This document shows, piece by piece, positions 1 to 64,000 of a stretch of DNA of 64,000 nucleotides. The notes under the pieces are model-generated. The model searched no databases and was not told where the DNA came from. It was given only the letters and a program-made list of their open reading frames with translations. The position numbers were made by a program, and so were the translations under genes. The stretch spans positions 4,836,001 to 4,900,000 of the forward strand of contig NZ_CP067101.1 in assembly GCF_016616425.1 (NCBI RefSeq). Reading direction: 5' to 3'. This DNA is from Bradyrhizobium diazoefficiens (lineage in GTDB: Bacteria; Pseudomonadota; Alphaproteobacteria; Rhizobiales; Xanthobacteraceae). The first letter of the stretch is position 1. The number at the start of each line of letters is the position of its first letter.

Positions 1-190
1 CGCTGCGTTCGGGCCGGAGGAAGCGACGACCAGCTCGGGTCAGCGCCAGGTCCATGATCGCGCCCAGCGTCGCCGGCCAGCCTACGCCCGTGCCGAGGGA
101 CCGTGCCGACGGAGCGGAAATAGAACGGCGGCCGAGCTCGCATCGGCAAACGCTAGGTTCGGCGCTCGCGCCTTTGCGTCTCATCGAACC

Positions 191-2059
191 TCATGCCGCT
201 TCTCGGCAATTCCAAACGGGGCCACGGAGGACCCGAAGCGCATTGAGGATGACTGCCACGTCGATTGCTTCCTGAAGGAGCGCTCCCTCCACTGGAGTTA
301 AATAGCCGAACGCCGCCCCAATCATTCCTGCGGTCGAAAGCCCAATTCCTGCATAGACGCTTTGAAGTGCGATGAATCGCGCCCGGCGGGCGATCCGGAT
401 TGCTGGAACAATGCGATCGAGCCGATCGACAAGAAGGACGACATCAGCGGCCTCAGCGGACGCGGCGGCTCCTTTTGCACCCATGGCGACGCCGACATCG
501 GCAGCGGCCAATGCTGGCGCATCATTGACACCGTCGCCGATCATCATAACCGGTCCGGCCTTTCGTTCCGAAAGGACGACCATAACCTTCTGATCCGGGG
601 TGAGTTCGGACCTCACGGCGTCCAACGCTAGTCCCGCCGTGATCGCCTCTGCGACCTCGTGCCTGTCCCCCGTCGCCAATACGATCCGTTCAACGTCGAG
701 GCCCCGAATGGTGCCCAAAAGCTGTTGGATGCCCGTGCGGAGCTCGTCGGCCAGCACAATTTCTCCAGCGAGCCGTCCGTCAAGCGCCACAGCCACGATA
801 ACCGCTCCCGCGAGACGATCTCCGCCGGATTCACTTGTCCTGACTTCTGTGTCGATCTGCGACAGGCATGAGGAGACGAAATGACGACCGCCAACGGCTG
901 CCGGCCTGCCCATAACTCTGCCGCGAACTCCCTCTCCAGGCACTTCAGCGACGTCCGTAGGCACCGTAAGATCGAGGCGCCGGCGGCGCGCGTCGGCGAC
1001 CAGTGTTTGGGCGATGACGTGCTTCGACGCCTGATCGAGGGCCGCTGCGGTCCGAATCACGTCGTCTTCGGTAAATCCTTCAGCAGCGCGGACGGAGACG
1101 ATGCTGGCTTTGCCCTCGGTCAGCGTTCCCGTCTTGTCGACGACAAGCGAGCGAATACGCGCCATCGTCTCGAGCGCCTTGCCGCCCTTGATCAAAATGC
1201 CCTGTCGCGCGGCGCGCGAAAGCCCGGCGACTATCGCGACCGGAACGGCCAATATCAGCGGACACGGTGTCGCCACGACAAGCACGGCCACGGCCCGCAC
1301 CGGATCCTGGGTCCAAAACCATGCGCCCCCAGCAATCACGACCGTGGAGATCAGAAACATCATCGCGAACCGGTCGGCCAGTCTGATCATCGGCGACTTG
1401 GATTTTTGCGCTGCCTCGACCAGACGGACGATTCCGGCATAGGTGCTCTGGGCGGCGGGTTGGGAAGCGATCAGATCGAAGGCATCGCCGGCGTTCGTCG
1501 ATCCGCTCATGAGGGACTCACCCGCGGCTCTCTGAACAGGAAGAGATTCGCCAGTAAGCGCCGATTGATCAACGACCGCCAGACCGTTCGCGAGCGTCCC
1601 GTCGGCAGGCACGACTTCACCCTGTCGGATTAGCAAGCGATCGCCGATCGCAACCTGGTCGATGTTGATTTCTTCGAGCTGACCGTCGCCATGACGCATC
1701 GTCGTGCGCGGCACGCGAGACAATAGCGCCGTCATTTCGCGTCGCGCGTGCCCCTCGGCAAAAGCTTCGAGATACTGCCCGCCGGCATACATCAAGGCGA
1801 CCACGACTGCTGCAAGCTCTTGACCAAATACCAGGGCGGCCGTCATTGAGAGGGCAGCAACGACATCCAGGCCGAAATCACGTCTGACCAAGCTCCGCGC
1901 AATGTCTACGAGCAGGACCAGCAACACTGGAATTGTGGCGAGAGCCGACACCCAATTGACGTACGCCTCGAATCCGGCAAATCGCAAGGCGAAGCCGAAC
2001 ACGATTCCCGCGGCAGGGAAGCCGATCAAGAAGGGCCGGACGGAGACATCTGAAAGCAT
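191..2059 (-). CDS. P1B-type heavy-metal translocating ATPase (P1B-5-like)
   Basis: A 622-residue inner-membrane cation pump. The phosphorylation motif DKTGT is at residues 308-312, the actuator TGES at 169-172, and the hinge motif GDGVNDAP lies near the C-terminus. The metal-site membrane helix carries TPCP (264-267) rather than the CPC of Cu/Zn pumps. TPCP marks the P1B-5 subgroup, linked to Ni/Fe-type export in rhizobia. There is no N-terminal HMA domain and no C-terminal hemerythrin domain, so it is a minimal version. The usual SEHP motif reads SKH followed by V. A FixK/FNR-type box lies about 80 bp upstream, so induction at low oxygen is likely. The metal is inferred only from the motif. 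Confidence 0.93.
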   Translation of the reverse strand: MLSDVSVRPFLIGFPAAGIVFGFALRFAGFEAYVNWVSALATIPVLLVLLVDIARSLVRRDFGLDVVAALSMTAALVFGQELAAVVVALMYAGGQYLEAFAEGHARREMTALLSRVPRTTMRHGDGQLEEINIDQVAIGDRLLIRQGEVVPADGTLANGLAVVDQSALTGESLPVQRAAGESLMSGSTNAGDAFDLIASQPAAQSTYAGIVRLVEAAQKSKSPMIRLADRFAMMFLISTVVIAGGAWFWTQDPVRAVAVLVVATPCPLILAVPVAIVAGLSRAARQGILIKGGKALETMARIRSLVVDKTGTLTEGKASIVSVRAAEGFTEDDVIRTAAALDQASKHVIAQTLVADARRRRLDLTVPTDVAEVPGEGVRGRVMGRPAAVGGRHFVSSCLSQIDTEVRTSESGGDRLAGAVIVAVALDGRLAGEIVLADELRTGIQQLLGTIRGLDVERIVLATGDRHEVAEAITAGLALDAVRSELTPDQKVMVVLSERKAGPVMMIGDGVNDAPALAAADVGVAMGAKGAAASAEAADVVLLVDRLDRIVPAIRIARRARFIALQSVYAGIGLSTAGMIGAAFGYLTPVEGALLQEAIDVAVILNALRVLRGPVWNCREAA

Positions 2060-2136
2060 CGGCGCTTTTTCAGATCCTATTGCGAGCGTTCAAGGAGAAT
2101 GTGTTGTTAATAGAGGCGCAACCCCACACGGACTCA

Positions 2137-2150
2137 TTGACGCTGATCAA
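2137..2150. promoter_or_regulatory. FixK/FNR-type box before the P1B ATPase
   Basis: The 14-mer TTGACGCTGATCAA matches TTG[A/C]-N6-[T/G]CAA and the FNR consensus TTGAT-N4-ATCAA at 9 of 10 positions. It lies 78-91 bp upstream of the ATPase start codon, a normal activator distance. Confidence 0.6.
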
Positions 2151-2182
2151 CGTGACCTTTCGGTCGATGGTCGGGCTTTTGA

Positions 2183-2965
2183 CGCAGCGACATTACCGCG
2201 ACAGTCACGCGTTGTATCGCCATCAGCGGTGCAGCACTGAACACAAGGATCACCGCCCGGACCCAGGAACTCATCGTCGATCTAGTCGAACTGATGGAGC
2301 GGGCAGAGGTCCCGGCCGCACCGATCTTCCTGGATTCACCCTTGGCGATCCGGGCAACTGAAGTGTTCCGGCAGCACGCATCCAGCCTCGACCAGGAGAT
2401 GGACGTTGCCTGGGTTCTGAATTCGGCGCAGCTGCGATTCACCGAAACCGTGGAAGAGAGCAAAGCGATCGGAAAACTGACCGGCTTCCATATCATTATT
2501 GCCGCCAGTGGGATGTGCGACGCCGGACGGATCAGGAACCACCTGAAGAACTGGCTGTGGAATGCACGCGCCACTGTTTTGCTGGTTGGATTTCAACCGC
2601 AGGGAACGCTCGGCCGCTTTCTCATCGAAGGCGCCAAGGCCGTTCGCATCTGGGGCAACGAGATCAAGGTGGCGGCCCGGATCCGTAGCCTCGACGATTA
2701 TTCCGGACATGCCGATGGCGCCGAACTGGCGCGCTGGATCGCTGCGCGCCGTCCGATCGAGCGAGGACTGTTCCTGGTTCATGGCGAAGAGGCCGCGATA
2801 GCCGCTCTGGCAGAGCGGGTTTCGGAACGGATCCTTCCGGCCGCGCGGGTTTTCCAGCCGCTATTGGACGACGTCTACGAACTCTCGGCAGGCATGCCCA
2901 TGCCGCGCGACGGACCCGGCCGCCGTTTTCCGGCCTCCCTTTGCCCATCAGGTCCGCACTGCTGA
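2183..2965 (+). pseudogene. MBL-fold / beta-CASP RNase-like protein, 5'-truncated
   Basis: The reading frame opens after a stop at 2180-2182. It resembles the beta-CASP and C-terminal part of RNase J/CPSF-like MBL proteins (RTQELIVDLVEL, SGMCDAGRIRNHL, a DYSGHADG motif, and a FLVHGE C-terminal strand). The N-terminal metallo-beta-lactamase half with the HxHxDH zinc site is absent, and upstream DNA reads as unrelated sequence. An internal ATG at 2294 could still give 223 residues, but without the catalytic core. Genes like this often sit beside P1B ATPases and universal stress genes in microoxic regulons, so this is probably the remnant of a formerly complete neighbour. Confidence 0.75.
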
Positions 2966-2967
2966 TT

Positions 2968-3474
2968 CTACTTGGCATTCCATGGCCACCGCCAGTGCTG
3001 CCAACCCCAGCGTCGGGGTCCGACCGAGTTCAGGCTCAATTTCTGCGCATCGTCCAAGGAATCGTAGAACGCCTGAAACGCCGGACGCACCGACTTGACC
3101 GCTTGCAGCATCGTCTCCAATCGTCGCTCGGCGAGCTCGAGCCTCTCCGTCGGTTTCGCCGAAATCGCGCTTGGGCAATCCTTGGTGATGAGATCGGCGG
3201 CCTTCGCGGAAGTACTTTTCAGCTCGTCAAGCACGGCTTTCTGCTTGTCGTTCGGGTGTACGGCAGCTTCGATCTCCTGCATACGCCATTCCGCAAATCC
3301 CGCCATCCGCGGATTGCAGAAGAAGCCAAAGCCGCCTCCTCCCATCATGCCGGGTCCCATCATCATGCCAGGGCCCCATCCCGGGCCGGGGCCTGACTGG
3401 GCCGAAGCGGAACCGGCGGCAATCAGGATCAAAGACGCTCCAACTAGGGTAAACAGCCTGTAAGAGAATGGCAT
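2968..3474 (-). CDS. Spy/CpxP-family periplasmic protein
   Basis: A 168-residue protein with a Sec signal peptide ending near SASAQ, then a Gly/Met-rich stretch (repeated GPGMM) and a helical LTxxQ-like core. Spy/CpxP proteins are periplasmic ATP-independent chaperones or metal-responsive sensors; the Met-rich segment fits metal binding, but that is inference. It converges on the truncated MBL gene. A perfectly palindromic FixK/FNR-type box 73 bp upstream suggests anaerobic control together with the neighbouring ATPase and RND pump. Confidence 0.8.
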   Translation of the reverse strand: MPFSYRLFTLVGASLILIAAGSASAQSGPGPGWGPGMMMGPGMMGGGGFGFFCNPRMAGFAEWRMQEIEAAVHPNDKQKAVLDELKSTSAKAADLITKDCPSAISAKPTERLELAERRLETMLQAVKSVRPAFQAFYDSLDDAQKLSLNSVGPRRWGWQHWRWPWNAK

Positions 3475-3546
3475 CGTTCGGCTCCGGTCTGCCCGTTTCG
3501 GTTACTCGATCTCCTGTGCACCGTAGACCAAAGCCCGCCGCGGTCG

Positions 3547-3560
3547 TTGACCGAGGTCAA
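3547..3560. promoter_or_regulatory. FixK/FNR-type box before the Spy-like gene
   Basis: TTGACCGAGGTCAA is a perfect inverted repeat (TTGAC-N4-GTCAA) in the 111-bp gap between the Spy-like gene and the upstream AhpD-like gene. It is 73 bp from the Spy-like start codon. Confidence 0.65.
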
Positions 3561-3585
3561 GCCTGCAAGAGCGCGTCCTATGCAA

Positions 3586-3945
3586 TCAACTCTGGGCACC
3601 GGCGCGCTGTTGAAACTGCTCATAGGCGGCGATCGCATTCGCGGCGTACATCAACGACGGTCCGCCGCCCATATAGACGGCCATGCCGAGCGTCTCCTCG
3701 ACCTCCCGGCGTGTCGCTCCCAACTTGACCAGCGCCTCGGCATGAAACCCGATGCAGCCGTCGCAATGCGCGGCGACCCCAAGCGCGAGCGCGATCAGCT
3801 CTTTAGTCTTCTTGTTCAGCACACCGTCGCTGGACGCGGCCTTTGCCAAGGCCGAGAAGCCCTGCATCGTATCGCCAATGTCAGTGCGTAACGTCCTGAG
3901 ATTGGCCGAGATCTCCTTGCATATCTCGACGTAGTTCTTGTCCAT
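3586..3945 (-). CDS. Carboxymuconolactone decarboxylase (AhpD-like) family protein
   Basis: About 119 residues. The start at 3945 is chosen because GAGGG sits just upstream on the minus strand; a longer frame to 3999 would overlap the pump gene. The AhpD-like redox motif reads HCDGCIGFHAE, with the CxxC pair typical of peroxidase-like or disulfide-reducing members. It begins 10 bp after the stop of the RND pump gene, so it is the last gene of that operon. The substrate is unknown; a thiol or peroxide role would suit the sulfide-related surroundings. Confidence 0.85.
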   Translation of the reverse strand: MDKNYVEICKEISANLRTLRTDIGDTMQGFSALAKAASSDGVLNKKTKELIALALGVAAHCDGCIGFHAEALVKLGATRREVEETLGMAVYMGGGPSLMYAANAIAAYEQFQQRAGAQS

Positions 3946-3955
3946 CGGACCCTCG

Positions 3956-6900
3956 CTAGTTGGGTTTGGCTGTGGTCGAACTCGCCTCGCGCGGCGCACG
4001 CAACGCGATGTAGATCGCGGGAATCACCAGCACCGTGAGCAACGTCGACGATGCAAGCCCGAACAGCAGCGAGATCGCCAACCCCTGGAAGATCGGATCG
4101 AGCAGGATAGTTGCGGCCCCTATCATGGCCGCGAGCGCGGTGAGCAGGATCGGCTTGAAGCGGACTGCCCCAGCCTCCAGCACCACCTCGCGAAGCGACT
4201 TGCCGTCTCCACCGCTGTGCCTGATGAAGTCGACCAGCAGTATCGAGTTGCGCACGATGATGCCGGCCAGCGCGATGAAGCCGATCATCGAGGTCGCGGT
4301 GAACGGCGCACCCAGGAGCCAGTGCCCGATCAGGATGCCGATCAGCGTCAGCGGAATCGGCGTCAGGATCACGAGCGGCAGGCGGAAGCTCCTGAACTGG
4401 GCGACGACCAGCACGTAGATGCCGAGGATGGCCGCACCGAACGCCGCGCCCATGTCGCGGAACGTTACCCAGGTGATCTCCCATTCGCCGTCCCACAGCA
4501 GCGTGGGCCGCGACTCGTCCGACGGTTGGCCGTGCAGGCTGATCGCGGGCTTCGGCAGTTTGCCCCAGTCATGGGCATCCACGCGATCGGCAACCGCGAG
4601 CATGCCGTAGAGCGGCGCCTCGAAGTGCCCGGCGAGCTCGGCCATCACCATGTCGGCGAAGCGGCCGTCGCGGCGGAAGATCGTCGGCGAACCCTCCTCC
4701 ATGGTCGCCTTCACGATCTGACCGAGTTCGACCACCGTCTTGCTGCCGGGCAACGTGTTGGCCGGCACGGGCGTGGAGGCCAGAGCCTCGTCCCAGACCA
4801 GATCGCGCTTTCCGAGATGCACCGCGATCTCGATCGGGTTGCGGTCCTCGCCGCGATGCGAATAGCCGATCGAGATGCCGCCGAACAGCGCCTGGATGGT
4901 GTCGTAGACGTCGCGCTGCTCGACGCCGAAGAATTCGAGCCGGTCCTGGTCGATCGAGAGCCGCAGCCGTGGCCGCTTCTCGCCGATGGAATCGTCGATG
5001 TCGATGATGAACGGCACTTCCGCGAAGACCTTCCTGAGTTCGGCCGTGACCGCACGGCGCGTGGTCGCATCGGGACCGTAGACCTCGGCGAGCAGCGTCG
5101 AAAGCACCGGCGGCCCGGGCGGCACTTCGACCACCTTGATGCTGGTGCCCGCGGGCGGATCGAGCGCCTTCAGCTTCTCGCGCAGCTCGAGCGCGATCTC
5201 GTGGCTGGCGCGCTTGCGCGCGCCGCGCGCCGTCAGGTTGACCTGCACCTCGCCGAGCTCGGGCCTCTGGCGCAGGTAGTAATGCCGCACGAGGCCGTTG
5301 AAGTTGAACGGACCCGGCGTGCCGGCATAGGATTGCAGCGAAGTGACCTCCGGCAATCGCCGCGCAATCTCGGCCGCGCCGAACAGCGTGCGCTCGGTCG
5401 CTTCCAGGCTCGCCCCTTCCGGGAGGTCGATAACCACGGCGATCTCGGATTTGTTGTCGAACGGCAGAAGCTTGACCGTCACCGACTTGGTCGCAAACAG
5501 CGTCATCGACAGCAGCGTTGCGACACTGACGCCGAGCAGGAATATCCAGGCCGACCGCTTGCTCCGCACGATCGGCGTGGCGAAGCGGCGGTAGAGCCGG
5601 CCGAGCCGGCCTTTGTCGTGCTCCGCATGCGCCGAAGCAACCTCGCCCTTCGGCGCGAGCTTGAGCATCAGCCAGGGCGCGACCACCATCGCGACGAAGA
5701 ACGAAAACAGCATGGCCGCCGACGCGTTGGCTGGGATTGGCGCCATATAGGGGCCCATCAGGCCCGACACGAACAGCATCGGCAACAGCGCCGCGACCAC
5801 CGTCAACGTCGCGACGATGGTGGGATTGCCGACCTCCGCCACCGCCTCGATGGTCGCCTGCAGGCGTGGCCGGCCATCGCGCATGCCCCAGTGCCGCGCA
5901 ATGTTTTCGACGACGACGATGGCGTCGTCGACGAGAATGCCGATGGAGAAGATCAGCGCGAACAGGCTGACGCGGTTGATGGTGTAGCCCATCAAATTGG
6001 CGGCGAACATCGTCAGCAGGATCGTCGTGGGAATCACGACGAGGGTCACCAGCGCCTCGCGCCAGCCGATCGCGATCGCGATCAGGACGACGATCGAGGC
6101 GGTCGCGAGGCCGAGGTGGAACAGCAGCTCGTTGGCCTTCTCGTCGGCGGTCTCGCCGTAGTCGCGCGTCACCGTCACCTGGACATCTTCGGGGATCAGG
6201 CGCGACTTCAATCCCTCGAGGCGTTTGGCGATGTTCTGGGAGACGACGACCGCGTTGGCACCGGCCCGCTTGGCCAGCGCCAGGCTGACGGCAGGCGTCC
6301 GCGCCCACTGCCCGGCGGCATCCCGTGAATCCGTCCAGACGCGATGCTCGACGGTGCTCGGGCCGACAACGACGGAGGCGACGTCCTTGACGTAGATCGG
6401 CCGGCCGTCGCGGCTCGTGATGAGCAATAATGCGATGTCGGGGATGCCGGACAGCGTCTGCCCCGCGGCGACGCTCCGCACGATGCCGGCATCGCGGACC
6501 TGCCCAGCCAGGAACGAGCGATTGGCGTCCTTCACCTTGGCCACGAGTTGCTGAAGCGTGATCCCGAACAGCGACAGCTTCTCCGGATCGGGCTCGACCC
6601 GGATCTGCTGCGCCGCGCCGCCCGATATGTAGGTCAGGCCGATGTCGTCGACCTTCATCAGCTCCGCGCGCAGCTTGTCGGCGAGCTCGTAGATGTCCTT
6701 GTCGGTCCAGCGGCTGGCGGCTTCCGGCTTCGGCGACAGCGTCAGCACCGTCACCGCGACGTCATTGATGCCCCGGCCGACGATCAGCGGCTCGGGAATG
6801 CCAACGGGAATGCGATCTAGGTTGGCGCGGATCTTCTCGTGCACCCGCAGGACGGCATCCTCGAACTTGGTACCGACCAGGAAGCGCGCGGTGACCATCA

Positions 6901-7180
6901 CGCGGTCGTCCTCGGTCTGGCTGTAGACGTGCTCGACGCCGTCGATGCCCTTGACGATCGATTCCAGCGGTTTGCTCACCAGCTCCACTGCGTCCGGCCC
7001 GCGCAGGCCGTCGGCATTGACGCGGATATCCACCATGGGAACGCTGATCTGCGGCTCCTCCTCGCGCGGGATCACCACGACGGCGATCAGCCCCACGACG
7101 AGTGCCCCGAGCAGGAATAGCGGCGTCAGCGGCGATGCGATGGTCGACCTGGTCAACCGTCCTGACAGACCGAGATTCAC
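3956..7180 (-). CDS. RND-family efflux permease (AcrB/HAE-like)
   Basis: A 1074-residue inner-membrane proton-driven efflux pump. It has the N-terminal TM1, two large periplasmic loops and the typical GILVDDAIVVVENI segment of TM4 with the Asp pair used in proton relay. The start is a GTG at 7180 overlapping the stop of the adaptor gene, so the two are translationally coupled. No outer-membrane factor gene is adjacent. Sequence style points to the HAE/multidrug branch rather than to CusA, but the substrate cannot be read from sequence. Confidence 0.95.
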   Translation of the reverse strand: MNLGLSGRLTRSTIASPLTPLFLLGALVVGLIAVVVIPREEEPQISVPMVDIRVNADGLRGPDAVELVSKPLESIVKGIDGVEHVYSQTEDDRVMVTARFLVGTKFEDAVLRVHEKIRANLDRIPVGIPEPLIVGRGINDVAVTVLTLSPKPEAASRWTDKDIYELADKLRAELMKVDDIGLTYISGGAAQQIRVEPDPEKLSLFGITLQQLVAKVKDANRSFLAGQVRDAGIVRSVAAGQTLSGIPDIALLLITSRDGRPIYVKDVASVVVGPSTVEHRVWTDSRDAAGQWARTPAVSLALAKRAGANAVVVSQNIAKRLEGLKSRLIPEDVQVTVTRDYGETADEKANELLFHLGLATASIVVLIAIAIGWREALVTLVVIPTTILLTMFAANLMGYTINRVSLFALIFSIGILVDDAIVVVENIARHWGMRDGRPRLQATIEAVAEVGNPTIVATLTVVAALLPMLFVSGLMGPYMAPIPANASAAMLFSFFVAMVVAPWLMLKLAPKGEVASAHAEHDKGRLGRLYRRFATPIVRSKRSAWIFLLGVSVATLLSMTLFATKSVTVKLLPFDNKSEIAVVIDLPEGASLEATERTLFGAAEIARRLPEVTSLQSYAGTPGPFNFNGLVRHYYLRQRPELGEVQVNLTARGARKRASHEIALELREKLKALDPPAGTSIKVVEVPPGPPVLSTLLAEVYGPDATTRRAVTAELRKVFAEVPFIIDIDDSIGEKRPRLRLSIDQDRLEFFGVEQRDVYDTIQALFGGISIGYSHRGEDRNPIEIAVHLGKRDLVWDEALASTPVPANTLPGSKTVVELGQIVKATMEEGSPTIFRRDGRFADMVMAELAGHFEAPLYGMLAVADRVDAHDWGKLPKPAISLHGQPSDESRPTLLWDGEWEITWVTFRDMGAAFGAAILGIYVLVVAQFRSFRLPLVILTPIPLTLIGILIGHWLLGAPFTATSMIGFIALAGIIVRNSILLVDFIRHSGGDGKSLREVVLEAGAVRFKPILLTALAAMIGAATILLDPIFQGLAISLLFGLASSTLLTVLVIPAIYIALRAPREASSTTAKPN

Positions 7181-8196
7181 GGCTGCACCAGTTGGTCACC
7201 GGCCCGGATGCCCGACAGGATTTCGAGCCCGTCGGGAAGCGCCGGCGTCGGCATGTCGCGGCCGCGCTGCACCGGCACATCGATCGTCTCATCCCCTTTC
7301 CGGAGCTGGACGTAGTCGATGCCGAACCGGGTCGTCACATAGCTCGAGGGGATGACGAAGGCCTTCCGCGTGCCGCCGGCGATCCAGACCCGCAAGCGGT
7401 CGCCGACGAAATATTCGCCGAGCCCCTCGACGGTCGCGTCGGCAATGACGCGACCCTCCTCGATCTGAGGATAGACGAGGTCGATGACGCCCGACCTTGC
7501 CGCTTCTCCGACGATCTCCCCACCGTCGATGCGGATCTTGTCGCCCGTCTTGAGCAAGCGCGCATGCCGCTCTGGAACGCGAAGGCGCAGTTTGAAGTTC
7601 TGCTGGGCGACGGTGACGATGGGATCGCCCGCGAGCACGACCGATCCCACCGTGATGAGTCGCTTCAGCACGCGACCAGCCGCCGGCGCGAGCACCTGAC
7701 CCTGGTTGAGCTGCTCGTTGATCACCGCGCGTTCGGCGGTCTTGGCCCGCAGACCGTTGTCGGCGACGTTCAACGCAGTGCGCTGCTCGTCGAGCTTGAT
7801 CCGAGGCAGGATGCCGCGCTCGACCAGCCCTTCGGTCCGGGTGAAGTCGAGCTGCGCCTGGTTCGCCTGTGCCTGGAGCGCCTCGATCTGCGCGTCGAGC
7901 GATTTCATCTGGAGGACGAGCTTCTCGTCACCGATGGTCGCGATCGCCTGGCCGGCGGCAACGCGATCCCCTTCCCTGACGTTGAGCTGAGCCACCGTGC
8001 CGCCGATGCGTCCGCGCGCCGGCACCACGCTGATGCTTTCGACCGTGGCGAATACAGCCTTTTCGTCCGTGATCGGCTCCGGCGTAACGACGAGCGCTTC
8101 AGCCGCCGCCGGCGCTGCAGACAAGCCGATGGCCGCCAAGGCAGCCAGCAGGCCCAAATATCTCGGCATCCGTCGCATGGGATATTTCCGTGTCAT
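7177..8196 (-). CDS. RND efflux periplasmic adaptor (membrane fusion protein)
   Basis: About 339 residues from ATG 8196; a TTG two codons upstream is the alternative. It has a signal peptide ending around PAAAEA, a split biotinyl-lipoyl domain, a helical hairpin around residues 95-150 (MKSLDAQIEALQAQANQAQ), and a beta-barrel domain. It links the pump to an outer-membrane channel. It is the first gene of the operon adaptor-pump-AhpD-like. A FixK-type box lies 60 bp upstream, so this operon appears to have its own promoter separate from the ArsR gene. Confidence 0.92.
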   Translation of the reverse strand: MTRKYPMRRMPRYLGLLAALAAIGLSAAPAAAEALVVTPEPITDEKAVFATVESISVVPARGRIGGTVAQLNVREGDRVAAGQAIATIGDEKLVLQMKSLDAQIEALQAQANQAQLDFTRTEGLVERGILPRIKLDEQRTALNVADNGLRAKTAERAVINEQLNQGQVLAPAAGRVLKRLITVGSVVLAGDPIVTVAQQNFKLRLRVPERHARLLKTGDKIRIDGGEIVGEAARSGVIDLVYPQIEEGRVIADATVEGLGEYFVGDRLRVWIAGGTRKAFVIPSSYVTTRFGIDYVQLRKGDETIDVPVQRGRDMPTPALPDGLEILSGIRAGDQLVQP

Positions 8197-8255
8197 GATC
8201 AAAGCATCACCGCGCCCCTGGGCGGCTCATTTCATCTTCATCGGACTGCGGCGCG

Positions 8256-8269
8256 TTGATCTCGCTCAA
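8256..8269. promoter_or_regulatory. FixK/FNR-type box before the RND operon
   Basis: TTGATCTCGCTCAA matches TTG[A/C]-N6-[T/G]CAA. It lies in the 100-bp gap between the ArsR stop and the adaptor start, 60 bp upstream of the adaptor ATG. Confidence 0.6.
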
Positions 8270-8296
8270 GGCGCCCTCACCGGAAGCTTCCTAGAC

Positions 8297-8617
8297 TTAT
8301 CTGGTCTTTGAAGCCTTCGGCGCGCAGAAAGTTTGATAAAGCGTCTTCAGCACCTCGCGTGCCGGCTCGCTCGCGATCGAATAGAAGATCGTCTGCGCCT
8401 CGCGCCGAGCAGACACCAGGCCGTCCTTGCGAAGGAGCGCAAGATGTTGGGACACCGTAGAGTCTCGCAGGTTCAGGAACTCGGCGAGCTCGCCGACCGA
8501 CCGCTCGCCATCGATCAACTGGCAGATGATCAGCAGCCGGTGCCGGTTGGCGAGCGCTTTCAGCAGCTCGCTCGCCTGATCCGCCGCCCGCTCCATGACT
8601 TCAGCATCCATCTTCAT
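8297..8617 (-). CDS. ArsR-family repressor, BigR/SqrR persulfide-sensor type
   Basis: A 106-residue winged-helix regulator from ATG 8617; an alternative start lies six codons upstream. The recognition helix region reads STVSQHLALLRKDGL. It has two cysteines 66 residues apart, one in LLIICQL and one in QTFCAPK. This is the same spacing as the reactive pair of BigR (C42/C108) and SqrR (C41/C107), which form di- or tetrasulfide bridges with sulfane sulfur and release DNA. It has no ArsR metal-site CxC. It is divergent from a sulfide:quinone oxidoreductase gene with an AT-rich palindrome between them, which strongly supports sulfide sensing. It may also affect the RND operon behind it. Confidence 0.88.
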   Translation of the reverse strand: MKMDAEVMERAADQASELLKALANRHRLLIICQLIDGERSVGELAEFLNLRDSTVSQHLALLRKDGLVSARREAQTIFYSIASEPAREVLKTLYQTFCAPKASKTR

Positions 8618-8623
8618 ACTTGC

Positions 8624-8647
8624 ATATATACGCAATTACGAATATAT
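8624..8647. promoter_or_regulatory. AT-rich palindromic operator between the ArsR gene and sqr
   Basis: A 24-bp inverted repeat centred on AATT with 10 of 12 base pairs matching. An overlapping near-palindrome TTGCATATATACGCAA lies at 8620-8635. It sits just outside the repressor start and about 70 bp before sqr. BigR/SqrR operators are AT-rich palindromes of this kind, so it is the likely shared operator. Confidence 0.6.
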
Positions 8648-8717
8648 AGTCAAGCGCTGCGCGACGGCCGGAGCTGAACCGGCGGAGCAGTCTGATCCAG
8701 GTCCAACAGAGGTACCC

Positions 8718-10004
8718 ATGGCGGAAGTTGCCGTAATCGGAGCCGGTCTGAGCGGAACGCTCATGGCTTATGAATTGCTGCCCCAAATGAGAAAGGACGA
8801 TCGCCTCAGCGTCGTCTCGCAAGGCGCCGTCTATCATTTCGTCCCATCGAATCCCTGGGTTGCGGTCGGCTGGCGCAAGCGCGAAGAGATCGAGATCGAT
8901 CTTGCGGACATCATGAAACGCAAGGGCGTGCGGCTGCTGACGCAGGGCGCAAGCCGGGTCCACCCGACCGAGAATCGTGTCGAACTCGGCGACGGCACGT
9001 CAATCGACTATGACTATCTGGTCGTAGCGACGGGCCCCGAGCTGGCGTTCGACGAAATTCCCGGTCTCGGGCCGCAGGGCCATACCCAGTCGATCTGCCA
9101 CGTCGATCATGCCGCGCATGCTCGTGAAGCCTTCGAGAAGCTCGCAGCCAATCCCGGTCCGGTCGTGATCGGAGCTGTTCAGGGCGCGTCCTGCTTCGGC
9201 CCAGCCTACGAGTTCCTTTTCATCCTGGAGACGGAACTGCGCCGGCGGAAGCTGCGCGACCGGGTTCCGATGACGTTCGTCACCTCGGAGCCGTATATCG
9301 GCCATCTCGGTCTCGACGGCGTCGGCGACACCAAGGGCCTTCTGGAAAGCGAGATGCGCGAGAAGCACATCAAATGGATCACCAACGCCCGCGTCGACAA
9401 TGTCGCGCCCGGCCTGATGTCGGTGGAGGAGCTCGCCGACAACGGCACGTCTCGCAAGGCCCATGAGCTGCCTTTTGCCTATTCGATGATGTTGCCCGCC
9501 TTTCGCGGGGTCGGAGCGGTGCGCGGCATCGAGAAATTGACCAACCCGCGCGGCTTCGTCATCGTCGACAAGCATCAGCAGAACCCGGCCTTCCCCAACG
9601 TCTTCGCAGTCGGCGTCTGCGTCGCGATCGCGCCGGTCGGCGCGACGCCAGTGCCGGTCGGCGTACCGAAGACTGGCTTCATGATCGAATCGATGGTGAC
9701 GGCGACCGCGATGAACATCGGCGCCCTGCTCCGTGGCAAGGCGCCGACCGCGCAGCCGACCTGGAACGCGATCTGCCTTGCCGACTTCGGCGATTCCGGC
9801 GTCGCCTTCCTCGCGCAACCGCAAATCCCGCCGCGCAACGTCAACTGGTCGGCCAAGGGCGAGTGGGTGCACTACGCGAAGGTCGCCTTCGAAAAATACT
9901 TCCTTCGCAAGATGCGGCGGGGCGAGAGTGAGCCGTTCTACGAGCGCTTCCTGCTCGACAGGCTGAACATCGCCAAGATCAAGGAGGTCCGGACGGGCAC
10001 ATGA
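8718..10004 (+). CDS. sqr: Sulfide:quinone oxidoreductase (type I-like)
   Basis: A 428-residue FAD flavoprotein that oxidises sulfide to polysulfide and passes electrons to quinone at the membrane. The start ATG 8718 follows an AACAGAGG ribosome site. The N-terminal dinucleotide motif is GAGLSG (8-13). Three cysteines fall at residues 127, 159 and 353 (in SICHVD, GASCFGP and NAICLAD), the positions known for the catalytic cysteines of the Rhodobacter capsulatus enzyme. The C-terminal amphipathic region contains FEKYFLRKMRRGESEPFYE, typical of SQR. It is the first gene of an operon, overlapping the next gene by ATGA, and is probably repressed by the divergent BigR/SqrR-type regulator. Confidence 0.93.
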   Translation: MAEVAVIGAGLSGTLMAYELLPQMRKDDRLSVVSQGAVYHFVPSNPWVAVGWRKREEIEIDLADIMKRKGVRLLTQGASRVHPTENRVELGDGTSIDYDYLVVATGPELAFDEIPGLGPQGHTQSICHVDHAAHAREAFEKLAANPGPVVIGAVQGASCFGPAYEFLFILETELRRRKLRDRVPMTFVTSEPYIGHLGLDGVGDTKGLLESEMREKHIKWITNARVDNVAPGLMSVEELADNGTSRKAHELPFAYSMMLPAFRGVGAVRGIEKLTNPRGFVIVDKHQQNPAFPNVFAVGVCVAIAPVGATPVPVGVPKTGFMIESMVTATAMNIGALLRGKAPTAQPTWNAICLADFGDSGVAFLAQPQIPPRNVNWSAKGEWVHYAKVAFEKYFLRKMRRGESEPFYERFLLDRLNIAKIKEVRTGT

Positions 10005-10437
10005 GCATAACACACCAGATCGTCTGTGGACATTGCGGGCGCGTCAACCGCCTCCCCGCCGAGCGCGCGCCGAAAGGCGCGCGCTGCGGCGCCTGTCACC
10101 AGCCGATATTCATTGGCCACCCGATCGAGGTGGACGAGGAAGCGTTCGGCCGCCATGTCGCCGGCAGCGACATTCCCGTGCTCGTTGAGGTATGGGCGCC
10201 CTGGTGCGGGCCGTGCCGCGCAATGGCACCGATGTTCGAGCGCGCGGCGCAAGAGCTCGAGCCCGGCGTCCGGCTGTTGAAACTAAATTCAGACAACTCA
10301 CCAGCATTGTCGGCGCGGCTGAACATCAGCGGCATTCCGACGCTGTTGCTGGCGGCCGCGAGATCGCCCGCCAATCCGGTGCAATGGATGCACGCAGCAT
10401 CGTTGCCTGGACCGAAGCCAACCTGATCCGTTCGTAA
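10001..10437 (+). pseudogene. Thioredoxin with N-terminal zinc ribbon, frameshifted
   Basis: The start overlaps the sqr stop (ATGA). The N-terminus has two CxxC pairs (CGHCGR, CGACHQ) forming a zinc ribbon as in TrxC (thioredoxin 2), followed by the active site WCGPC. Around 10350 the frame is lost. The expected GGREIARQSG and the final helix continue in another frame to 10437, so one base is missing near the run ctggcggcc. Uncorrected, the protein would end at 10426 with a wrong tail. Its role would be reducing protein persulfides or disulfides in the sulfide operon. It is either a true frameshift or an assembly error. Confidence 0.8.
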
Positions 10438-10464
10438 GTCACCATACCAAAGAAGGAACATGCC

Positions 10465-10668
10465 ATGAATCTCAACAAAGCCGTTCTCGCCTTCGCAGGC
10501 TGCGTCGTCCTGCTCGGACTTGCACTTGGGGCCTACGTGAATGCGTATTGGTACCTGCTGACAGCCTTCGCCGGGCTGAACATGATCCAGGCCTCGTTCA
10601 CCGGGTTCTGCCCGGCCGCGATCGTCTTCAAGAAGCTCGGCCTGCGCGGCGGCTGCGCGTTCTCCTGA
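10465..10668 (+). CDS. DUF2892 (YgaP-like transmembrane) protein
   Basis: A 67-residue protein with two hydrophobic segments and the family signature TGFCPAAIVFKKLG. It matches the membrane anchor part of YgaP/rhodanese-linked proteins, which occur with SQR and BigR-type regulators. It follows a GAAGGA ribosome site and belongs to the sqr operon. A role in sulfur trafficking at the membrane is inferred from context. Confidence 0.85.
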   Translation: MNLNKAVLAFAGCVVLLGLALGAYVNAYWYLLTAFAGLNMIQASFTGFCPAAIVFKKLGLRGGCAFS

Positions 10669-10708
10669 GCGGCGCGACGATGGCAACCCAATTCAGTGGA
10701 GGCAGCTC

Positions 10709-11098
10709 ATGACTTACCATTTCACGAAGACGGTCAACCTTCCGTTCGACGCGGCTGTCGCGGCGACTACGGCTGCATTAAAGCAGCACGGGTTTGGCGT
10801 GCTCACTCAGATCGACGTGCAGGATACTCTCAAGCAGAAGATCGGGGCCGACTTCCGGCCGTATCTCATCCTGGGCGCCTGCAACCCCAAGCTCGCCCAC
10901 CAGGCGCTGACGCTTGAAGACAAGATCGGGACGATGCTTCCCTGCAACGTCGTCATTCAGCAACACGACGGCGGAACGGTTGAAGTCTCGGCGGTCGATC
11001 CCGTCGCCTCGATGGATGCGATCGAAAACCCGAAGCTCGGCGCCGTAGCCGGTCAGGTGCGCGAGTTGCTCAAGCAAGTCGTCAGCGAGATTGCCTGA
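10709..11098 (+). CDS. DUF302 domain protein
   Basis: A 129-residue soluble protein resembling the DUF302 family (TKTVNLPFDAAVAATTAALK near the start, LGACNPKLAHQAL in the middle). The start follows GGAGGCAGCTC. DUF302 proteins often co-occur with SQR and DUF2892 genes; their biochemical role is not established. Conserved cysteines in GACNP and LPCNV are visible. Confidence 0.85.
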   Translation: MTYHFTKTVNLPFDAAVAATTAALKQHGFGVLTQIDVQDTLKQKIGADFRPYLILGACNPKLAHQALTLEDKIGTMLPCNVVIQQHDGGTVEVSAVDPVASMDAIENPKLGAVAGQVRELLKQVVSEIA

Positions 11099-11113
11099 AG
11101 ACAGTCCGCACCG

Positions 11114-12570
11114 ATGCAGGAAATTCCGCCCATGACCGACGACACCCTCATCGAAGGCCCGCTCTACGAGAAGCGTAAGAAGGTCTATCCGCAATCCGTC
11201 CACGGGCTGTTCCGCCGCATCAAATGGGGCATTCTCGGGGTCACGCTCGGGGTCTACTACCTGCTGCCCTTCGTCCGCTGGGATCGCGGGCCCGGGCAGC
11301 CGAGCCAGGCGGTGCTGGTTGACCTTCCGCACCGCCGCTTCTACTTCTTCTTCATCGAGCTGTGGCCGCAGGAGGTCTACTACTTCACCGGCCTGCTCAT
11401 CATCGCCGCCATGACACTTTTCCTCATGAACGCCGTGGCGGGCCGGCTCTGGTGCGGCTACATGTGCCCGCAGTCGGTATGGACCGACCTTTCTACGCCG
11501 TCGAGCGCTGGGTCGAGGGTGACCGGCGCGAACGCATGCTGGCCGACAAGCATGCGTGGACCTTCGATCATGTTCGAAGAGTTGCGCTCAAGCATTTCCT
11601 CTGGATCATGATCGCGTGGTGGACCGGGGGCGCCTGGGTGCTGTATTTCGCCGACGCGCCAATGCTGGTGAGGGAGCTTGCGACCTTCCAGGCGCCGTCC
11701 ATCGCCTATCTCTGGATCGGCATTCTCACCGCCACCACCTACGTCTTCGCCGGCCACGCCCGTGAGCAGGTCTGCATCTACATGTGCCCGTGGCCGCGCA
11801 TCCAGGCGGCATTGACCGACGAATGGGCGCTCAACGTCACCTATCGCCGCGATCGCGGCGAGCCACGCATGTCGGTGAAGAAGGCGGAAGCCGCCCATAT
11901 CCAAGGCGATCTCGCCGGCGACTGCGTCGACTGCCATCAGTGCATCAATGTCTGCCCGACCGGCGTCGACATCCGTCATGGCATCCAGCTCGGCTGCATC
12001 CAGTGTGGCCTCTGCATCGACGCCTGCGACAATGTCATGCGGGAGATCGGCCGGCCCGCCGGCCTGATCGGCTACGATACCGACATCAACATGCAACGCC
12101 GCCGCGAGGGCAAGGCGCCAATCTACCGCCTGATCCGCCCGCGCACCACGATCTACGTTCTGGCCATCGCAATCGTCGGCAGCATCATGCTCTATACGCT
12201 CGCGACGCGCGCGACCATGGACGTCAACGTGTTGCATGAACGCAATCCGCTGTTCGTGCAGCTCTCCGACGGCGGAGTGCGCAACGACTACACCGTACGC
12301 ATCCTCAATAAGGGCGCGCAGCGATCGTTCGCCCTTGAAGTCTCCGGCCTGCCGGGCGCAACCATTCGCGTCGCCGGCGTTGAGGCCGGGCCCGATGGCA
12401 AACCGGTCCTCGAGGTCGGGCAGGACCAGACCCGCGAGGTCAGGATGTCGCTGCAGGTTGATCCCACACATGTGCCGAAGGCGGCGCTGGACATTGCGGT
12501 CAAGATAACGGCCGTCGCCAGTGGCGAACGCGCCGATGCCCGTGACCATTTCGTGCCGGCCGACCTGTGA
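11114..12570 (+). pseudogene. ccoG: CcoG/RdxA-like ferredoxin membrane protein, frameshifted
   Basis: The two reading-frame pieces together match CcoG, the cytochrome cbb3 oxidase accessory protein (also FixG/RdxA): N-terminal membrane helices, CGYMCPQ, then YMCPWPRIQ, and two ferredoxin-type clusters (CVDCHQCINVCP, CIQCGLCIDACD), with a C-terminal beta domain. Near 11491 the motif TDLFYAVERW is broken because a T run reads TTT where TTTT is needed. From there the protein continues in another frame to 12570. It is otherwise intact, so this may be a sequence error. CcoG reduces copper for cbb3 assembly; here it sits downstream of the sqr genes rather than in a fixGHIS operon. Confidence 0.85.
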
Positions 12571-12580
12571 GCGGCATCAC

Positions 12581-13072
12581 ATGGCGATGCCGCTGTTGAC
12601 CGCGAATGGAATTTGGCGATCGATCGTCGCTGGCCTTTGTGGCAACGTGGCACACGGCACGTTGATGTTCCTGAAGGGCTGGATGGGCTGGCTTCCCGCA
12701 TTTCAGCCTTATCAGGATCTGCAGCGCGTCCTGAGCTGGGCACTCGGAAGCCCGGAGCAGTCGGCACTTCCCTGGATACTGTCGTTTGTTAATGGAACGC
12801 TAGTCATCAGCCTCGTCTTTTCCCTGGTCTACCTCCGGTTACCCGGCCGCAGCGGCGCGGCAAAGGGGCTCTTCCTGGGTTTTATCGGCTGGGTCGCGAT
12901 GGGGCTGCTATTTTTTCCCTTACTTGGTCGCGGCTTTTTTGGAATGGCAGCGGATCTCGGATTGGCCCCGGCGGGCTTTTCGCTGGCTATGGTTCTGGCA
13001 TACAGCGTGTTCATGGGCATTAGCTACGCGGCGCTCGATCATCTTGGTCGCACACGCGGCAAGCGCCGTTAG
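12581..13072 (+). CDS. Small integral membrane protein of unknown function
   Basis: 163 residues from ATG 12581, 10 bp after the ccoG-like stop. At least four hydrophobic stretches are visible (around residues 15-35, 65-85, 95-120, 130-150), with a short basic tail RTRGKRR. I do not recognise a catalytic motif; it may belong to the DUF6789-type membrane proteins, but that is a weak guess. It is the last gene of the sqr operon by position. Confidence 0.65.
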   Translation: MAMPLLTANGIWRSIVAGLCGNVAHGTLMFLKGWMGWLPAFQPYQDLQRVLSWALGSPEQSALPWILSFVNGTLVISLVFSLVYLRLPGRSGAAKGLFLGFIGWVAMGLLFFPLLGRGFFGMAADLGLAPAGFSLAMVLAYSVFMGISYAALDHLGRTRGKRR

Positions 13073-13441
13073 CATTGCCGCCCAACTGGCAGTCCTGGCG
13101 ATCGCGATTGATCGAACCAGCATCGCATGTAACCGCGGAGAACCAATAATCGGAGTTCGTCGAACTGATGCTCATTAGGCGCGAGCAACGCCTTTGTCGC
13201 TTCCAGGGCGCCTCCGCCGCACGTCGGAATGGCTTCATCGGCGCGAGACCCGCAACTTCTCGACTGCAAATCGGCGTGGGTCTCGACGCCGATCGGCACG
13301 CTAAGTCTTTGAACTCACTTATCTGAGTGGGGTCATCCCGTCGCGCCGATTCACATGCTGGCAATTCATAAGCGTACTGGCCAGAGCGCGTTTGCTGGAT
13401 CCGAGGTGGTGGAGGAATCCACGCCTCCCGCAGAGCCCGGG
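13073..13441. other. Non-coding gap between convergent genes
   Basis: 369 bp between the stops of the membrane protein and the ferritin-like gene. Frames that open here have unusual composition and no recognisable similarity. No clear terminator or RNA was seen. Confidence 0.5.
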
Positions 13442-14308
13442 TCAGGCGGACAAAGATCGCAGCCACGCAAGACGAGCTATCGAGCGACCGGCGAGCTTCT
13501 GCAGGCTTTCGAGGCACGCAGGACCGTCTGTTGCTTCCGCTCCTTCCAGATAAGCATCCGTCAGGGCCTCGGCGATCGTGTCTGTATCTCGCTGCTCAAG
13601 GCTGGCTGGGAACCGCCCGATTGCGTCCGCCTGGACCGACATCAGGCGCGCTTCGTCCGCAAGTTCGCGAATCCTTACGGCCTGCACTGGGTCCAGCTGA
13701 CCTTCCAATTGCTCGAGCCGCCCGGCCAGTTGACGCTCCAGGACGGCCGCATCGATTTGCTTCGCCAGCGTCTTACAATGGCGTGAAGCATCAGTTGCTT
13801 GCCGGTAGGCTTGCCGCCGCGCCTTGCGCAAGATCGCCACGTGCCCAAGCTCCTCGCTTGCCATCCCCTCGGCGGCTCTCTTGATCTCTGGATCGTCAGC
13901 AAACGCCGCTAAATACGACCAGAATGCAAAGGCGCGCTCTTCGTTGCGGACCGCCATTGCGAGCGCGCGATATGGCGTCATCAGGTTCGAATGCTTGATT
14001 TCGGCTGCAGCTTCGCCATCGAACGTCTCGGGTGCGTCCCAGCGGACAAAAGCGGGATCCGGCGCCTTTCCGCGGCGCGATGGGGACCAGCGCCTCACGC
14101 TATCGACGTGTTCGCGCTCGGCGGCTGCAAGATCGGTAAAAACGGCCACGAGATCCGGACGGTCTTGCCGTCGCATCTCAATGGCGAGCTCCGTGTATTT
14201 GGTCGCAGCCTCCCGCTCCATCTCATCGGCGAGTGCAAACAGTTCGTCGAGCGAATGCAGAGTCCCTGCGGGCTCGGTCCGCAGGAGGGCCGTTCGCAGC
14301 AAGGGCAT
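13442..14308 (-). CDS. Ferritin-like / rubrerythrin-type diiron protein
   Basis: About 288 residues from ATG 14308, preceded on the minus strand by GGAAAGGAAA. The N-terminal 170 residues form a four-helix bundle with four diiron ligand motifs (EREAATKY, AEREH, NEERAFAFW, SEELGH), as in rubrerythrin-like proteins. The C-terminal 120 residues are helical and not assigned. There is no C-terminal rubredoxin. It may store iron or reduce peroxide or NO-related species. It is divergent from nosR, with FixK-type boxes in the shared gap, which suggests co-expression under low oxygen. Confidence 0.82.
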   Translation of the reverse strand: MPLLRTALLRTEPAGTLHSLDELFALADEMEREAATKYTELAIEMRRQDRPDLVAVFTDLAAAEREHVDSVRRWSPSRRGKAPDPAFVRWDAPETFDGEAAAEIKHSNLMTPYRALAMAVRNEERAFAFWSYLAAFADDPEIKRAAEGMASEELGHVAILRKARRQAYRQATDASRHCKTLAKQIDAAVLERQLAGRLEQLEGQLDPVQAVRIRELADEARLMSVQADAIGRFPASLEQRDTDTIAEALTDAYLEGAEATDGPACLESLQKLAGRSIARLAWLRSLSA

Positions 14309-14377
14309 GATCGATTTCCTTTCCCTTGTTGATGTAGCGCAAAGTTCGGTTCTTTTCTGACCCTTAGATAGGCCCTC

Positions 14378-14391
14378 TTGACGGAGACCAA
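14378..14391. promoter_or_regulatory. FNR-like site upstream of nosR (imperfect)
   Basis: TTGACGGAGACCAA matches FNR half-sites at 8 of 10 positions but has CCAA in the second half. It lies in the divergent nosR/ferritin gap, next to a better box. Confidence 0.35.
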
Positions 14392-14392
14392 T

Positions 14393-14406
14393 TTGCGTTG
14401 GGTCAA
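14393..14406. promoter_or_regulatory. FixK-type box upstream of nosR
   Basis: TTGCGTTGGGTCAA matches TTG[A/C]-N6-[T/G]CAA exactly, about 100 bp upstream of nosR. FixK2/NnrR control of nos genes is established in Bradyrhizobium, so this is the likely activator site. Confidence 0.55.
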
Positions 14407-14507
14407 TCCGTTCTTCTTCCGGCCTCAACGGCGAACCCGGAACATCAACCATTCAAATTCGACGGAATGCGCGTCCTTGGGCAGGCCGTTCCGCTTTGAG
14501 GTACCCG

Positions 14508-16817
14508 ATGGCCGGGAGTCAATTCGCCGCCAAACGACCTGCAACTGCATTGGCTTTCGCCGCCATTCTCGCAGTCTGGGCTACCTTGTGGGCTCAAGCG
14601 GCACATGCGGCCGGCGATCTCGCCCGTTACTTTCCGAAGGTCGCGCCCAGCGATTTTTTTGCGGGCGCTGACCGCTTCGGGCCGCCGCAGGGAGACCCGC
14701 CGATCGTGCCGGTCTACCGCGACGATCAGCTCCAAGGTTTCGTGTACCTGAACTCCGACTTCGCGAACGCGACAGGCTATTCCGGCAAACCGATCCGGCT
14801 TCTCATCGGCATCGATGCAAAGGGCGTGCTCACGGGATTGAAGCTCGTCGAACACAAGGAACCGATCGTGCTGGTCGGCATCCCGGAGAAGCGCATTCTC
14901 GATGCCGTCAACAAGCTGATCGGCGCCGACATGGGAGAGGTGGCGCGTGGCGCCATACCCGCGCCCCAGGTCGACATCGTCAGCGGCGCCACGGTGACCG
15001 TTCTTGTGATGGGAGACAGCATCGTCCGCTCCGCGACGAAACTGATCAAAAGCGGCCGGCTCGGTGCTCAAGGGAGCGGACCCGCCGGCCTGGCGCCGCA
15101 AGCGTCCAAGGCGATCGATCCGGAAAAGAACGAAATCCGCGATTGGGAAAGCCTCGTCGGCGACGGCTCGGTTCGACGGCTTTTCCTCTCGGTCGCCGAC
15201 GTCAACGCGGCCTTCGAAGAAACCGGCAACGCCGCAGCGGCCGCTCATCCGGAGGCTGGCAATTCGGATGATACCTTCATCGATCTCTACGTCGCCGATG
15301 TCGCCGTCCCTACTATTGGCCGCAGTCTGCTCGGCGACGACGGCTATCAAAGGCTCGCCGCACGTCTGAAGCCGGGACAGCAGGCACTGGTCGTAGCGGG
15401 TTCCGGACGGTACTCGTTCAAGGGAGCCGCCTATGTCCGCGGGGGAATCTTCGACCGCATCGAACTGATCCAGGAGACCAACAGCGTCCGTTTCCGCGAC
15501 CGCAATCATACGCGCCTGGGGAGCCTTGCCACGGAAGGAGCACCGGCCTTTCCGGAAATCGCGCTGTTCACGGTGCCGCCGGAGCTTGCGCTCGATCCGA
15601 CCGAGCCATGGACGCTGCAGTTACTGGTGCAGCGCGTGGTCGGGCCCCGGGACAAGGCTCTGGTCACGTTCGATCTCGGCTATGCGCTTCCTGAAACGTA
15701 TTTGAAGCGCGAGGCTCCGCCACCCCGGGCTGCGCAGCCCACGCCGGCGAAGCCGTCGACATCTCCGGCCGCAGAGCGGGAAGTCGGCACCCCACCGGCT
15801 CAATCCGACGAGGAGCCTCTTTGGATGCGGATCTGGCGCGGCAACACCGTCAAGATCGGCTTCACCGTAGCGGCGCTGGGCGCTCTTACTCTCACCTTTT
15901 TCTTCCAGAATGTCCTCGTCCGTCGTCCCGACGTCTACGTCTGGGTGCGCCGGGGCTATCTGCTGTTCATACTGATCTGGCTGGGCTGGTACGCGAACGC
16001 CCAGCTCTCGGTCGTCAACGTCCTGACCTTCGCCAATTCGCTGCTGACCGGCTTCAGTTGGGAATATTTCCTATCGGCTCCGCTCATCTTCATTCTGTGG
16101 GCTTCGATCGCGGCGGCATTGTTGTTCTGGGGACGAGGCCCATTCTGCGGCTGGCTCTGCCCCTTCGGGGCCCTGCAGGAGCTGCTCAACAACCTCGCGC
16201 AGGCGATCAAGATCCCGCAGTACCGCGTTCCGTGGGGGCTTCACGAGCGGCTGTGGCCGATCAAGTATATAATCTTCCTCGGCCTCTTCGGCATGTCGCT
16301 GTACTCCACCGCATTCGCGGAGCAGCTTGCGGAAGTCGAACCGTTCAAGACCTCGATCATCCTGAAATTCGCGCGCGAGTGGCCGTTCGTCCTCTACGCC
16401 CTCACTCTGCTCTCGCTGGGACTCTTCGTCGAGCGCTTCTTCTGCCGCTACATGTGTCCGCTCGGCGCAGCGCTGGCGATCCCCGGCCGCATCCGCATGT
16501 TCGAGTGGCTGCGGCGCTGGCCCGAGTGCGGCTCGCCATGCCAGCGCTGCGCCAACGAGTGTCCGGTCCAGGCAATCCATCCGGAGGGACACATCAACGT
16601 CAACGAATGCATCTACTGCATGCATTGCCAGGAGCTCTATTTCGACGATCACCGCTGCCCGCACATGATCCAGGTGCGCCTCAAGCGGGAGAAGCGCCTG
16701 GCGATGTCGTCTCCCTCAATGCGGCCGGGCGGCAAAGGTCCTGCCACGATCATCACCGCCGGGGGCAAGCCCGTCGTGGTGCGACCTACCGATGCGATCA
16801 CTCCAACCTCAACCTGA
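14508..16817 (+). CDS. nosR: NosR, flavoprotein/iron-sulfur electron donor for N2O reduction
   Basis: 769 residues from ATG 14508, chosen over an upstream TTG because GAGGT precedes it. A signal segment is followed by a periplasmic FMN-binding domain with SGATVT (159-164), where the Thr carries covalent FMN. Next come several membrane helices with CGWLCPFGA and CRYMCPLGA motifs, and a cytoplasmic two-cluster ferredoxin domain (CQRCANECP and CIYCMHCQ). NosR feeds electrons to NosZ and is needed for its expression or activity. It is the first gene of nosRZDFYLX. Confidence 0.97.
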
Positions 16818-16837
16818 AAGAAGCCGAGGAGACTATC

Positions 16838-18787
16838 ATGAGCGACAACGAAAACGGTAAGGGCGTCAGCCGACGTACCCTCCTGGGGACCACGGCAGCT
16901 GCGGCGGGTGTCGGCCTGGCCGGCGGGGCGGCGATGAAAGATGGGGGCGGCTTCATCTCTCCCGCGGCCGCTCAGACCAAGACGGCAACACCGAAAGCGC
17001 CGGCTGCGCGGCCGGCGGTGCAGAAGACGGAAGTCGCGCCCGGCGAACTCGACGAATACTACGTGTTCTTCTCGAGCGGCCAATCCGGCGAAATGCGCAT
17101 CGTCGGGCTCCCGTCGATGCGCGAACTGATGCGCGTTCCGGTGTTCAATCGCTGCAGCGCGACCGGGTGGGGCCTGACGAACGAAAGCCTCAAGGTCCTG
17201 ACCGAAGGATTGCAGCCGGCGACCCGCGAATTCCTCAAGACCCGCGGCGGCACCTTCATGAACGGCGATCTGCATCACCCGCACATCTCGTTCACCGACG
17301 GCACCTACGACGGACGCTACGCCTTCATGAACGACAAGGCCAACACCCGCGTGGCGCGAGTCCGGCTCGACGTGATGAAGTGCGACAAGATCATCGAGCT
17401 CCCGAACCAGCACACCGTCCACGGCCTCCGGGTGCAGAAATATCCACGCACCGGCTATGTGTTCGCCAACGGCGAGGATGGGGTTCCCCTGCCCAACAAC
17501 GGCAAGGTTCTCGACGATCCCAAGCAATATCGCTCGATGATGAGCGCGATCGACGGCGACACGATGAAGGTGGCTTGGCAGGTGATAGTCAGCGGCAATC
17601 TCGACAACATCGATGCCGACTATCAGGGCAAGTACGCCTTTGCGACCTGCTACAATGGTGAGGAAGGCGTCACGCTCGCCGAGATGACGGCGAACGAACA
17701 GGACTGGGTGGTCATCTTCAACATCAAGCGGATCGAAGAAGCGGTCAAGAAGGGCGACTTCAAGGAAATGAACGGCGTGCCGGTGATCGACGGCCGGAAG
17801 GGCTCGGCCTACACACGTTACGTTCCGGTCTCGAACAATCCCCATGGCATGAACACCGCGCCCGACGGCATCCATATCGTCGCCGCCGGAAAGCTCTCGC
17901 CGACCGTGACGGTGATGGATGTCCGGAAGTTCGACGACCTGTTCGACGACAAGATCAAGCCGCGCGACGTCGTCGTCGCGGAGCCCGAGCTCGGCCTTGG
18001 CCCGCTGCATACCGCCTACGACGGCAAGGGCAACGCCTACACAACGCTGTTCCTCGACAGCCAGATCTGCAAATGGAACATTGAGCTCGCGAAGCGAGCC
18101 TTCAAGGGCGAGAAGGTCGATCCCATCGTCCAGAAGCTCGACGTGCATTACCAGCCCGGGCACAATCACTCTTCGATGGGCCAGACCAAGGAAGCCGATG
18201 GAAAGTGGCTGATCTCGCTGAACAAGTTCTCCAAGGACCGCTTCCTCAACGTCGGTCCGCTGAAGCCGGAGAACGATCAGCTCATCGACATCTCCGGCGA
18301 CCAGATGAAGCTTGTCCACGATGGCCCGAGCTTCGCCGAACCGCATGACGCCACCATCGTGCACCGTTCCAAGATCAATCCGATCTCGATTTGGGACCGC
18401 GCGGATCCGATGTTCGCGGATGCGGTCAAGCAAGCCAAGGCCGACGGCGTCGACCTGGAGGCGGACTCCAAGGTCATCCGGGACGGCAACAACGTCCGTG
18501 TCTACATGACGTCGACCGCGCCTGCGTTCGGCCTCGAACAGTTCCAGGTCAAGCAGGGCGACAAGGTGACCGTGTACATCACCAACATCGATGCGGTGGA
18601 GGATCTGACTCACGGCTTCTCCATCGTGAATTACGGGATCCAGATGGAGGTCGCCCCGATGGCGACGGCCTCGGTATCCTTCTCGGCGGATAAACCCGGC
18701 GTCTACTGGTACTACTGCTCCTGGTTCTGCCACGCGATGCACATGGAGATGAAGGGCCGCATGTTCGTCGAACTGAAATCGGTCTGA
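16838..18787 (+). CDS. nosZ: Nitrous-oxide reductase NosZ (clade I, Tat-exported)
   Basis: A 649-residue periplasmic multicopper enzyme reducing N2O to N2. The start ATG 16838 follows GAGGAG. A twin-arginine signal (SRRTLLG) ends near AAAQ. The N-terminal seven-bladed propeller has the CuZ histidines, including DLHHPHISF. The C-terminal cupredoxin domain carries the CuA ligands C627, C631, H635 and M638 in [12 protein letters not shown]. The Tat signal and the nosRZDFYLX order indicate clade I. The sequence is complete, with no frameshift. Confidence 0.98.
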
Positions 18788-18800
18788 TCGGAGCCGCTAC

Positions 18801-20156
18801 GTGCGCGTTCTCTCACGAGTATTTCCGGCGGCGCTCGTCGCCGCCGGAATTTCCGGCTTCGCTGCAGCGGAGACGCTGACGGCCGCCCCGGACCGACCGC
18901 TGCAGGAGCTGCTGGACCGGGCGAAGGACGGCGATGTCGTCGAACTCGCATCCGGCGTGTACAAGGGCACGATTCGCATCGATCGTTCCGTGATCCTGAG
19001 CGGCAGCGCCGGCGCGGTGCTTGATGGCGGTGGGACCGGTAACGTGATCACCGTTAGCGCGCCCGACGTGGCCCTTCGGGGCCTTACCGTGCGGGGGTCC
19101 GGCAACGATCTGCAGGCGATGAATTCGGGGATATTCCTCGAGAAAAAGGCCCTGCGCGCAAGCGTCGAGGACAATCATCTCTCGGGGAACCTGTTCGGGG
19201 TGTACATCCACGGTGCGGCAGGCTCGCAAGTCCTTCGCAACGAGATCGAAGGGCTGCGCGATGTTCGCCTCAGCGAGGCGGGAAACGGCGTCTCGCTCTG
19301 GAATGCTCCCGACGTGGTGATCGCCGATAACACGTTTCGCTATGGCCGCGACGGCATCTTTTCGATCTCCAGCCGCAAGGACCGTTTCCTCGGCAATCGC
19401 TTCGAACAGGTCCGGTTCGCGATCCATTACATGTACACCAACGACAGCGAGGTCAGCGGAAACGTATCTGTCGGCAATCACGTCGGCTACGCCATCATGT
19501 ATTCCAACCGTCTTGCGATCCGCGGAAACGTCTCCGATCGCGACCGCGACTACGGATTCCTCTTCAACTACGTCAACTATGCCGAGATTGAGGGCAACCG
19601 AGTGAGTGGCGGCCCTTTGAAAACATTGGCTGCAGCTGACGAAGGCCCAGGCGACGAACCGGGTATGATCCCAGAGGCGAAGCGAGGGCGCAATCTCCGG
19701 AGCGGTCCGGAGAAATGCGTGTTCATCTACAACACGAACCACAACAGATTCCGCGACAACTGGTTCGAACGCTGCGGCATCGGCGTGCACTTCACCGCGG
19801 GCTCCGAAGGTAACGAGATCTCGGGAAACGCCTTCGTCGGCAACGCCAATCAGGTGAAGTACGTCGGCACCCGGCACCTCGATTGGTCGACTGGCGGACG
19901 CGGCAACTTCTGGAGCGACAATCCCGCCTTCGACCTTGATGGGGATGGAATCGCCGATGCTGCCTACCGACCGAACGATCTCATCGATCGCGTGCTCTGG
20001 ACGGCGCCGGCGGCGAAGGTCCTGATCAACAGTCCCGCAGTCCAAGTGATCCGCTGGGCTCAAGCGCAATTCCCCGCATTGCTGCCGGGCGGCGTGGTCG
20101 ACAGCCATCCGCTGATGTCCCCACCAAAGCGCCGCACGGCCCAGGAGGCACGATGA
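18801..20156 (+). CDS. nosD: NosD, periplasmic copper-site maturation protein
   Basis: A 451-residue protein with a GTG start at 18801, 13 bp after nosZ. A Sec signal (ALVAAGISGFAAAE) is followed by a right-handed beta-helix made of repeats such as NDSEVSGNVSVGNHVGYAI. NosD works with the NosFY ABC transporter in supplying or assembling the CuZ centre of NosZ. It overlaps nosF by 4 bp. Confidence 0.96.
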   Translation: MRVLSRVFPAALVAAGISGFAAAETLTAAPDRPLQELLDRAKDGDVVELASGVYKGTIRIDRSVILSGSAGAVLDGGGTGNVITVSAPDVALRGLTVRGSGNDLQAMNSGIFLEKKALRASVEDNHLSGNLFGVYIHGAAGSQVLRNEIEGLRDVRLSEAGNGVSLWNAPDVVIADNTFRYGRDGIFSISSRKDRFLGNRFEQVRFAIHYMYTNDSEVSGNVSVGNHVGYAIMYSNRLAIRGNVSDRDRDYGFLFNYVNYAEIEGNRVSGGPLKTLAAADEGPGDEPGMIPEAKRGRNLRSGPEKCVFIYNTNHNRFRDNWFERCGIGVHFTAGSEGNEISGNAFVGNANQVKYVGTRHLDWSTGGRGNFWSDNPAFDLDGDGIADAAYRPNDLIDRVLWTAPAAKVLINSPAVQVIRWAQAQFPALLPGGVVDSHPLMSPPKRRTAQEAR

Positions 20157-21073
20157 CCGGCACGGTTCGCGTCAGGGACGTCATGAAGGAGTACGGCAGG
20201 GTCACGGCCGTCCGCGGCACTTCGTTCGAGCTGAACGAGGGCGAGCTGGTAGCGCTGATCGGCCACAACGGCGCCGGCAAGACCACGCTGATGAAACTGA
20301 TGCTGGGGCTGATCCGGCCGACCTCAGGCGCGATCGAGGTGCTCGGAGACAATCCCGCCGCGGGCGAGTTCGCCGGTCGCCGGCAGCTCGGCTACCTGCC
20401 GGAAAACGTTTCCTTCGATCCCGCCCTGACCGGCCGCGAAACTCAGGCCTTCTACGCCAGGCTGAAGCGAGAGCCGGTGGCGAAGGCGCTGGAGCTGCTC
20501 GAGACCGTTGGACTCGGGGCCGCCAGCCCCCGCCGGGTCAACACCTATTCGAAAGGCATGCGTCAGAGGTTGGGACTCGCCCAGGCGCTGATCGGGCGGC
20601 CCCGGGTGCTGCTGCTGGACGAGCCGACCACAGGCCTCGATCCGGAGCTGCGGCAGACCTTCTACGATGTCATTGCGCGGCTCGCCGCTGCGGGCGCGAC
20701 CGTGCTGCTCTCCTCGCACGCGCTGACCGAGCTCGAGGAGCGCGCCGGCCGGGTTATCATCATGAACCGCGGGCTTAAGGTCGCGGACGGATCCATCGAC
20801 GAGTTGCGCCGTCTCGCCCGCCTGCCGACCAGGATCCGCCTCAAGGTCGCTGGCCTCGCTCCGAGCGAGCTGCCGGGCTGGGCCCCCGCCGATGCCGTGT
20901 GCCGGCGGCTGAACGGCCACATCGTCGAGATCGATGCTGCGCCGGACCGGAAGATTGAGCTCCTGCATCGCGCGACGGCAGCTGGCAACTCCGTCGAGGA
21001 CATCGACGTGGCTCCGCCGACCCTGGACGAGCTCTACGCCCACTTCCTGCGGCAGTCGGAGCAAGTGTCATGA
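20153..21073 (+). CDS. nosF: NosF, ABC transporter ATPase
   Basis: A 306-residue cytoplasmic ATPase with Walker A GHNGAGKTT, signature YSKGMRQRLG, Walker B LLLDEPTTGLDPE and a switch His in SSHALTELEE. It energises NosY in CuZ maturation. The start overlaps the nosD stop (ATGA) and its stop overlaps nosY, so the genes are translationally coupled. Confidence 0.97.
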   Translation: MTGTVRVRDVMKEYGRVTAVRGTSFELNEGELVALIGHNGAGKTTLMKLMLGLIRPTSGAIEVLGDNPAAGEFAGRRQLGYLPENVSFDPALTGRETQAFYARLKREPVAKALELLETVGLGAASPRRVNTYSKGMRQRLGLAQALIGRPRVLLLDEPTTGLDPELRQTFYDVIARLAAAGATVLLSSHALTELEERAGRVIIMNRGLKVADGSIDELRRLARLPTRIRLKVAGLAPSELPGWAPADAVCRRLNGHIVEIDAAPDRKIELLHRATAAGNSVEDIDVAPPTLDELYAHFLRQSEQVS

Positions 21074-21897
21074 ACGTGCTGATCATTGCAGCCAAGGAAA
21101 TCCACCAGGCTATCCGCAATCGGTGGGTGCTGGCGGCCACACTTCTGCTTGCGGGGCTCGCCCTATCGCTGACCTTTCTCGGCAGCGCGCCCACCGGCAA
21201 CGTCGGGGTTCGCGCTCTCGATGTCGTCATCGTCAGCCTTTCGAGCCTGACGATCTTTCTCGTTCCCCTGATCGCGCTTCTCATCTCACACGACGCCATC
21301 GTGGGCGAGATGGAGCGCGGGACGATGCTGCTACTGCTCAGCTATCCGGTCGCCCGCTGGCAGGTGCTGCTCGGGAAGTTCCTCGGGCACCTCGCGGTGC
21401 TCGCCTTCGCGACTTGTCTCGGCTACGGTCTTGCCGTCGGCGCGCTGGCCGCCACCGGCAGTCGAATCGATACCGACAGCCTGCTGGCGTTCGCGGCCAT
21501 GGTCGGCTCCTCCGTGCTGTTGGGAGCCGCCTTCGTCGCGATCGGCTATCTGGTCAGCGCCTTCGCGCGCGACCGCGGCACGGCGGCGGGCATCTGCATC
21601 GGACTTTGGCTCCTGCTTGTCCTGATCTACGACATGGCGTTGCTCGGCGCGCTGGCACTCGACCAGGGTCGCAGCATCTCCGCGACCGCGCTGAATGCAA
21701 TGCTGCTGTTGAATCCAACCGACGCCTACCGGCTCTTCAACTTGACCGGCTTCGCCAGCGTCAGCACCTTCGCCGGCATGGCGGGGCTCGCCCAAAGCAC
21801 GTCCCTGACCATTCCGGTGCTTCTGGCGGCCCTGCTCTGCTGGACCGCGGTGCCGCTCGGTTTCGCCGCGCTGGCCTTTTCCCGGAGGGAGCTATGA
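21070..21897 (+). CDS. nosY: NosY, ABC transporter permease
   Basis: A 275-residue membrane protein with about six hydrophobic helices and the typical loop VGEMERGTMLLLLSYPV of ABC-2-type permeases. It partners NosF and NosD for copper-site assembly. It overlaps the genes on both sides by 4 bp. Confidence 0.96.
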   Translation: MNVLIIAAKEIHQAIRNRWVLAATLLLAGLALSLTFLGSAPTGNVGVRALDVVIVSLSSLTIFLVPLIALLISHDAIVGEMERGTMLLLLSYPVARWQVLLGKFLGHLAVLAFATCLGYGLAVGALAATGSRIDTDSLLAFAAMVGSSVLLGAAFVAIGYLVSAFARDRGTAAGICIGLWLLLVLIYDMALLGALALDQGRSISATALNAMLLLNPTDAYRLFNLTGFASVSTFAGMAGLAQSTSLTIPVLLAALLCWTAVPLGFAALAFSRREL

Positions 21898-22457
21898 GGC
21901 GTCTCGCGGCGGTCGCACTGGCTTTGATGGCTTCGCTGGCGCTGGCCGGCTGCCGCGAAAAGCCGACGGCCAAGGCTCCGGCGCCCCACAGGATGGCCGC
22001 CGAAGACATCGGTCACTACTGCGGCATGAACGTGCTCGAGCACCCGGGACCTAAAGGGCACATCTTCGTCGCAAGTCTGATCGAGCCTGTCTGGTTCTCG
22101 TCCGCGAGAGACGCCATCGCCTTCACCATGCTGCCGGACGAGCCGAAAGACATCCAGGCGATCTACGTCTCCGACATGGGCAAGGCGCCGAGCTGGGATA
22201 AGCCGGGTGCCGATAACTGGGTCGAAGCCAGGGAAGCGGTCTTTGTGATCGGAAGTCGCGCCCAGAGCGGCATGGGAGGCGACGAGGCGGTGCCATTCTC
22301 GGAGCGCGCGGCAGCCGAGATCTTCGTCCGCAAAAACGGGGGTAGGATCGTCCCTTTCGATCAGGTGCCTCGAGACTACGTTCTGACGTCGGCAAGCACT
22401 CAGGGGAGCGCCGCAATCGACGACGAGGCCGCCCCTCTCGGTCGGCCGAGCAATTAA
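21894..22457 (+). CDS. nosL: NosL, copper-binding lipoprotein
   Basis: 187 residues from ATG 21894, overlapping the nosY stop. It has a lipoprotein signal with lipobox LAGC near residue 19. The mature part begins with the Cu(I)-binding segment YCGMNVLEH, characteristic of NosL, and then the NosL fold (FSSARDAIAF). It delivers copper to NosDFY/NosZ in the periplasm. Confidence 0.95.
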   Translation: MRRLAAVALALMASLALAGCREKPTAKAPAPHRMAAEDIGHYCGMNVLEHPGPKGHIFVASLIEPVWFSSARDAIAFTMLPDEPKDIQAIYVSDMGKAPSWDKPGADNWVEAREAVFVIGSRAQSGMGGDEAVPFSERAAAEIFVRKNGGRIVPFDQVPRDYVLTSASTQGSAAIDDEAAPLGRPSN

Positions 22458-22467
22458 GGAGGACCGG

Positions 22468-23463
22468 ATGCCGAGCAAGATGTCCCGCCGACGTTTCATC
22501 CGGATCACCGCCGCAGCGTCAGGTCTCGGCCTTCTTCCCGCCGGCCACGTCGCCTGGGCCGGCGCTGGACCCGTCGTTTGGCGCGGCACGATGCTGGGCG
22601 CCAGCGCGACCATGGAGCTCCACCACGAGGACCGCGGTGAGGCGGAGCGGCTGGTTTCGCTGGCTACGAGCGAAGCGCGGCGTCTGGAGCGGCTGTTCAG
22701 TCTATATCTGAAGGATTCCGCTCTCGTCGAGTTGAACCGGACCGGGATTCTGGTGGATCCCGCCCCGGAAATGGTCGACCTGCTCACGATCTCGCAGCAC
22801 TACGCGAATCTAACCGGTGGATCGTTCGATGTGACGGTGCAGCCGCTGTGGGGTCTCCACGCCGGCCACTTCTCCCGCGATGATGCCGACCCGGCGGGTC
22901 CGGCGCCGAGCGCGGTGCAGGCGGCCTTGGCATGCGTCGGCTCCGAGCGCCTGTCCGTCAGCCGAGATCGGATCGCGATGCCGCACGGCATGGCCGTGAC
23001 CCTGAACGGGATCGCGCAGGGCTACGTGACTGATAAGGTCGTCGAGCTGCTGCAGGCCCATGGCATCACGCACAGTCTGGTCGATATGGGCGAGACCCGG
23101 GCCATCGGATCGCGTCCGGACGGACATCCATGGGAAGTCGGGGTGGCCGATCCGGAAGTCGCGGGGCGCACGGAAGCGGTCCTTTCGATCGTCGACCGCG
23201 CCGTGTCGACCTCCGGAACGTACGGCTTCCAGTTCGATCGCGATGGCCGTTTCAACCACCTTTTCGATCCAGGATCGGGCCGCTGCGCCGCTCGCTACCG
23301 GAGCGTCACCACGGTAGCCCGCAGCGCGACCGCCGCGGACGCGCTATCGACCGCCTTCAGCCTGCTGCCCGAGGAGAGGATCCGTTCGCTGATGCCGTAC
23401 GTCGACGTCGAACGGGTGCGCCTCATCGACGCGGCGGGCAAATCGTCTGAAATCGCCGCTTGA
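22468..23463 (+). CDS. nosX: NosX, ApbE-like FAD:protein FMN transferase
   Basis: 331 residues; GGAGGA precedes ATG 22468. The N-terminus has a twin-arginine-type signal (SRRRFIRI). The body matches ApbE: FDVTVQPLWGLH, LNGIAQGYVTD, the Mg/FAD site around GETRAIG, and SVTTVARSATAADALSTA. It flavinylates the NosR SGATVT threonine. It completes the nos operon. Confidence 0.95.
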   Translation: MPSKMSRRRFIRITAAASGLGLLPAGHVAWAGAGPVVWRGTMLGASATMELHHEDRGEAERLVSLATSEARRLERLFSLYLKDSALVELNRTGILVDPAPEMVDLLTISQHYANLTGGSFDVTVQPLWGLHAGHFSRDDADPAGPAPSAVQAALACVGSERLSVSRDRIAMPHGMAVTLNGIAQGYVTDKVVELLQAHGITHSLVDMGETRAIGSRPDGHPWEVGVADPEVAGRTEAVLSIVDRAVSTSGTYGFQFDRDGRFNHLFDPGSGRCAARYRSVTTVARSATAADALSTAFSLLPEERIRSLMPYVDVERVRLIDAAGKSSEIAA

Positions 23464-23497
23464 TCAATCCACTTGAAACCGAAAGAAGGAGAATTCG

Positions 23498-23890
23498 ATG
23501 AACCGGGCTGCACTTGTTGCCTTGTTTCTCGCGGCGGGTCTTGGCCACGCCAGTGCCCAGGATGCCGCCGCGGGCGAAAAGATCTTCGCCGTCTGCAAGG
23601 TCTGTCACCAAGTGGGGGACAACGCCAAGAACGTGGTCGGACCGGTTCTCAACGGTCTGATCGGGCGCAAGTCCGGGTCGGTCGAGGGCTACAGCTATTC
23701 CGCCGCAAACAAGAACTCAGGCATCACCTGGGACGAGGCGACCTTCAGCGATTACATCAAGGACCCGAAGGCCAAGATCCCGGGCACCAAGATGGCCTTC
23801 GCCGGCATCAAGGACGAGCAGAAGATCAAGGACCTGATCGCGTACCTGCACACCTTCGACAAGGCACCGGTCAAATTGACCCAGCAATAG
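23498..23890 (+). CDS. Class I cytochrome c (c2/c550-like)
   Basis: 130 residues with a Sec signal (LGHASAQ) and one CxxCH haem site (CKVCH). The axial Met lies in GTKMAFAG. Length and motif fit a soluble mitochondrial-type cytochrome c2. It starts 34 bp after nosX with an AGGAG site, so it may be co-transcribed and could carry electrons to NosZ, NorC or other reductases. Confidence 0.93.
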   Translation: MNRAALVALFLAAGLGHASAQDAAAGEKIFAVCKVCHQVGDNAKNVVGPVLNGLIGRKSGSVEGYSYSAANKNSGITWDEATFSDYIKDPKAKIPGTKMAFAGIKDEQKIKDLIAYLHTFDKAPVKLTQQ

Positions 23891-24142
23891 CTCTCGCGCG
23901 TGGATCCCCAGCCACGCCAAGGCTCTACGGCCTCTGCAGCTACGTACCTGAAATACCTCGGAAAATTCCGGGCGACACGCGGCGTGTGTAGCAGCCCGGT
24001 GCCGCATAGGTAAGGTCACGACGAGGCCGGCCTGCCAGGTCCCGAACGTGCGCATCTTGCGATGGTCCGACTCGGTCATTGATGCACGATATCGGGCACC
24101 GGCCGTTCGTACACATCGCGACTACGACGGCTCATCCGCCTA

Positions 24143-24802
24143 TTACTGAGCCGGGCGGCGCGGCGGAAAGCCTCGAAAAAATGTGGTCGCGACCGGGGCC
24201 ACCGCATCGATGGTCGATTCGCCGTCGGCGATCTCCGCCGCTCCAGCGTCGGCTTCGCTCCCGCCGCCATCGGGCTCCTCGTCGGCGCAAAGGGGCGCAG
24301 CATCGCTTTCCGGCGCGGACAAGCAGGGCTCCCTGGGCTCGATCAACGGCGGCTTCTCCACCCTGTCCCCGAAGACGTCACGCAATTTCGCCAGCGTGAC
24401 GGCGCCGACAACTCCGGTCCAGCCGGCGTCCCGACCGTGCCAGTGCAATCCACATTGTTCGAGAATGATGCGCTTGCGGATCGCCGTATTGCGGGTGATC
24501 TTAACGAAGGCTTCGACCTTCTCTTCGTCAGTGACCTCTTCGACTTCAGCGGGATGATCGCCATGGCTCCGGTCGACGGCGCCATCCAGTGCCGTCAAGT
24601 GTGCGAAGATCGTTAAAGCGGGCACTTGCGCTAGGTTCATGTCGTTTAGGATGTCAGTCGCGAGCGCGATGAGTTCCTCCTTCCGCGTGGATTCCAGACT
24701 TGCGATCCTCGCGTCGATCCGAGCTCGCTGGTCGCGCAGGGCGGCCAGCTCGGCGTCGGCACTTTCGAGCTGTTTGATACGAGTGCGGTGCGTGGTGGCC
24801 AT
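24143..24802 (-). CDS. Unknown coiled-coil protein, divergent to the relaxase
   Basis: About 219 residues from ATG 24802, preceded by GGAGGGACC on the minus strand. The first 60 residues are helical and charged (RIKQLESADAELAALRDQR), as in small conjugation accessory proteins. The middle has a globular stretch ending LAKLRDVFGDRVE, and the tail is acidic and low-complexity. I do not recognise the family. Being divergent from a TraA-like gene is the usual place for TraC/TraD-type accessory factors, so that role is possible but unproven. Confidence 0.55.
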   Translation of the reverse strand: MATTHRTRIKQLESADAELAALRDQRARIDARIASLESTRKEELIALATDILNDMNLAQVPALTIFAHLTALDGAVDRSHGDHPAEVEEVTDEEKVEAFVKITRNTAIRKRIILEQCGLHWHGRDAGWTGVVGAVTLAKLRDVFGDRVEKPPLIEPREPCLSAPESDAAPLCADEEPDGGGSEADAGAAEIADGESTIDAVAPVATTFFRGFPPRRPAQ

Positions 24803-24930
24803 ATCGGTCCCTCCTGGGAGAGACGAGACCATGAACGACAGAAATCGGAAACAGCGTTTTTCGGCGACGGCGAAACGGTGCTTCAAGGCGCCCAGCAACG
24901 CTCAATATACAAAAAATTAGGCCCATCTCG

Positions 24931-27627
24931 ATGGCGATCACTTTTGCTCGATTGATGCCAATTCTGCTGACGGTATGGTCGGGAGCGGTCCGCGTTCTCG
25001 CCTACACCGCGCGTACGGCGATCTACGATCCACGTATCCAGAAGCTGTTCGACTACACGCACCTCGACGCCGACTTTGCTTGCGGCGGCGTCATTCTCCC
25101 TGAAGACCACCCGCCCGGATTCGCCGATCTCGACGCCCTTGCCGTCAACCTTGATCTCGCCGAGTTCGCCAAAGTCAGGACGTCGCTCGCGGAGAGAGAC
25201 AGGCTGCCACAAGTCGGATTAGCGCTGGTCGTCGCGCTCCCGCCGGATGGCGAGGTATGGCTGCATGAAGCCCGCGAACTGATGCGGAGGATCGTCAGGC
25301 GACCGCGTGGATCGGAGGCGATCGCGATCTACTGGGCGATCCACGAGGCCACCATCAATCGCCATGGCCACGCGTATTACGCACTTCGTGCATTCGACGC
25401 CAATGGAAATGCAGGTCCTCGAATTAGAGATCTCATGGCCCGTCACCGATCCACTATCCTCGGTACCAGTATCGTCGAGGGCGTGGACTGGCCGTCACTG
25501 GTCTGGGAGACACAGCAGGCATATTTCGAAGAACTCGGCCTCGACCTCGTGGTCGATCCGATCGCCCCCGCCCCTGGCAGGCACCTCCTGCCGGTGGTCT
25601 ATGCCAAGGGAGCGATCCACAACGAGCCAACGAGAGCGCAAGTCGCCCGCTCGCGCGAGGACGCACACGCGGCGAATGTAGAGGCGATCCGGGGGACCCC
25701 GACACAGCTCGTCGATACGCTTTTGCGCGGGCGATCCTCGATGCGCGTTGCCGAGTTCGAGCGGCTCTGCGCTAAATTCGTCGACCATCCTTCGGAACGT
25801 ATGTCTATTGTTGAACGCATCCTGACCGACAACGACATCGTAACGCTGACTGAGGACGGCTCAGACAGGCCGCGGTACCTGACGACCCGGCGGATCCACG
25901 ACTTGGTGGCGGAAGCAGCCGGACTTATCGATCGTTCGAGCGAAGGGCGGATCGCGACCTTTACCGCCGCCGATCATACGTCGCTCGTCCAACGTATTGT
26001 CGGGCACTATCATGCCGGGAATCACCCCGATCGTCCCGTGATCCTCGGCCATGCTCTGGCTGATTGCGAGGAAACGGCGTTCGCCCTTGCGGCGCACGCG
26101 CCGGTCGCCGGCACCATCAATATGGCCGTGACAGGTCCCGACTATTTGCTGGCAATCGGCCGTGAACGCGACCTTGCTATTCGCCCCGGGCGTACCGTCA
26201 TCGTGCCGCACGCCGAACGCATCGACGATCAGCGCCTGGCTCGGCTGCTGCAAGAGGCACAGAAACACGAAGCCGAGCTCATTCTTGGTCACGACCAGAG
26301 TAGCCGGCACGGGATCGTCAACCGCGGCCTCGCAGCTTATGCCGCGGATCGGATGGGGCCAAGCACGGAACGCTACGGACAAGGCGATGTCGAACGGTTG
26401 CTGAGAGCCGGATTGATCCGGCTCGCGATCAACGCGATGGCCGATGGCGGGCTCTTGAGGTTCGGCGCACCCGGTCAGAAAGCCGGCAATGCGTCGCTCA
26501 TCGTCGCGTGCCAGGATCGGCACCGAATGAACGAGCTGGCCCGGACGATCAGCGAACAGCGCGTCCGCGCAAAAATCATCGAACCGGTGGAGGAGCTGAC
26601 GACCTTTGGCGGAACACTTAACCTGTCAGTCGGCGAATGGATCGTCACGACCCAGGCTTGCGAAGATCCGCCTCTCGAGGTCGGTCAGTTCGCGCAGATT
26701 GTCGGCATCGCTCCGTCGAAGAGTGCGATCGAAGTCGCACATCACGGGGAGGTCAAACGGATCGATCTCGAGAGATTTGCGGACATAAGATCGGCAACCA
26801 CGGTTACCATCAGGGAAGCCCGCGGTCTTCCTCGCAACACGCGACTTATCGTCGAGCTAACGGGCCACCGGCATATCTGGGCAGCTCTACTTCTCGTCGC
26901 CAGACGGCATGCCCATGCTCACCTGTACATCGATACGGCGCTCGCTCGGTCGGTCGAGGAGTTGACCGAGATTGCAGCGCGCTCTCTGCCGGCGGCACTG
27001 CCACATCAGCGTGAAACAAAACCAGATCTCAACGCAGATACCGGAGAGATCCCGCCGGGTCCGCCTGAGCTCGAAAACTTTCCAGAGCCTCTTGGCGATC
27101 CTAGCGCAGATATCGGAACTTGTCGGCTCGAGCTTGAAGATTTCCCGGAGGCGCCCTTCGTACCTCTGGACCCACCTCGGCCGATCCATCTCGAAGAGAG
27201 CGTCCGTAGCATGATCGTGTCCAATAGCCACGCACACGAGGGCTATCGCATGCTCTTTGAGCACGTCGGACCTCACAATCCCAATGGCCGTCAGAACATG
27301 GAGCGTGTTCTGGGCCTATGTACCAGCGAGCTAACCGCAACCCTCGTTCGCTTTCTCGCAGATCCCGAAGAAGAGCCAATTCGTGATGAACTTCGCGACT
27401 TCGATTTTCCGCTCGAACTGCCGGAGCTCGATCCTACCCGCTGGTCTATCCAAGATATCGAGAGAGCCAAATACGACCTGCAGAGCGTTGCAATCCCGGG
27501 ATCGAACTGGCAGCTCAGGCCGCCGCTCCCCGCTGCGCCGACGAACACGTTGGATGTCCGAGGGAACGTCCCGGATGCGGAAGCGGCGCCGACGGCAATT
27601 GCCGCGCCCGAGACACGCTTGGAATGA
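24931..27627 (+). CDS. TraA-like conjugative relaxase with degenerate helicase half
   Basis: 898 residues. Residues 5-60 parallel the TraA/MobA start (AYTART with candidate nucleophile Y25, FDYTHLDAD, ILPED). Residues 136-153 hold the metal-binding motif (AIHE then HGHAYYALR). The middle (about 300-560) aligns by layout with the RecD-like helicase of TraA. However, the Walker A position reads LADCEETAFALA and the DEAG position reads VPHAERIDD, so ATP binding should be lost. The C-terminal 250 residues are not assigned. It may be a relaxase that no longer unwinds DNA, or a decaying but still open gene. Confidence 0.7.
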   Translation: MAITFARLMPILLTVWSGAVRVLAYTARTAIYDPRIQKLFDYTHLDADFACGGVILPEDHPPGFADLDALAVNLDLAEFAKVRTSLAERDRLPQVGLALVVALPPDGEVWLHEARELMRRIVRRPRGSEAIAIYWAIHEATINRHGHAYYALRAFDANGNAGPRIRDLMARHRSTILGTSIVEGVDWPSLVWETQQAYFEELGLDLVVDPIAPAPGRHLLPVVYAKGAIHNEPTRAQVARSREDAHAANVEAIRGTPTQLVDTLLRGRSSMRVAEFERLCAKFVDHPSERMSIVERILTDNDIVTLTEDGSDRPRYLTTRRIHDLVAEAAGLIDRSSEGRIATFTAADHTSLVQRIVGHYHAGNHPDRPVILGHALADCEETAFALAAHAPVAGTINMAVTGPDYLLAIGRERDLAIRPGRTVIVPHAERIDDQRLARLLQEAQKHEAELILGHDQSSRHGIVNRGLAAYAADRMGPSTERYGQGDVERLLRAGLIRLAINAMADGGLLRFGAPGQKAGNASLIVACQDRHRMNELARTISEQRVRAKIIEPVEELTTFGGTLNLSVGEWIVTTQACEDPPLEVGQFAQIVGIAPSKSAIEVAHHGEVKRIDLERFADIRSATTVTIREARGLPRNTRLIVELTGHRHIWAALLLVARRHAHAHLYIDTALARSVEELTEIAARSLPAALPHQRETKPDLNADTGEIPPGPPELENFPEPLGDPSADIGTCRLELEDFPEAPFVPLDPPRPIHLEESVRSMIVSNSHAHEGYRMLFEHVGPHNPNGRQNMERVLGLCTSELTATLVRFLADPEEEPIRDELRDFDFPLELPELDPTRWSIQDIERAKYDLQSVAIPGSNWQLRPPLPAAPTNTLDVRGNVPDAEAAPTAIAAPETRLE

Positions 27628-27654
27628 CGGTGGCTGACTGCACTGCTACGGCTG

Positions 27655-28164
27655 TCAGACCCGATCGCCGAGCGACCTGGCTTTGCGGCAATGCTCGACC
27701 GCATCGCCGGCAACGGGATCAGGACGATCCTAGTCGAGAGCCCTGACCGGTTTGCGCGCGACTTGGCGGTCCAACTTGCCGGACACGACCATCTCCGCAG
27801 CCTCGGCGTCACGCTGATCCCAGCGAGCTCGCCTGACTTCTTGATCGAGGACACGCCAACAGCGGTGTTGGTGCGCCAAGTGCTCGGTGCCATCGCCCAA
27901 TTCGAGAAGGCGACCACGGTGGCAAAGTTACGCCGCGCGTCAGCGCAAGCGCGATGCCGTCGGAAAAGTCGAGGGTCGGAAGAACTGGGCGGAGCTCAAT
28001 CATCGGAGCTGGTCGCCACAGCAAAGCGTCTACGCCGGCGATCACCAAAGGGGCACCAGCGCTCATTACGTGACATCGCCGACGAACTCGCGAAACTGGG
28101 ATTTACTAACGAACGCAGAGTGAGATTTTCAGCATCGTCAATTGCTTCTATGGTTTCTGGCTAG
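27655..28164 (+). pseudogene. Serine recombinase (resolvase) remnant
   Basis: The frame resembles resolvases from SDPIAERPGFAAMLDRIAGN onward, so the N-terminal catalytic serine region is missing. Two compensating indels, near 27931 and 28002, shift the segment that should read AARQRKRDAVGKVEGRKNW. The C-terminal recombinase region (VATAKRLRRRSPKG, ADELAKLGFTNE) is back in the first frame. It lies directly after the relaxase, as expected for an integrated element. Confidence 0.8.
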
Positions 28165-28446
28165 GGCGTGTTACTGCCCCCTGCCCGTGACTGATGTCCG
28201 CTCAACCCTCAACAGCAGCGGAAGAGCGGACCTCGCTCGAAGTCGCAGAAGGCCAGAAGCGGACCTCCCCAATGGTTCCGCTGGCCGGCGCGACCAAATT
28301 TGCGATCGATGGGGACATTCCTAACTGCCAGTAAAAGATTAGCCGCCAAGGGAACGATCGGAATAATCATTCCTGCAACCTCTCCGTGCTATTCACTCAC
28401 AATGCCTATTCGAGAGACAAATCAGAGGAGGCGCAATAACGGGGTA

Positions 28447-29133
28447 ATGGTTCGACAAGGCTCTGCTGGGTCGACTATTTCGCTGGAGCCGAGGCGACTA
28501 TTGCGTCTAGCGGCCGTCCTCGCGATGGCTTTAGTCCTCTCAGGCTGCTCCAAGAGCTATCGATACAAGCTTACGCTTGCGGTCAACACGCCCGACGGTG
28601 TCAAACGCGCGTCGAGCGTTGGTGAGGTAACGTTTCAAAACGTCTACTTTCCCGAGCGCGGCACTTTTCACCATCTGTGCGGCGAGGCCTTGTACCTCGA
28701 CCTCGGCTCAGGCGCAAAGCCCCTGGTCGCGCTGCTGACAAATCGAATTCGCGCGTACTACGGTTGGAGCAATGGTGCAGGGCCGGGGCTCGAACTCTTG
28801 AGCGACCTATATAAGGTAGCTCCGTCTGCTGACTACATGGATACGGTGTCTAAAATCGCTGGCCAACGGGGGCCGCACAAAATCGAGCCCGATCAACTGC
28901 CAGACCTCGTCACTTTCGCTAACATCAACGACCCGAGGAGCGTAAGTCTAGTCGATCCAGATCACCTGCAGGCGGCGCTCGGGCCGAACTTCACTTGGAA
29001 TGAAATCACGGTTGAGGTCACGGACGAGCCGGTCAGCACTGGCATCCAACAGAAGTTGCCCTGGATACCCTATTATGTTTGCGGGGAGCTCGACGGGGAG
29101 CATGGTCCCCGAACAGCAACGCTCGCCCAGTAG
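28447..29133 (+). CDS. Putative lipoprotein of unknown function
   Basis: About 228 residues from ATG 28447; longer upstream frames lack a ribosome site. A hydrophobic segment with lipobox LVLSGC predicts an outer-membrane or periplasmic lipoprotein. The rest is globular with no motif I recognise (GEVTFQNVYFPERGTFHHL, LEYL-like strands). Codon use is less GC-biased than nearby core genes, in line with the surrounding mobile DNA. Confidence 0.6.
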   Translation: MVRQGSAGSTISLEPRRLLRLAAVLAMALVLSGCSKSYRYKLTLAVNTPDGVKRASSVGEVTFQNVYFPERGTFHHLCGEALYLDLGSGAKPLVALLTNRIRAYYGWSNGAGPGLELLSDLYKVAPSADYMDTVSKIAGQRGPHKIEPDQLPDLVTFANINDPRSVSLVDPDHLQAALGPNFTWNEITVEVTDEPVSTGIQQKLPWIPYYVCGELDGEHGPRTATLAQ

Positions 29134-29472
29134 ATTGACCACAGCGGACTTTGAACTAGGGACGTCAAGTAAAAAGTCTCGGAACTCATGTTATCCGGGC
29201 CCACGAGAGTGGCAACAGCACCTCCGATAGCAGGTTCTCGAAAGGCTGCTTTGGGTCAAAAGGGCCGTTCGGAAGGACTGCCAGCCACTTCCTGTCTCCC
29301 GCGATAACCGGACCATTTCATCACCTGCGCGGGCCTCGCCTTCGGGCCATGGGACTAAACCGCTCGCGCGGTAGGGCGCTGCGGCTGCCGGCACGGCCAA
29401 GAGGATAGCGCAACGGGGCGTCCTGTCTTGAGATGAGGGTTCGCAACCTTCACTCAAAACAGGAGCATCCCC
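29134..29472. other. Gap before the IS91-type element
   Basis: 339 bp without a convincing gene. The right part, from about 29380, probably contains the end sequence of the IS91-type element, but I cannot fix its boundary. Confidence 0.4.
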
Positions 29473-29496
29473 ATAACCGACGAGACAGTAAGCCCG

Positions 29497-30350
29497 TTGC
29501 GCCGGCGCATGATCGAAGACATGACGATCCGCAAGTTCGCACCGAAGACCCAACATGATTACGTGCAAAGGGTCAAGAATTTCGCGGCGTTTCTCGGGCG
29601 CTCGCCCGATACGGCGAGCTTCGAGGACGTGCGCCGCTACCAGTTGCATCTGACGGCGAGCGGCGTTGGCGTGTCGACCATCAATCAGACCGTCTCGACC
29701 CTACGGTTCTTTTTTAAGATCACACTCAAGCGCCACGAGATCGTCGAGCATACCCACGTCATTCACAAGCCGCGCAAGCTGCCGGTGGTGCTCAGCGTCG
29801 AGGAGGTGGCGCGGCTGCTCGATGCCGCGCCGGGGCTGAAGTACAAGGCCGCGCTGAGCGTGGCCTATGGCGCGCCGGGGCTGCGCGCCACAGAGGTGGT
29901 TTCGCTCAAGGTCCCTGACATCGACAGCAAGCGGATGATCATCCGCGTCGAGCAGGGCAAGGGCGGCAAGGACCCTAACGTCATGCTGTCGCCTGTTCTA
30001 CTCGAGTTGCTGCGCGCCTGGTGGAAGGCGGCGCCGCCTCAGGGTTGCCGTTCCCGGGCCGCGATCCGGCCCAGCCGATGACCACCCGCCAGCTCAATCG
30101 TGCCTGTCATGCCGCCGCCCAGATGGCGGAGATCAACAAGCGCGTCTCGCTGCATACCTTGCGGCACAGCTTCGCCATCCACCTGCTCGAGCAGAACACC
30201 GATGTCCGCGTCATCCAGGTGCTGCTCGGCCGCGCCAAGCTCGACACTACCGCGCTCTATACCCGCGTTGCCACCAAGACGATCAGCGAGGTCATGAGCC
30301 CGCTGGAGCACATCGCGCTCAAGCTCAAGGAGATCCGGCCGCCCGGGTGA
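29497..30350 (+). pseudogene. Tyrosine recombinase of the IS91-type element, frameshifted
   Basis: The N-terminal SAM-like domain (TIRKFAPKTQHDYVQRVKNF) and catalytic core (GLRATEVVSLKVPDID, then HTLRHSFAIHLLE, LGRAKLDTTALYTRV) lie in two frames. The break near 30043 lacks one G of a GG (QGWPFPGRD expected). The likely original start at 29473 reads ATA instead of ATG; TTG 29497 and ATG 29509 remain as alternatives. Confidence 0.82.
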
Positions 30351-30359
30351 CGCAAGGCG

Positions 30360-31258
30360 GTGTCGCGCTTAGTCCTGGAGGTTGCGGATATCTTCCGCGC
30401 CCATGGCCCGGCATGGCGGAAGGCCCATGCCGGCCATGTCAGCCTCGACCAGTTGAAGGTGATGCCGGCGATCGAGCGCTGCCGCACGGCGGAGCTCGGC
30501 AGCCATGTCGCGCGCTGTGCGGACTGCGCCTACACGACCGTCGCCTACAACTCGTGCCGTAACCGCCACTGCCCGAAGTGCCAGGGCGCCGCCGCCAAGG
30601 ACTGGCTCGCCGACCGCGAAGCCGAGCTGTTGCCGGTGCCGTACTATCACGTGGTGTTCACGCTACCGGCGCCGATCGCCGACATCGCCTCAGAACAAGG
30701 CCGTGGTCTACGATCTGCTGTTCAAGGTCTCGGCCGAGACCCTGCTGACGATCGCCGCCGATCCGAAGCATTTGGGAACCAGGATCGGCATCACCGCCGT
30801 GCTGCACACCTGGGGCTCGGCGCTCACCCATCACCCCCACGTGCACATGATCGTGCCGGGCGGCGGCATCTCCCTCGACGGCAGCAAATGGGTTTCGTGC
30901 TGGCCCGGCTTCTTCCTCCCCGTGCACGTGCTCTCCCGCCTGTTCCGGCGGCTGTTCCTGGAGAAGTTCGTCGCCGCGCACCAAGCTGGCCACCTGAGCT
31001 TCTTCGGCGACGACATCCATCTGGCCGATGCACAATCCTTCGCAGCCTTCCTCGCCCCGCTGCGCAAGGCCGAATGGGTCGTCTACGCAAAGCGACCGTT
31101 CGGCGGCCCTGAGGCGGTGCTGGCCTATCTGTCGCGTTACACCCACCGCGTCGCCATCGCCAACAGCCGCCTGATCGCCTGCGACGAACGAGGCGTCACC
31201 TTCAAGTGGAAGGATTATCGCATCGAGGGCCGCGATCGCTTCAAGCAGATGACCGTGC
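30360..31258 (+). pseudogene. IS91-family transposase, frameshifted and truncated
   Basis: The N-terminal zinc finger (CADCAYTTVAYNSCRNRHCPKCQ) is followed by the Y1-type transposase core (HTWGSALTHHPHVHMIVPGG). Near 30690 the frame shifts where IAYQNKAVVYDLL is expected. The sequence runs to about residue DRFKQMT and then changes into unrelated sequence, losing the C-terminus. Confidence 0.82.
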
Positions 31259-31340
31259 GCCCTATGCCGCGAAGGACAGCGGCCGCGACCGTTTCGTTAT
31301 GTCGGGACGGTGGTGGCCTGGCCCGGCGCCAGAATCGCCT
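31245..31340 (+). pseudogene. Possible GGDEF-domain 3' remnant
   Basis: In the frame of position 31206, the stretch DDRAPYAAKDSGRDRFVM closely resembles the end of diguanylate-cyclase GGDEF domains (ADRALYAAKDSGR-type). The homology starts exactly where the IS91 transposase similarity ends, which implies an insertion or deletion junction. Only about 20-30 residues are supported. Confidence 0.45.
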
Positions 31341-31478
31341 GAGAGCGTGGGCAGAGCACCTCGACAACTCGGGAAAGCGCAAGCGAACCTCCGGTCGCGC
31401 GGTCTCTTTTCTGGCGAGTCTTCCACGGCAGGCGGCAGGCCACCATGGCAAGTTACCGCTCCTGCTCCTGTTTGTTGC

Positions 31479-32495
31479 TCAGAGCGGTGCATTGTCGGCG
31501 CTCCAGGGCTGTCCTCGCGTCTCACGCTCAGTCGTCTCCGAGTGAGGCACCAGCGTGGCTTCGTCGGCCTTGGCTTCCTGCGCCGCGCCTTCCGCCTGTT
31601 GGGAGGCCTCGTCGGCCGGCGCATCCAGCGCGCGCTCGCCGATCTTCTTGGCTCCCTCCACCTGCTCCGACGCGAGATCCTGGGCGCGGTTCTTGAGGCT
31701 GTCGCTCGTCTCTCCCATGAGCCGATTTTCAGCTTCGGTCGCAGGCAGCAAGGCGCCGGCCAGCGCTCCGACCGCGAGCCCCAGGCCAGTCAAGAGCATC
31801 GGCTGTTCGCGGCAGAAATCGAGCAAGGTGCTGCCTGTCTGCACCGTTCGTTGGCCGGCGGCTTTGGTCGATTCCGTGATCGAAGATGCGGTCCGGCGGG
31901 CCGTGTCCGCAACCGTGTCGTACCCGGCTGCAGCGCTCCGTTGGACGGCATCCTTGGCCGACCCCGCCGTCTCCCGCAGTGCTTCGGCCGTCTCGGAAGC
32001 GGTCTGCTGAGCGGAATCGGACATCGAACCGGCCATGTCGCGCAGCCGGTCTCCTGTCTGCGACGCCGCCCGTTTGGCGTCCTCGGCGGTTGACCCTAGG
32101 TTTGCGGCAGCGTCGCTTCCGACAGCGGAGACCTTATCGCTCCATTCGGCGCCTTTCTCGCCCGCCTTATCGGTCGCACCACGCAGGCTATCGGCAGTGT
32201 CATCGGCCGCGTCGCGAAGACGCTCGCCCGGGCGGCGCATGAACCCGTCGGCCGACCTGCCGCCCAGCATCAGCCAGGCCAGGCTTGCTCCCATCAGGGC
32301 AAGCGGCATCGGATTGCGGACGGCTTGATCCCTCAGGTTGCGCGCGAACGCGGCGGCGGCACCTTCGCTCATCCTCTCCGCCAATTGATCGACGACGTGC
32401 CCGGGCGTCATGCAGGCGCGCAATTCGTCCAGCGTGTTCGCAATCTGCGCGCGGGTCTGTTCGGCTTCCCGTTCAAGCTGCTCGGCGTGGCTCAT
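31479..32495 (-). CDS. DUF3618 protein with long apolipoprotein-like helix
   Basis: 338 residues. The N-terminal DUF3618 segment (EREAEQTRAQIANTLDELRA) is followed by a membrane-spanning stretch (PLALMGASLAWLMLGG). About 150 residues of alternating Ala/Asp/Lys/Ser helix similar to LEA-like proteins follow, then a second hydrophobic segment (LTGLGLAVGALAGALL). It is the last gene of a three-gene operon, overlapping the upstream gene by 23 bp. Such proteins belong to the general stress response of Rhizobiales; the molecular role is unknown. Confidence 0.85.
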   Translation of the reverse strand: MSHAEQLEREAEQTRAQIANTLDELRACMTPGHVVDQLAERMSEGAAAAFARNLRDQAVRNPMPLALMGASLAWLMLGGRSADGFMRRPGERLRDAADDTADSLRGATDKAGEKGAEWSDKVSAVGSDAAANLGSTAEDAKRAASQTGDRLRDMAGSMSDSAQQTASETAEALRETAGSAKDAVQRSAAAGYDTVADTARRTASSITESTKAAGQRTVQTGSTLLDFCREQPMLLTGLGLAVGALAGALLPATEAENRLMGETSDSLKNRAQDLASEQVEGAKKIGERALDAPADEASQQAEGAAQEAKADEATLVPHSETTERETRGQPWSADNAPL

Positions 32496-32895
32496 GGTCC
32501 TTACTCACTTGTTCCTTCGCCACCGAGGCGTCCCGCTGGAGCTGGTGGACGGTTTTACTGGGCATGACGTTTTCGATCTTGAGACGGCTGACGCCGATCA
32601 GAAGGAGGATGATTCCGAGTATCAGCGCGATTCCACCCACCATCAGGGCTGACCAGTAGGAGGCCATCCCATAGCGCTCGGACAGCGCCGCAACGCCAGC
32701 CTGGAGCAGGATGACGAGAGCGGGTATCAGCAGCACAGCGCCGCCGACGATCAATCCGAGCCCTCTGCCGATGCTGGCCATGTTGTCGGAGACCTCCGCG
32801 CGCGCAAGCTGTGCTTCCTTGCGCAGCAGTACCGTGAGCTGGGAGAACAGATCGCTGATGATCTCAGGCACGGAGCGTGGCTGTGTGGGGGTCAT
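32473..32895 (-). CDS. Phage-holin-like (holin superfamily III) membrane protein
   Basis: 140 residues with an amphipathic N-terminus (LFSQLTVLLRKEAQLARAEV) and two strong membrane helices. Members of this family accompany DUF3618 genes and are not phage lysis proteins. It overlaps the preceding gene by 4 bp and the DUF3618 gene by 23 bp. Confidence 0.85.
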   Translation of the reverse strand: MTPTQPRSVPEIISDLFSQLTVLLRKEAQLARAEVSDNMASIGRGLGLIVGGAVLLIPALVILLQAGVAALSERYGMASYWSALMVGGIALILGIILLLIGVSRLKIENVMPSKTVHQLQRDASVAKEQVSKDHEPRRAA

Positions 32896-33245
32896 GACGT
32901 GCTTCCTCCGCGCTTGGTGTCTGCGGAGCTCTTGAGAAACCGAGAGATCGCAAAGCCGGCGAGCACCGCGCCTCCGAACATGGCCAACGGCTCCTTGCGA
33001 CCGAGATCATTGAAGGTGCCCATCACGTCCAGCAGGCTCCGATCGCGCAGCGCACCCGCCCCCTCTTCGATGCGGGAGGCGGCCGCGTGCACGAATTCGG
33101 CGGCCTTGGGCATTTGCTGTTGAAGTTCGTTGGCGGCGCTATGGACGGCCTGGGCCACCTGATCGATCTGGTTTGCGCCGGTCTGCTTTTGCTGTTCTGC
33201 TGCTTGTTGTGCTTTTTGTTCTGTCTGGGTGATCGTGTCTTGCAT
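32892..33245 (-). CDS. Small helical stress-associated membrane protein
   Basis: 117 residues. The N-terminal half is Gln/Ala-rich helix (EQKAQQAAEQQKQTG), and a Gly-rich hydrophobic segment near the end (FGGAVLAGFAISRFL) is probably one membrane helix. It is the first gene of the operon with the holin-like and DUF3618 genes. A candidate EcfG promoter lies about 80 bp upstream. Confidence 0.75.
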   Translation of the reverse strand: MQDTITQTEQKAQQAAEQQKQTGANQIDQVAQAVHSAANELQQQMPKAAEFVHAAASRIEEGAGALRDRSLLDVMGTFNDLGRKEPLAMFGGAVLAGFAISRFLKSSADTKRGGSTS

Positions 33246-33323
33246 GGTCGAAATCCCTCATGCGCAGCCGCCCTTGGCAGCGCGGCTACGGTCGCATTCT
33301 CCCGTTACATCTCCGCCAAATCC

Positions 33324-33348
33324 AACATGATGGTCCCATCGATGTTCC
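33324..33348 (-). promoter_or_regulatory. Candidate EcfG-type promoter of the DUF3618 operon
   Basis: On the minus strand GGAAC (33348-33344), a 16-bp spacer and TGTT (33327-33324) resemble the EcfG consensus GGAAC-N16/17-CGTT of the alphaproteobacterial general stress response. It is about 80 bp from the first start codon. Confidence 0.5.
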
Positions 33349-33623
33349 TGGAATCAAATGAGATCGGTGTAGGAATCGTATGTAGCTCGCCTGCGGCCGG
33401 GACGAGCTATTCGAAGCATGACGTCGCCGCGGCGAGTCGCTCCCTGCGAAGGTAGCGGACTAGGATCAACGCGAGACTTCTCGAGCTCGACGATGTGGCT
33501 TCTTCCGGAGCGCGGCAATCAGCATCGGGATGAGCTCACGCGCGTCGCTTCGGAGGGCAATCGACAACTGGCGGACCGACCGGATCCGGATTTAGCCGCC
33601 GCGAACGCGACCGGGAGCCCTCG

Positions 33624-33648
33624 GGAACCCATTCAGCCGCGGTGCGAT
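33624..33648 (+). promoter_or_regulatory. Candidate EcfG-type promoter of the YihY gene
   Basis: GGAAC, a 16-bp spacer and CGAT (consensus CGTT) end 20 bp before the start codon. It is weaker than the site on the other strand. Confidence 0.3.
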
Positions 33649-33668
33649 TGATTCCGCGGAGGGAGAAG

Positions 33669-34823
33669 ATGGCCAACATTCAGGTGTCGCGTGCCCGGCA
33701 CACAAATGGCGCGGGATGGAGCTTGGCGGCAGCGCTGGGTTTTTTTGCGGTGGCATTCCTGTGGGATCGCCTCGCCCCGCCTGAGCGCGTGGCGCGGCGC
33801 GACGAACGCGAAGCTTTTCCCCGCAAGGAGGCAGCCGGCCGCAACGCCCCGGCGATCGGCCTGGCGACGGAAGGCGCAGATCGAGGCCGGGAGGCCGCAT
33901 CGCCGTCCGAGATTCCGGCGCGCGGATGGAAGGACATCCTGCTACGCGTCAATGACAACATCTCCGAGCACCGCATCCTCGCGCTTGCCGCCGGGATGAC
34001 CTACTACAGCCTGCTCGCGATCTTCCCAGCGCTGGCGGCTCTCGTCGCGATCTACGGCCTCTTCTCCGATCCCGGAAGTATCGCCAAGCACCTCGACCAA
34101 GTCTCCGGATTGGTTCCTGGCGGCGCAATCGACGTCGCCAGGGATCAGCTTACCCGCGTGGCCTCGAAGGGGCATCAGACGCTCGGTCTGACCTTCCTGG
34201 TGGGACTCGCGGTGTCGCTCTGGAGCGCGAACGCCGCGATGAAGTCGCTGTTCGACACGCTCAACATCGTCTACGGCGAGAGGGAAAAGCGCGGCTTCGT
34301 GAAGCTCAACGCGGTCTCCTTGTCGTTCACCCTCGCCGGCATCGCGTTCGTGCTGGTCGCCCTTGGGGCCGTGGTGATTGCGCCGGTGGCGCTGAAATTC
34401 GTCGGCCTGTCGAACGCCGCCGATCTTTTGGTCCGCATTGCCAGATGGCCCGCGATGTTCGTGGCGGTCGCGTTGGCGCTCGCGCTGATCTATCGTTTCG
34501 GGCCGAGCCGCGAATCGCCGCGCTGGCGCTGGATCACGTGGGGCAGCGCGGTCGCGACGATCCTATGGCTGGGAGCGTCGGCGCTGTTCTCCTGGTATGC
34601 CGCGAACTTCGGCAAGTTCAACGAGACCTACGGATCGCTAGGCGCCGCGATCGGTTTCATGACATGGCTGTGGATTTCCGCGATCGTGATCCTGCTCGGA
34701 GCCGAGCTCGACGCCGAGATGGAGCACCAGACCGCGCGCGACACGACGACGGGTGCCGAGAAGCCCATAGGAGCACGCGGTGCGAGGATGGCCGATACGG
34801 TGGGCGCGGCCCGCAGCGGCTGA
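33669..34823 (+). CDS. YihY/BrkB-family inner-membrane protein
   Basis: 384 residues from ATG 33669, with GGAGGGAGAAG directly upstream. The first 75 residues form a membrane anchor and an Arg-rich linker. The core has six membrane helices and family motifs MTYYSLLAIFPALAALVA, LWSANAAMKSLFDTLN and the late GSLGAAIGFMTWLWISA. The old label ribonuclease BN for this family is wrong. Function is not known. It is divergent from the stress operon. Confidence 0.9.
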   Translation: MANIQVSRARHTNGAGWSLAAALGFFAVAFLWDRLAPPERVARRDEREAFPRKEAAGRNAPAIGLATEGADRGREAASPSEIPARGWKDILLRVNDNISEHRILALAAGMTYYSLLAIFPALAALVAIYGLFSDPGSIAKHLDQVSGLVPGGAIDVARDQLTRVASKGHQTLGLTFLVGLAVSLWSANAAMKSLFDTLNIVYGEREKRGFVKLNAVSLSFTLAGIAFVLVALGAVVIAPVALKFVGLSNAADLLVRIARWPAMFVAVALALALIYRFGPSRESPRWRWITWGSAVATILWLGASALFSWYAANFGKFNETYGSLGAAIGFMTWLWISAIVILLGAELDAEMEHQTARDTTTGAEKPIGARGARMADTVGAARSG

Positions 34824-35061
34824 TCATCCGGTTCCCGAACGCGGCAAACCGCTCCGCCATTCCCAGCGCCGGATGCAAAATGGCCGCAGACGATCGGCCT
34901 GCGGCCCATCGGCAAAAATACGAACAGAGATGAAAATATGCCATGCCGGCCCCAGCGCTGCGGGACAGATAGCCTGTCGGCCGCGCGCTTTGGATTCGGG
35001 AGTCCATGGACGGCCTCAAGAGCGAGGTGCGACCGCAATCACAGCGGACCGGTTCCCGCGA

Positions 35062-35307
35062 TCAACCTTGCTTCAGCACGTCCTTGACCTCACGCAGTCG
35101 CCAGCTTTCGCCGAGCGGTATGACCCGGACCTTTACGCCGCCGCCGACCAACGCGTGCGAGGCCACGTCGTCGTCCGCCGCAGCGACCATCAGATCAGTC
35201 TTGGGCTTCCATGCAAGCGTGAGATCCAGATCGCCTGGAAACACCTGCCACTGCGAGCCGTCCTCAAGCTCGACGATGTGGCTTTCGGAATGGGACCGGA
35301 TCTTCAT
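35062..35307 (-). CDS. Small conserved hypothetical protein
   Basis: 81 residues from ATG 35307. The sequence (HIVELEDGSQWQVFPGDLDLTLAWKP, VRVIPLGESWRLREVKDV) looks like a compact beta-barrel with sensible composition, unlike the Arg-rich extension upstream. No family recognised. The next gene upstream ends 1 bp before it, so the two may be co-expressed. Confidence 0.55.
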   Translation of the reverse strand: MKIRSHSESHIVELEDGSQWQVFPGDLDLTLAWKPKTDLMVAAADDDVASHALVGGGVKVRVIPLGESWRLREVKDVLKQG

Positions 35308-35308
35308 C

Positions 35309-35497
35309 TCAGGCCGCAGTCCGCGGGGGGTCGCGCGGCACGGACGGGCGCCGCAGCCGGCCCGCCTCGTCACCGTGGCACCTTGGACACCTGAACCGGA
35401 CATCCGGCTGCGCGGATGACGTCCGCTGCAGGCTCGCGGCCATGGGCCAGGCGCCACAGCGGGGGCATTTTTCCAAGAGGGTATCGGTTTCGATCAT
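35309..35497 (-). CDS. Small zinc-ribbon protein
   Basis: 62 residues from ATG 35497. Two CPRC pairs 24 residues apart would bind one zinc. The C-terminus is Arg/Pro-rich. No family recognised; it adjoins the 81-residue gene on the same strand. Confidence 0.5.
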   Translation of the reverse strand: MIETDTLLEKCPRCGAWPMAASLQRTSSAQPDVRFRCPRCHGDEAGRLRRPSVPRDPPRTAA

Positions 35498-35695
35498 CGC
35501 GACGGCTCCTTCAGGGCCCCGTCGTGGCGAACGGCTTCGACTTGCACAGGTTCCCGCCTCGGCGCCTTCTCCCTCGAGAACCCCTCTCGTCCTCGAGACC
35601 TCCTCGCCGACTGGGCAGATGGATTGGTGAACCAACGTTCGCTCCTGCCGTTGTGTAGGCATGTGGAAGAAAAATGAAGGCTCGTACCAACCTAC

Positions 35696-36103
35696 TCATG
35701 CGCACCAGTTTGGCCAGCATCCATCTTCCTCGTGGTTGCCCGTCCGCTTTGTGCAGGTCTGGTCGAGCAGGCGTTGAGCCACATTCTTCCAGACGGCATG
35801 TGGTCCATAGAACCTTACAACATCAGTCTTCTGAATTTCTACGATACGAAAGCAGCGCGCGCATTCCACACGCAGCACATGATACGGAATTTCCGAGAGG
35901 CGACATTGCAGGATCGGCAGCGGTGACCGTCCGGCGGCGCGTGGATCGCCCAGGACTGCCTCCCATAGTCCATCCGGTATCGGATCGTTTGGTGCTGAAT
36001 GATCCGGCCTATCGATATCTCGCCGACGAGCAGCCTCCCGCGCCAGCTTCTCCATCTGCTTTGGGGACGGCATTCGCCAGCTTGCGGGTCGCTGATTCGT
36101 CAT
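35696..36103 (-). CDS. Conserved hypothetical protein with Cys motif
   Basis: 135 residues. The C-terminal half (LRVECARCFRIVEIQKTDVV, then CTKRTGNHEEDGCWPNW) has a CxxC and two further cysteines suggesting a metal-binding fold. This type of small protein is frequent in Bradyrhizobium and Nitrobacter accessory regions. Function unknown. Confidence 0.65.
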   Translation of the reverse strand: MTNQRPASWRMPSPKQMEKLAREAARRRDIDRPDHSAPNDPIPDGLWEAVLGDPRAAGRSPLPILQCRLSEIPYHVLRVECARCFRIVEIQKTDVVRFYGPHAVWKNVAQRLLDQTCTKRTGNHEEDGCWPNWCA

Positions 36104-36176
36104 GGTCAGGCCAGATTGACACGGAACATATAGAGAACATTATTGATCGGTCAGGTCAAGCAGTTGGAGTCAGGCC

Positions 36177-36424
36177 GTGGCGGAAGTCACCTATTTTGTC
36201 GCGCTGCCGTTCGTCGCCGCCGATGACGGTATTGCCGCTGGCGAACCCACGGAATGCTTCAATCCAAACGCCGCTGCAATGCGCGCTGAGGCATTGTCCC
36301 GCAAAGAAGGCCACGTCGGTGCAGTCGCATTAGCCGCAGCGGTGACCCTGCTAGTGGCGATTTCAGCGATGCCAAGGTGATCAGGAAATTCGGCGAAGTG
36401 CCGGATGATTTGAGTACCCTGTGA
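36177..36424 (+). pseudogene. Small conserved protein, frameshifted paralogue of the gene at 54160
   Basis: GTG start at 36177. The first 50 residues (MAEVTYFVALPFVAADDG, CFNPNAAAMRAEALSRKEG) match the intact 82-residue protein at 54160-54408. Near 36334 the sequence reads ttagcc where ttaagcc would keep the frame. After that base the other frame continues SGDPASGDFSDAKVIRKFGEVPDDL to a stop at 36422-36424. It is a one-base loss in an A run. Confidence 0.75.
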
Positions 36425-36677
36425 CGCTTCGCTTCATCTGCGCCGAAATCAAAAAGCCGCACCTTCAAATTCGCAGGGAGCAGAAAGAGGCTTTAGGCTT
36501 CAACGGTCCCGCATTGGTGCTGCGTCGGCAGACTGTTGCTGTTGCGGATGCAGGCTTCTGTGGATGCGCATGCATAGCACGAGACAAACTGGGTTCGCGA
36601 GCGGCGTATCGTGCCATTCTGCACGAGCGGCTTCGATGTGATTCACTAACGCAATAAATGATCGATTGGAGGCTATC

Positions 36678-37397
36678 GTGGCGAAGGAGGAAACGGGGTT
36701 CGGTACTATCAAGTGCCCAGGTTGTGGGGAGGCGATCCCGATCAGCGAAGCCATTCATCACCAAATTGCCGAACGAATGCACGAGGAATTTAAGGCCGAA
36801 GCGCTGGAAGCGCGACGGCTGCTTGCGACAAGAGAACGCGAACTGGATGAAAAAGCAGCAGCGCTTGATCGGACGGTTTCTGACAGGCTTGCTGCAGAAC
36901 GAGCTAAACTGTCAAAAGAGATTGAAGCACAATTGAGGTCCGGACTTTCAACTGAAATTGCGGACCTTAAGCGGCAGGTGGACGAACGGGCCGAACGGTA
37001 CTCGCAGGCAATCGAGCTTCAACTCCGAACCGAGAAGCGAAATCTAGAGGAACGAGAAAAGGCGCGCGATCTGGAAATGGCTAGAAAGCTTGACGAAGAG
37101 CGAGTCAGGCTTCAGCAAGAAATTTCGACGCGGCTCGAAGAAGAACATGCGCGGCAAGCAGCAGAGAAAGATAGGCGGCTTTCAGACGCCATGAAGGCTA
37201 ACGACGAGCTTAGGCGCAAACTGCAGCAGGGCTCGCAACAGCTTCAGGGAGAAGTGCTCGAACTTGCCCTGGAGGATTTGATTTCTCAAACGTTCCCATC
37301 GGATCTGGTTCAGCCCGTGCCAAAGGGCACCAACGGCGCGGACATAATGCAGCGTGTTCAGAACCCGAGGGCGCTCGCGACATGGCGCGCGAGATAG
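36678..37397 (+). pseudogene. DUF2130-family protein, 3'-truncated
   Basis: GTG start at 36678 with GGAGG five bases upstream. It has an N-terminal zinc ribbon (IKCPGCGEAIPISEAIHHQ), a coiled coil of about 150 residues, and then the start of the DUF2130 nuclease-like domain (ISQTFPSDLVQPVPKGTNGADI). The similarity stops at DIMQRVQNPR (about 37370), where a transposase remnant begins. Most of the catalytic-like domain is missing. Confidence 0.78.
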
Positions 37398-37684
37398 CAC
37401 GATCATGGGAGGGCCGTACTTCACGCCGGTTGCGGAAGAAGATCGAGATGCTGTTTGCGCACCTCAAGCGCATTCTCAAGCTCGACCGTTTACGATTGCG
37501 AGGCCCAAACGGCGCACGCGACGAGTTCACTCTCGCAGCCACCGCACAGAACCTTCGGAAGATGGCCAGGCTGATCGCGATGCCTATAGGGACCACCTCG
37601 ATCTCATCCCCGCCCAACCATTACAACGGAATACTGCCGGCCTTTTTCAACGGAATCGGCCCAAACCGAACATGTGCAGATTGA
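37375..37684 (+). mobile_element. IS1182-type transposase 3' remnant
   Basis: The stretch RKKIEMLFAHLKRILKLDRL, followed by LRGPNGARDEFTLAATAQNLRK, is the C-terminal part of an IS1182-family DDE transposase. The remaining element and its left end are absent. It interrupts the DUF2130 gene. Confidence 0.7.
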
Positions 37685-37716
37685 TGGGATGTAGGGAGGG
37701 CAACGCTGGAGTATCG

Positions 37717-38361
37717 TCAAGGGAGATCATGTGGCGAAGGGAATGGGCAGTCGACCGTAGCGTGCAACGGGTCCATCATCCGCGAGCCGAAAGCCATCTT
37801 CGGCGCAAGTTCCAGGTTGTCTAACGAAAAGGGCTCAAAACGAAACGTAACGTCGTGCACTCCAGCCGGAACCTCTACGGCGCGGAATAGTAGATCGGCT
37901 CGGATGATGGGCCGTGGTTTCCCGTCGACCTCCGCCACCCAACCGGGATAGTAGACGTCGTGCACCAGCAGAAGCCCGGCGGTCGTCGACGCGGTGAGGA
38001 CATCAAGACGCGCCGGCGCACCAGGTTCAGCCTCGCTTCGATCCAGTCGCTTTGCGTCGGCTCTGGACTCGCCGACCATGCTCACGCGAGGCAATGCCCG
38101 CCCAATCCGATAAATCCAGACAGGTGGGCCGGAGAGCAAGAGTTCGGCAGGAGGTGGAACCAAAAGGCCGGGCAAGTCCCGCAAAGCCGAGCCCAAAACG
38201 AGGTAAGTCAGGCCGAGCGCCCTCGCAAGCGGGCAATCATAGTTACTGAACGAAGCCGGAAACTGACGCTGCGAGACATTCCAATTCTGCTCGCCGGGCG
38301 AGACAAGACGGTCGTACAAGCTTCTCGCCGCGCGTGAACGGCGCCGGGCGGAATAAGACAT
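37717..38361 (-). pseudogene. YfhO-family membrane protein, C-terminal fragment
   Basis: The frame encodes the periplasmic C-terminal domain of a YfhO-like protein (LGLTYLVLGSALRDLPG, LLLVHDVYYPGWVAEVDGKP, EVPAGVHDVTFRFEPFSLDN). The multi-helix N-terminal glycosyltransferase-like part is absent; the first 40 residues are not homologous-looking. A 5'-truncated remnant. Confidence 0.7.
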
Positions 38362-38525
38362 TGGCCAGCGGCTGGCTCAAGTTATGAACTTATAAAGGGC
38401 CATGACATCGTCAGAGGCGATTTCCGCTTGTTGTTCAGCACAGTCCCTCGCCGGGCGGCTCGGTTCAAGCACTCGATAAGCGGACGACCTGGCGCAGGAT
38501 CGCAACGCGGCATGACAAACTTCGG

Positions 38526-38861
38526 TCAGCCGTCCTTTTTCGAAGATTTCTGTTTTCCGATTGCCGCAAGACCGCTCTTTTCGGCCTTCTCCTTGCGAGC
38601 CGACAAGATGCTCGGATGAAGCTTGGGGCGGCGGATGCGAATGCCGACGCCGACGGCGGCATCGTCGTCATCCATCAGGAATTCGACGCCCATCTCCTCC
38701 AGGCAATCCACCAGTGCCTTCAGAGTGCGATCGTGCGGAATACGGCCGCCGTTTTCAAGATGGGCAATGGTCCGCGTGGCGACCTTCGAGGCCATCGCCA
38801 GCTCGGCTTGTGAGATGCCGAGCCAGACGCGTGCGGATGCGATTTGCCGACCGTTAACCAT
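38526..38861 (-). CDS. XRE-type helix-turn-helix regulator
   Basis: 111 residues from ATG 38861; a start seven codons further out would run into the palindrome. The HTH (GISQAELAMASKVATRTIAHLENGG) is at the N-terminus. The middle (ALVDCLEEMGVEFLMDDD) resembles short chromosomal XRE regulators, and the tail is Lys-rich. It is divergent from the HNH operon, with an inverted repeat 4 bp from its start codon, so it probably represses itself and that operon. Confidence 0.85.
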   Translation of the reverse strand: MVNGRQIASARVWLGISQAELAMASKVATRTIAHLENGGRIPHDRTLKALVDCLEEMGVEFLMDDDDAAVGVGIRIRRPKLHPSILSARKEKAEKSGLAAIGKQKSSKKDG

Positions 38862-38864
38862 GAT

Positions 38865-38883
38865 TGTGCATTTCTGGTGCACA
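38865..38883. promoter_or_regulatory. Inverted repeat, probable XRE operator
   Basis: TGTGCA, a 7-bp spacer and TGCACA form a perfect repeat in the 72-bp gap between the XRE and HNH genes. Two CATATG hexamers follow at 38882 and 38893. It is placed to control both divergent genes. Confidence 0.55.
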
Positions 38884-38933
38884 TATGCATTTCATATGCT
38901 AAACCATCCCCGTCGAAATCGAACGAGGCCCCC

Positions 38934-39377
38934 ATGACGTTCCCCGATGCCGCCGGCCAGCCCTGTTGCAACCTGGGCGACCGCCAACCGTCCATCCCCG
39001 GCAAGGTCGCGCCCTCGCCCGTCGCGTACACATCCACCCAGCGCGATTCGGATTTCTACGCACGCTACATCAGCAGCGCCGCTTGGCAAACCAGCCCCGC
39101 CCGTCTCGCCGAGCTCCGGGCCGCTGGTCAACGCTGCCGACTGTGCTTCGTCTCGGGTGAGGACGTGCGGCTCGAAGTCCATCATCGCACCTACCGCAAT
39201 TTCGGCTGCGAACTTCCCGACGACCTCACCACCCTGTGTCACGACTGTCACCTAGACGTGACGTGCATCCAGCGCGCGCGCAAGTACGCGCGGTCCCCCG
39301 TCGTGCCGCCCGACTACGTGCCCGTCGCCCCGCCGCCTCCGCTGTTCGATTACCGCCCCGCTCTGGAGATCGCCTGA
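38934..39377 (+). CDS. HNH-type zinc protein (putative nuclease)
   Basis: 147 residues from ATG 38934. The HNH core reads CRLC, then LEVHHRTYRNFGCELPDDL, then LCHDCH, with the two CxxC zinc pairs and the HH catalytic-like pair in place. The rest is Pro-rich. It is the first gene of a tightly spaced operon; its stop overlaps the next start (TGATG). Whether it cuts DNA is unproven. Confidence 0.8.
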   Translation: MTFPDAAGQPCCNLGDRQPSIPGKVAPSPVAYTSTQRDSDFYARYISSAAWQTSPARLAELRAAGQRCRLCFVSGEDVRLEVHHRTYRNFGCELPDDLTTLCHDCHLDVTCIQRARKYARSPVVPPDYVPVAPPPPLFDYRPALEIA

Positions 39378-39958
39378 TGAGCATTGAGAAGATTTCCCTG
39401 CGTCTGGTCGGCGTCGGCCCCATGCTCATGCACAATTCCCGCTTGGGCGACCCGCTCGACCCTATCACTAAGGCATTGGCCGCGGTGACCTCGAAACGCC
39501 TGAAGACCGAGGCCGACCATATGAGAATTGCCGAACTGGAATTCCACGGCTCGCTCTATCTGCATCACGGCGCCCCCTGCCTGCCGCAGAAGATGATCAA
39601 GAGCGTATGCGTCGACGGCGCCACGAAGCTCAAGATGGGCGACACGACCAAGGCCGCGTTTCGCGCCGAGGGCGCCGCGCTGCTTCAGTTCGACGGCCAC
39701 AAAACCGCAGCAGAACTCTGGGCGGATGAACGTTTCCGCCATCGTGCCGTCGTCAGGATCCGCAGCCGCGGCACGCTCGCGGTGAGGACCCGCCCGATTT
39801 TCGATAACTGGAGCGCGGTGGTGCACGGCACATACCTGCCCTCGCTGCTCGATCGCGAGAACATCGTGGAATTCTTCCGCATGTCCGGCCTCTTCGGGCT
39901 CGGCGACTACACCCCCGAATACGGGCGCTTCCAGGTGCAGGAAGTTTCGCTCGAATAA
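39377..39958 (+). CDS. Unknown phage-type protein
   Basis: 193 residues; the start overlaps the HNH stop by one base. Distinct segments are VGPMLMHNSRLGDPLDP, KTEADHMRIAELEFHG and the end GLGDYTPEYGRFQV. Similar proteins of unknown role occur in phages and islands. The Gly-rich GLGDYTPEYGRF end resembles RAMP/Cas-like ferredoxin folds in style only; I do not claim that relation. Confidence 0.7.
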   Translation: MSIEKISLRLVGVGPMLMHNSRLGDPLDPITKALAAVTSKRLKTEADHMRIAELEFHGSLYLHHGAPCLPQKMIKSVCVDGATKLKMGDTTKAAFRAEGAALLQFDGHKTAAELWADERFRHRAVVRIRSRGTLAVRTRPIFDNWSAVVHGTYLPSLLDRENIVEFFRMSGLFGLGDYTPEYGRFQVQEVSLE

Positions 39959-40097
39959 GCTCCGCGTGCCGGGGCGTGGCCCGGCGAGGCATGGCAGGGC
40001 CCCCCGTGGATCTTCCGCGACGGATTCCACAAGCAAATGACGACACGAACGGTTCAACGCGCAGGCTTCGCCTTGCGCGAACGATGGAGCCTCCCCT

Positions 40098-40474
40098 TTG
40101 ATCAAGCCCCCCAACGACGGCCGAGGACATCGCGACGAGGGCAGTGATGAGCTGTGGCCCGCGGTGCTGCAATACTGGCGGAGCATCCCGGCCGAGGCGT
40201 TCGACGACACGATCAAGGCCGAGGTGACCGCATTCATGCGCGCTACGACGTCGATGATCCCGGAGTGGCGGCGAGCAATCTCCGGGGACGCTGCGACGGC
40301 AATCGCCATGGTCGCTCACTGCAAGGAGCCGACGTCGATCGGCGTCAAGAGATGCCGCTTGAGCCCCGCCTGCGCGCCAAGCTGGCGATGTCGTGGCGGG
40401 TCGCCGCCAATCTGCTGTCGTCGTCGTTGCGCCGAGCTACTCGCCGTAACCTGCGCCGCGGAGGCGAGGCGTGA
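40098..40474 (+). pseudogene. Unknown small protein, probably frameshifted
   Basis: The ATG 40098 frame reads naturally through ELWPAVLQYWRSIPAEAF and AISGDAATAIAMVAH, but from about 40345 turns Arg/Cys-rich. A second frame then reads naturally (MPLEPRLRAKLAMSWRVAAN) and stops at 40472-40474, overlapping the next GTG. This suggests one gene of about 125 residues with an indel, or two short overlapping genes. Confidence 0.45.
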
Positions 40475-40662
40475 TCGTTCAGCGCATTTCAGATTCTCAC
40501 ATATCGCGCCGGGCTTTCCGGCTTGCCTCCGCCGGGTGCCGGCCTCGAACTCGGCGTGTCATCGGCAATGCCGTCGCGCAGAACATCCGCGCCTCGGCCA
40601 TGCGCAACGATTTCGCCCGGACGGGCGAGCAGGAACGCGTCAAGGAGCAGTTCAAACCATGA
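40471..40662 (+). CDS. Short ORF with overlapping start and stop
   Basis: 63 residues, GTG start inside GTGA with the previous stop; its own stop lies in ATGA with the next gene. The start (MIVQRISDSHIS) recalls the first DxH motif of metallophosphoesterases, but nothing else of that fold follows. It is supported mainly by the double overlap. Confidence 0.4.
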   Translation: MIVQRISDSHISRRAFRLASAGCRPRTRRVIGNAVAQNIRASAMRNDFARTGEQERVKEQFKP

Positions 40663-41276
40663 CCGAGAACACAAAGTTGCCGGGGCGCAGGTGCCGGCAC
40701 GGTGGAAGTCGCCATGCTGGCGCCGGCTCGGCCCTCGCGATCACTCAGAAGCGTATCGCTGCCCACGCCGGCATCGACAACACGGCCTGGCGCATCAAGC
40801 GGCCGCCGAATCAGCCCTGGCCGTTTAAGGCTGTGCAGACTCCGCCCCTGCAATGGTGGCGGACGCTGCCCTCGGATGGATTTCGCGACGCAGAGCAACT
40901 GCTCTTGCTCAAAACGCTGGAGCGGATCCGCGTGCTCCGCGGCGGCGACGATCCCGCCGCCGCGCTGTGTGGCGATCCGGCCGCGGCTATCGGCGTCGCC
41001 TTTACCTTGATGCCAATCGAGGAGTTCACGCTGGAGGTCGACATCGCGATGACGGCGCTCTTGCGCTGCGCACTCGAGCGAAACGCGGCCGCCGCACTTG
41101 TGCTGGCGCAGATCGTCGGGCTGACGGAATTCGAACACGAGTTCGCGACGGAGCTGGCCGCGTCTTGGTACGTCCATGGCAGGCGCCATTCGGCCAATCC
41201 GCGTCAGTTCAGCGAGGCAGAGGCCGTGCTGTTGTCGGCGTTCCGGCAGCGTCACCGCGACGGAGAGAACGCATGA
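40659..41276 (+). CDS. Unknown protein of the AAA/exonuclease operon
   Basis: 205 residues from ATG 40659, with AAGGAG 12 bases upstream. It is basic at the N-terminus (RRCRHGGSRH), then helical (LLLLKTLERIRVLRGGDDP, LTEFEHEFATELAASWYVHG). No family recognised. It is coupled to both neighbours by ATGA overlaps. Confidence 0.65.
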   Translation: MTENTKLPGRRCRHGGSRHAGAGSALAITQKRIAAHAGIDNTAWRIKRPPNQPWPFKAVQTPPLQWWRTLPSDGFRDAEQLLLLKTLERIRVLRGGDDPAAALCGDPAAAIGVAFTLMPIEEFTLEVDIAMTALLRCALERNAAAALVLAQIVGLTEFEHEFATELAASWYVHGRRHSANPRQFSEAEAVLLSAFRQRHRDGENA

Positions 41277-41449
41277 AGGAGCAAATGTTTTCGGACCTGC
41301 ATCTCGGTGTGCTGCCGATCGAGGCGATCTCGATCGCCGACGGCATCGACGCCGTGATCGTGGCCGGCGATGTTTGCGAAGGCGCGGTGCCGGCCGGCAG
41401 GCAAGTGATGGGGAGTCCATCGTTCTTCTCTCGCCTCAACCAGGAGTAA
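41273..41449 (+). CDS. Metallophosphoesterase N-terminal fragment
   Basis: 58 residues, start overlapping the previous stop (ATGA). It has motif I (FSDLHL) and motif II (VIVAGDVCEGA) of calcineurin-like phosphoesterases, then ends. The later GNH and H motifs are absent, so it cannot be a working enzyme alone. It is a truncated relic kept in frame, or a small protein. Confidence 0.55.
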   Translation: MKEQMFSDLHLGVLPIEAISIADGIDAVIVAGDVCEGAVPAGRQVMGSPSFFSRLNQE

Positions 41450-41454
41450 AGTTC

Positions 41455-41868
41455 GTGAGTTCATCCATGCTGACGCGCCTATTCCCGTTCCTCGATCCCG
41501 CCCACATTACGCCGGACCTGGCGCTCCGACTCCGCGCGCTGGCCGACGATTGCGACAGCCTCGAACGCCGGCGTCCAGTCTCGCCGAACCTGCTGCAAAA
41601 GGCGCCGCTCCTGACTGACTGGGTACCGGCGGTTACGCCCGAAGGCGTGAAGTTGATCGGACGCGTTACTGGCCATCCTCGGCTCGGGGATTGCGCAGCC
41701 GCCACCACGCCCCTCTGGTTCGCCGATCCGGATGGCGCGTGGGCGCGCTCCCTGTCGCGCTTCTACCGGCTGGGTCCGCCGCTCGATCATGATGATATCC
41801 GCAGTGTCTTGCGACGGATGGCGACCGCTGGCGCTACCAGCGGCGACGGCTCGGAGGACGAGGCATGA
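41455..41868 (+). CDS. Unknown protein preceding the AAA+ ATPase
   Basis: 137 residues from GTG 41455, with AGGAG overlapping the previous gene's end. Sequence features are DPAHITPDLALRLRALADDC, VKLIGRVTGHPRLGD and LSRFYRLGPPL. I recall similar unassigned proteins in Rhizobiales but no function. The stop overlaps the ATPase start (ATGA). Confidence 0.65.
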   Translation: MSSSMLTRLFPFLDPAHITPDLALRLRALADDCDSLERRRPVSPNLLQKAPLLTDWVPAVTPEGVKLIGRVTGHPRLGDCAAATTPLWFADPDGAWARSLSRFYRLGPPLDHDDIRSVLRRMATAGATSGDGSEDEA

Positions 41869-43439
41869 GCACGACCGATGATGCCGATGATCTCGGTCTG
41901 CCGGCGCTGGCGGACGATGCGGTCTCGACCGGCGCAGCTGCGGATTCGTCGGACTGGGACGAACGTTTGAAGGATCTGCCCCGGCTGCTCCGCTACGCCA
42001 TGTTCATCACCGACAGCGCCGAGCATATCGAGCAGCGGCTGATTGCCGAGATCGACGAATTGTGTCCAAAGCTTCCCCACACCGTGGCCTGGGCCTTAGC
42101 CTCCGGCGTCGATGCGGGACTTGCGCTCGCCGCCGAGCTCGACCACCGCGCAGTCGTCCAGAACGAGCCGACTTTGCGCAGCCTTGCCGACTGCGTGCGA
42201 CTGTTGTGCCTGCCGACGCCAAGCGATCGGACCTACTTCGAGGACTACCGCAGGGTCGGGAAAGCGCTGATCCAGGCTTTTCAAGTCGCTTCGCGGCACG
42301 CTGAGGACGAGCTCTGCTGCGATCTCGAGAGCTTCGTATTCGGATGGGCGGCACTGGCGTTCTGCACCGACCTGCTGTCGAGGGCAGTTTTGGCGGCGCG
42401 GAACGCCGGCTTCCTCGGTATTCGCATGGCGGAGCACCGCGTTGCTGCGGCGGCGAGGACCGCCCGGCGCAAGGTCAAGGAGGAGGAACAGCGCAGGAGG
42501 AAGGACGAGGCTGAGGAAAAGGCCGTCGAACGCGCTGCGCAGGCTTCCAAGGCTGTCGCGGAAACCGTGCCTGACCATCATCTGGTGGTCGCTCGCCTGA
42601 GCAGCGAGGAGATGAAGAACAGTAAGCTAAAGGACATTCTTGGTCCGCTGAAGAGCGTCATCAACATGCCTCTGCCGCTGGTCGAGGTGCCGCCTCTGCA
42701 CGAAGTCCGCTCCATGCTTCTGTTCGAATTCCCTTACGCCGCGGATGTCATCGATTTCGCACTCGCGGACCTCGTTGGGCGTCTCACGGTGAGACTTCGT
42801 CCGCTCCTGCTGGTCGGCGATGCCGGGGGTGGCAAGAGCCGGTTTGCGCGGCGGCTGGGCGAGGTGCTGGGCCTCACGGTCTGGCGTACGGACGCAAGCC
42901 GAAGCGACGGCGCCGTGTTCGGCGGTACCGACCGCCGCTGGTATTCGGCCGAACCCTGCCATCCCTTCCTGGCCGTCGCGCAGGGCAAGATTGCGAACCC
43001 TCTCGTCCTTCTCGAAGAAATCGAGAAGGCCGCCACGCGCAGCGACTATGGACGGCTGTGGGACTGCCTGCTCGGCTTCTGCGAGCCGGAGACCAATGCC
43101 CGCTATCCGGATCCTGCGCTGCAGACGAACCTTGACCTCTCGCACGTCTCCTACGTCGCCACCGCCAACAGCGTCGACCCCCTGCCCTCGCCCATCCGCG
43201 ACCGGTTTCGCGTGGTGAGGTTTCCTAAGCCGACCGCCGGCGATCTCGATGCGCTCTTGCCGGCTGTAATCGCTGACCTTGCCAGCGAGCGCGGCCTCGA
43301 TGCGAGTTGGATTCCGGCGCTTGACGGTGCCGAACACATCGCCGTTGCGCGCAACTGGCGTGGCGGCTCCGTCCGACGTCTGCGCCGCATCGTTGAGGCG
43401 ATTCTGCGCCAGCGCGACGCCAATGCCACCAGAAATTGA
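41865..43439 (+). CDS. Lon-like AAA+ ATPase without protease domain
   Basis: 524 residues. Residues 1-195 are an unassigned helical domain, 197-226 a charged coiled coil, and 285-510 an AAA+ module: Walker A GDAGGGKS (318-325), Walker B VLLEEIEK (381-388, Glu in place of the usual Asp), sensor 1 YVATANS (430-436) and arginine finger in SPIRDRF (442-448). The module resembles Lon and BrxL-like ATPases, but no serine-lysine protease domain follows. It would remodel a protein or nucleoprotein partner. It overlaps the genes on both sides. Confidence 0.85.
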   Translation: MSTTDDADDLGLPALADDAVSTGAAADSSDWDERLKDLPRLLRYAMFITDSAEHIEQRLIAEIDELCPKLPHTVAWALASGVDAGLALAAELDHRAVVQNEPTLRSLADCVRLLCLPTPSDRTYFEDYRRVGKALIQAFQVASRHAEDELCCDLESFVFGWAALAFCTDLLSRAVLAARNAGFLGIRMAEHRVAAAARTARRKVKEEEQRRRKDEAEEKAVERAAQASKAVAETVPDHHLVVARLSSEEMKNSKLKDILGPLKSVINMPLPLVEVPPLHEVRSMLLFEFPYAADVIDFALADLVGRLTVRLRPLLLVGDAGGGKSRFARRLGEVLGLTVWRTDASRSDGAVFGGTDRRWYSAEPCHPFLAVAQGKIANPLVLLEEIEKAATRSDYGRLWDCLLGFCEPETNARYPDPALQTNLDLSHVSYVATANSVDPLPSPIRDRFRVVRFPKPTAGDLDALLPAVIADLASERGLDASWIPALDGAEHIAVARNWRGGSVRRLRRIVEAILRQRDANATRN

Positions 43440-44440
43440 TCGAGCTCATCAGCGTGCTAAAACCGCCAACCATCCGATTCGGGTTGCCGTGGAGGCAACC
43501 AGAGAATCCTGCAAATACAGCCGCTCCTGAAGTCCCGATCGCTCAGGAGACTTCTGCGCCACGAGATGCCGAAGCGGCCGAGACGATGGCGCGCGCACTC
43601 GAAGCGACCGGTGATTTCAAGATTCTGCGCCGCCTCGTGCCACGGCCTGTCGAACCTCGCTTCGCGACCGATCGAATTGGACTGATAATCGACCTGGAAA
43701 CGACCGGCCTCGATACCACGCGCAACGAGGTCCTCGAAATCGCCGCCGTTAAGTTCGGCTATGCTGACGATCGGATCACCTCCGTCATTGGTACCTTCCA
43801 AGGATTCCAGCAGCCGTCGGCGCCGATTGAGCCTGCGATCACCGCCCTGACCGGCATCACGAATGTGATGGTCGAGGGTCATCACATCGATGGCATAGCG
43901 CTCGAGCAATTCGTGGCGGACACACACATCGTAATCGCTCACAACGCTGCCTTCGACCGCAAAGTCGCGGAACGACACTGGCCGTTCTTCGCGAACTGTC
44001 ACTGGGCCTGTTCGGCAACTGGCATCAACTGGAAAGCCCATGGCCTCAGCGGCGCCCGCCTCGCCTACCTGCTCTCGGAATTCGGCCTGTTCCACGACGC
44101 TCACCGTGCGCTGGATGATTGTAACGCGGTCCTCGAGATTTTGGCGTTTGATCTTCCTGGCACGGAGCAATCCGGGCTTGCGGCTCTGCTCGATCGCGCG
44201 CGTCGCCCTCAGCACCGCATCTGGGCTGATGGCGCACCGTTCGCACTGAAAGAGATGCTTAAGCAGCGTGGCTATCGGTGGAACGACGGCACGGATGGGC
44301 GGCCGAAGGCCTGGTACGTAGATGCCGATGCCGTCGACGCCGAACTGGACTACCTGCGAAAGGAGATCTACCGGAGGGACGATCTGGACATCGTATGGCG
44401 TACGATAACGTCGCTCGATCGATTTTCTAGCCGGATTTAG
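43436..44440 (+). CDS. DnaQ-like DEDDh 3'-5' exonuclease
   Basis: 334 residues from TTG 43436, overlapping the ATPase stop; a GTG six codons downstream is an alternative. The exonuclease motifs are complete: Exo I DLETTG (86-91), Exo II HNAAFD (169-174), Exo III HRALDD (223-228). The C-terminal 90 residues (LKEMLKQRGYRWNDGTDGRPKAW) form an extra domain seen in some DnaQ-like proteins. It probably trims DNA or RNA ends as the effector of this operon. Confidence 0.9.
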   Translation: MIELISVLKPPTIRFGLPWRQPENPANTAAPEVPIAQETSAPRDAEAAETMARALEATGDFKILRRLVPRPVEPRFATDRIGLIIDLETTGLDTTRNEVLEIAAVKFGYADDRITSVIGTFQGFQQPSAPIEPAITALTGITNVMVEGHHIDGIALEQFVADTHIVIAHNAAFDRKVAERHWPFFANCHWACSATGINWKAHGLSGARLAYLLSEFGLFHDAHRALDDCNAVLEILAFDLPGTEQSGLAALLDRARRPQHRIWADGAPFALKEMLKQRGYRWNDGTDGRPKAWYVDADAVDAELDYLRKEIYRRDDLDIVWRTITSLDRFSSRI

Positions 44441-44475
44441 CGGCTGTACATCCTCGTTCGCGAAGACGCTGATCC

Positions 44476-44664
44476 TTAAACATAGAACTTGAACGGTTGC
44501 TTTTCTTCCCCCTTTGCCGAGCCCATGGTAAGGACGTCCCCAACCATTCGTGCAAATCGGACGGTAACAGGCAGGCCATCATTGAAGTTGCAGGAGTTGT
44601 AGTTGATCTTGGTGAGCCCCATGATGTCTGCGAGCGCCGTGCGAATATCGGGCTTTTTTGCTAC
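44476..44664 (-). pseudogene. Possible Argonaute PIWI C-terminal remnant
   Basis: The minus-strand frame ending at 44476 reads [40 protein letters not shown] and ends KQPFKFYV. The pattern LTK-x-N-x-N ... GLPVT ... A..VG..L ... F-x-Y/F-I/V is the usual last segment of prokaryotic Argonaute PIWI domains. Everything upstream (DEDX catalytic sites, MID) is missing; the neighbouring DNA reads as a SRAP gene on the other strand. The assignment is from pattern memory only. Confidence 0.45.
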
Positions 44665-44713
44665 GCATCGAAGGCCCTGATGGACGCGACGAAAAAGCGG
44701 GCAGAGAAGCTGC

Positions 44714-45209
44714 AGGCCAAGGGCGGTCGAGTTCAAGGAACTGTTCCGGATGGAGCCCGACGTGGGCACCGCCAACATCCGGAACGTGAAGAGCAAGCAC
44801 TGGACGCGCTGGCTGGGGCCGGAGCACCGCTGCGTGGTGCCGTTCAACTCGTTCAGCGAATTCAACGAGGCCGAGGGCGGCGACATCTGGTTCGCGCTCG
44901 ATGAGTCTCGGCCGCTCGCCTGTTTCCTCGGTCCGGAAGGTCAAGGAAGGCGAGACCGCCAACGACCTTTATGCATTCCTGACGACGGAGCCAAATGCCG
45001 AAGTCGGAGCCATTCACCCAAAGGCGATGCCGGTGATCCTGACGACGCCCGACGAGGTCGAGATCTGGATGACCGCGCCTGTAGAGGAAGCGCTGAAGCT
45101 GCAACGACCGCTTTCGGACGGGGCGCTGCGGATCGTCGCCCGCGGCGTGAAGGAAGATCCCCCAGAGACCGGACGTGATCAAAAGCGATGGAAGTCGGGT
45201 ACAGAATGA
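44714..45209 (+). pseudogene. SRAP/YedK-like (HMCES) protein, broken
   Basis: Segments match the SOS-response-associated peptidase family: [49 protein letters not shown], then in another frame [20 protein letters not shown] and IHPKAMPVILTT. About 20-25 bases (the AGIWT region) are missing at 44922. The N-terminus with the catalytic Cys2 is absent. These proteins protect abasic sites in DNA. Confidence 0.75.
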
Positions 45210-45604
45210 TCAGTGTCTCGAGAGCCGGCAGCATGAGATCGCCGGTCATCGTGCTCGGGCGGTTCGCGTTCAAGTTCGCGCGCAACGCGCGGGGCCGTGC
45301 GAGCAATCTTTACGAAGCGAAACTTTATCGAAGCGCAAACGCTACGCGCCGCGCCTTGCTCTGCCCGGTTCTCTGGGTTTCCCGCAACGGATCCGTGCAG
45401 ATCATGAGGGCGGCGAAGCCGTTGGCGGAGATGATGAGCTACGACGAATACGTGGATGTCGCAGACGTCTGGGACTACATACCGGGCGAGGATAGTTGTC
45501 CCTTCGAACCGAAGGCATCCGACTGGGGCTGGCTCGAAGGACGGATGGTTGCACTCGACTACTCGACCCCAGCGTGGGAGGCCGATGAACCTGCTGCCTC
45601 CTGA
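45188..45604 (+). CDS. Conserved phage/island hypothetical protein
   Basis: 138 residues (or 132 from ATG 45206). It overlaps the end of the broken SRAP frame. Natural-looking segments are VIVLGRFAFKFARNARGRAS, CPVLWVSRNGSVQIMRAA and CPFEPKASDWGWLEGRMVAL. Similar proteins occur in phage-like regions of Bradyrhizobium as far as I recall. Function unknown. Confidence 0.65.
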   Translation: MEVGYRMISVSRAGSMRSPVIVLGRFAFKFARNARGRASNLYEAKLYRSANATRRALLCPVLWVSRNGSVQIMRAAKPLAEMMSYDEYVDVADVWDYIPGEDSCPFEPKASDWGWLEGRMVALDYSTPAWEADEPAAS

Positions 45605-45715
45605 AACGCTTCGAGCATTCCGGAATTCGTTCTGATAAAGCGAAATAACGCTTGCTCCGTCGGGCAAAACAGTGGTTCATAAGGCGCTGGTCCCAGTAGG
45701 CGAGGAGCCAGCCCG

Positions 45716-45940
45716 ATGGCGAACGACGTCGACACTTCCTCGGAATTGTCCAAGATCGCGAAACTGAACGGCGACTTCCGTAGGAACTACGGCACTTTCA
45801 TCGGAGCGATTTTGTATCTCCGCACCGTGAGCGCCGCCCGCCGAAGCCCTTGGCTCTGGGCCGGTCTGATTTCGATCGCTTTTTCGACGGTCCTGAGCTG
45901 GCTGGGGCGGCACGGCTGGTCTTTGCCAGCGTTGCTTTGA
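45716..45940 (+). CDS. Possible small single-helix membrane protein
   Basis: 74 residues with GAGGAG about 13 bases before the ATG and one hydrophobic segment (LWAGLISIAFSTVLSWLG). It overlaps the 3' end of the recombinase on the other strand by 143 bp, which argues against it. Confidence 0.3.
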   Translation: MANDVDTSSELSKIAKLNGDFRRNYGTFIGAILYLRTVSAARRSPWLWAGLISIAFSTVLSWLGRHGWSLPALL

Positions 45941-47489
45941 TAGCAGCGAATAATGCCTCTTCTTCTCCGTAAAGCACGGCCCGATGCCGGCGAAGGGAAC
46001 CGGAAGAAAGCCAGACGTAGCGTCCTGCCTTCAACGTGGCAGGCAACAGCACGTAGTCCTGGATCTGCCGATTCGCCGCGTCCAACCTCATCACGGCGAG
46101 GAGGCCAGATGAGATCTGCCTTCGGTAGGCTTTCCATTGCGGTGCGTGGTCCTCTCCCCGACGCGCCCGTTGTCGCGCAACGAGAAAAGAAACCACGCGC
46201 TTGCCTTCTACCTCAAGGCCCATGCCGTCGGGAAGTAGGCCAGCCTGAAGGCCAAGGTCGGTTCGCAGCATCTCCGCGAACTCGGCGGCATGCCTTGCTT
46301 GCTCGGACGCCCACAAATCTTTGGTCTCGATCCAGCCGCAGTCGCGCGGCGACACGTAGCCGATCAGCGCATAGGCCTTCCGCAGCGAGCCGAAGTGCTT
46401 CACGTAGGAGGACACGTGATTGAGACCGAGCGTCGTATTGATGATGCGCGAATTGAGCTTGCCGCGCCGGCGAAGTGTAAGACGAAGGCGCAGCAGCATT
46501 TCCTCTTCTGGAATCTCTACGCGCCGCTCCGCAAGCAGCTTCTGGGCGCGTGCGAAGATGCCCGGGTCCACCATGGGCTCGATCGCCGCAGAGCCGCGTA
46601 CCCATGCGTGATCAGGGTTCTTGACCAGCTTCTGTCCCAGGCGTCGCGAGGTCCGATTGTAGATGGTCTTGCCGATGTAGTTCTCGTTCGCGAGGATGGT
46701 GGGTATCATGCCGTCGGTCCAGGGCCGGCCGTTGCGATTGGCGATGCCCGCGTCGTTCAGTTGGCGCCTGATGTCGCTGTACGATTTCCGGCCGTTGACG
46801 AACTGATCGAAGATAGTCCGGATCACGGCTGCCTCTTTCGGGGAGCCGGGCTGCAGTCGAACGCGATCCGATTGCAGAGCCTTGAACTGGCCCTTTTCGA
46901 GGAAGGCCTTCGGGTGCTCGCTTTCGTCGACCATCAGGCGTCGGAGACCGTAGCCGACAGGAGCGCCGACGCGGTATCCGAGGCTCGCGACTCGGCAATG
47001 TCCCGCGTGCACCTTGACCGAGAGCTCTCTGCTCCACTCGGCGGCCATGCCTCGCTTGAGACTTTTCGCGATCCCGGAGACGAATGTGCCGTCGTTCTTG
47101 AAGAGCTCCGCGCAGTATTCGACCTGCACTCCGCTCCGCTTGCACAGGAATTCGTAGTAGGCACTCTCGTCGACGTCCTGGAAGCGGCCCCACCGACTGA
47201 CGTCGTAGACGAGGATGTGGTCGAAGTCGGCCTGCCCCGATTGGACGTCCTCGATCAGCTCGATGAGCCCAGGTCGTCCCTTGATCCGGAGGCCGCTGCG
47301 GCCTTCGTCAGCATAGGTGCGAACGATCGTGAGAGCGTTCGCCTCGGCATAGGCGGCGATGGCCGCCATCTGGTTCTTGATCGAGTAGCGTTGGAGCTCC
47401 CTCGACATCCGGACGTATTGCGCGGCGTGGCGCGCTCGGGTCCGCCTCGCCAGGCTTGTCCCTTTGGGAATGACGAGCCAGTTCCCCAT
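45798..47489 (-). CDS. Large serine recombinase
   Basis: 563 residues. The N-terminal resolvase domain has the catalytic serine in YVRMSREL (about residue 29) and the conserved Arg in VSRWGRFQD. The recombinase domain (TIFDQFVNGRKSYSDIRRQL, ANENYIGKTIYNR) follows, then a long basic C-terminus (KKRSKSDRPRAKG). It lacks the usual Cys-rich zinc ribbon, as in phage or island recombinases of Rhizobiales. It is probably the integrase of a genomic island covering part of 37-47 kb, but I cannot identify its att sites. Confidence 0.9.
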   Translation of the reverse strand: MGNWLVIPKGTSLARRTRARHAAQYVRMSRELQRYSIKNQMAAIAAYAEANALTIVRTYADEGRSGLRIKGRPGLIELIEDVQSGQADFDHILVYDVSRWGRFQDVDESAYYEFLCKRSGVQVEYCAELFKNDGTFVSGIAKSLKRGMAAEWSRELSVKVHAGHCRVASLGYRVGAPVGYGLRRLMVDESEHPKAFLEKGQFKALQSDRVRLQPGSPKEAAVIRTIFDQFVNGRKSYSDIRRQLNDAGIANRNGRPWTDGMIPTILANENYIGKTIYNRTSRRLGQKLVKNPDHAWVRGSAAIEPMVDPGIFARAQKLLAERRVEIPEEEMLLRLRLTLRRRGKLNSRIINTTLGLNHVSSYVKHFGSLRKAYALIGYVSPRDCGWIETKDLWASEQARHAAEFAEMLRTDLGLQAGLLPDGMGLEVEGKRVVSFLVARQRARRGEDHAPQWKAYRRQISSGLLAVMRLDAANRQIQDYVLLPATLKAGRYVWLSSGSLRRHRAVLYGEEEALFAAIKATLAKTSRAAPASSGPSKKRSKSDRPRAKGFGGRRSRCGDTKSLR

Positions 47490-47727
47490 GCGCCCCTCCT
47501 GCTACTTCAGAGGTACCAAACCTAGCAAATACACCTTACGCGTTCGGACTGGCAATGCCGATCAAACTTGAGGAAGCCAGGTCGGCGCTTCTGGTTTGTG
47601 CGCAGGGGCCGCGGAACACGTGGACAAGCTCCAGCTCTGCCGATTGCGAATCCCTGGCCCGTGCTAACCGCCCGGAACGAGCAGGCGGGCGGCAGGATTC
47701 GTCCCGGCAGGAGCAACCTCGAAGCTG

Positions 47728-47991
47728 ATGACGAAGGAGAGGCGACCGGCGATCCGGACCCTGCGCGGTTGGGCGATCTCCGTGCTGCAGGAAGCGGGCG
47801 CCATTCGCGAATGCGAGGAGCACGGCTGGATGCAGGACCGCGTCGACCCGCACGCTCGCGAGCGGGCCTTCGATATCGCCCGCCTAGATCCGCCGCCGGG
47901 TGTCTCTCCGAGCGAAGCGGTCGCCGAGCCCCGCGAGGTCCTGGATTCGATCGGCGATACCTGCCCGGAGTGCCCGCCTGAGCTCGGTTAG
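47728..47991 (+). CDS. Small conserved hypothetical protein
   Basis: 87 residues from ATG 47728. Sequence features are GAIRECEEHGWMQDRVDPHA and a C-terminal CPECPPE, a possible metal site. The composition is typical of a real gene and similar short proteins are common in Bradyrhizobium. Function unknown. Confidence 0.6.
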   Translation: MTKERRPAIRTLRGWAISVLQEAGAIRECEEHGWMQDRVDPHARERAFDIARLDPPPGVSPSEAVAEPREVLDSIGDTCPECPPELG

Positions 47992-48142
47992 GGCGTGTGC
48001 TCTTAAATCAGGCGCTCAATTTGGGCGCGCCAGATGTCCGCTCAACTCCGAGCAGCGGCACAAACAGCAGAATCGCTGAGGGTCGCCGAAGGGCCATGAG
48101 CCGACGTTTAGGAGCGAACCGCTCATTCCTCGACGACAATCC

Positions 48143-48628
48143 CTACTTCACCGGCTCCGGCATCGCCGACGAATGGTGATGCACGATCAACCATTGCCCG
48201 TTACGCAATTCGTAGATGAAGGAGTAGCGCGCCTTGACCGTCTCGGTCGTGCCCGGCGCGTTGCCCGACAGCAAGAACGTGTAGGTGCCGACATCGTACG
48301 CCGTGTTGCAGCCGATGTGGATTGAGCGGGTGTCGATGGTGCCCTGCGGATTGCGCTCGAGAAAGTGGACGAAATAATCCTTGATCGCGGCCGCGTCGGC
48401 GCGCGGGAGATTCGAGACGGTGGCGAGGAGCACCGCGTCGGGCGCGTAGTTCGCCGTCACTTTGTCAGGATCGTGAGTTGCGAGCGAGGCGTTCCAGCGC
48501 TCGAACAGCGCAGCAATCTGCGCCGGCGCGGTCTGCGCGCACGTCATCGTCGATTGGGCGTGCACGGAGGAAAGGTTCAGGACGGTGGTGCACGCAACGG
48601 CTCCAAAGAACAGCGGCAGCTTTCGCAT
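48143..48628 (-). CDS. SgcJ/EcaC-type NTF2-like secreted protein
   Basis: 161 residues with a signal peptide (ends near VHAQ). The mature part is an NTF2-like fold of the DUF4440/CaMKII-association type (ALFERWNASLATHDPDKV, VLLATVSN, YSFIYELRNGQWLIVHHHSS). Binding partner unknown. A related gene lies 350 bp upstream on the same strand. Confidence 0.85.
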   Translation of the reverse strand: MRKLPLFFGAVACTTVLNLSSVHAQSTMTCAQTAPAQIAALFERWNASLATHDPDKVTANYAPDAVLLATVSNLPRADAAAIKDYFVHFLERNPQGTIDTRSIHIGCNTAYDVGTYTFLLSGNAPGTTETVKARYSFIYELRNGQWLIVHHHSSAMPEPVK

Positions 48629-48972
48629 AAATCCTCACAGTGGTCCCTGATGACTAGACTACCCAACGCATGCAGCCTAGCTGATCGCGATCAGCGGCAC
48701 AATTGAACGTGGATCATCGTCCGTCATCCAAAGGCGTGCGGAAAGCGTTATGGCGCTCGCCCTTTGAAGCCGACCACTTCCGCAATGGGTCATGACCGCC
48801 GATTTGCTCCCATGCCGACGATATCGGGGGCACCCCCAGCAGCTGAAGTCGCGACAAGTGTCGGGGACGGTCGAGAAGGGCCAATAGCCGACATCAGTGA
48901 AACACAACAATTATGCGAGAATGAAGAAAGTCGAGGACCGCTAATCTGTGCGGCATCGCTTCGGTATGAGTT
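48629..48972. other. Gap between two NTF2-like genes
   Basis: 344 bp. It contains degenerate pieces of a repeat-like sequence (ggtcatgaccgccgatttgc) seen elsewhere in such genomes. No convincing gene. Confidence 0.35.
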
Positions 48973-49428
48973 TCAGCTCTTCGGCGGAACGTGTGGCGAA
49001 GAATGGTGATGCGCTATGCACCATTGATTTTCGCGCTTTGTAACGAGCATTGTGAAGCGTGATGGAGCGGGCACCGGCTTGCCATCGACCATGCGACTAA
49101 ATGTGTAAAAGCCAATGACTACAACAGCGTTATCATTGATTGTTATCGTGTGCCGTTCGTCAATCGCATTTTTGTTACCCGTCCCCTTTGTGGGTGTGAA
49201 ATATTTTATGATTGCTTGCGTCCCTGTGGAGATAACCGGACTGACGGTTCCGAGAAGGATTGCATCAGGACAATAGTTCTGGGCGATGGTCTCTGGATCA
49301 TTGGTGTTAAACGCAGCGGACCAACGGTCCACCGCGGCATTCGCGTCTTCTGCTGGGCCAGCTACAGCTATAGTTGCAGGCGACGTCAACATCAGTCCGA
49401 CACAAGTTATCTTGGCAATTCGCATCAT
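48973..49428 (-). CDS. SgcJ/EcaC-type NTF2-like secreted protein (second copy)
   Basis: 151 residues from ATG 49428, with GGAGGAGG upstream. Signal peptide (TIAVAGPAEDA). It has the same fold as the 48143 gene (RWSAAFNTNDPETIAQNYCP, AILLGTVSP, WCIAHHHSS), but the sequence is diverged and lower in GC, so it is probably not a recent duplicate. Confidence 0.85.
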   Translation of the reverse strand: MMRIAKITCVGLMLTSPATIAVAGPAEDANAAVDRWSAAFNTNDPETIAQNYCPDAILLGTVSPVISTGTQAIIKYFTPTKGTGNKNAIDERHTITINDNAVVVIGFYTFSRMVDGKPVPAPSRFTMLVTKRENQWCIAHHHSSPHVPPKS

Positions 49429-49723
49429 TGTGTCCTCCTCCAATAGCTCCCCAAAAAAGAATAGCAGCCTCTCAGATTAGGCATTAGTCGCCTCAAAGTA
49501 CAGCATCCGCGCTTGCGCCCCTGATGTCAGCTCTGGGTCAAGGGCTGCCTTCGGCTGCTCGCATGACGCTGTTCGGCTCACCTCCCGAAAGCCGACGTCG
49601 CAGCCCTCTGAGCGAAGGTCCGCGATGGCCGGCGGACATTCCGGCGGCTCAATTCCAAAGCAGGCATCATCATGCGCCCTCTCTGGTGCTGCTCGCGCGA
49701 TTAGCGGAGCGGGAAGTTCGAAC

Positions 49724-50674
49724 TCAGCGTGTCAGCAAGCGTAGATCTGTGGGCGTCATGAGATATCGGCGCTTGAAGCGACGGTTGAAATAGGAAAGAT
49801 CGCCGAAGCCGGCTTCGAGCGCGATTGCGGCGATCGAGCAGGCCGCGAAGCGAGGACTTGTCAGCATGGTTCGGGCCGCCTCGAGCCGTCGCTCGAGGAC
49901 AAAGTCCGAGAAGGTGGTTCCGGCCTCCTCAAACAGCATCTGGATGTAGCGCGGCGAAATGCCCTGACGCGCGGCGACCTGATCCAGACTGAGCGCGAGG
50001 TTTCGGATCAGATGCCCCTTGACTGCTTCGAGGCGTGCGGCGCGGACGCCTCGCTGACTGGCAATCTCCCGACCCTCGTCTGTCGCGCCGATCGCCAGAG
50101 CGACAAGGTCATAGACGTGCATTGCCGCAAGACGACCGAGCTGCGGGTCGGCGATGCGTTCGGGCAGGTTCGCCACATAAGATTGCAGCAGTGACAATGC
50201 CTCCGTATCGCGCGGAATGCAGTGCGCGGCCGCGGCCGCGACGTTCTTTGCAAGCGGCGCGATCGCACTGAACGGCACCCGCACTGACAGGTAGGTGGCA
50301 TCCACGAATTGCAGGAAAGCCGGTTCACGATAAACCAGAAGCACTCCATCGCCAAGTTTTGGTATGCCCTCGCGCCGGCCCTGCGTGAGGGCCATGTGGC
50401 CGCCGGTCTTGATCATCAGGCAGACCGTGTCCTCGCCATCGGCGAGCATCTGCGCCGGTCGCATCACGCGTGCCGTGAACGAGGAAAGCATCTGCGCGCG
50501 GCGCAGGCCGGGCGCCACGTTCATCTTCATTTCGACCGCATGGCCAGGCTCAGCGTCAAGCTGGAGACGGACCGCCTGGTCGAACAGATCGCGCAGGGCA
50601 GGCAGACGCTTCGGAGGGGGAAGCCCGAGCGTTGAAAAGTGTAGGGAAGCGTAGTCTCGCGCCTCGACCGTCAT
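49724..50674 (-). CDS. AraC-family transcriptional regulator
   Basis: 316 residues from ATG 50674; the longer frame to 50857 has no ribosome site and overlaps the upstream promoter. The N-terminal ligand domain is of the AraC-binding-like type (AQMLADGEDTVCLMIKTGGHMA). The C-terminal double HTH is clear (SLDQVAARQGISPRYIQML, IAAIALEAGFGDLSYFNRRF). It is divergent from two cupin genes, which it may control. Confidence 0.9.
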   Translation of the reverse strand: MTVEARDYASLHFSTLGLPPPKRLPALRDLFDQAVRLQLDAEPGHAVEMKMNVAPGLRRAQMLSSFTARVMRPAQMLADGEDTVCLMIKTGGHMALTQGRREGIPKLGDGVLLVYREPAFLQFVDATYLSVRVPFSAIAPLAKNVAAAAAHCIPRDTEALSLLQSYVANLPERIADPQLGRLAAMHVYDLVALAIGATDEGREIASQRGVRAARLEAVKGHLIRNLALSLDQVAARQGISPRYIQMLFEEAGTTFSDFVLERRLEAARTMLTSPRFAACSIAAIALEAGFGDLSYFNRRFKRRYLMTPTDLRLLTR

Positions 50675-50849
50675 CGTGGTCTCCCCCGCGCCGCCACTCG
50701 CAATTTTGAGATTGTATTTGGGGGTGGAAATGCTGTCCAGCCTGCAAAATTGCCAGTTCGTCCACGGCATAGCGGGACTTCGCACCAGTCCAAGACAGAG
50801 CTGAAGCAGACCTAGAGAATGGACCGCTGTCAGATCGAGGAGAATACAC

Positions 50850-51268
50850 ATGCTCAAATCTACGTTGGCGATTTGCGCCGCACTTGCGGCGTCGACCTGT
50901 TCGCTTCCGGTCGCGGCGCAGCAAAACCTGCCGGTCGCAGCTGCTCAGACGCAGAACATCAAGCGTATCCCGTTGCAGCGTTTCGAGGTGCCCGGGACCG
51001 CGTATGAGACGGTGATAGGGATCGCCGAGATCGGCCCGAAGTTTCAATCGGGCGCCACACTCATCCCGGGCCCGAGTCCGGTTACGTCATCGAGGGCGGT
51101 TTCGAATTGCTGGTCGAGGGTCAACCGCCGCGGGTGCTCAAGGCCGGTGAGTCCTACAAAATATCGGCGCACACTATTCACGATGCAAGGACCGGAGCGG
51201 ACGGCGCCAAGGTGATCGCCACCTATGTCGTCGAAAAGGGGCAGCCGCTCGCATCTGCAGTCAAGTGA
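50850..51268 (+). pseudogene. Secreted cupin protein, frameshifted
   Basis: Signal peptide (SLPVAAQQ). The first 60 residues and the cupin core are in different frames. Near 51043 the text reads gaagtttc where gaacgtttc would keep the frame (IGRHTHPGPESGYVIEGGFE), continuing to ASAVK at 51266. The metal-binding HTHP is in the second part. One base is missing; otherwise intact. Confidence 0.75.
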
Positions 51269-51384
51269 GGCGGTGTTGGGCGCGGAGCCAACAAACCGGC
51301 GCAGGAGGGTCAAGAGGAAACGGCGCAGACACGGATTTGGACGGCTTTGCGAATTCTGCCTGTATGTGGACGAGGAGGAGACAA

Positions 51385-51768
51385 GTGTCGCAAGCCGCAA
51401 CGCCTGCTATGGCGCTGTTGCGCCTCTATGCCGACGATAATGGAGACACTCGCTTCGGCGCGACCGAAATCGCACTGACGCTGCAGGACTTTGCACCACC
51501 GGCCGCGCCCTTCGAAGCCTCGGATGGTCAGCCCGCGACACAGTTCGTGGTTATCAGGCTTCCGGTGGGCTGGGTTGGGGAACAGCACCCGTCTCCGAAG
51601 CCACAGGTGTTGTTCTGTTTGACCGGCAGCTTGAAGATTACGTGCAGCACTGGCGAAACAGCCACGATCGAAGCAGGTATGGGGCTCGTCATGACCGATG
51701 TCAGCGGCAAAGGTCACCAAAGCGAGGTGACGTCCGCCGGACCGGTAAACGCGGTCATCATTCAATGA
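51385..51768 (+). CDS. Cupin-domain protein
   Basis: 127 residues from GTG 51385, preceded by GAGGAGGAG. It has a beta-barrel with VIRLPVGWVGEQHPSPKPQV and GSLKITCSTGETATIEAGMG. It follows the frameshifted cupin gene by about 115 bp; both may be a target unit of the AraC regulator. Ligand unknown. Confidence 0.75.
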   Translation: MSQAATPAMALLRLYADDNGDTRFGATEIALTLQDFAPPAAPFEASDGQPATQFVVIRLPVGWVGEQHPSPKPQVLFCLTGSLKITCSTGETATIEAGMGLVMTDVSGKGHQSEVTSAGPVNAVIIQ

Positions 51769-51923
51769 AGCGCAAGGTGGCGTCCCTGTCCGTTTTGCGT
51801 CGCAGCCGTAATGCTCTGGTCGACCGAAGATTTCCGCTTGGCCCTCCAGGAAGCCGAGGTTGCTTTTAGCGTCCACGTCCTAGGCCGTCGCGGCGTAGGA
51901 TTCCGGTTTTGACAAGTCATCTC

Positions 51924-52133
51924 TCAGCTTCTGCGCTTCCGTCCCGCTTCCGGATTCGTCGCCGCCTCGCGAGCCAGGCGTTCCGCCTTCAGCCGCTCGC
52001 GGTTGGCGTGGAAGGCCTGCTGGGCGCGCTCATGTTCGGACAGCGCCACCTTTACCTCCGTCTTACGAAAGACCTTGTGAGCCTCCCGTTCCGCCGCGGT
52101 CGGCGGCCTCCGATCGGATATGTGGTTGCTCAT
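51924..52133 (-). CDS. Small charged conserved protein
   Basis: 69 residues from ATG 52133. Highly charged helix (RPPTAAEREAHKVFRKTEVK, AFHANRERLKAERLAREA). Proteins like this are common in Bradyrhizobium; function unknown. Confidence 0.6.
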   Translation of the reverse strand: MSNHISDRRPPTAAEREAHKVFRKTEVKVALSEHERAQQAFHANRERLKAERLAREAATNPEAGRKRRS

Positions 52134-52497
52134 CTGCTGGCTCTTTCGGTCGCAAACGGTCCCTGGCGCCAAGTGGTGCGCGCATCAGGACCGCCAACCT
52201 AGGTGGTAGGTTTTCCTCCGGCTTGGGGTTTCGGGGGTGGGGTGCCAGAGGCTAGGAATCGACGCCTGGCGAGCCGGTTGGTTCCATTCCGTCTGGGCGG
52301 CCTTAAGCCGCACAGGCGATGCCGCGAACGGCCGAGCGCTCCTTGGTGGCCGTAAGGTGTGCCATCGGTCGACGCCACAGAGAATCTCGCCGCTTCCCGT
52401 AGGCTTGTCGCCCGCTTAGGCGTCATTCATTGGACATTCAGGCGTCCTATTACAAACGGGGTTTGGTGGCTCCGGGGCTCAACAAGGGACGCAACAA
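52134..52497. other. Gap upstream of a small secreted protein gene
   Basis: 364 bp with no convincing gene on either strand; the right end must contain the promoter of the following gene. Confidence 0.4.
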
Positions 52498-52743
52498 ATG
52501 AAGAAGATTACACTTGGAGTCGCGGCGGCAGCATTTCTTGGTTTGACTTCATTCGCAGCCCCGGCATCTGCTTTCCAGGCACCCAAGCCGGCCGTAGCCG
52601 CCGCCTCGGACGCGGTCCCCGTGCAGTATCGCCATCCGCATCATCGGTATCATCGCTATCATCGTGTCTGTAAGGTACGAACGGTGGTCACACGTGGGTA
52701 TCACGGCCGGCGCGTCGTGAAGCGGGTTCGTGTCTGCCGATAA
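52498..52743 (+). CDS. Small secreted His/Arg-rich protein
   Basis: 81 residues with a Sec signal (TSFAAPASAFQ). The mature part is rich in His, Arg and Tyr (QYRHPHHRYHRYHR) with two cysteines. It could bind metal or the cell surface; no function known. A strong terminator follows. Confidence 0.7.
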   Translation: MKKITLGVAAAAFLGLTSFAAPASAFQAPKPAVAAASDAVPVQYRHPHHRYHRYHRVCKVRTVVTRGYHGRRVVKRVRVCR

Positions 52744-52752
52744 TCGTCTTCA

Positions 52753-52782
52753 AAAAACGGACGGGATCGCCCGTCCGTTTTT
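52753..52782 (+). terminator. Rho-independent terminator
   Basis: A 13-bp stem (left arm 52753-52765, right arm 52770-52782), ATCG loop, and a T-rich right arm, 9 bp after the small secreted gene. The A-rich left arm lets it work for both strands. Confidence 0.85.
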
Positions 52783-52839
52783 ACGTTGTCAGCGCCATGC
52801 ACCGACCGTCCCGAACTTTCGGGCTTGCACCTAAACTGA

Positions 52840-53769
52840 CTAAGCCGATTTGCGCCGCGCCCCGGCCGCGGGCTTTTTCGCCGTCGCCTCCTTCGCCGGC
52901 TTCTTGCCGGCGATCGGCATCAGCATCTCCTTCTGGCCGGCCGACGCCTTGCGCGGCCTCTTGGCCGGCTTCTTCGGAGCCTTGGCCTCGGCCGCGCCGC
53001 CGCCCACGCTCCGCCGCAGCGCCTCCATCAGGTCGACGACGTTGCCGGCGGCGGGCTTCTCCTTCGGCGTGATCGGCTTGCCGGCGCGCTTCTTGTTGAT
53101 GAGGTCGATCAGGACGGTTTCGTAGTGGTCCTCGAACTTCTCGGGCTCGAACCGCCCCGCCTTCTGGTTGACGATGTGCTTGGCGAGGTCGAGCATGTCC
53201 TTGGTGACCTTCACGTCCTGGATCTCGTCGAAATACTCCTGCTCGCGGCGCACCTCATAAGGGTAGCGCAGCAGCGTGCCGACCAGGCCCTTGTCCATCG
53301 GCTCGAGCGCGATGATGTGCTCGCGGTTGGTCAGCACCACGCGGCCGATGGCGACCTTTCCCATCTCGCGGATGGTCTCGCGGATCACCGCGAAGGCGTC
53401 GTGGCCGACCTTGCCGTCGGGACGTAGATAGTAGGGGCGGATGAGGTAGCGCGGGTCGATGTCGGTGCGGTCCACGAATTCGTCGATCTCGATGGTGCGC
53501 GTCGACTCCAGCGCGATCTCCTCGAGTTCCTCCTTCGTGACTTCGATCAACTGGTCCTTCTCGAGCTGGTAGCCCTTCACGATGTCCTCATTGGGCACCT
53601 CGTCGCCGGTGTCGGCGTCGACCTTCAGGTACTTGATCCTGTGGCCGGTCTGACTGTTGAGCTGGTTGAACGAGATCTTCTCGCTCTCCGACGTCGCCGG
53701 GTAGAGCGCGACGGGACAGGTGACGAGCGACAGTCTCAGGAAGCCTTTCCAGTTGGCGCCGGGGGCCAT
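52840..53769 (-). CDS. ku: Ku protein (non-homologous end joining)
   Basis: 309 residues with the bacterial Ku core (WKGFLRLSLVTCPVALYPA, then IKYLKVDADTGDEVP, LANREHIIAL-like strand, MLDLAKHIVNQKAG) and a Lys/Ala/Pro-rich C-terminal tail (KKPAKRPRKAS) that aids DNA binding and LigD recruitment. It binds double-strand ends. No ligD is present nearby in this window. Confidence 0.97.
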   Translation of the reverse strand: MAPGANWKGFLRLSLVTCPVALYPATSESEKISFNQLNSQTGHRIKYLKVDADTGDEVPNEDIVKGYQLEKDQLIEVTKEELEEIALESTRTIEIDEFVDRTDIDPRYLIRPYYLRPDGKVGHDAFAVIRETIREMGKVAIGRVVLTNREHIIALEPMDKGLVGTLLRYPYEVRREQEYFDEIQDVKVTKDMLDLAKHIVNQKAGRFEPEKFEDHYETVLIDLINKKRAGKPITPKEKPAAGNVVDLMEALRRSVGGGAAEAKAPKKPAKRPRKASAGQKEMLMPIAGKKPAKEATAKKPAAGARRKSA

Positions 53770-53936
53770 GTACGCAGAACTCCGGTTCGGGACGGCTCGG
53801 ATTCAAGACGAACGGGGCGGAGCGGTTCCGACACCCGCAGCCGCCATCCCCGAGATTCATCCGCCTTCGGCCGCAGCGCCATGGGAATTCGGGAGAGGGT
53901 CTTGACTCTCGTGGAACGAACCGGGAACATCATCGG

Positions 53937-54167
53937 ATGAAAGCCGCTCCCGACCAAGCACAGGCCGTCTTCCGTGATCTCGAGGCGGCCGCCGACCAGG
54001 CGATCGCGGCCTGCGGCGGCGACGCGCGGGAAGCCGTGAAGGCGCTCATCGTGGCCAACGACTTTCTCGAGGCGCAGCTTGAAGGTCTCCGGAGGAAGGT
54101 CTCGACAGGCTACGCCCGGGGACGGCTCCCGCAAGCGCGAGGACAGAGAGGTGAGCCAGATGACTGA
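53937..54167 (+). CDS. Small conserved hypothetical protein
   Basis: 76 residues. The helical sequence (FRDLEAAADQAIAACGGDAR, VANDFLEAQLEGLRRKV) resembles short ribbon-helix or dimerising proteins found in Bradyrhizobium. Its end overlaps the next gene's start by 8 bp. Confidence 0.65.
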   Translation: MKAAPDQAQAVFRDLEAAADQAIAACGGDAREAVKALIVANDFLEAQLEGLRRKVSTGYARGRLPQARGQRGEPDD

Positions 54168-54408
54168 CGTGACCTATTACGTCGCTCTACCGTTCGTTTT
54201 CTCCGACGACGGCGTAGCCGCCGGCGAGGCGACGGAATGCCTGAGCGCCAACGCCGCCGTGATGCGGGCCGAGGCGCTGTCCCGGAAGCCCGGCAACGCT
54301 GGCGCCGTCGCGTTCTCGCGGACCGGCGACCCGTCGAGCGGTGAGTTCGGCGACGCCAAGCTGATCCGGAAGTTCGGCGACGTGCCGGACGACCTGAGCG
54401 CGCTGTGA
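54160..54408 (+). CDS. Small conserved protein, intact paralogue of the broken gene at 36177
   Basis: 82 residues from ATG 54160 (GTG 54151 possible). Sequence: VTYYVALPFVFSDDG, ANAAVMRAEALSRKPGNAG, then GDAKLIRKFGDVPDDLSAL. It looks compact and conserved across the two copies, so probably functional; family not named. Confidence 0.75.
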   Translation: MTDVTYYVALPFVFSDDGVAAGEATECLSANAAVMRAEALSRKPGNAGAVAFSRTGDPSSGEFGDAKLIRKFGDVPDDLSAL

Positions 54409-54427
54409 AGCTTCGCCGGACCAGGAT

Positions 54428-54742
54428 TTAGCTTTTCAAGTCGAATTGGCCGCGCAGTCTCTCGGCAATTGTCTCGATCATCTCGCATCGGTCCGCATCT
54501 TGCGGACCGTCCGTCATGATCACGAATCTCCATGAGTCTTCGTGGGGCGCGACGGAGATGGCCAGACCCGCAGGCCATTCGCAGATGTCTTCAATCTCCA
54601 ACCTGATCGCGGACTCAAGCTCCTCGCGCGTTTTGGCCGGCTTCTTGAATCGTGCTCGGCCTTTCTGCGCGCCCCATTCGATGAGGACCGAGCGTAGCCC
54701 CGCCTTGGGGGGCTTTTGGGGGCTTGGGGGGCGGAGCCACGC
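54428..54742 (-). CDS. Conserved hypothetical protein without visible start codon
   Basis: On the minus strand an open frame ends at 54428-54430. It reads SVLIEWGAQKGRARFKKPAK, TREELESAIRLEIEDICEWP, then APHEDSWRFVIMTDGPQDAD and ends RLRGQFDLKS. This is clearly protein-like. Upstream it passes through a Pro-rich stretch (PSPQKPPKAGL) encoded by C runs and has no ATG, GTG or TTG before a stop at about 54765. A start may have been lost through an indel in the C-run region (54710-54735). Confidence 0.55.
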   Translation of the reverse strand, partial: AWLRPPSPQKPPKAGLRSVLIEWGAQKGRARFKKPAKTREELESAIRLEIEDICEWPAGLAISVAPHEDSWRFVIMTDGPQDADRCEMIETIAERLRGQFDLKS

Positions 54743-54932
54743 GGGCCGCGCTAGATCCGCAGCCTATGCAATCAACTCCTCCGCATAGCGGCCGTTCCTA
54801 TGCTCGAGCCGTCCCTCGAAAGGTGGTCCTCAGTCATCGCGAAGGCAGACGCCCGGGCTCGCGCAGCCGCCAGATCTTTCTGATATAGGCCTGGATCATC
54901 AACAACGACCATAAACTCGAATGAGGAACAAC

Positions 54933-55571
54933 GTGGCAAAGACCCAGCCCGAGCCCGTCCGCGATCCAAAGGCCGATCACCTCCTGACGCCGCAAAACTG
55001 CGTTCTGGTCCTGATCGACTACCAGCCTGAGCAGTATTCCAGTGTGACTTCATCCTCCCGCGAGGAGATCACCCTCAATGCGGTCGCGCTATGCAAACTC
55101 GCTCAGGCCTACAATATCCCCGTGGTGCTCTCGACGGTGGCGGTCGACATGGGCGTGAACGAGGGCACGATTCCCGCGATCCGCGAGGCTCTGCCGGGAG
55201 TACAAGAAATCGACCGCACCGGCGTCAATGCGTGGCAGGACGATGACTTCCGCAAGGCAGTCCAGGACACGGGCCGGCGCAAGGTGGTCATCGGCGCACT
55301 TTGGACCGAGGTCTGCCTGGCCTTTCCGACCCTCGACATGCTGGCGGAAGGCTACGACGTCTATCCGGTCGCCGACGCCGTCGGCGGCATTTCGCCAGCC
55401 GCGCACGAACGCGCGTTCGACCGAATGATTCAGGCCGGGGCAAGACCCATCACGGTGATCTCCTTCGGCTGCGAGATCATGCGCAACTGGGCGCGGGGAG
55501 ATTCCGACAACCTGCGAGAGGTCATGCGATGGTATTTCCCTCAGCATCGTCGTCTGCACAAGTCGACCTGA
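54933..55571 (+). CDS. Isochorismatase-like cysteine hydrolase (YcaC type)
   Basis: 212 residues from GTG 54933, with GAGGA five bases upstream; ATG 54921 is the alternative. It has the catalytic Asp in LIDYQPEQ, the cis-peptide region and the nucleophile Cys in LWTEVCLAFP. It resembles YcaC-type hydrolases of unknown substrate. Complete, no adjacent partner. Confidence 0.88.
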   Translation: MAKTQPEPVRDPKADHLLTPQNCVLVLIDYQPEQYSSVTSSSREEITLNAVALCKLAQAYNIPVVLSTVAVDMGVNEGTIPAIREALPGVQEIDRTGVNAWQDDDFRKAVQDTGRRKVVIGALWTEVCLAFPTLDMLAEGYDVYPVADAVGGISPAAHERAFDRMIQAGARPITVISFGCEIMRNWARGDSDNLREVMRWYFPQHRRLHKST

Positions 55572-55984
55572 AGCGGGCGAAGGGCGACGACCTTTGCGGC
55601 GAGCGCGACGGACTGCGGAATACCTCGGCGTCGCAGTTGACGTGGCTCAAAGCGAATGGCCGGCCCCGGGCGTACGCTTGAATACATACCGAGCGGCATG
55701 AGCGCGCTCAGGTGTTGTTACGGGGGCGGAGCCCGGACTCCTAGGCACTTCGGGCTCCGCCCCTTACTGCCGAGCGCAGGTGCGGGGTCGGCTCCGAGAG
55801 CGACCCGCGGGCGCGTTCGATGGAGTGAACTCCGGGACTGCGGGTTGGACGACGAAAGCTTTTGGGCGATTTGAGAGCACGATCGGCCTCGGCAGCAATA
55901 CGGCTGCCGCGCCCGATTTCGTTAAGGACAAACCTCGCCGGCGAGCTTACGATCTGAACACGCTCTGACGGGTGGCGAATTCAT

Positions 55985-56152
55985 TCACTCGTCGCTCGGG
56001 CCGGCCGCATCTCCCGGCTCGAGCAGATTCAGCGCCGTCTCGATCTGGGCGAGCTGCGCCTTGATTTCCTCTCGCTCGTTCGGCCCAGGATCGCCCTCCA
56101 GTCGCTCCATGAGCGCCTGCTTCCGCGCGAGCAGCTTTGCGACCGTCGACAT
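55985..56152 (-). CDS. Small helical conserved protein
   Basis: 55 residues from ATG 56152 (a longer start at 56173 is possible). Coiled-coil-like (VAKLLARKQALMERLEGDP, EIKAQLAQIETALNLLE). No function known. Confidence 0.6.
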   Translation of the reverse strand: MSTVAKLLARKQALMERLEGDPGPNEREEIKAQLAQIETALNLLEPGDAAGPSDE

Positions 56153-56259
56153 CCCGCCTCCCACGTTCGCCATCTACAAACGAGGTGGTGCGCCCACGAC
56201 GAACTTGCCAGTGGCTCTGCGACGCCCGGACCCGGGCCGGGCCGATTTTTCCCGGATCG

Positions 56260-56442
56260 CTATTTCGCCGGCGGCCGCAGCGGGCCGTCCACCCACTTCC
56301 GGGCGGCGGGATCGTGCAGCGGATCGCCGTCGCAATCGGGGCAGACGTAGCGCTCCCCGCCTTTGGCCGCCTCGTCGCGGACATGCTTCATCGGCCGCCC
56401 ACAGTGCGGGCACGGCTTCCGGATTGGATGCAGCAGCGACAT
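56260..56442 (-). CDS. Small zinc-ribbon protein
   Basis: 60 residues from ATG 56442. Two CxxC pairs (CPHCGRPMKH and CPDCDGDP) form a zinc ribbon. The end PAARKWVDGPLRPP is common in Bradyrhizobium short proteins. Function unknown. Confidence 0.65.
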   Translation of the reverse strand: MSLLHPIRKPCPHCGRPMKHVRDEAAKGGERYVCPDCDGDPLHDPAARKWVDGPLRPPAK

Positions 56443-56561
56443 TTGGCTTCCCCCGCCTCGGTCAGCGTAGTGCCGTTTACCAGGCAGGGACAAGCAATCT
56501 CTTGACGTGAGCCTCACCGACCATCGAAGATCGGCTTTCGGCGATGTTGTGGGGTGGCGTC

Positions 56562-56762
56562 ATGGAAGAGTTCTACAGCGGCTTCGCGCAGCGGGCGCGC
56601 GATCTGGCGGAGAAGGCCGACCCGTTCACCAAACGGCGGCTTCTCGATCTGGCCCAAAGGTACGAACTGAAGAGCAGACCGGGACCGAGCTACGGACGAC
56701 CCTCATCGCCCCCGCGGTCAACCCCGCCGACGGTCCTCTTCTCCGGCTCCGGCGAAGCCTGA
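56562..56762 (+). CDS. Small conserved hypothetical protein
   Basis: 66 residues from ATG 56562. The first half (EEFYSGFAQRARDLAEKADP, FTKRRLLDLAQRYE) is a regular helical pair I recall from several Bradyrhizobium small proteins; the Pro/Ser-rich tail is not. Confidence 0.55.
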   Translation: MEEFYSGFAQRARDLAEKADPFTKRRLLDLAQRYELKSRPGPSYGRPSSPPRSTPPTVLFSGSGEA

Positions 56763-57395
56763 CACCGGTACCTTGAATACATTGTTGCTTCGTCTTCGGA
56801 TGTCGCCGCTCATAGATCGCCTTCCGCCCGCCGACGCACATCGCGATCTCGGCAGGCGACAGCTCGGCGCGGGTCAGGTTCTGATCGACCTCGACATCGC
56901 GGCTTCACCGCTGTCGCGCTTTGCATTAGATCAAGACGCGCTGCCCGCGACCTCCATAGCCTCGCTTCCTGTAGCCGAACAACCTGCAGTTCAGGCTGCT
57001 GAGGTTATGAGGCTCGGACTGCTAGACTCTGCGTGCCTCGCCTTACTCCCGCACAGGCGTAGACGTGATCCGCTGGCAGGGAAGGCACTTGTAGACCCTG
57101 ACGGCTGGCCGACCTGCGATGGCTCGCAATCCCCCCAGCGGCACCATTTCGCGGGTGCATTTTTCACATGAGGGCGGTCGCTCGGTTTGATGAAGGGGCA
57201 GCATAGCTGAACGCTATCCGATCAGCGACGGCGCCACACTTGGGAAATTTACGGGTGGGTGGAGAGATCAGCGGTACGGGCGTTCAGCCGTCCAAGCGCT
57301 TCCAGAACGAGAACGTTCCAAGGCATCCTTCATCTGACCGATGCTCTTTCCCGGCGCGCCTATGCCGCACACTTCCGCCCCGTCGAATCCTCATT
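56763..57395. other. Gene-poor stretch
   Basis: 633 bp. Open frames here are Arg/Pro-rich and not convincing. The right part may hold the decayed end of the pseudogene that follows on the minus strand. Confidence 0.4.
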
Positions 57396-57709
57396 TCATC
57401 GCCATCTCTTGAAATCGGCATCGCCCCGCTTGGACAGAAATATAGCCCTTGCGACCAAGAACCCGGCTCGCGCTTCATCGAGTGTCGCAGCCGTGCCAGC
57501 GGTGCATTCGCCGGCCGTCATCCCGGATAGAAGCCGCAGCGCCATTGCCAAGGATTCTTCTCGACCGGATTGCCGGACTGCAGGCCCATCGTCCCGACAT
57601 GAGCATCGCCGTAGCAGATCAGCCAGCTCTCTTCGCTGGCTTGACGATCGCGTCGGCGGGTTAGGCAAGCCATGCCGGCGATCAAAGCGCCGGGCAGCGA
57701 AGCAGGCAA
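57396..57709 (-). pseudogene. Conserved hypothetical protein, nonsense and frameshift
   Basis: The first frame reads ASEESWLICYGDAHVGTMGL, QSGNPVEKNPWQWRCGFYPG and hits TGA. The following bases, in another frame, read GECTAGTAATLDEARAGFLV and RGDADFKRW. The expected junction PG-x-RPGECTAG needs one more G and a sense codon instead of TGA. It has both a stop and a one-base loss, so it is a real pseudogene or doubly damaged. Confidence 0.65.
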
Positions 57710-58769
57710 ATTGTCAGTCTGTTGGGGATCGGATTGCCGGTGGGATACCGGGCGTCGTGGGTGGTCTACTATCAGGCGTGGATCGGACCGACTTACGCGA
57801 AGCCCAGACAGCCGCTTGTGACCCTAAGCTGCCTTTCGCTGCTGCAGAGGCTCGAAAGGCGTCAGCCTCGTTGAGGCAATGAGCCTGACGTGTTGAAAGC
57901 TGATGTTTGCCCATAGTAGATTGCCACTTTGTCCCGGTTGCTCTGAAGCAGTCCTAGTAGTGCTTTTTGTACTGTGGAGGACATTTATGCGAAGCTCTCG
58001 CGCAATGCTTTATCTCCAACGACTTGGCGAGCTCGCCTCTCGGCTCTCGGAATTGGAAGATCTTCGAGGTCTAGTCGAAGATGCAGAGCGAAGCGCCCGC
58101 GGTGCGTCTGCATTGCGCTCTGGATGCCATGTTTCGCGCCGCCTTCGAGGTCGTGATCTCGGCGCCCTGTCTGTCCGCCTCCGTCGCTACACGCCAGCAA
58201 GCAGAGATGCAGGAGCTGTCAGGCCCCCTGAGAACGACAATCAAATCGATTGGAAGTTGCTTGAGCCATTTCCCGACGGATGGTGGGCTTCCCCCTAAAG
58301 CTCTTCGCTCTTCAACGGCTGCTAGTGAATCAAGTTTTCTCGGCTGCTTATGGCCCTCAGCGTGGGATAAGCTTCGCACATAAACTATCGAACTCTTGCA
58401 GCGGCGCCGGACGCGTGTCGTCTGCAGGAGCCGGATTCGCCACATTCGAAAGAAGCTCCGGCCGCGACGGTCGACTTGATGCTTTGCGTCACCGCAGCCG
58501 TCAGCGTCTTCGCCGCCGGCCCTGACGAACTCGGATTGCCCGGTGATCAGCGAGCCGTCGCTGACCACGTGAACTGCCCAAGTCTCCTTGTTCGAGAAGT
58601 TAGCGCCAGCTTCAACATCTCGTCTTTGAGTAGGAAAGCCACCACGTTGGTCAAGCCGACTTCTTCCTCCTCACCATTCATTTCCAGGCGAAACAGACAC
58701 AAAGTAGCGTTTGAGACAGGCTACCCCTCAGCGTGCGCGCGGACAGATGGGTCCGCGCAATACCTGCCC
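57710..58769. other. Gene-poor stretch before the aldehyde dehydrogenase remnant
   Basis: About 1 kb. The only fairly natural frame starts at ATG 57987 on the plus strand (RLGELASRLSELEDLRGLVE) but soon becomes Arg-rich, so it may be the 5' part of a broken gene. Nothing else recognised. Confidence 0.3.
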
Positions 58770-59757
58770 TTAGAAGAAGCCGAGCTTCTTCGGGCTGTAG
58801 TTGACCAGCAGATTCTTGGTCTGCTGATAGTGATCGAGCATCATCTTGTGGGTCTCGCGACCGATACCCGACTGCTTGTAGCCGCCGAAGGCGGCATGGG
58901 CGGGATAGGCATGGTAGCAGTTGGTCCAGACGCGGCTGGCTTGGATCGCGCGGCCGAAGCGGTAGCAGCGATTGGCGTCGCGGCTCCAGACGCCGGCTCC
59001 GAGGCCATACAGCGTGTCGTTTGCGATCGCGAGCGCCTCCTCGTCGGTCTTGAAGGTGGTTACGGAAACGACCGGACCGAAAATCTCCTCTTGGAAGATC
59101 CGCATCTTGTTGTTGCCGTGGAACACGGGTTGGCTGGACGTAGAAGCCGCCGGAGAGATCCCCGCCGAGATCAGCCCGCGCGCCGCCGGTCAGGAGCTGC
59201 GCGCCCTCCTTCCTGCCGATGTCGATATAGGACAGGATCTTCTCCAACTGCTCGCCGGAGGCTTGCGCACCGATCATGGTCGCGGCGTTGCGCGGGTCGC
59301 CCTGGGTGATCGCCTGGACACGCTTCAAGGCCTTCTCAATGAAACGTTCATAGATCGACTCCTGCACCAGCGCCCGGCTCGGACAAGTGCAGACTTCGCC
59401 CTGATTCAGCGCGAACATGACGAACCCCTCGATAGCCTTGTCGAGGAAGTCATCGTCCTCAGCCGCCACATCCTTGAAGAAGATGTTCGGCGACTTGCCG
59501 CCGAGCTCGAGCGTGACCGGGATCAGGTTCTGGCTGGCATACTGCATGATTAGCCGGCCGGTGGAGGTTTCGCCGGTGAAGGCGATCTTGGAGATGCGGG
59601 GGCTCGACGCCAGCGGCTTGCCGGCCTCGAGGCCGAAGCCGTTGACAATGTTGAGAACCCCGGGCGGCAGCAGGTCGCCGATCAGCTCGATCCAGACCAT
59701 GATCGAGGCCGGAGTCTGCTCCGCAGGCTTCAGTACGACGCAGTTGCCCCGACGTTC
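58770..59757 (-). pseudogene. NAD-dependent aldehyde dehydrogenase, 5'-truncated and frameshifted
   Basis: It matches the aldehyde dehydrogenase core ([26 protein letters not shown]-like [23 protein letters not shown], catalytic Cys in [21 protein letters not shown]) and the end ([17 protein letters not shown]). Near 59130 an extra C in a C run breaks the frame. The N-terminal part is cut off at about 59757, where the PCu(A)C-type gene on the other strand begins. The N-terminal 150 residues are missing. Confidence 0.8.
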
Positions 59758-59772
59758 GCCCAACATCCGGAG

Positions 59773-60555
59773 GTGTCCGTCAGCCAGGCCTGGAGTCGGG
59801 CGACGCCGAAGGGCGCGAAGGTCGCCGGCGGCTACCTCACCATCGAAAATAGCGGCGTGGCCGCCGATCGCCTGCTGTCGGCATCGAGCCCGGTGGCGGC
59901 CAAGATCGAAATTCATCAGATGTCGATGCAGGACGGCATCATGACGATGCGCCCGCTCGAAGAGGGTCTCGCTATCCCGCCGGACGCGACGGTGACGCTG
60001 GCTCCCGGCGGCGACCACATCATGTTCATCGGGCTCGCCGCACTTTTCGAGGAAAGCCAGCGCATTCCGGTCACGCTGAACTTCCAGCGCTCCGGCAAGA
60101 TCGAGACTTCGTTCGAAGTCGGCAGCGTCGGCGCCAAAGGGCCCCGGCTCCAGATCGCTTCCAAGGAGGTCGCGTCAAAGGAAGCCGCCCCGGTCGTCGT
60201 CGCACGGCCGCGCAAACCCGCGGCGCCGGCGGGCGAGCCTTTCTTCACGCACCTTTGCGGAACCCGTGTGATGGCCGACGTCACCATCACGCCCGGCCGC
60301 AGCGGACCGGCCGAGGTCGCACTCCAGCTCTACGACGGCGACGAGAAGCCGCTCACGGTCGATGCCGTCTCGGTGACGCTTACCAATCCCGATAAGAGCG
60401 TCGCGCCACTCACCGCCCGCGCCGATCGGGTCGCCGCGCACAAGTGGCGCGTCGACATGACGGCCGCCTCGAGCGGCACATGGACGCTGGCGCTCGGCAT
60501 CGACATGAGGAAGGACGATCGCATCGACATCGCCGCGCCGGTCGTGATCGAATGA
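59773..60555 (+). CDS. PCu(A)C copper chaperone fused to CopC/FixH-like domain, 5'-truncated
   Basis: 260 residues from GTG 59773. Residues 6-110 are PCu(A)[12 protein letters not shown] and the copper motif [13 protein letters not shown] with [11 protein letters not shown] Lys/Ala/Pro linker leads to a second beta domain ([32 protein letters not shown]) like CopC/FixH. No signal peptide is present, and the frame runs upstream into the aldehyde dehydrogenase junction, so the export signal has probably been lost. PCu(A)C proteins load CuA sites of oxidases and NosZ. Confidence 0.75.
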
Positions 60556-60590
60556 TTTCCCACGGCACCGTCGAAAGATCGCGATAGGAC

Positions 60591-61045
60591 ATGACACGTA
60601 GACAGCGCCGCAGGGATGATCGGCAGTTCGCTCGCGGTGCTCGTCGTCGCGGTCGGACTCGTCCTCAACGCGCTCCGCGACTCGATCGTCTTCTTCACCA
60701 CACCCACGATGGCGGCCGAGAAACACATCGGAACGGGCAAGCGCTTCCGCCTCGGCGGCCTGGTACAGCCCGGCTCGCTCGCGCGCGCGAACGGCCTCGC
60801 GGCCACCTTCAGCATCGCGGAACGGGGGCGGTAGCGTCCCCGTCAGCTACCGAGGGGTGCTTCCCGACCTGTTCGGGGACGGCCAGGGCGTTGTCGCCGA
60901 AGGTGCGCTCGATGCGTCCGGTATATTCCGCGCGGACGCCGTGCTGGCCAAGCACGACGAAAACTACATGCCGAGGGAAGTGACCGACGCGCTGAAGAAT
61001 CAAGGCCACTGGAGAGCGACACCCCTTGAGACGAGAGTCACCAAT
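60591..61045 (+). pseudogene. ccmE: CcmE haem chaperone, two homopolymer indels
   Basis: The reading is split: MTRRQRRR start, then [40 protein letters not shown], and [19 protein letters not shown] with the haem-binding HDENY. One extra G at about 60613 and one at about 60824 (ggggg for gggg) explain both breaks. Otherwise the protein is complete. It carries haem for cytochrome c maturation. It runs without a stop into HemJ. Confidence 0.82.
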
Positions 61046-61468
61046 TTGAACAACTACGATTGGATCAAAGCGCTGCACGTCGTCGCGGTGATGATCTGGA
61101 TGGCCGGGATGCTGCCGTGGCTGTTCGTCTTGCATGGCGACGCCGCATTCGGCTCCTGCACGTCCGAATTCCTGAAGGTGGTCGAACGGCGGCTGCTCAG
61201 GGCCATCGTCAATCCCGCGATGATCTTGGCCTGGATCGCCGGTCCCTACCTCGCTTGGTCGGCACACTGGTGGACGGCGGGGTGGTTCCAGACGAAGTTC
61301 GCGCTGGTGCTCGCTCTGTCCGGCGTACACGGCCTGTATGCGCGCTGGGTCAAGGATTTCGCGGCCGACCGGCCGCGAAAGAGCCGCGGCACGTACCTTG
61401 GCGCGGCGTTGATCCCGACCGTCGTCATGATCGCGGCCGTAGTTCTCGTCGTCGTCAAACCCTTCTAA
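61046..61468 (+). CDS. hemJ: HemJ-type protoporphyrinogen oxidase
   Basis: 140 residues from TTG 61046; the frame is open upstream into ccmE. Four membrane helices and HemJ motifs [47 protein letters not shown] and [17 protein letters not shown]. It oxidises protoporphyrinogen IX in haem synthesis. It lies upstream of hemN. No ATG is available, so expression may depend on the ccmE frame. Confidence 0.85.
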
Positions 61469-61479
61469 TCGCGCCGAAG

Positions 61480-61493
61480 TTGACCTGAAGCAA
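61480..61493. promoter_or_regulatory. FixK-type box before hemN
   Basis: TTGACCTGAAGCAA matches TTG[A/C]-N6-[T/G]CAA, 51 bp before the hemN ATG. Anaerobic induction of hemN by FNR/FixK-type regulators is established in related bacteria. Confidence 0.6.
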
Positions 61494-61544
61494 CGTCAGC
61501 GAACGCACCTTCCTGCAAGGTCCGCCAAAATGGAAAGGCAGACG

Positions 61545-62897
61545 ATGCGCTCGGATCTCGCAAGACGCTACGGACAGGACCGGCTCCCCCGCTACACCAG
61601 CTATCCCACCGCCCCGCACTTCAATGCCGCGATCGGCGAGGCCGAACATCGCTTCTGGCTGAAGTCAATCTCCCCGCGGCAGCCGGCCTCGATCTACGTG
61701 CACGTGCCGTTCTGCCGATCCATGTGCTGGTACTGTGGCTGCCACACCTCCGTCACCAAGAAGGACGACCCGATCGCGATCTACGCATCCGGCCTTCGCA
61801 CCGAAGCTCACCTGGTCGCGGACAGCATCGGTCACCGGCAGCCGATCTCGCACATCCACTTCGGCGGCGGCACGCCGACGATCATGACGCCGGAGACCTT
61901 CGCTGACCTGGTCGGGGCCCTGCGCTACGCCTACTTCGTGCTGCCGGACGCCGAAATCGCCGTCGAGATCGATCCGCGGACACTGACCGAACCCATGACG
62001 GAGGCGCTGGGCTTCAGCGGCGTCAACCGCGCGAGCCTGGGCGTGCAGAGCTTCGATCCCACGGTCCAGCGCGCGATCAACCGCATGCAGAGCTTCGACC
62101 AGACCGCCCGCTGCGTCGACGGCTTGAGGAGGAGCGGCGTCGACAAACTCAACTTCGACCTGCTGTACGGCCTGCCGCTGCAGACGGTCGATTCGTGCCT
62201 TGATACCGTCGCGAAGTGCATCGAGCTCCGCCCGGATCGGTTCTCCGTGTTCGGCTACGCGCGCATTCCCTCGTTCAAGAAGCACCAGCGCAAGATCGAC
62301 GAAGGCGCTCTGCCTGACGCCATCGAGAGGCATCTGCAGTCCGAAGCGATTGCGGAAGCGCTGGTCGACGCCGGCTACGAGCGCATCGGCTTCGACCATT
62401 TCGCGCTGCCCGACGATCCGATCGCGGTAGCCAAGCGCGATGGCCGGCTGCACCGCAATTTTCAAGGCTACACCGACGATGCCGCCGAAACGCTCATCGG
62501 GCTCGGTGCCAGCGCGATCGGACGGACGCCGCAAGGCTTCGTACAGAACGTCGTCGCGACGCGCGACTATCTGGCGCGCATCGCCGACGACCGGCTTGCG
62601 ACCGCCAAGGGCTACGCGTTCACGGAGGACGACCGCTTCCGCGCCGATATCATCGAACGCGTCATGTGCGACATGGCCGTCGATCTGTCCAAGATCGGCA
62701 GGTCGCACGATCGCGACCCGGATTCGGCCATCATCGACCGGTCGCGGCTCGACAGCCTCATCGCGGACGGGGTGGTCACCATGGATCGCGACAGGATCTC
62801 GATGCGACGCGGCGCGGAATTCATGGTCAGGAGCGTCGCGTCCGCGTTCGATGCCCATCTGGGACGGTCCGCCGCCACTCACAGCCGCGCGGTCTAG
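61545..62897 (+). CDS. hemN: Oxygen-independent coproporphyrinogen III dehydrogenase
   Basis: 450 residues from ATG 61545, with GGAAAGG upstream; ATG 61530 is the alternative. Radical SAM site CRSMCWYCGC, then FGGGTPTIM, SLGVQSFDPTVQRAINRMQS and the HemN C-terminal domain. It is the anaerobic counterpart of HemF in haem synthesis. A FixK-type box lies upstream. Sequence intact. Confidence 0.97.
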   Translation: MRSDLARRYGQDRLPRYTSYPTAPHFNAAIGEAEHRFWLKSISPRQPASIYVHVPFCRSMCWYCGCHTSVTKKDDPIAIYASGLRTEAHLVADSIGHRQPISHIHFGGGTPTIMTPETFADLVGALRYAYFVLPDAEIAVEIDPRTLTEPMTEALGFSGVNRASLGVQSFDPTVQRAINRMQSFDQTARCVDGLRRSGVDKLNFDLLYGLPLQTVDSCLDTVAKCIELRPDRFSVFGYARIPSFKKHQRKIDEGALPDAIERHLQSEAIAEALVDAGYERIGFDHFALPDDPIAVAKRDGRLHRNFQGYTDDAAETLIGLGASAIGRTPQGFVQNVVATRDYLARIADDRLATAKGYAFTEDDRFRADIIERVMCDMAVDLSKIGRSHDRDPDSAIIDRSRLDSLIADGVVTMDRDRISMRRGAEFMVRSVASAFDAHLGRSAATHSRAV

Positions 62898-62920
62898 ACG
62901 CTGTCCGCGGCGCCGGCGCG

Positions 62921-63082
62921 CTACACGGAATCCTTCGGATCGTGTTCGATTCTCGCGGACCTGTCGAAGGGTGGCACGTGTCCTTCCACGAAATCGACGA
63001 TCCGGCGTCGCGTCTCGGGATCTCTGATCTTCAGGAACGCTCTCAGCACGCGCAGCGCCTTCAGATCTTCGCGAATGCTCAT
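62921..63082 (-). CDS. 53-residue protein downstream of norD
   Basis: The minus-strand frame starts ATG 63082 and reads SIREDLKALRVLRAFLKIRD, PETRRRIVDFVEGHVPPFDR, then RIEHDPKDSV and stops. It is Arg/Asp-rich and helical, with the composition of a real gene. It lies 128 bp after norD on the same strand. Unknown function; possibly a small regulator. Confidence 0.55.
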   Translation of the reverse strand: MSIREDLKALRVLRAFLKIRDPETRRRIVDFVEGHVPPFDRSARIEHDPKDSV

Positions 63083-63210
63083 CGTCGCCCTCCGCGCGCA
63101 ACTTAATCATCCGCCGGCCTCGCGCCACCCGATTCTTCGAACGATCGCGTGGCCTGTTCGGGATTTAACGCGAAGTCTTCTGCATTCCGATCGTCCGGCT
63201 CTTCGATGGC

Positions 63211-64000
63211 TTACTGCGTAAGCTGCCGATAGATCGCGGGCAACGCCGCCGGAAGACGCTTGATGTTGCCAACGATGCCGTACCCTCCGCGCCCGAACAG
63301 CGTCCGGAAGTAGCTCTTCGCTGCGGCGTCGATCGTCACTCCGAAGACGGATGTGCCGAGACGCCGCGCCTCCTGGACGGCCTTGCGCGTGTCCTCGACC
63401 GCGAAGCGTCCTTCGTAGTAATCGACGTCGTTGGGCTTGCCGTCGGTGAGGACGATCAGGAGCTTCTTGCGCTGCGGCTGTTCGGCGAGTTCGGCGGCGG
63501 CGTAGCGGACCGCCGCGCCGATGCGCGTGTAGTAACCCGGCTTGAGCGATCCGATCCGCTGCCCGACCTGCACCGTCATCGGTTCGCCGAACGCCTTGAC
63601 GGTCTTGAGCCGGACCCACGAACGGCGGCGCGAAGTGAACGTCAGGATGCTGTGGTTGTCGCCGCAAGCCGCGAGCCCGTGCGCGAGCACCAGGAGCGCC
63701 TCCTTCTCGACGTCCAGCACGCGATAGCCATCGACCCAGGAATCGGTCGAGAGCGAGACGTCGACCAGCAGCGTGACCGCGAGATCGTGGCCCTGCGGGC
63801 GCATCGCCAGGTGGACGCGGTCCAGCGATCCGCTGCCGGCGCGCAGATCGCATCGCGCGCGCACCAGCGCGTCCAGATCGAGGTCGTGTCCGTCGGGTTG
63901 GGCCCGCAGCAGTTCATGGCGCGGCCGCAGCGCTTCGAATTGGCGACGTACCTGACGAATCCGCCGCAGCATGGCGTCGTCCGGCTGCCAGTCCTCCCCG
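63211..64000 (-). CDS. norD: NorD-like VWA protein, C-terminal part at window edge
   Basis: The visible part ends at 63211 and stays open to the right edge, so the gene continues outside. It has the VWA domain with MIDAS motif DVSLSTDSW and TDGKPNDVDYYEGRF, and the NorD-typical GYYTRIGAAVRYAAAELAEQ. NorD assists nitric-oxide reductase assembly with NorQ; norCBQ probably lie to the right. Confidence 0.92.
   Translation of the reverse strand, partial: GEDWQPDDAMLRRIRQVRRQFEALRPRHELLRAQPDGHDLDLDALVRARCDLRAGSGSLDRVHLAMRPQGHDLAVTLLVDVSLSTDSWVDGYRVLDVEKEALLVLAHGLAACGDNHSILTFTSRRRSWVRLKTVKAFGEPMTVQVGQRIGSLKPGYYTRIGAAVRYAAAELAEQPQRKKLLIVLTDGKPNDVDYYEGRFAVEDTRKAVQEARRLGTSVFGVTIDAAAKSYFRTLFGRGGYGIVGNIKRLPAALPAIYRQLTQ

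Follow-up and report, generated by a model that had tools for sequence, protein, structure and literature searches.

A probable nuclease-armed VIPR locus in Bradyrhizobium diazoefficiens with a likely guide that spells a He_PIG-type protein motif

The locus lies within a 64,000-nucleotide stretch of Bradyrhizobium diazoefficiens DNA (contig NZ_CP067101.1, positions 4,836,001 to 4,900,000), here called the window. A divergent regulator gene faces an operon; the locus and its upstream side have the following features:

38526-38861, minus strand: XRE-family regulator, divergent from the operon (Pfam HTH_3, E=2.1e-9)
38865-38883, strand not applicable: possible operator TGTGCA-N7-TGCACA, short and weak alone
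38934-39377, plus strand: HNH nuclease-type protein, candidate vap (Vipr-accessory) nuclease (HNH profiles)
39377-39958, plus strand: Vipr protein by family match (PHROG 4652, E=2.4e-38), frame intact
39960-40009, plus strand: likely vrRNA guide tract of YNNGG units (tract score and decoded targets)
40005-40030, plus strand: hairpin 3' of the tract, candidate vrRNA 3' tail (fold prediction)
40098-40474, plus strand: hypA gene, disrupted (by comparison with locus L009)
40471-40662, plus strand: doubtful small ORF that separates the hypA remnant from hypB, no PHROG family
40659-41276, plus strand: hypB, conserved protein of unknown function, no Pfam family
41273-41449, plus strand: metallophosphoesterase remnant, N-terminus only (Metallophos_2 positions 1-38 of 154, E=0.019)
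41455-41868, plus strand: DUF6634 protein (PF20339, E=2.9e-13)
41865-43439, plus strand: Lon-like AAA+ ATPase with no protease domain and a variable N-terminal part (nearest families are Lon)
43436-44440, plus strand: DEDDh 3'-5' exonuclease in the 3' slot of the operon (RNase_T, E=5.6e-18; NCBIfam PRK09182, 362 bits, cut-off 207)
36642-37397, plus strand: DUF2130 protein fragment upstream of the operon (profile match, 1e-75)

The divergent XRE gene, the HNH protein, the protease-less Lon-like ATPase and the DnaQ-type exonuclease had all been named in a sequence-only reading, and profile searches bear them out. For the HNH protein, whose start codon is unsure (the ORF opens at 38844), thirteen PHROG families of HNH type give matches at E<=0.08, though the Pfam HNH score of 15.8 bits is under the 21.4-bit cut-off. 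The ATPase shares its AAA+ module with the Lon protease (Lon TIGR00763, E=2e-19; PDB Lon, E=4e-43 for the family profile) but ends after this module, has no peptidase match and reaches 69.6 bits against a cut-off of 608. Divergent XRE genes occupy the equivalent place in several relatives. The perfect inverted repeat reported next to the regulator is present, but its arms are only 6 bp long and it is one of ten 6-nt pairs (palindromes counted) within 141 bases; with such weak support it was dropped as a proven operator. An operator at the XRE gene is plausible because longer inverted repeats occur near the XRE start in the relatives L086 and L100. A scan found no sigma-70-type promoter.

The genes were described as joined mostly by overlaps of 1-4 bp, and five overlaps are indeed seen in the sequence: 1 bp between the HNH gene and the gene at 39377, and 4 bp each between the 40471 ORF and the 40659 gene, the 40659 gene and the 41273 ORF, the 41455 gene and the ATPase gene, and the ATPase and DEDDh genes, the last of which starts with TTG. 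The description overlooks a 139-bp gap (39959-40097), which contains the YNNGG tract. Among the proteins that had been listed as unknown, hypB (which clustering places in 27 of 36 core loci) keeps that status, whereas the product of 39377-39958 can be named and two frames are broken. hypA lacks an internal stretch found in L009 and its frame shifts; the metallophosphoesterase remnant matches our own profile at 3e-9, and a whole homologue is present in L010 (11162-11950, Metallophos E=9.4e-10). The window copy is partly decayed. DUF2130 is the commonest 3'-slot gene among relatives. It is not claimed as a nuclease; its alignment has conserved acidic and lysine residues, the PDB gave no useful match, and no relatives were confirmed in viral contigs. 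In one open literature library no paper on DUF6634 was found, DUF2130 had incidental mentions only, and nothing relevant to the operon appeared among the papers listed.

A preprint of 2026 (PMC13142463) presented VIPR (Viral Interference Programmable Repeat) as a precursor of CRISPR. The preprint describes vrRNAs with 9-16 tandem YNNGG units, targets read by a 1-nt-skip code, action as a repressor, and a Vipr (ancestral RAMP) protein that is a RAMP relative; in its model, hosts took over viral VIPR for immunity (PMC13142463). Judged by homology, 39377-39958 encodes such a Vipr, which in VIPR systems binds the guide RNA: its family profile matches PDB 36pp_D ("SUSP1 Vipr protein") at E=9.6e-58 over 187 positions and the whole length. 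The family is common in phages. The earlier statement that the locus matches no known system is thereby overturned. The likeness to VIPR (PMC13142463), notably to types III and V, comprises the homologous Vipr, the YNNGG tract, 1-nt-skip matches in viral DNA and a nuclease-type gene beside vipr. This vap-type neighbour, the HNH gene, overlaps the vipr start by 1 bp; in all 20 further genus loci an HNH-profile match lies immediately 5' of vipr, and 17 of the 20 have an AAA-type gene on the vipr strand. The main text of the preprint does not mention an XRE/HNH/AAA+/DUF6634/DUF2130-or-DEDDh operon or He_PIG, and it finds hypervariable NN pairs in the two clades analysed, whereas here each locus has one guide that keeps to one protein motif (PMC13142463). 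Class 1 CRISPR-Cas, with its RAMP effectors, resembles the locus through the RAMP kinship of Vipr (PMC13142463), but the family matches of the operon include no cas-type gene bar a general DEDDh model, and the repeats are 5-nt units. The locus belongs to VIPR, and what would be new is a host-borne, nuclease-armed operon with a decodable natural target.

The likely guide tract, evidenced from DNA only, has ten units of period 5, of which seven are perfect YNNGG and three are without GG, with the NN order TC GT GG GT CC GA AT AG CC GT. There are 12-17 units in L010, L012, L085 and L097. The best YNNGG tract lies just 3' of vipr on the sense strand in 14 of 16 vipr loci (scores 11.5-29; the 16 include two duplicates, L195=L099 and L196=L097), and elsewhere in L014 and L015, which are phage loci. 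Scores run from 11.5 to 26 in six vipr loci and stay at or below 6 in 29 vipr-less loci, and no such tract was found in any of the 29 operon versions without vipr. Compared with the best of 100 shuffles, the tract score is equal in L009 and lower in L181. Imperfect units resembling those of the window recur in L009, L098 and L181, and they may represent a subtype or shared decay. The tail hairpin is predicted in four related loci without covariation support (double-change pairs, 0/32), and its single-sequence fold has z=-0.86.

Read with a 1-nt skip, the window guide complements the sense strand of sequences coding for T-G-L-I-S-G-T-P-T-[DE], a signature that corresponds to the conserved turn of He_PIG-type Ig-like domains. 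Such domains are found both in the tail fibres of phages and in adhesins of bacteria. In the guide code, the base that is skipped falls on the codon wobble position, and therefore synonymous third-base changes leave the target visible. Of 27 Bradyrhizobium VIPR guides, which share ancestry and so are not independent, 25 carry five or more of the 7 motif units (shuffled, 1.7%); none of nine vipr loci outside the genus set does, the motif used for counting having been fixed after the first guides were decoded. The guides of L907 and L922 depart from the motif; in those of L902, L903 and L917 an AGY serine replaces the TCN serine. When He_PIG DNA is selected by Pfam only, 28 guides at 1-skip give a mean best match of 0.702, compared with 0.548 for control DNA and 0.545 for shuffled guides. 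At 0, 2 or 3 skips He_PIG DNA is hardly separable from controls; only skip 1 separates them. The L922 guide fits control DNA above He_PIG DNA, and L901 and L917 fit both equally. On these comparisons the targets obey the 1-nt-skip rule of VIPR.

In viral DNA, 66 of the 82 matches listed for a 14-base core read with a 1-nt skip share one antisense frame, which encodes SGTPT, and these frame-consistent matches have 65 different flanks. For the 16-base window guide, 51 of the 59 matches listed fall in the same antisense frame, with 41 different flanks, and two viral contigs match at all ten units; the matches listed but outside the motif frame number 16 of 82 (core) and 8 of 59 (guide). A motif-masked profile of Pfam-chosen bacterial He_PIG domains, which is built from 28 domains and recognises a minority of viral matches, finds 12 of 82 core and 3 of 59 guide matches listed, as against 0/80 (reversed), 0/80 (2-skip) and 0/60 (0-skip) among the control matches listed. 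The reversed-pattern control also converged, with 60 of the 80 matches listed in one frame; these are near-copies, 50 of them in one cluster, with nine clusters in that frame. Raw viral match numbers were rejected as evidence because the 14-base controls are equally plentiful among the matches listed. A regex count of He_PIG-like ORFs (61/82 and 49/59 matches listed, controls 0) is partly circular, since the pattern itself encodes ISGTP, and the conclusions rely instead on the motif-masked profile together with the flank clusters. Any link of the matched viral contigs to Bradyrhizobium is hypothetical. A He_PIG-like stretch in L555 resembles the tail-fibre gene of one phage (33.5%, E=4e-8).

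The search for the gene set proposed in the sequence-only reading finds the order kept in other Bradyrhizobium chromosomes and plasmids; ATPase relatives occur in 43 of 195 genus genomes (E<=1e-40), and named defence genes lie near many relatives. A defence-type system under a repressor, as had been suggested, fits the conserved order and these neighbours, but the identifying parts, Vipr and its guide, had been missed. Close matches in intact prophages with assigned roles, which that reading had taken as counter-evidence, did not emerge: among the 37 viral ATPase relatives listed, two (55% and 37%) exceed about 34% identity. The operon genes seem to form no named multi-gene PADLOC system. The window HNH, Vipr, AAA and DUF6634 proteins match no PADLOC family at E<=0.01, and the DEDDh protein matches only the general DEDDh model and PDC-S48. 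The PADLOC candidate PDC-S14 (GIY-YIG) is matched by the GIY protein in the 5' slot of L011 (E=7.3e-26) and is absent from the window, whose slot has HNH and Vipr. The ATPase operon is modular, with nuclease-type genes swapped. Most core loci have GIY-YIG or P11 in the 5' slot, with hypB, the AAA gene and a 3' gene (DUF2130 or DEDDh) frequently retained, and the two ATPases nearest to that of the window carry P11 and DUF2130, so that both slots differ. The DEDDh label changes three times on an ATPase tree from a quick search, in which the DUF2130 label of L099 is a distant fragment, that of L095 is a short remnant and the DEDDh of L113 is a fragment. An AAA-DEDDh fusion in L114 was rejected as a sign of linked function, the ATPase tail there being out of frame.

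Taking together the computed observations (the Vipr family match, the tract, the decoded guide, the controlled target matches, the conservation, the slot swapping and the defence neighbours), the 5' half of the operon is probably a chromosomal, nuclease-armed VIPR (HNH, Vipr and one vrRNA) that reads He_PIG-type coding DNA and acts against phages. The XRE regulator would keep expression of the operon low. Vipr-vrRNA would bind DNA at this step, locating He_PIG-type coding DNA in an incoming phage, and the HNH protein, perhaps with the DEDDh exonuclease, would cut or degrade it. The AAA+ ATPase, hypB and DUF6634 may assemble, load or remodel the complex. The partly decayed copy may still work and may confer phage resistance. 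A broader proposal, about evenly balanced in our judgement, is that Bradyrhizobium VIPR is an inborn RNA-guided pattern-recognition receptor: one wobble-blind guide per locus would spell GxISGTPT, guides would diversify mostly within the limits of the protein motif, including a serine codon-family switch, and a protein family, not one phage, would be recognised via its gene. Natural sequences alone support the 1-nt-skip code, and the wobble skipping suggests that a fixed guide could follow a protein motif without updating. If true, a host-borne, nuclease-armed VIPR with a natural target readable from the genome would exist in many related species, and the model of host-captured viral VIPR (PMC13142463) would become testable in ordinary soil bacteria.

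The same locus could also be a real VIPR that silences He_PIG adhesin genes of the host or of resident elements by transcriptional repression, with no killing of phage. Among 117 genus genomes, 44 themselves have He_PIG domains, frequently within proteins that are very long and repeated, so that targets may be other than phage genes, and VIPR was shown as a repressor (PMC13142463). Across 190 genus genomes the core pattern has 35 matches in ten genomes, many in tandem arrays, and the reversed pattern three in three; of eight core matches in three genomes also searched for He_PIG, seven lie within Pfam He_PIG domains on the opposite strand, and the single match in G026 lies outside any. Silencing is nonetheless improbable: the genome of the window has no exact core match, its He_PIG locus L879 reaches at best 5 of 10 units with the window guide, and locus L869 of G032 at best 6 of 10 with the G032 guide. 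Only one of the ten core-match genomes (G026) also has vipr, about chance level, and the HNH gene beside vipr in every locus examined suggests cutting.

It is quite possible, if a little short of even, that the AAA+/hypB/DUF6634/nuclease operon is the main defence, with the ATPase complex as effector and VIPR as one swappable sensor in the 5' slot, like GIY-YIG or P11. The varying 5' slot beside persisting core genes, the two differing slots in the nearest relatives and the PDC-S14 match in L011 all favour it; against it stand L106-L111, with GIY and AAA (one without a GIY call) but no hypB, and the vipr locus L941, with no AAA, DUF2130 or DEDDh profile match, and therefore neither part of the operon strictly needs the other. 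Very improbable is a role in DNA processing or maintenance for mobile elements such as plasmids and tRNA-borne islands rather than in defence, with defence genes as mere cargo: guides that track one protein motif would be left unexplained. This reading draws on operon copies or ATPase relatives on conjugative plasmids beside virB/virD4-type genes, on tyrosine recombinases nearby, in L090 and L091 next to tRNA-Gln, and on the many neighbours that are ordinary chromosomal genes. With the pattern used, no second copy of the tRNA-Gln end marks the island ends in L090 and L091, the tRNA-Ser pattern was uninformative, and no simple empty site was found for the window flank. That the window copy is a dead remnant is rather unlikely. 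The frameshifted hypA, the truncated phosphoesterase, the seven perfect units out of ten and another ATPase copy, itself broken, some 29 kb away point in this direction, but the reading frames of HNH, Vipr, hypB, DUF6634, the ATPase and DEDDh are uninterrupted, many relatives do without hypA and the phosphoesterase anyway, and the guide decodes fully, down to the two viral contigs that match every unit.

The genes of the operon were read afresh from the window sequence, which lies in a genome of 7.14 Mb consisting of one single contig. They are arranged as follows:

38526-38861, minus strand: XRE protein, from sequence re-reading and family searches
38934-39377: HNH-type protein, frame open
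39377-39958: 193-aa protein (PHROG 4652), identified as Vipr, frame open
139-bp gap between the gene of the 193-aa protein and the disrupted gene
40098-40474: hypA, the disrupted gene
40471-40662: small ORF
40659-41276: hypB, frame open
41273-41449: N-terminal stub of a metallophosphoesterase
41455-41868: DUF6634 protein, frame open
41865-43439: Lon-like AAA+ ATPase without protease, frame open
43436-44440: DEDDh exonuclease, frame open

Both hypA and the phosphoesterase are broken in the window, and each is absent from many relatives. The ATPase contains GxxxxGKS, and E-E replaces the usual D-E at Walker B. The 193-aa protein is the guide-binding protein of the RNA-guided VIPR system: a 42-member profile matches PDB chain 36pp_D ("SUSP1 Vipr protein") with E=9.6e-58. 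Vipr is described in a preprint as an ancestral RAMP that binds vrRNAs built of YNNGG repeats, whose NN pairs read double-stranded DNA with one base skipped between pairs (PMC13142463). Among 190 genus genomes, 25 carry Vipr, with 27 matches in total, as do 7 of 297 order genomes, and PHROG 4652 is common in viral contigs, where 114 of 145 candidate stretches were confirmed.

The best YNNGG tract of the operon (39970-39999) has six perfect units and scores 12, where the highest of 100 shuffles reaches 8.5. At 39960-40009, ten units can be read; three repeat units of the tract lack GG, and comparable imperfect units occur in loci L009, L098, and L181. Among 16 vipr loci, two of them duplicates, 14 have their best tract immediately 3' of the stretch that matches vipr, on the vipr sense strand; the tract of L013 sits within the annotated, longer ORF. 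Phage loci L014 and L015 have theirs at other places. The tracts of L009 and L181 score 11.5 each, above the 95th percentile of shuffles (8 and 7) but not exceeding the best shuffles (11.5 and 12). When 35 core loci of the ATPase were rescanned, the six with vipr scored 11.5-26 and the remaining 29 at most 6. The NN pairs are conserved across the Bradyrhizobium loci.

The decoded guides (for example SSTGAISGTP, GVISGTPTTAG, and GLLSGTPTTVGT-Y-SV) read as the turn motif, around ISGTPT, of the Ig-like domain family He_PIG. Being related by descent, the 27 genus guides are not independent; 25 carry at least five of the seven motif units, against 1.7% when shuffled, 24 carry six or more (0.1%), and 16 all seven (0.0%). 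The guides of L907 and L922 fail the motif, and none of nine vipr loci from outside the genus fits it. In the decoded reading TGVI[RS]GTPT, the serine would be AGY, not TCN, a swap of two bases that would be difficult to account for unless the serine itself were under selection. In Pseudomonas phage LESphi2 (L014, 5594-5893 and 6004-6588), the Vipr homologue is annotated as hypothetical and has three YNNGG tracts immediately upstream; this locus looks like a VIPR system, with guides that fall outside the He_PIG motif. In L928, from an order genome, Vipr matches weakly (E=2.9e-14), and four YNNGG tracts of 11 to 25 units lie beside the match.

Targets were searched with the core common to the guides, written with one skipped base. 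Across 190 genus genomes, this core gave 35 matches in 10 genomes, mainly in tandem arrays; the reversed pattern gave 3. Pfam He_PIG was searched in three of the ten genomes, and 7 of their 8 matches fall within He_PIG domains, on the opposite strand; the match of genome G026 falls outside them. In viral contigs, 66 of the core matches listed (82 in 80 loci) share a single antisense frame within a long ORF, with the skipped base in the wobble position and I-S-G-T-P-T as the peptide; they stand in 65 different flank contexts. The 16-base pattern of the window itself finds 59 viral stretches, 51 in the same antisense frame (41 contexts); the 59 agree with the window guide in all ten units (2), nine (28), or eight (29). 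Matches of the 2-skip and 0-skip controls are scattered over frames; among 80 reversed-pattern matches listed, 60 share one frame, but these are near-copies (50 in one cluster).

A regex count, partly circular, places 61 of 82 core and 49 of 59 window-pattern matches in He_PIG-like ORFs, and no controls. With the motif hidden, a profile from 28 Pfam-chosen bacterial He_PIG domains still finds 12 of 82 core and 3 of 59 window matches, and none of 80, 80, and 60 controls; this signal is clear but modest because the profile is narrow. Since the core was itself derived from the guides, the reverse direction was also examined, comparing 28 guides, each with 8 units or more, with 30 He_PIG loci picked by Pfam alone (96.9 kb) and an equal amount of control DNA. 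At skip 1 the mean best fraction was 0.702 on He_PIG DNA vs. 0.548 on control DNA (shuffled guides 0.545, sd 0.072), and at skips 0, 2, and 3 the two were nearly alike. L922 matched control DNA better at skip 1, and L901 and L917 matched both equally. Bacterial proteins, too, often contain He_PIG, so silencing of adhesin genes by VIPR is retained as an unlikely alternative to viral targets; the He_PIG locus of the window's own genome agrees with the window guide in at best 5 of 10 units. On the viral side, the ORF L555, which bears a ten-of-ten target, resembles a phage tail-fibre gene along the motif-bearing stretch (33.5% identity), a likeness that rests on one phage in two records.

The ATPase was found in 43 of 195 genus genomes (E<=1e-40) and also on Bradyrhizobium plasmids; its named closest relatives are Bradyrhizobium, with more distant ones in other Proteobacteria. 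Profile mapping of 40 fetched loci, 36 counted as core, revealed a recurring middle of hypB (27/36), sometimes phosphoesterase and DUF6634, and then AAA+. The 5' slot holds HNH with the 193-aa protein, a GIY-YIG-type protein, P11, or nothing recognized, and the 3' slot DUF2130, DEDDh, or neither. In a quick-search ATPase tree of 36 rows the window clusters with L083 and L084 (SH-aLRT 99). Each of these two carries P11 and DUF2130, and sister copies therefore differ in both slots. The DEDDh label requires 3 changes on this tree, over five rows, one of them (L113) a fragment. An ATPase-DEDDh fusion in L114 is only apparent, owing to a frameshift. P11, an unnamed family that replaces HNH and Vipr in L083, L086, L092, L100, and L114, has members of about 290 aa that share a KRGNG stretch, and the one member tried (L100) gave no Pfam match. 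DUF2130 closes the operon 3' of AAA in L009, L010, L011, and many other relatives; given its conserved acidic and lysine residues, it may be a nuclease. Loci L106-L111, from genus genomes that form two sets of three with flanking genes in common, have a GIY-YIG and AAA pair (L109 without a GIY call), other operon genes being absent; these versions are probably ancient and passed on by vertical descent.

Vipr and the operon occur jointly. Mapping of 20 more vipr loci, of about 12 kb apiece, places an HNH-profile match directly 5' of vipr in all 20, and 17 have an AAA-type gene on the same strand (12 downstream, 5 upstream), Lon-like in 2 and FtsH-like in 15 (one weak). DEDDh or DUF2130 matches follow in 5 of the 20, and the FtsH-like version in L012 has an M41 peptidase domain. 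The HNH protein would be the likeliest cutter, since all mapped genus loci have it next to vipr. The ATPase, hypB, DUF6634, and 3' exonuclease could act as loading, remodelling, or degradation factors, and could also serve the GIY-YIG and P11 versions.

In a PADLOC comparison (E<=1e-10) of neighbours of 28 ATPase loci outside the window, 266 proteins were eligible, and the 125 taken from them match 77 families; the 25 families listed include pAgo, GajA/GajB, Upx, LmuA, DrmD, BrxHI, and methyltransferases. As control, 20 stretches picked at random in the same genomes provided 147 eligible proteins, of which 109 were compared and matched 22 families: fourteen HerA models, GajB, GlgB, mad2/mad8, caspase, and QatD. 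Ordinary families head the Pfam counts for these 125 neighbours (enoyl-CoA hydratase 5, TctC 3, transposases 2 each). Single scans of thirty neighbours, a non-random sample mostly picked as promising-looking, returned SIR2-APAZ (L009), TIR-APAZ and pAgo (L086), Upx (L083), GajA (L084 and L094), a MkoA-like helicase (L098), pAgo (L091), IetS (L090), LmuA (L104), and a type II methyltransferase (L010). Families unseen in the control set were matched near 10 of 28 loci; the matches of L099 (caspase) and L114 (mad2) are to families that the control also returned. A TniQ match lies by L102, and ABC-3C-type and PIN-TPR-GreABC domains occur in L092 and L088.

A large serine recombinase with Recombinase and Resolvase domains (45798-47489, minus strand) adjoins the operon, and a simple repeat scan around the operon revealed no convincing att sites. 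A second, broken ATPase copy with a hypB remnant (L008 9720-11836; G000:C1, about 4908 kb) lies in the same genome outside the window, about 29 kb from the window ATPase. The left part of the window (about 10000-24000) seems to be filled by Nos-type denitrification genes.
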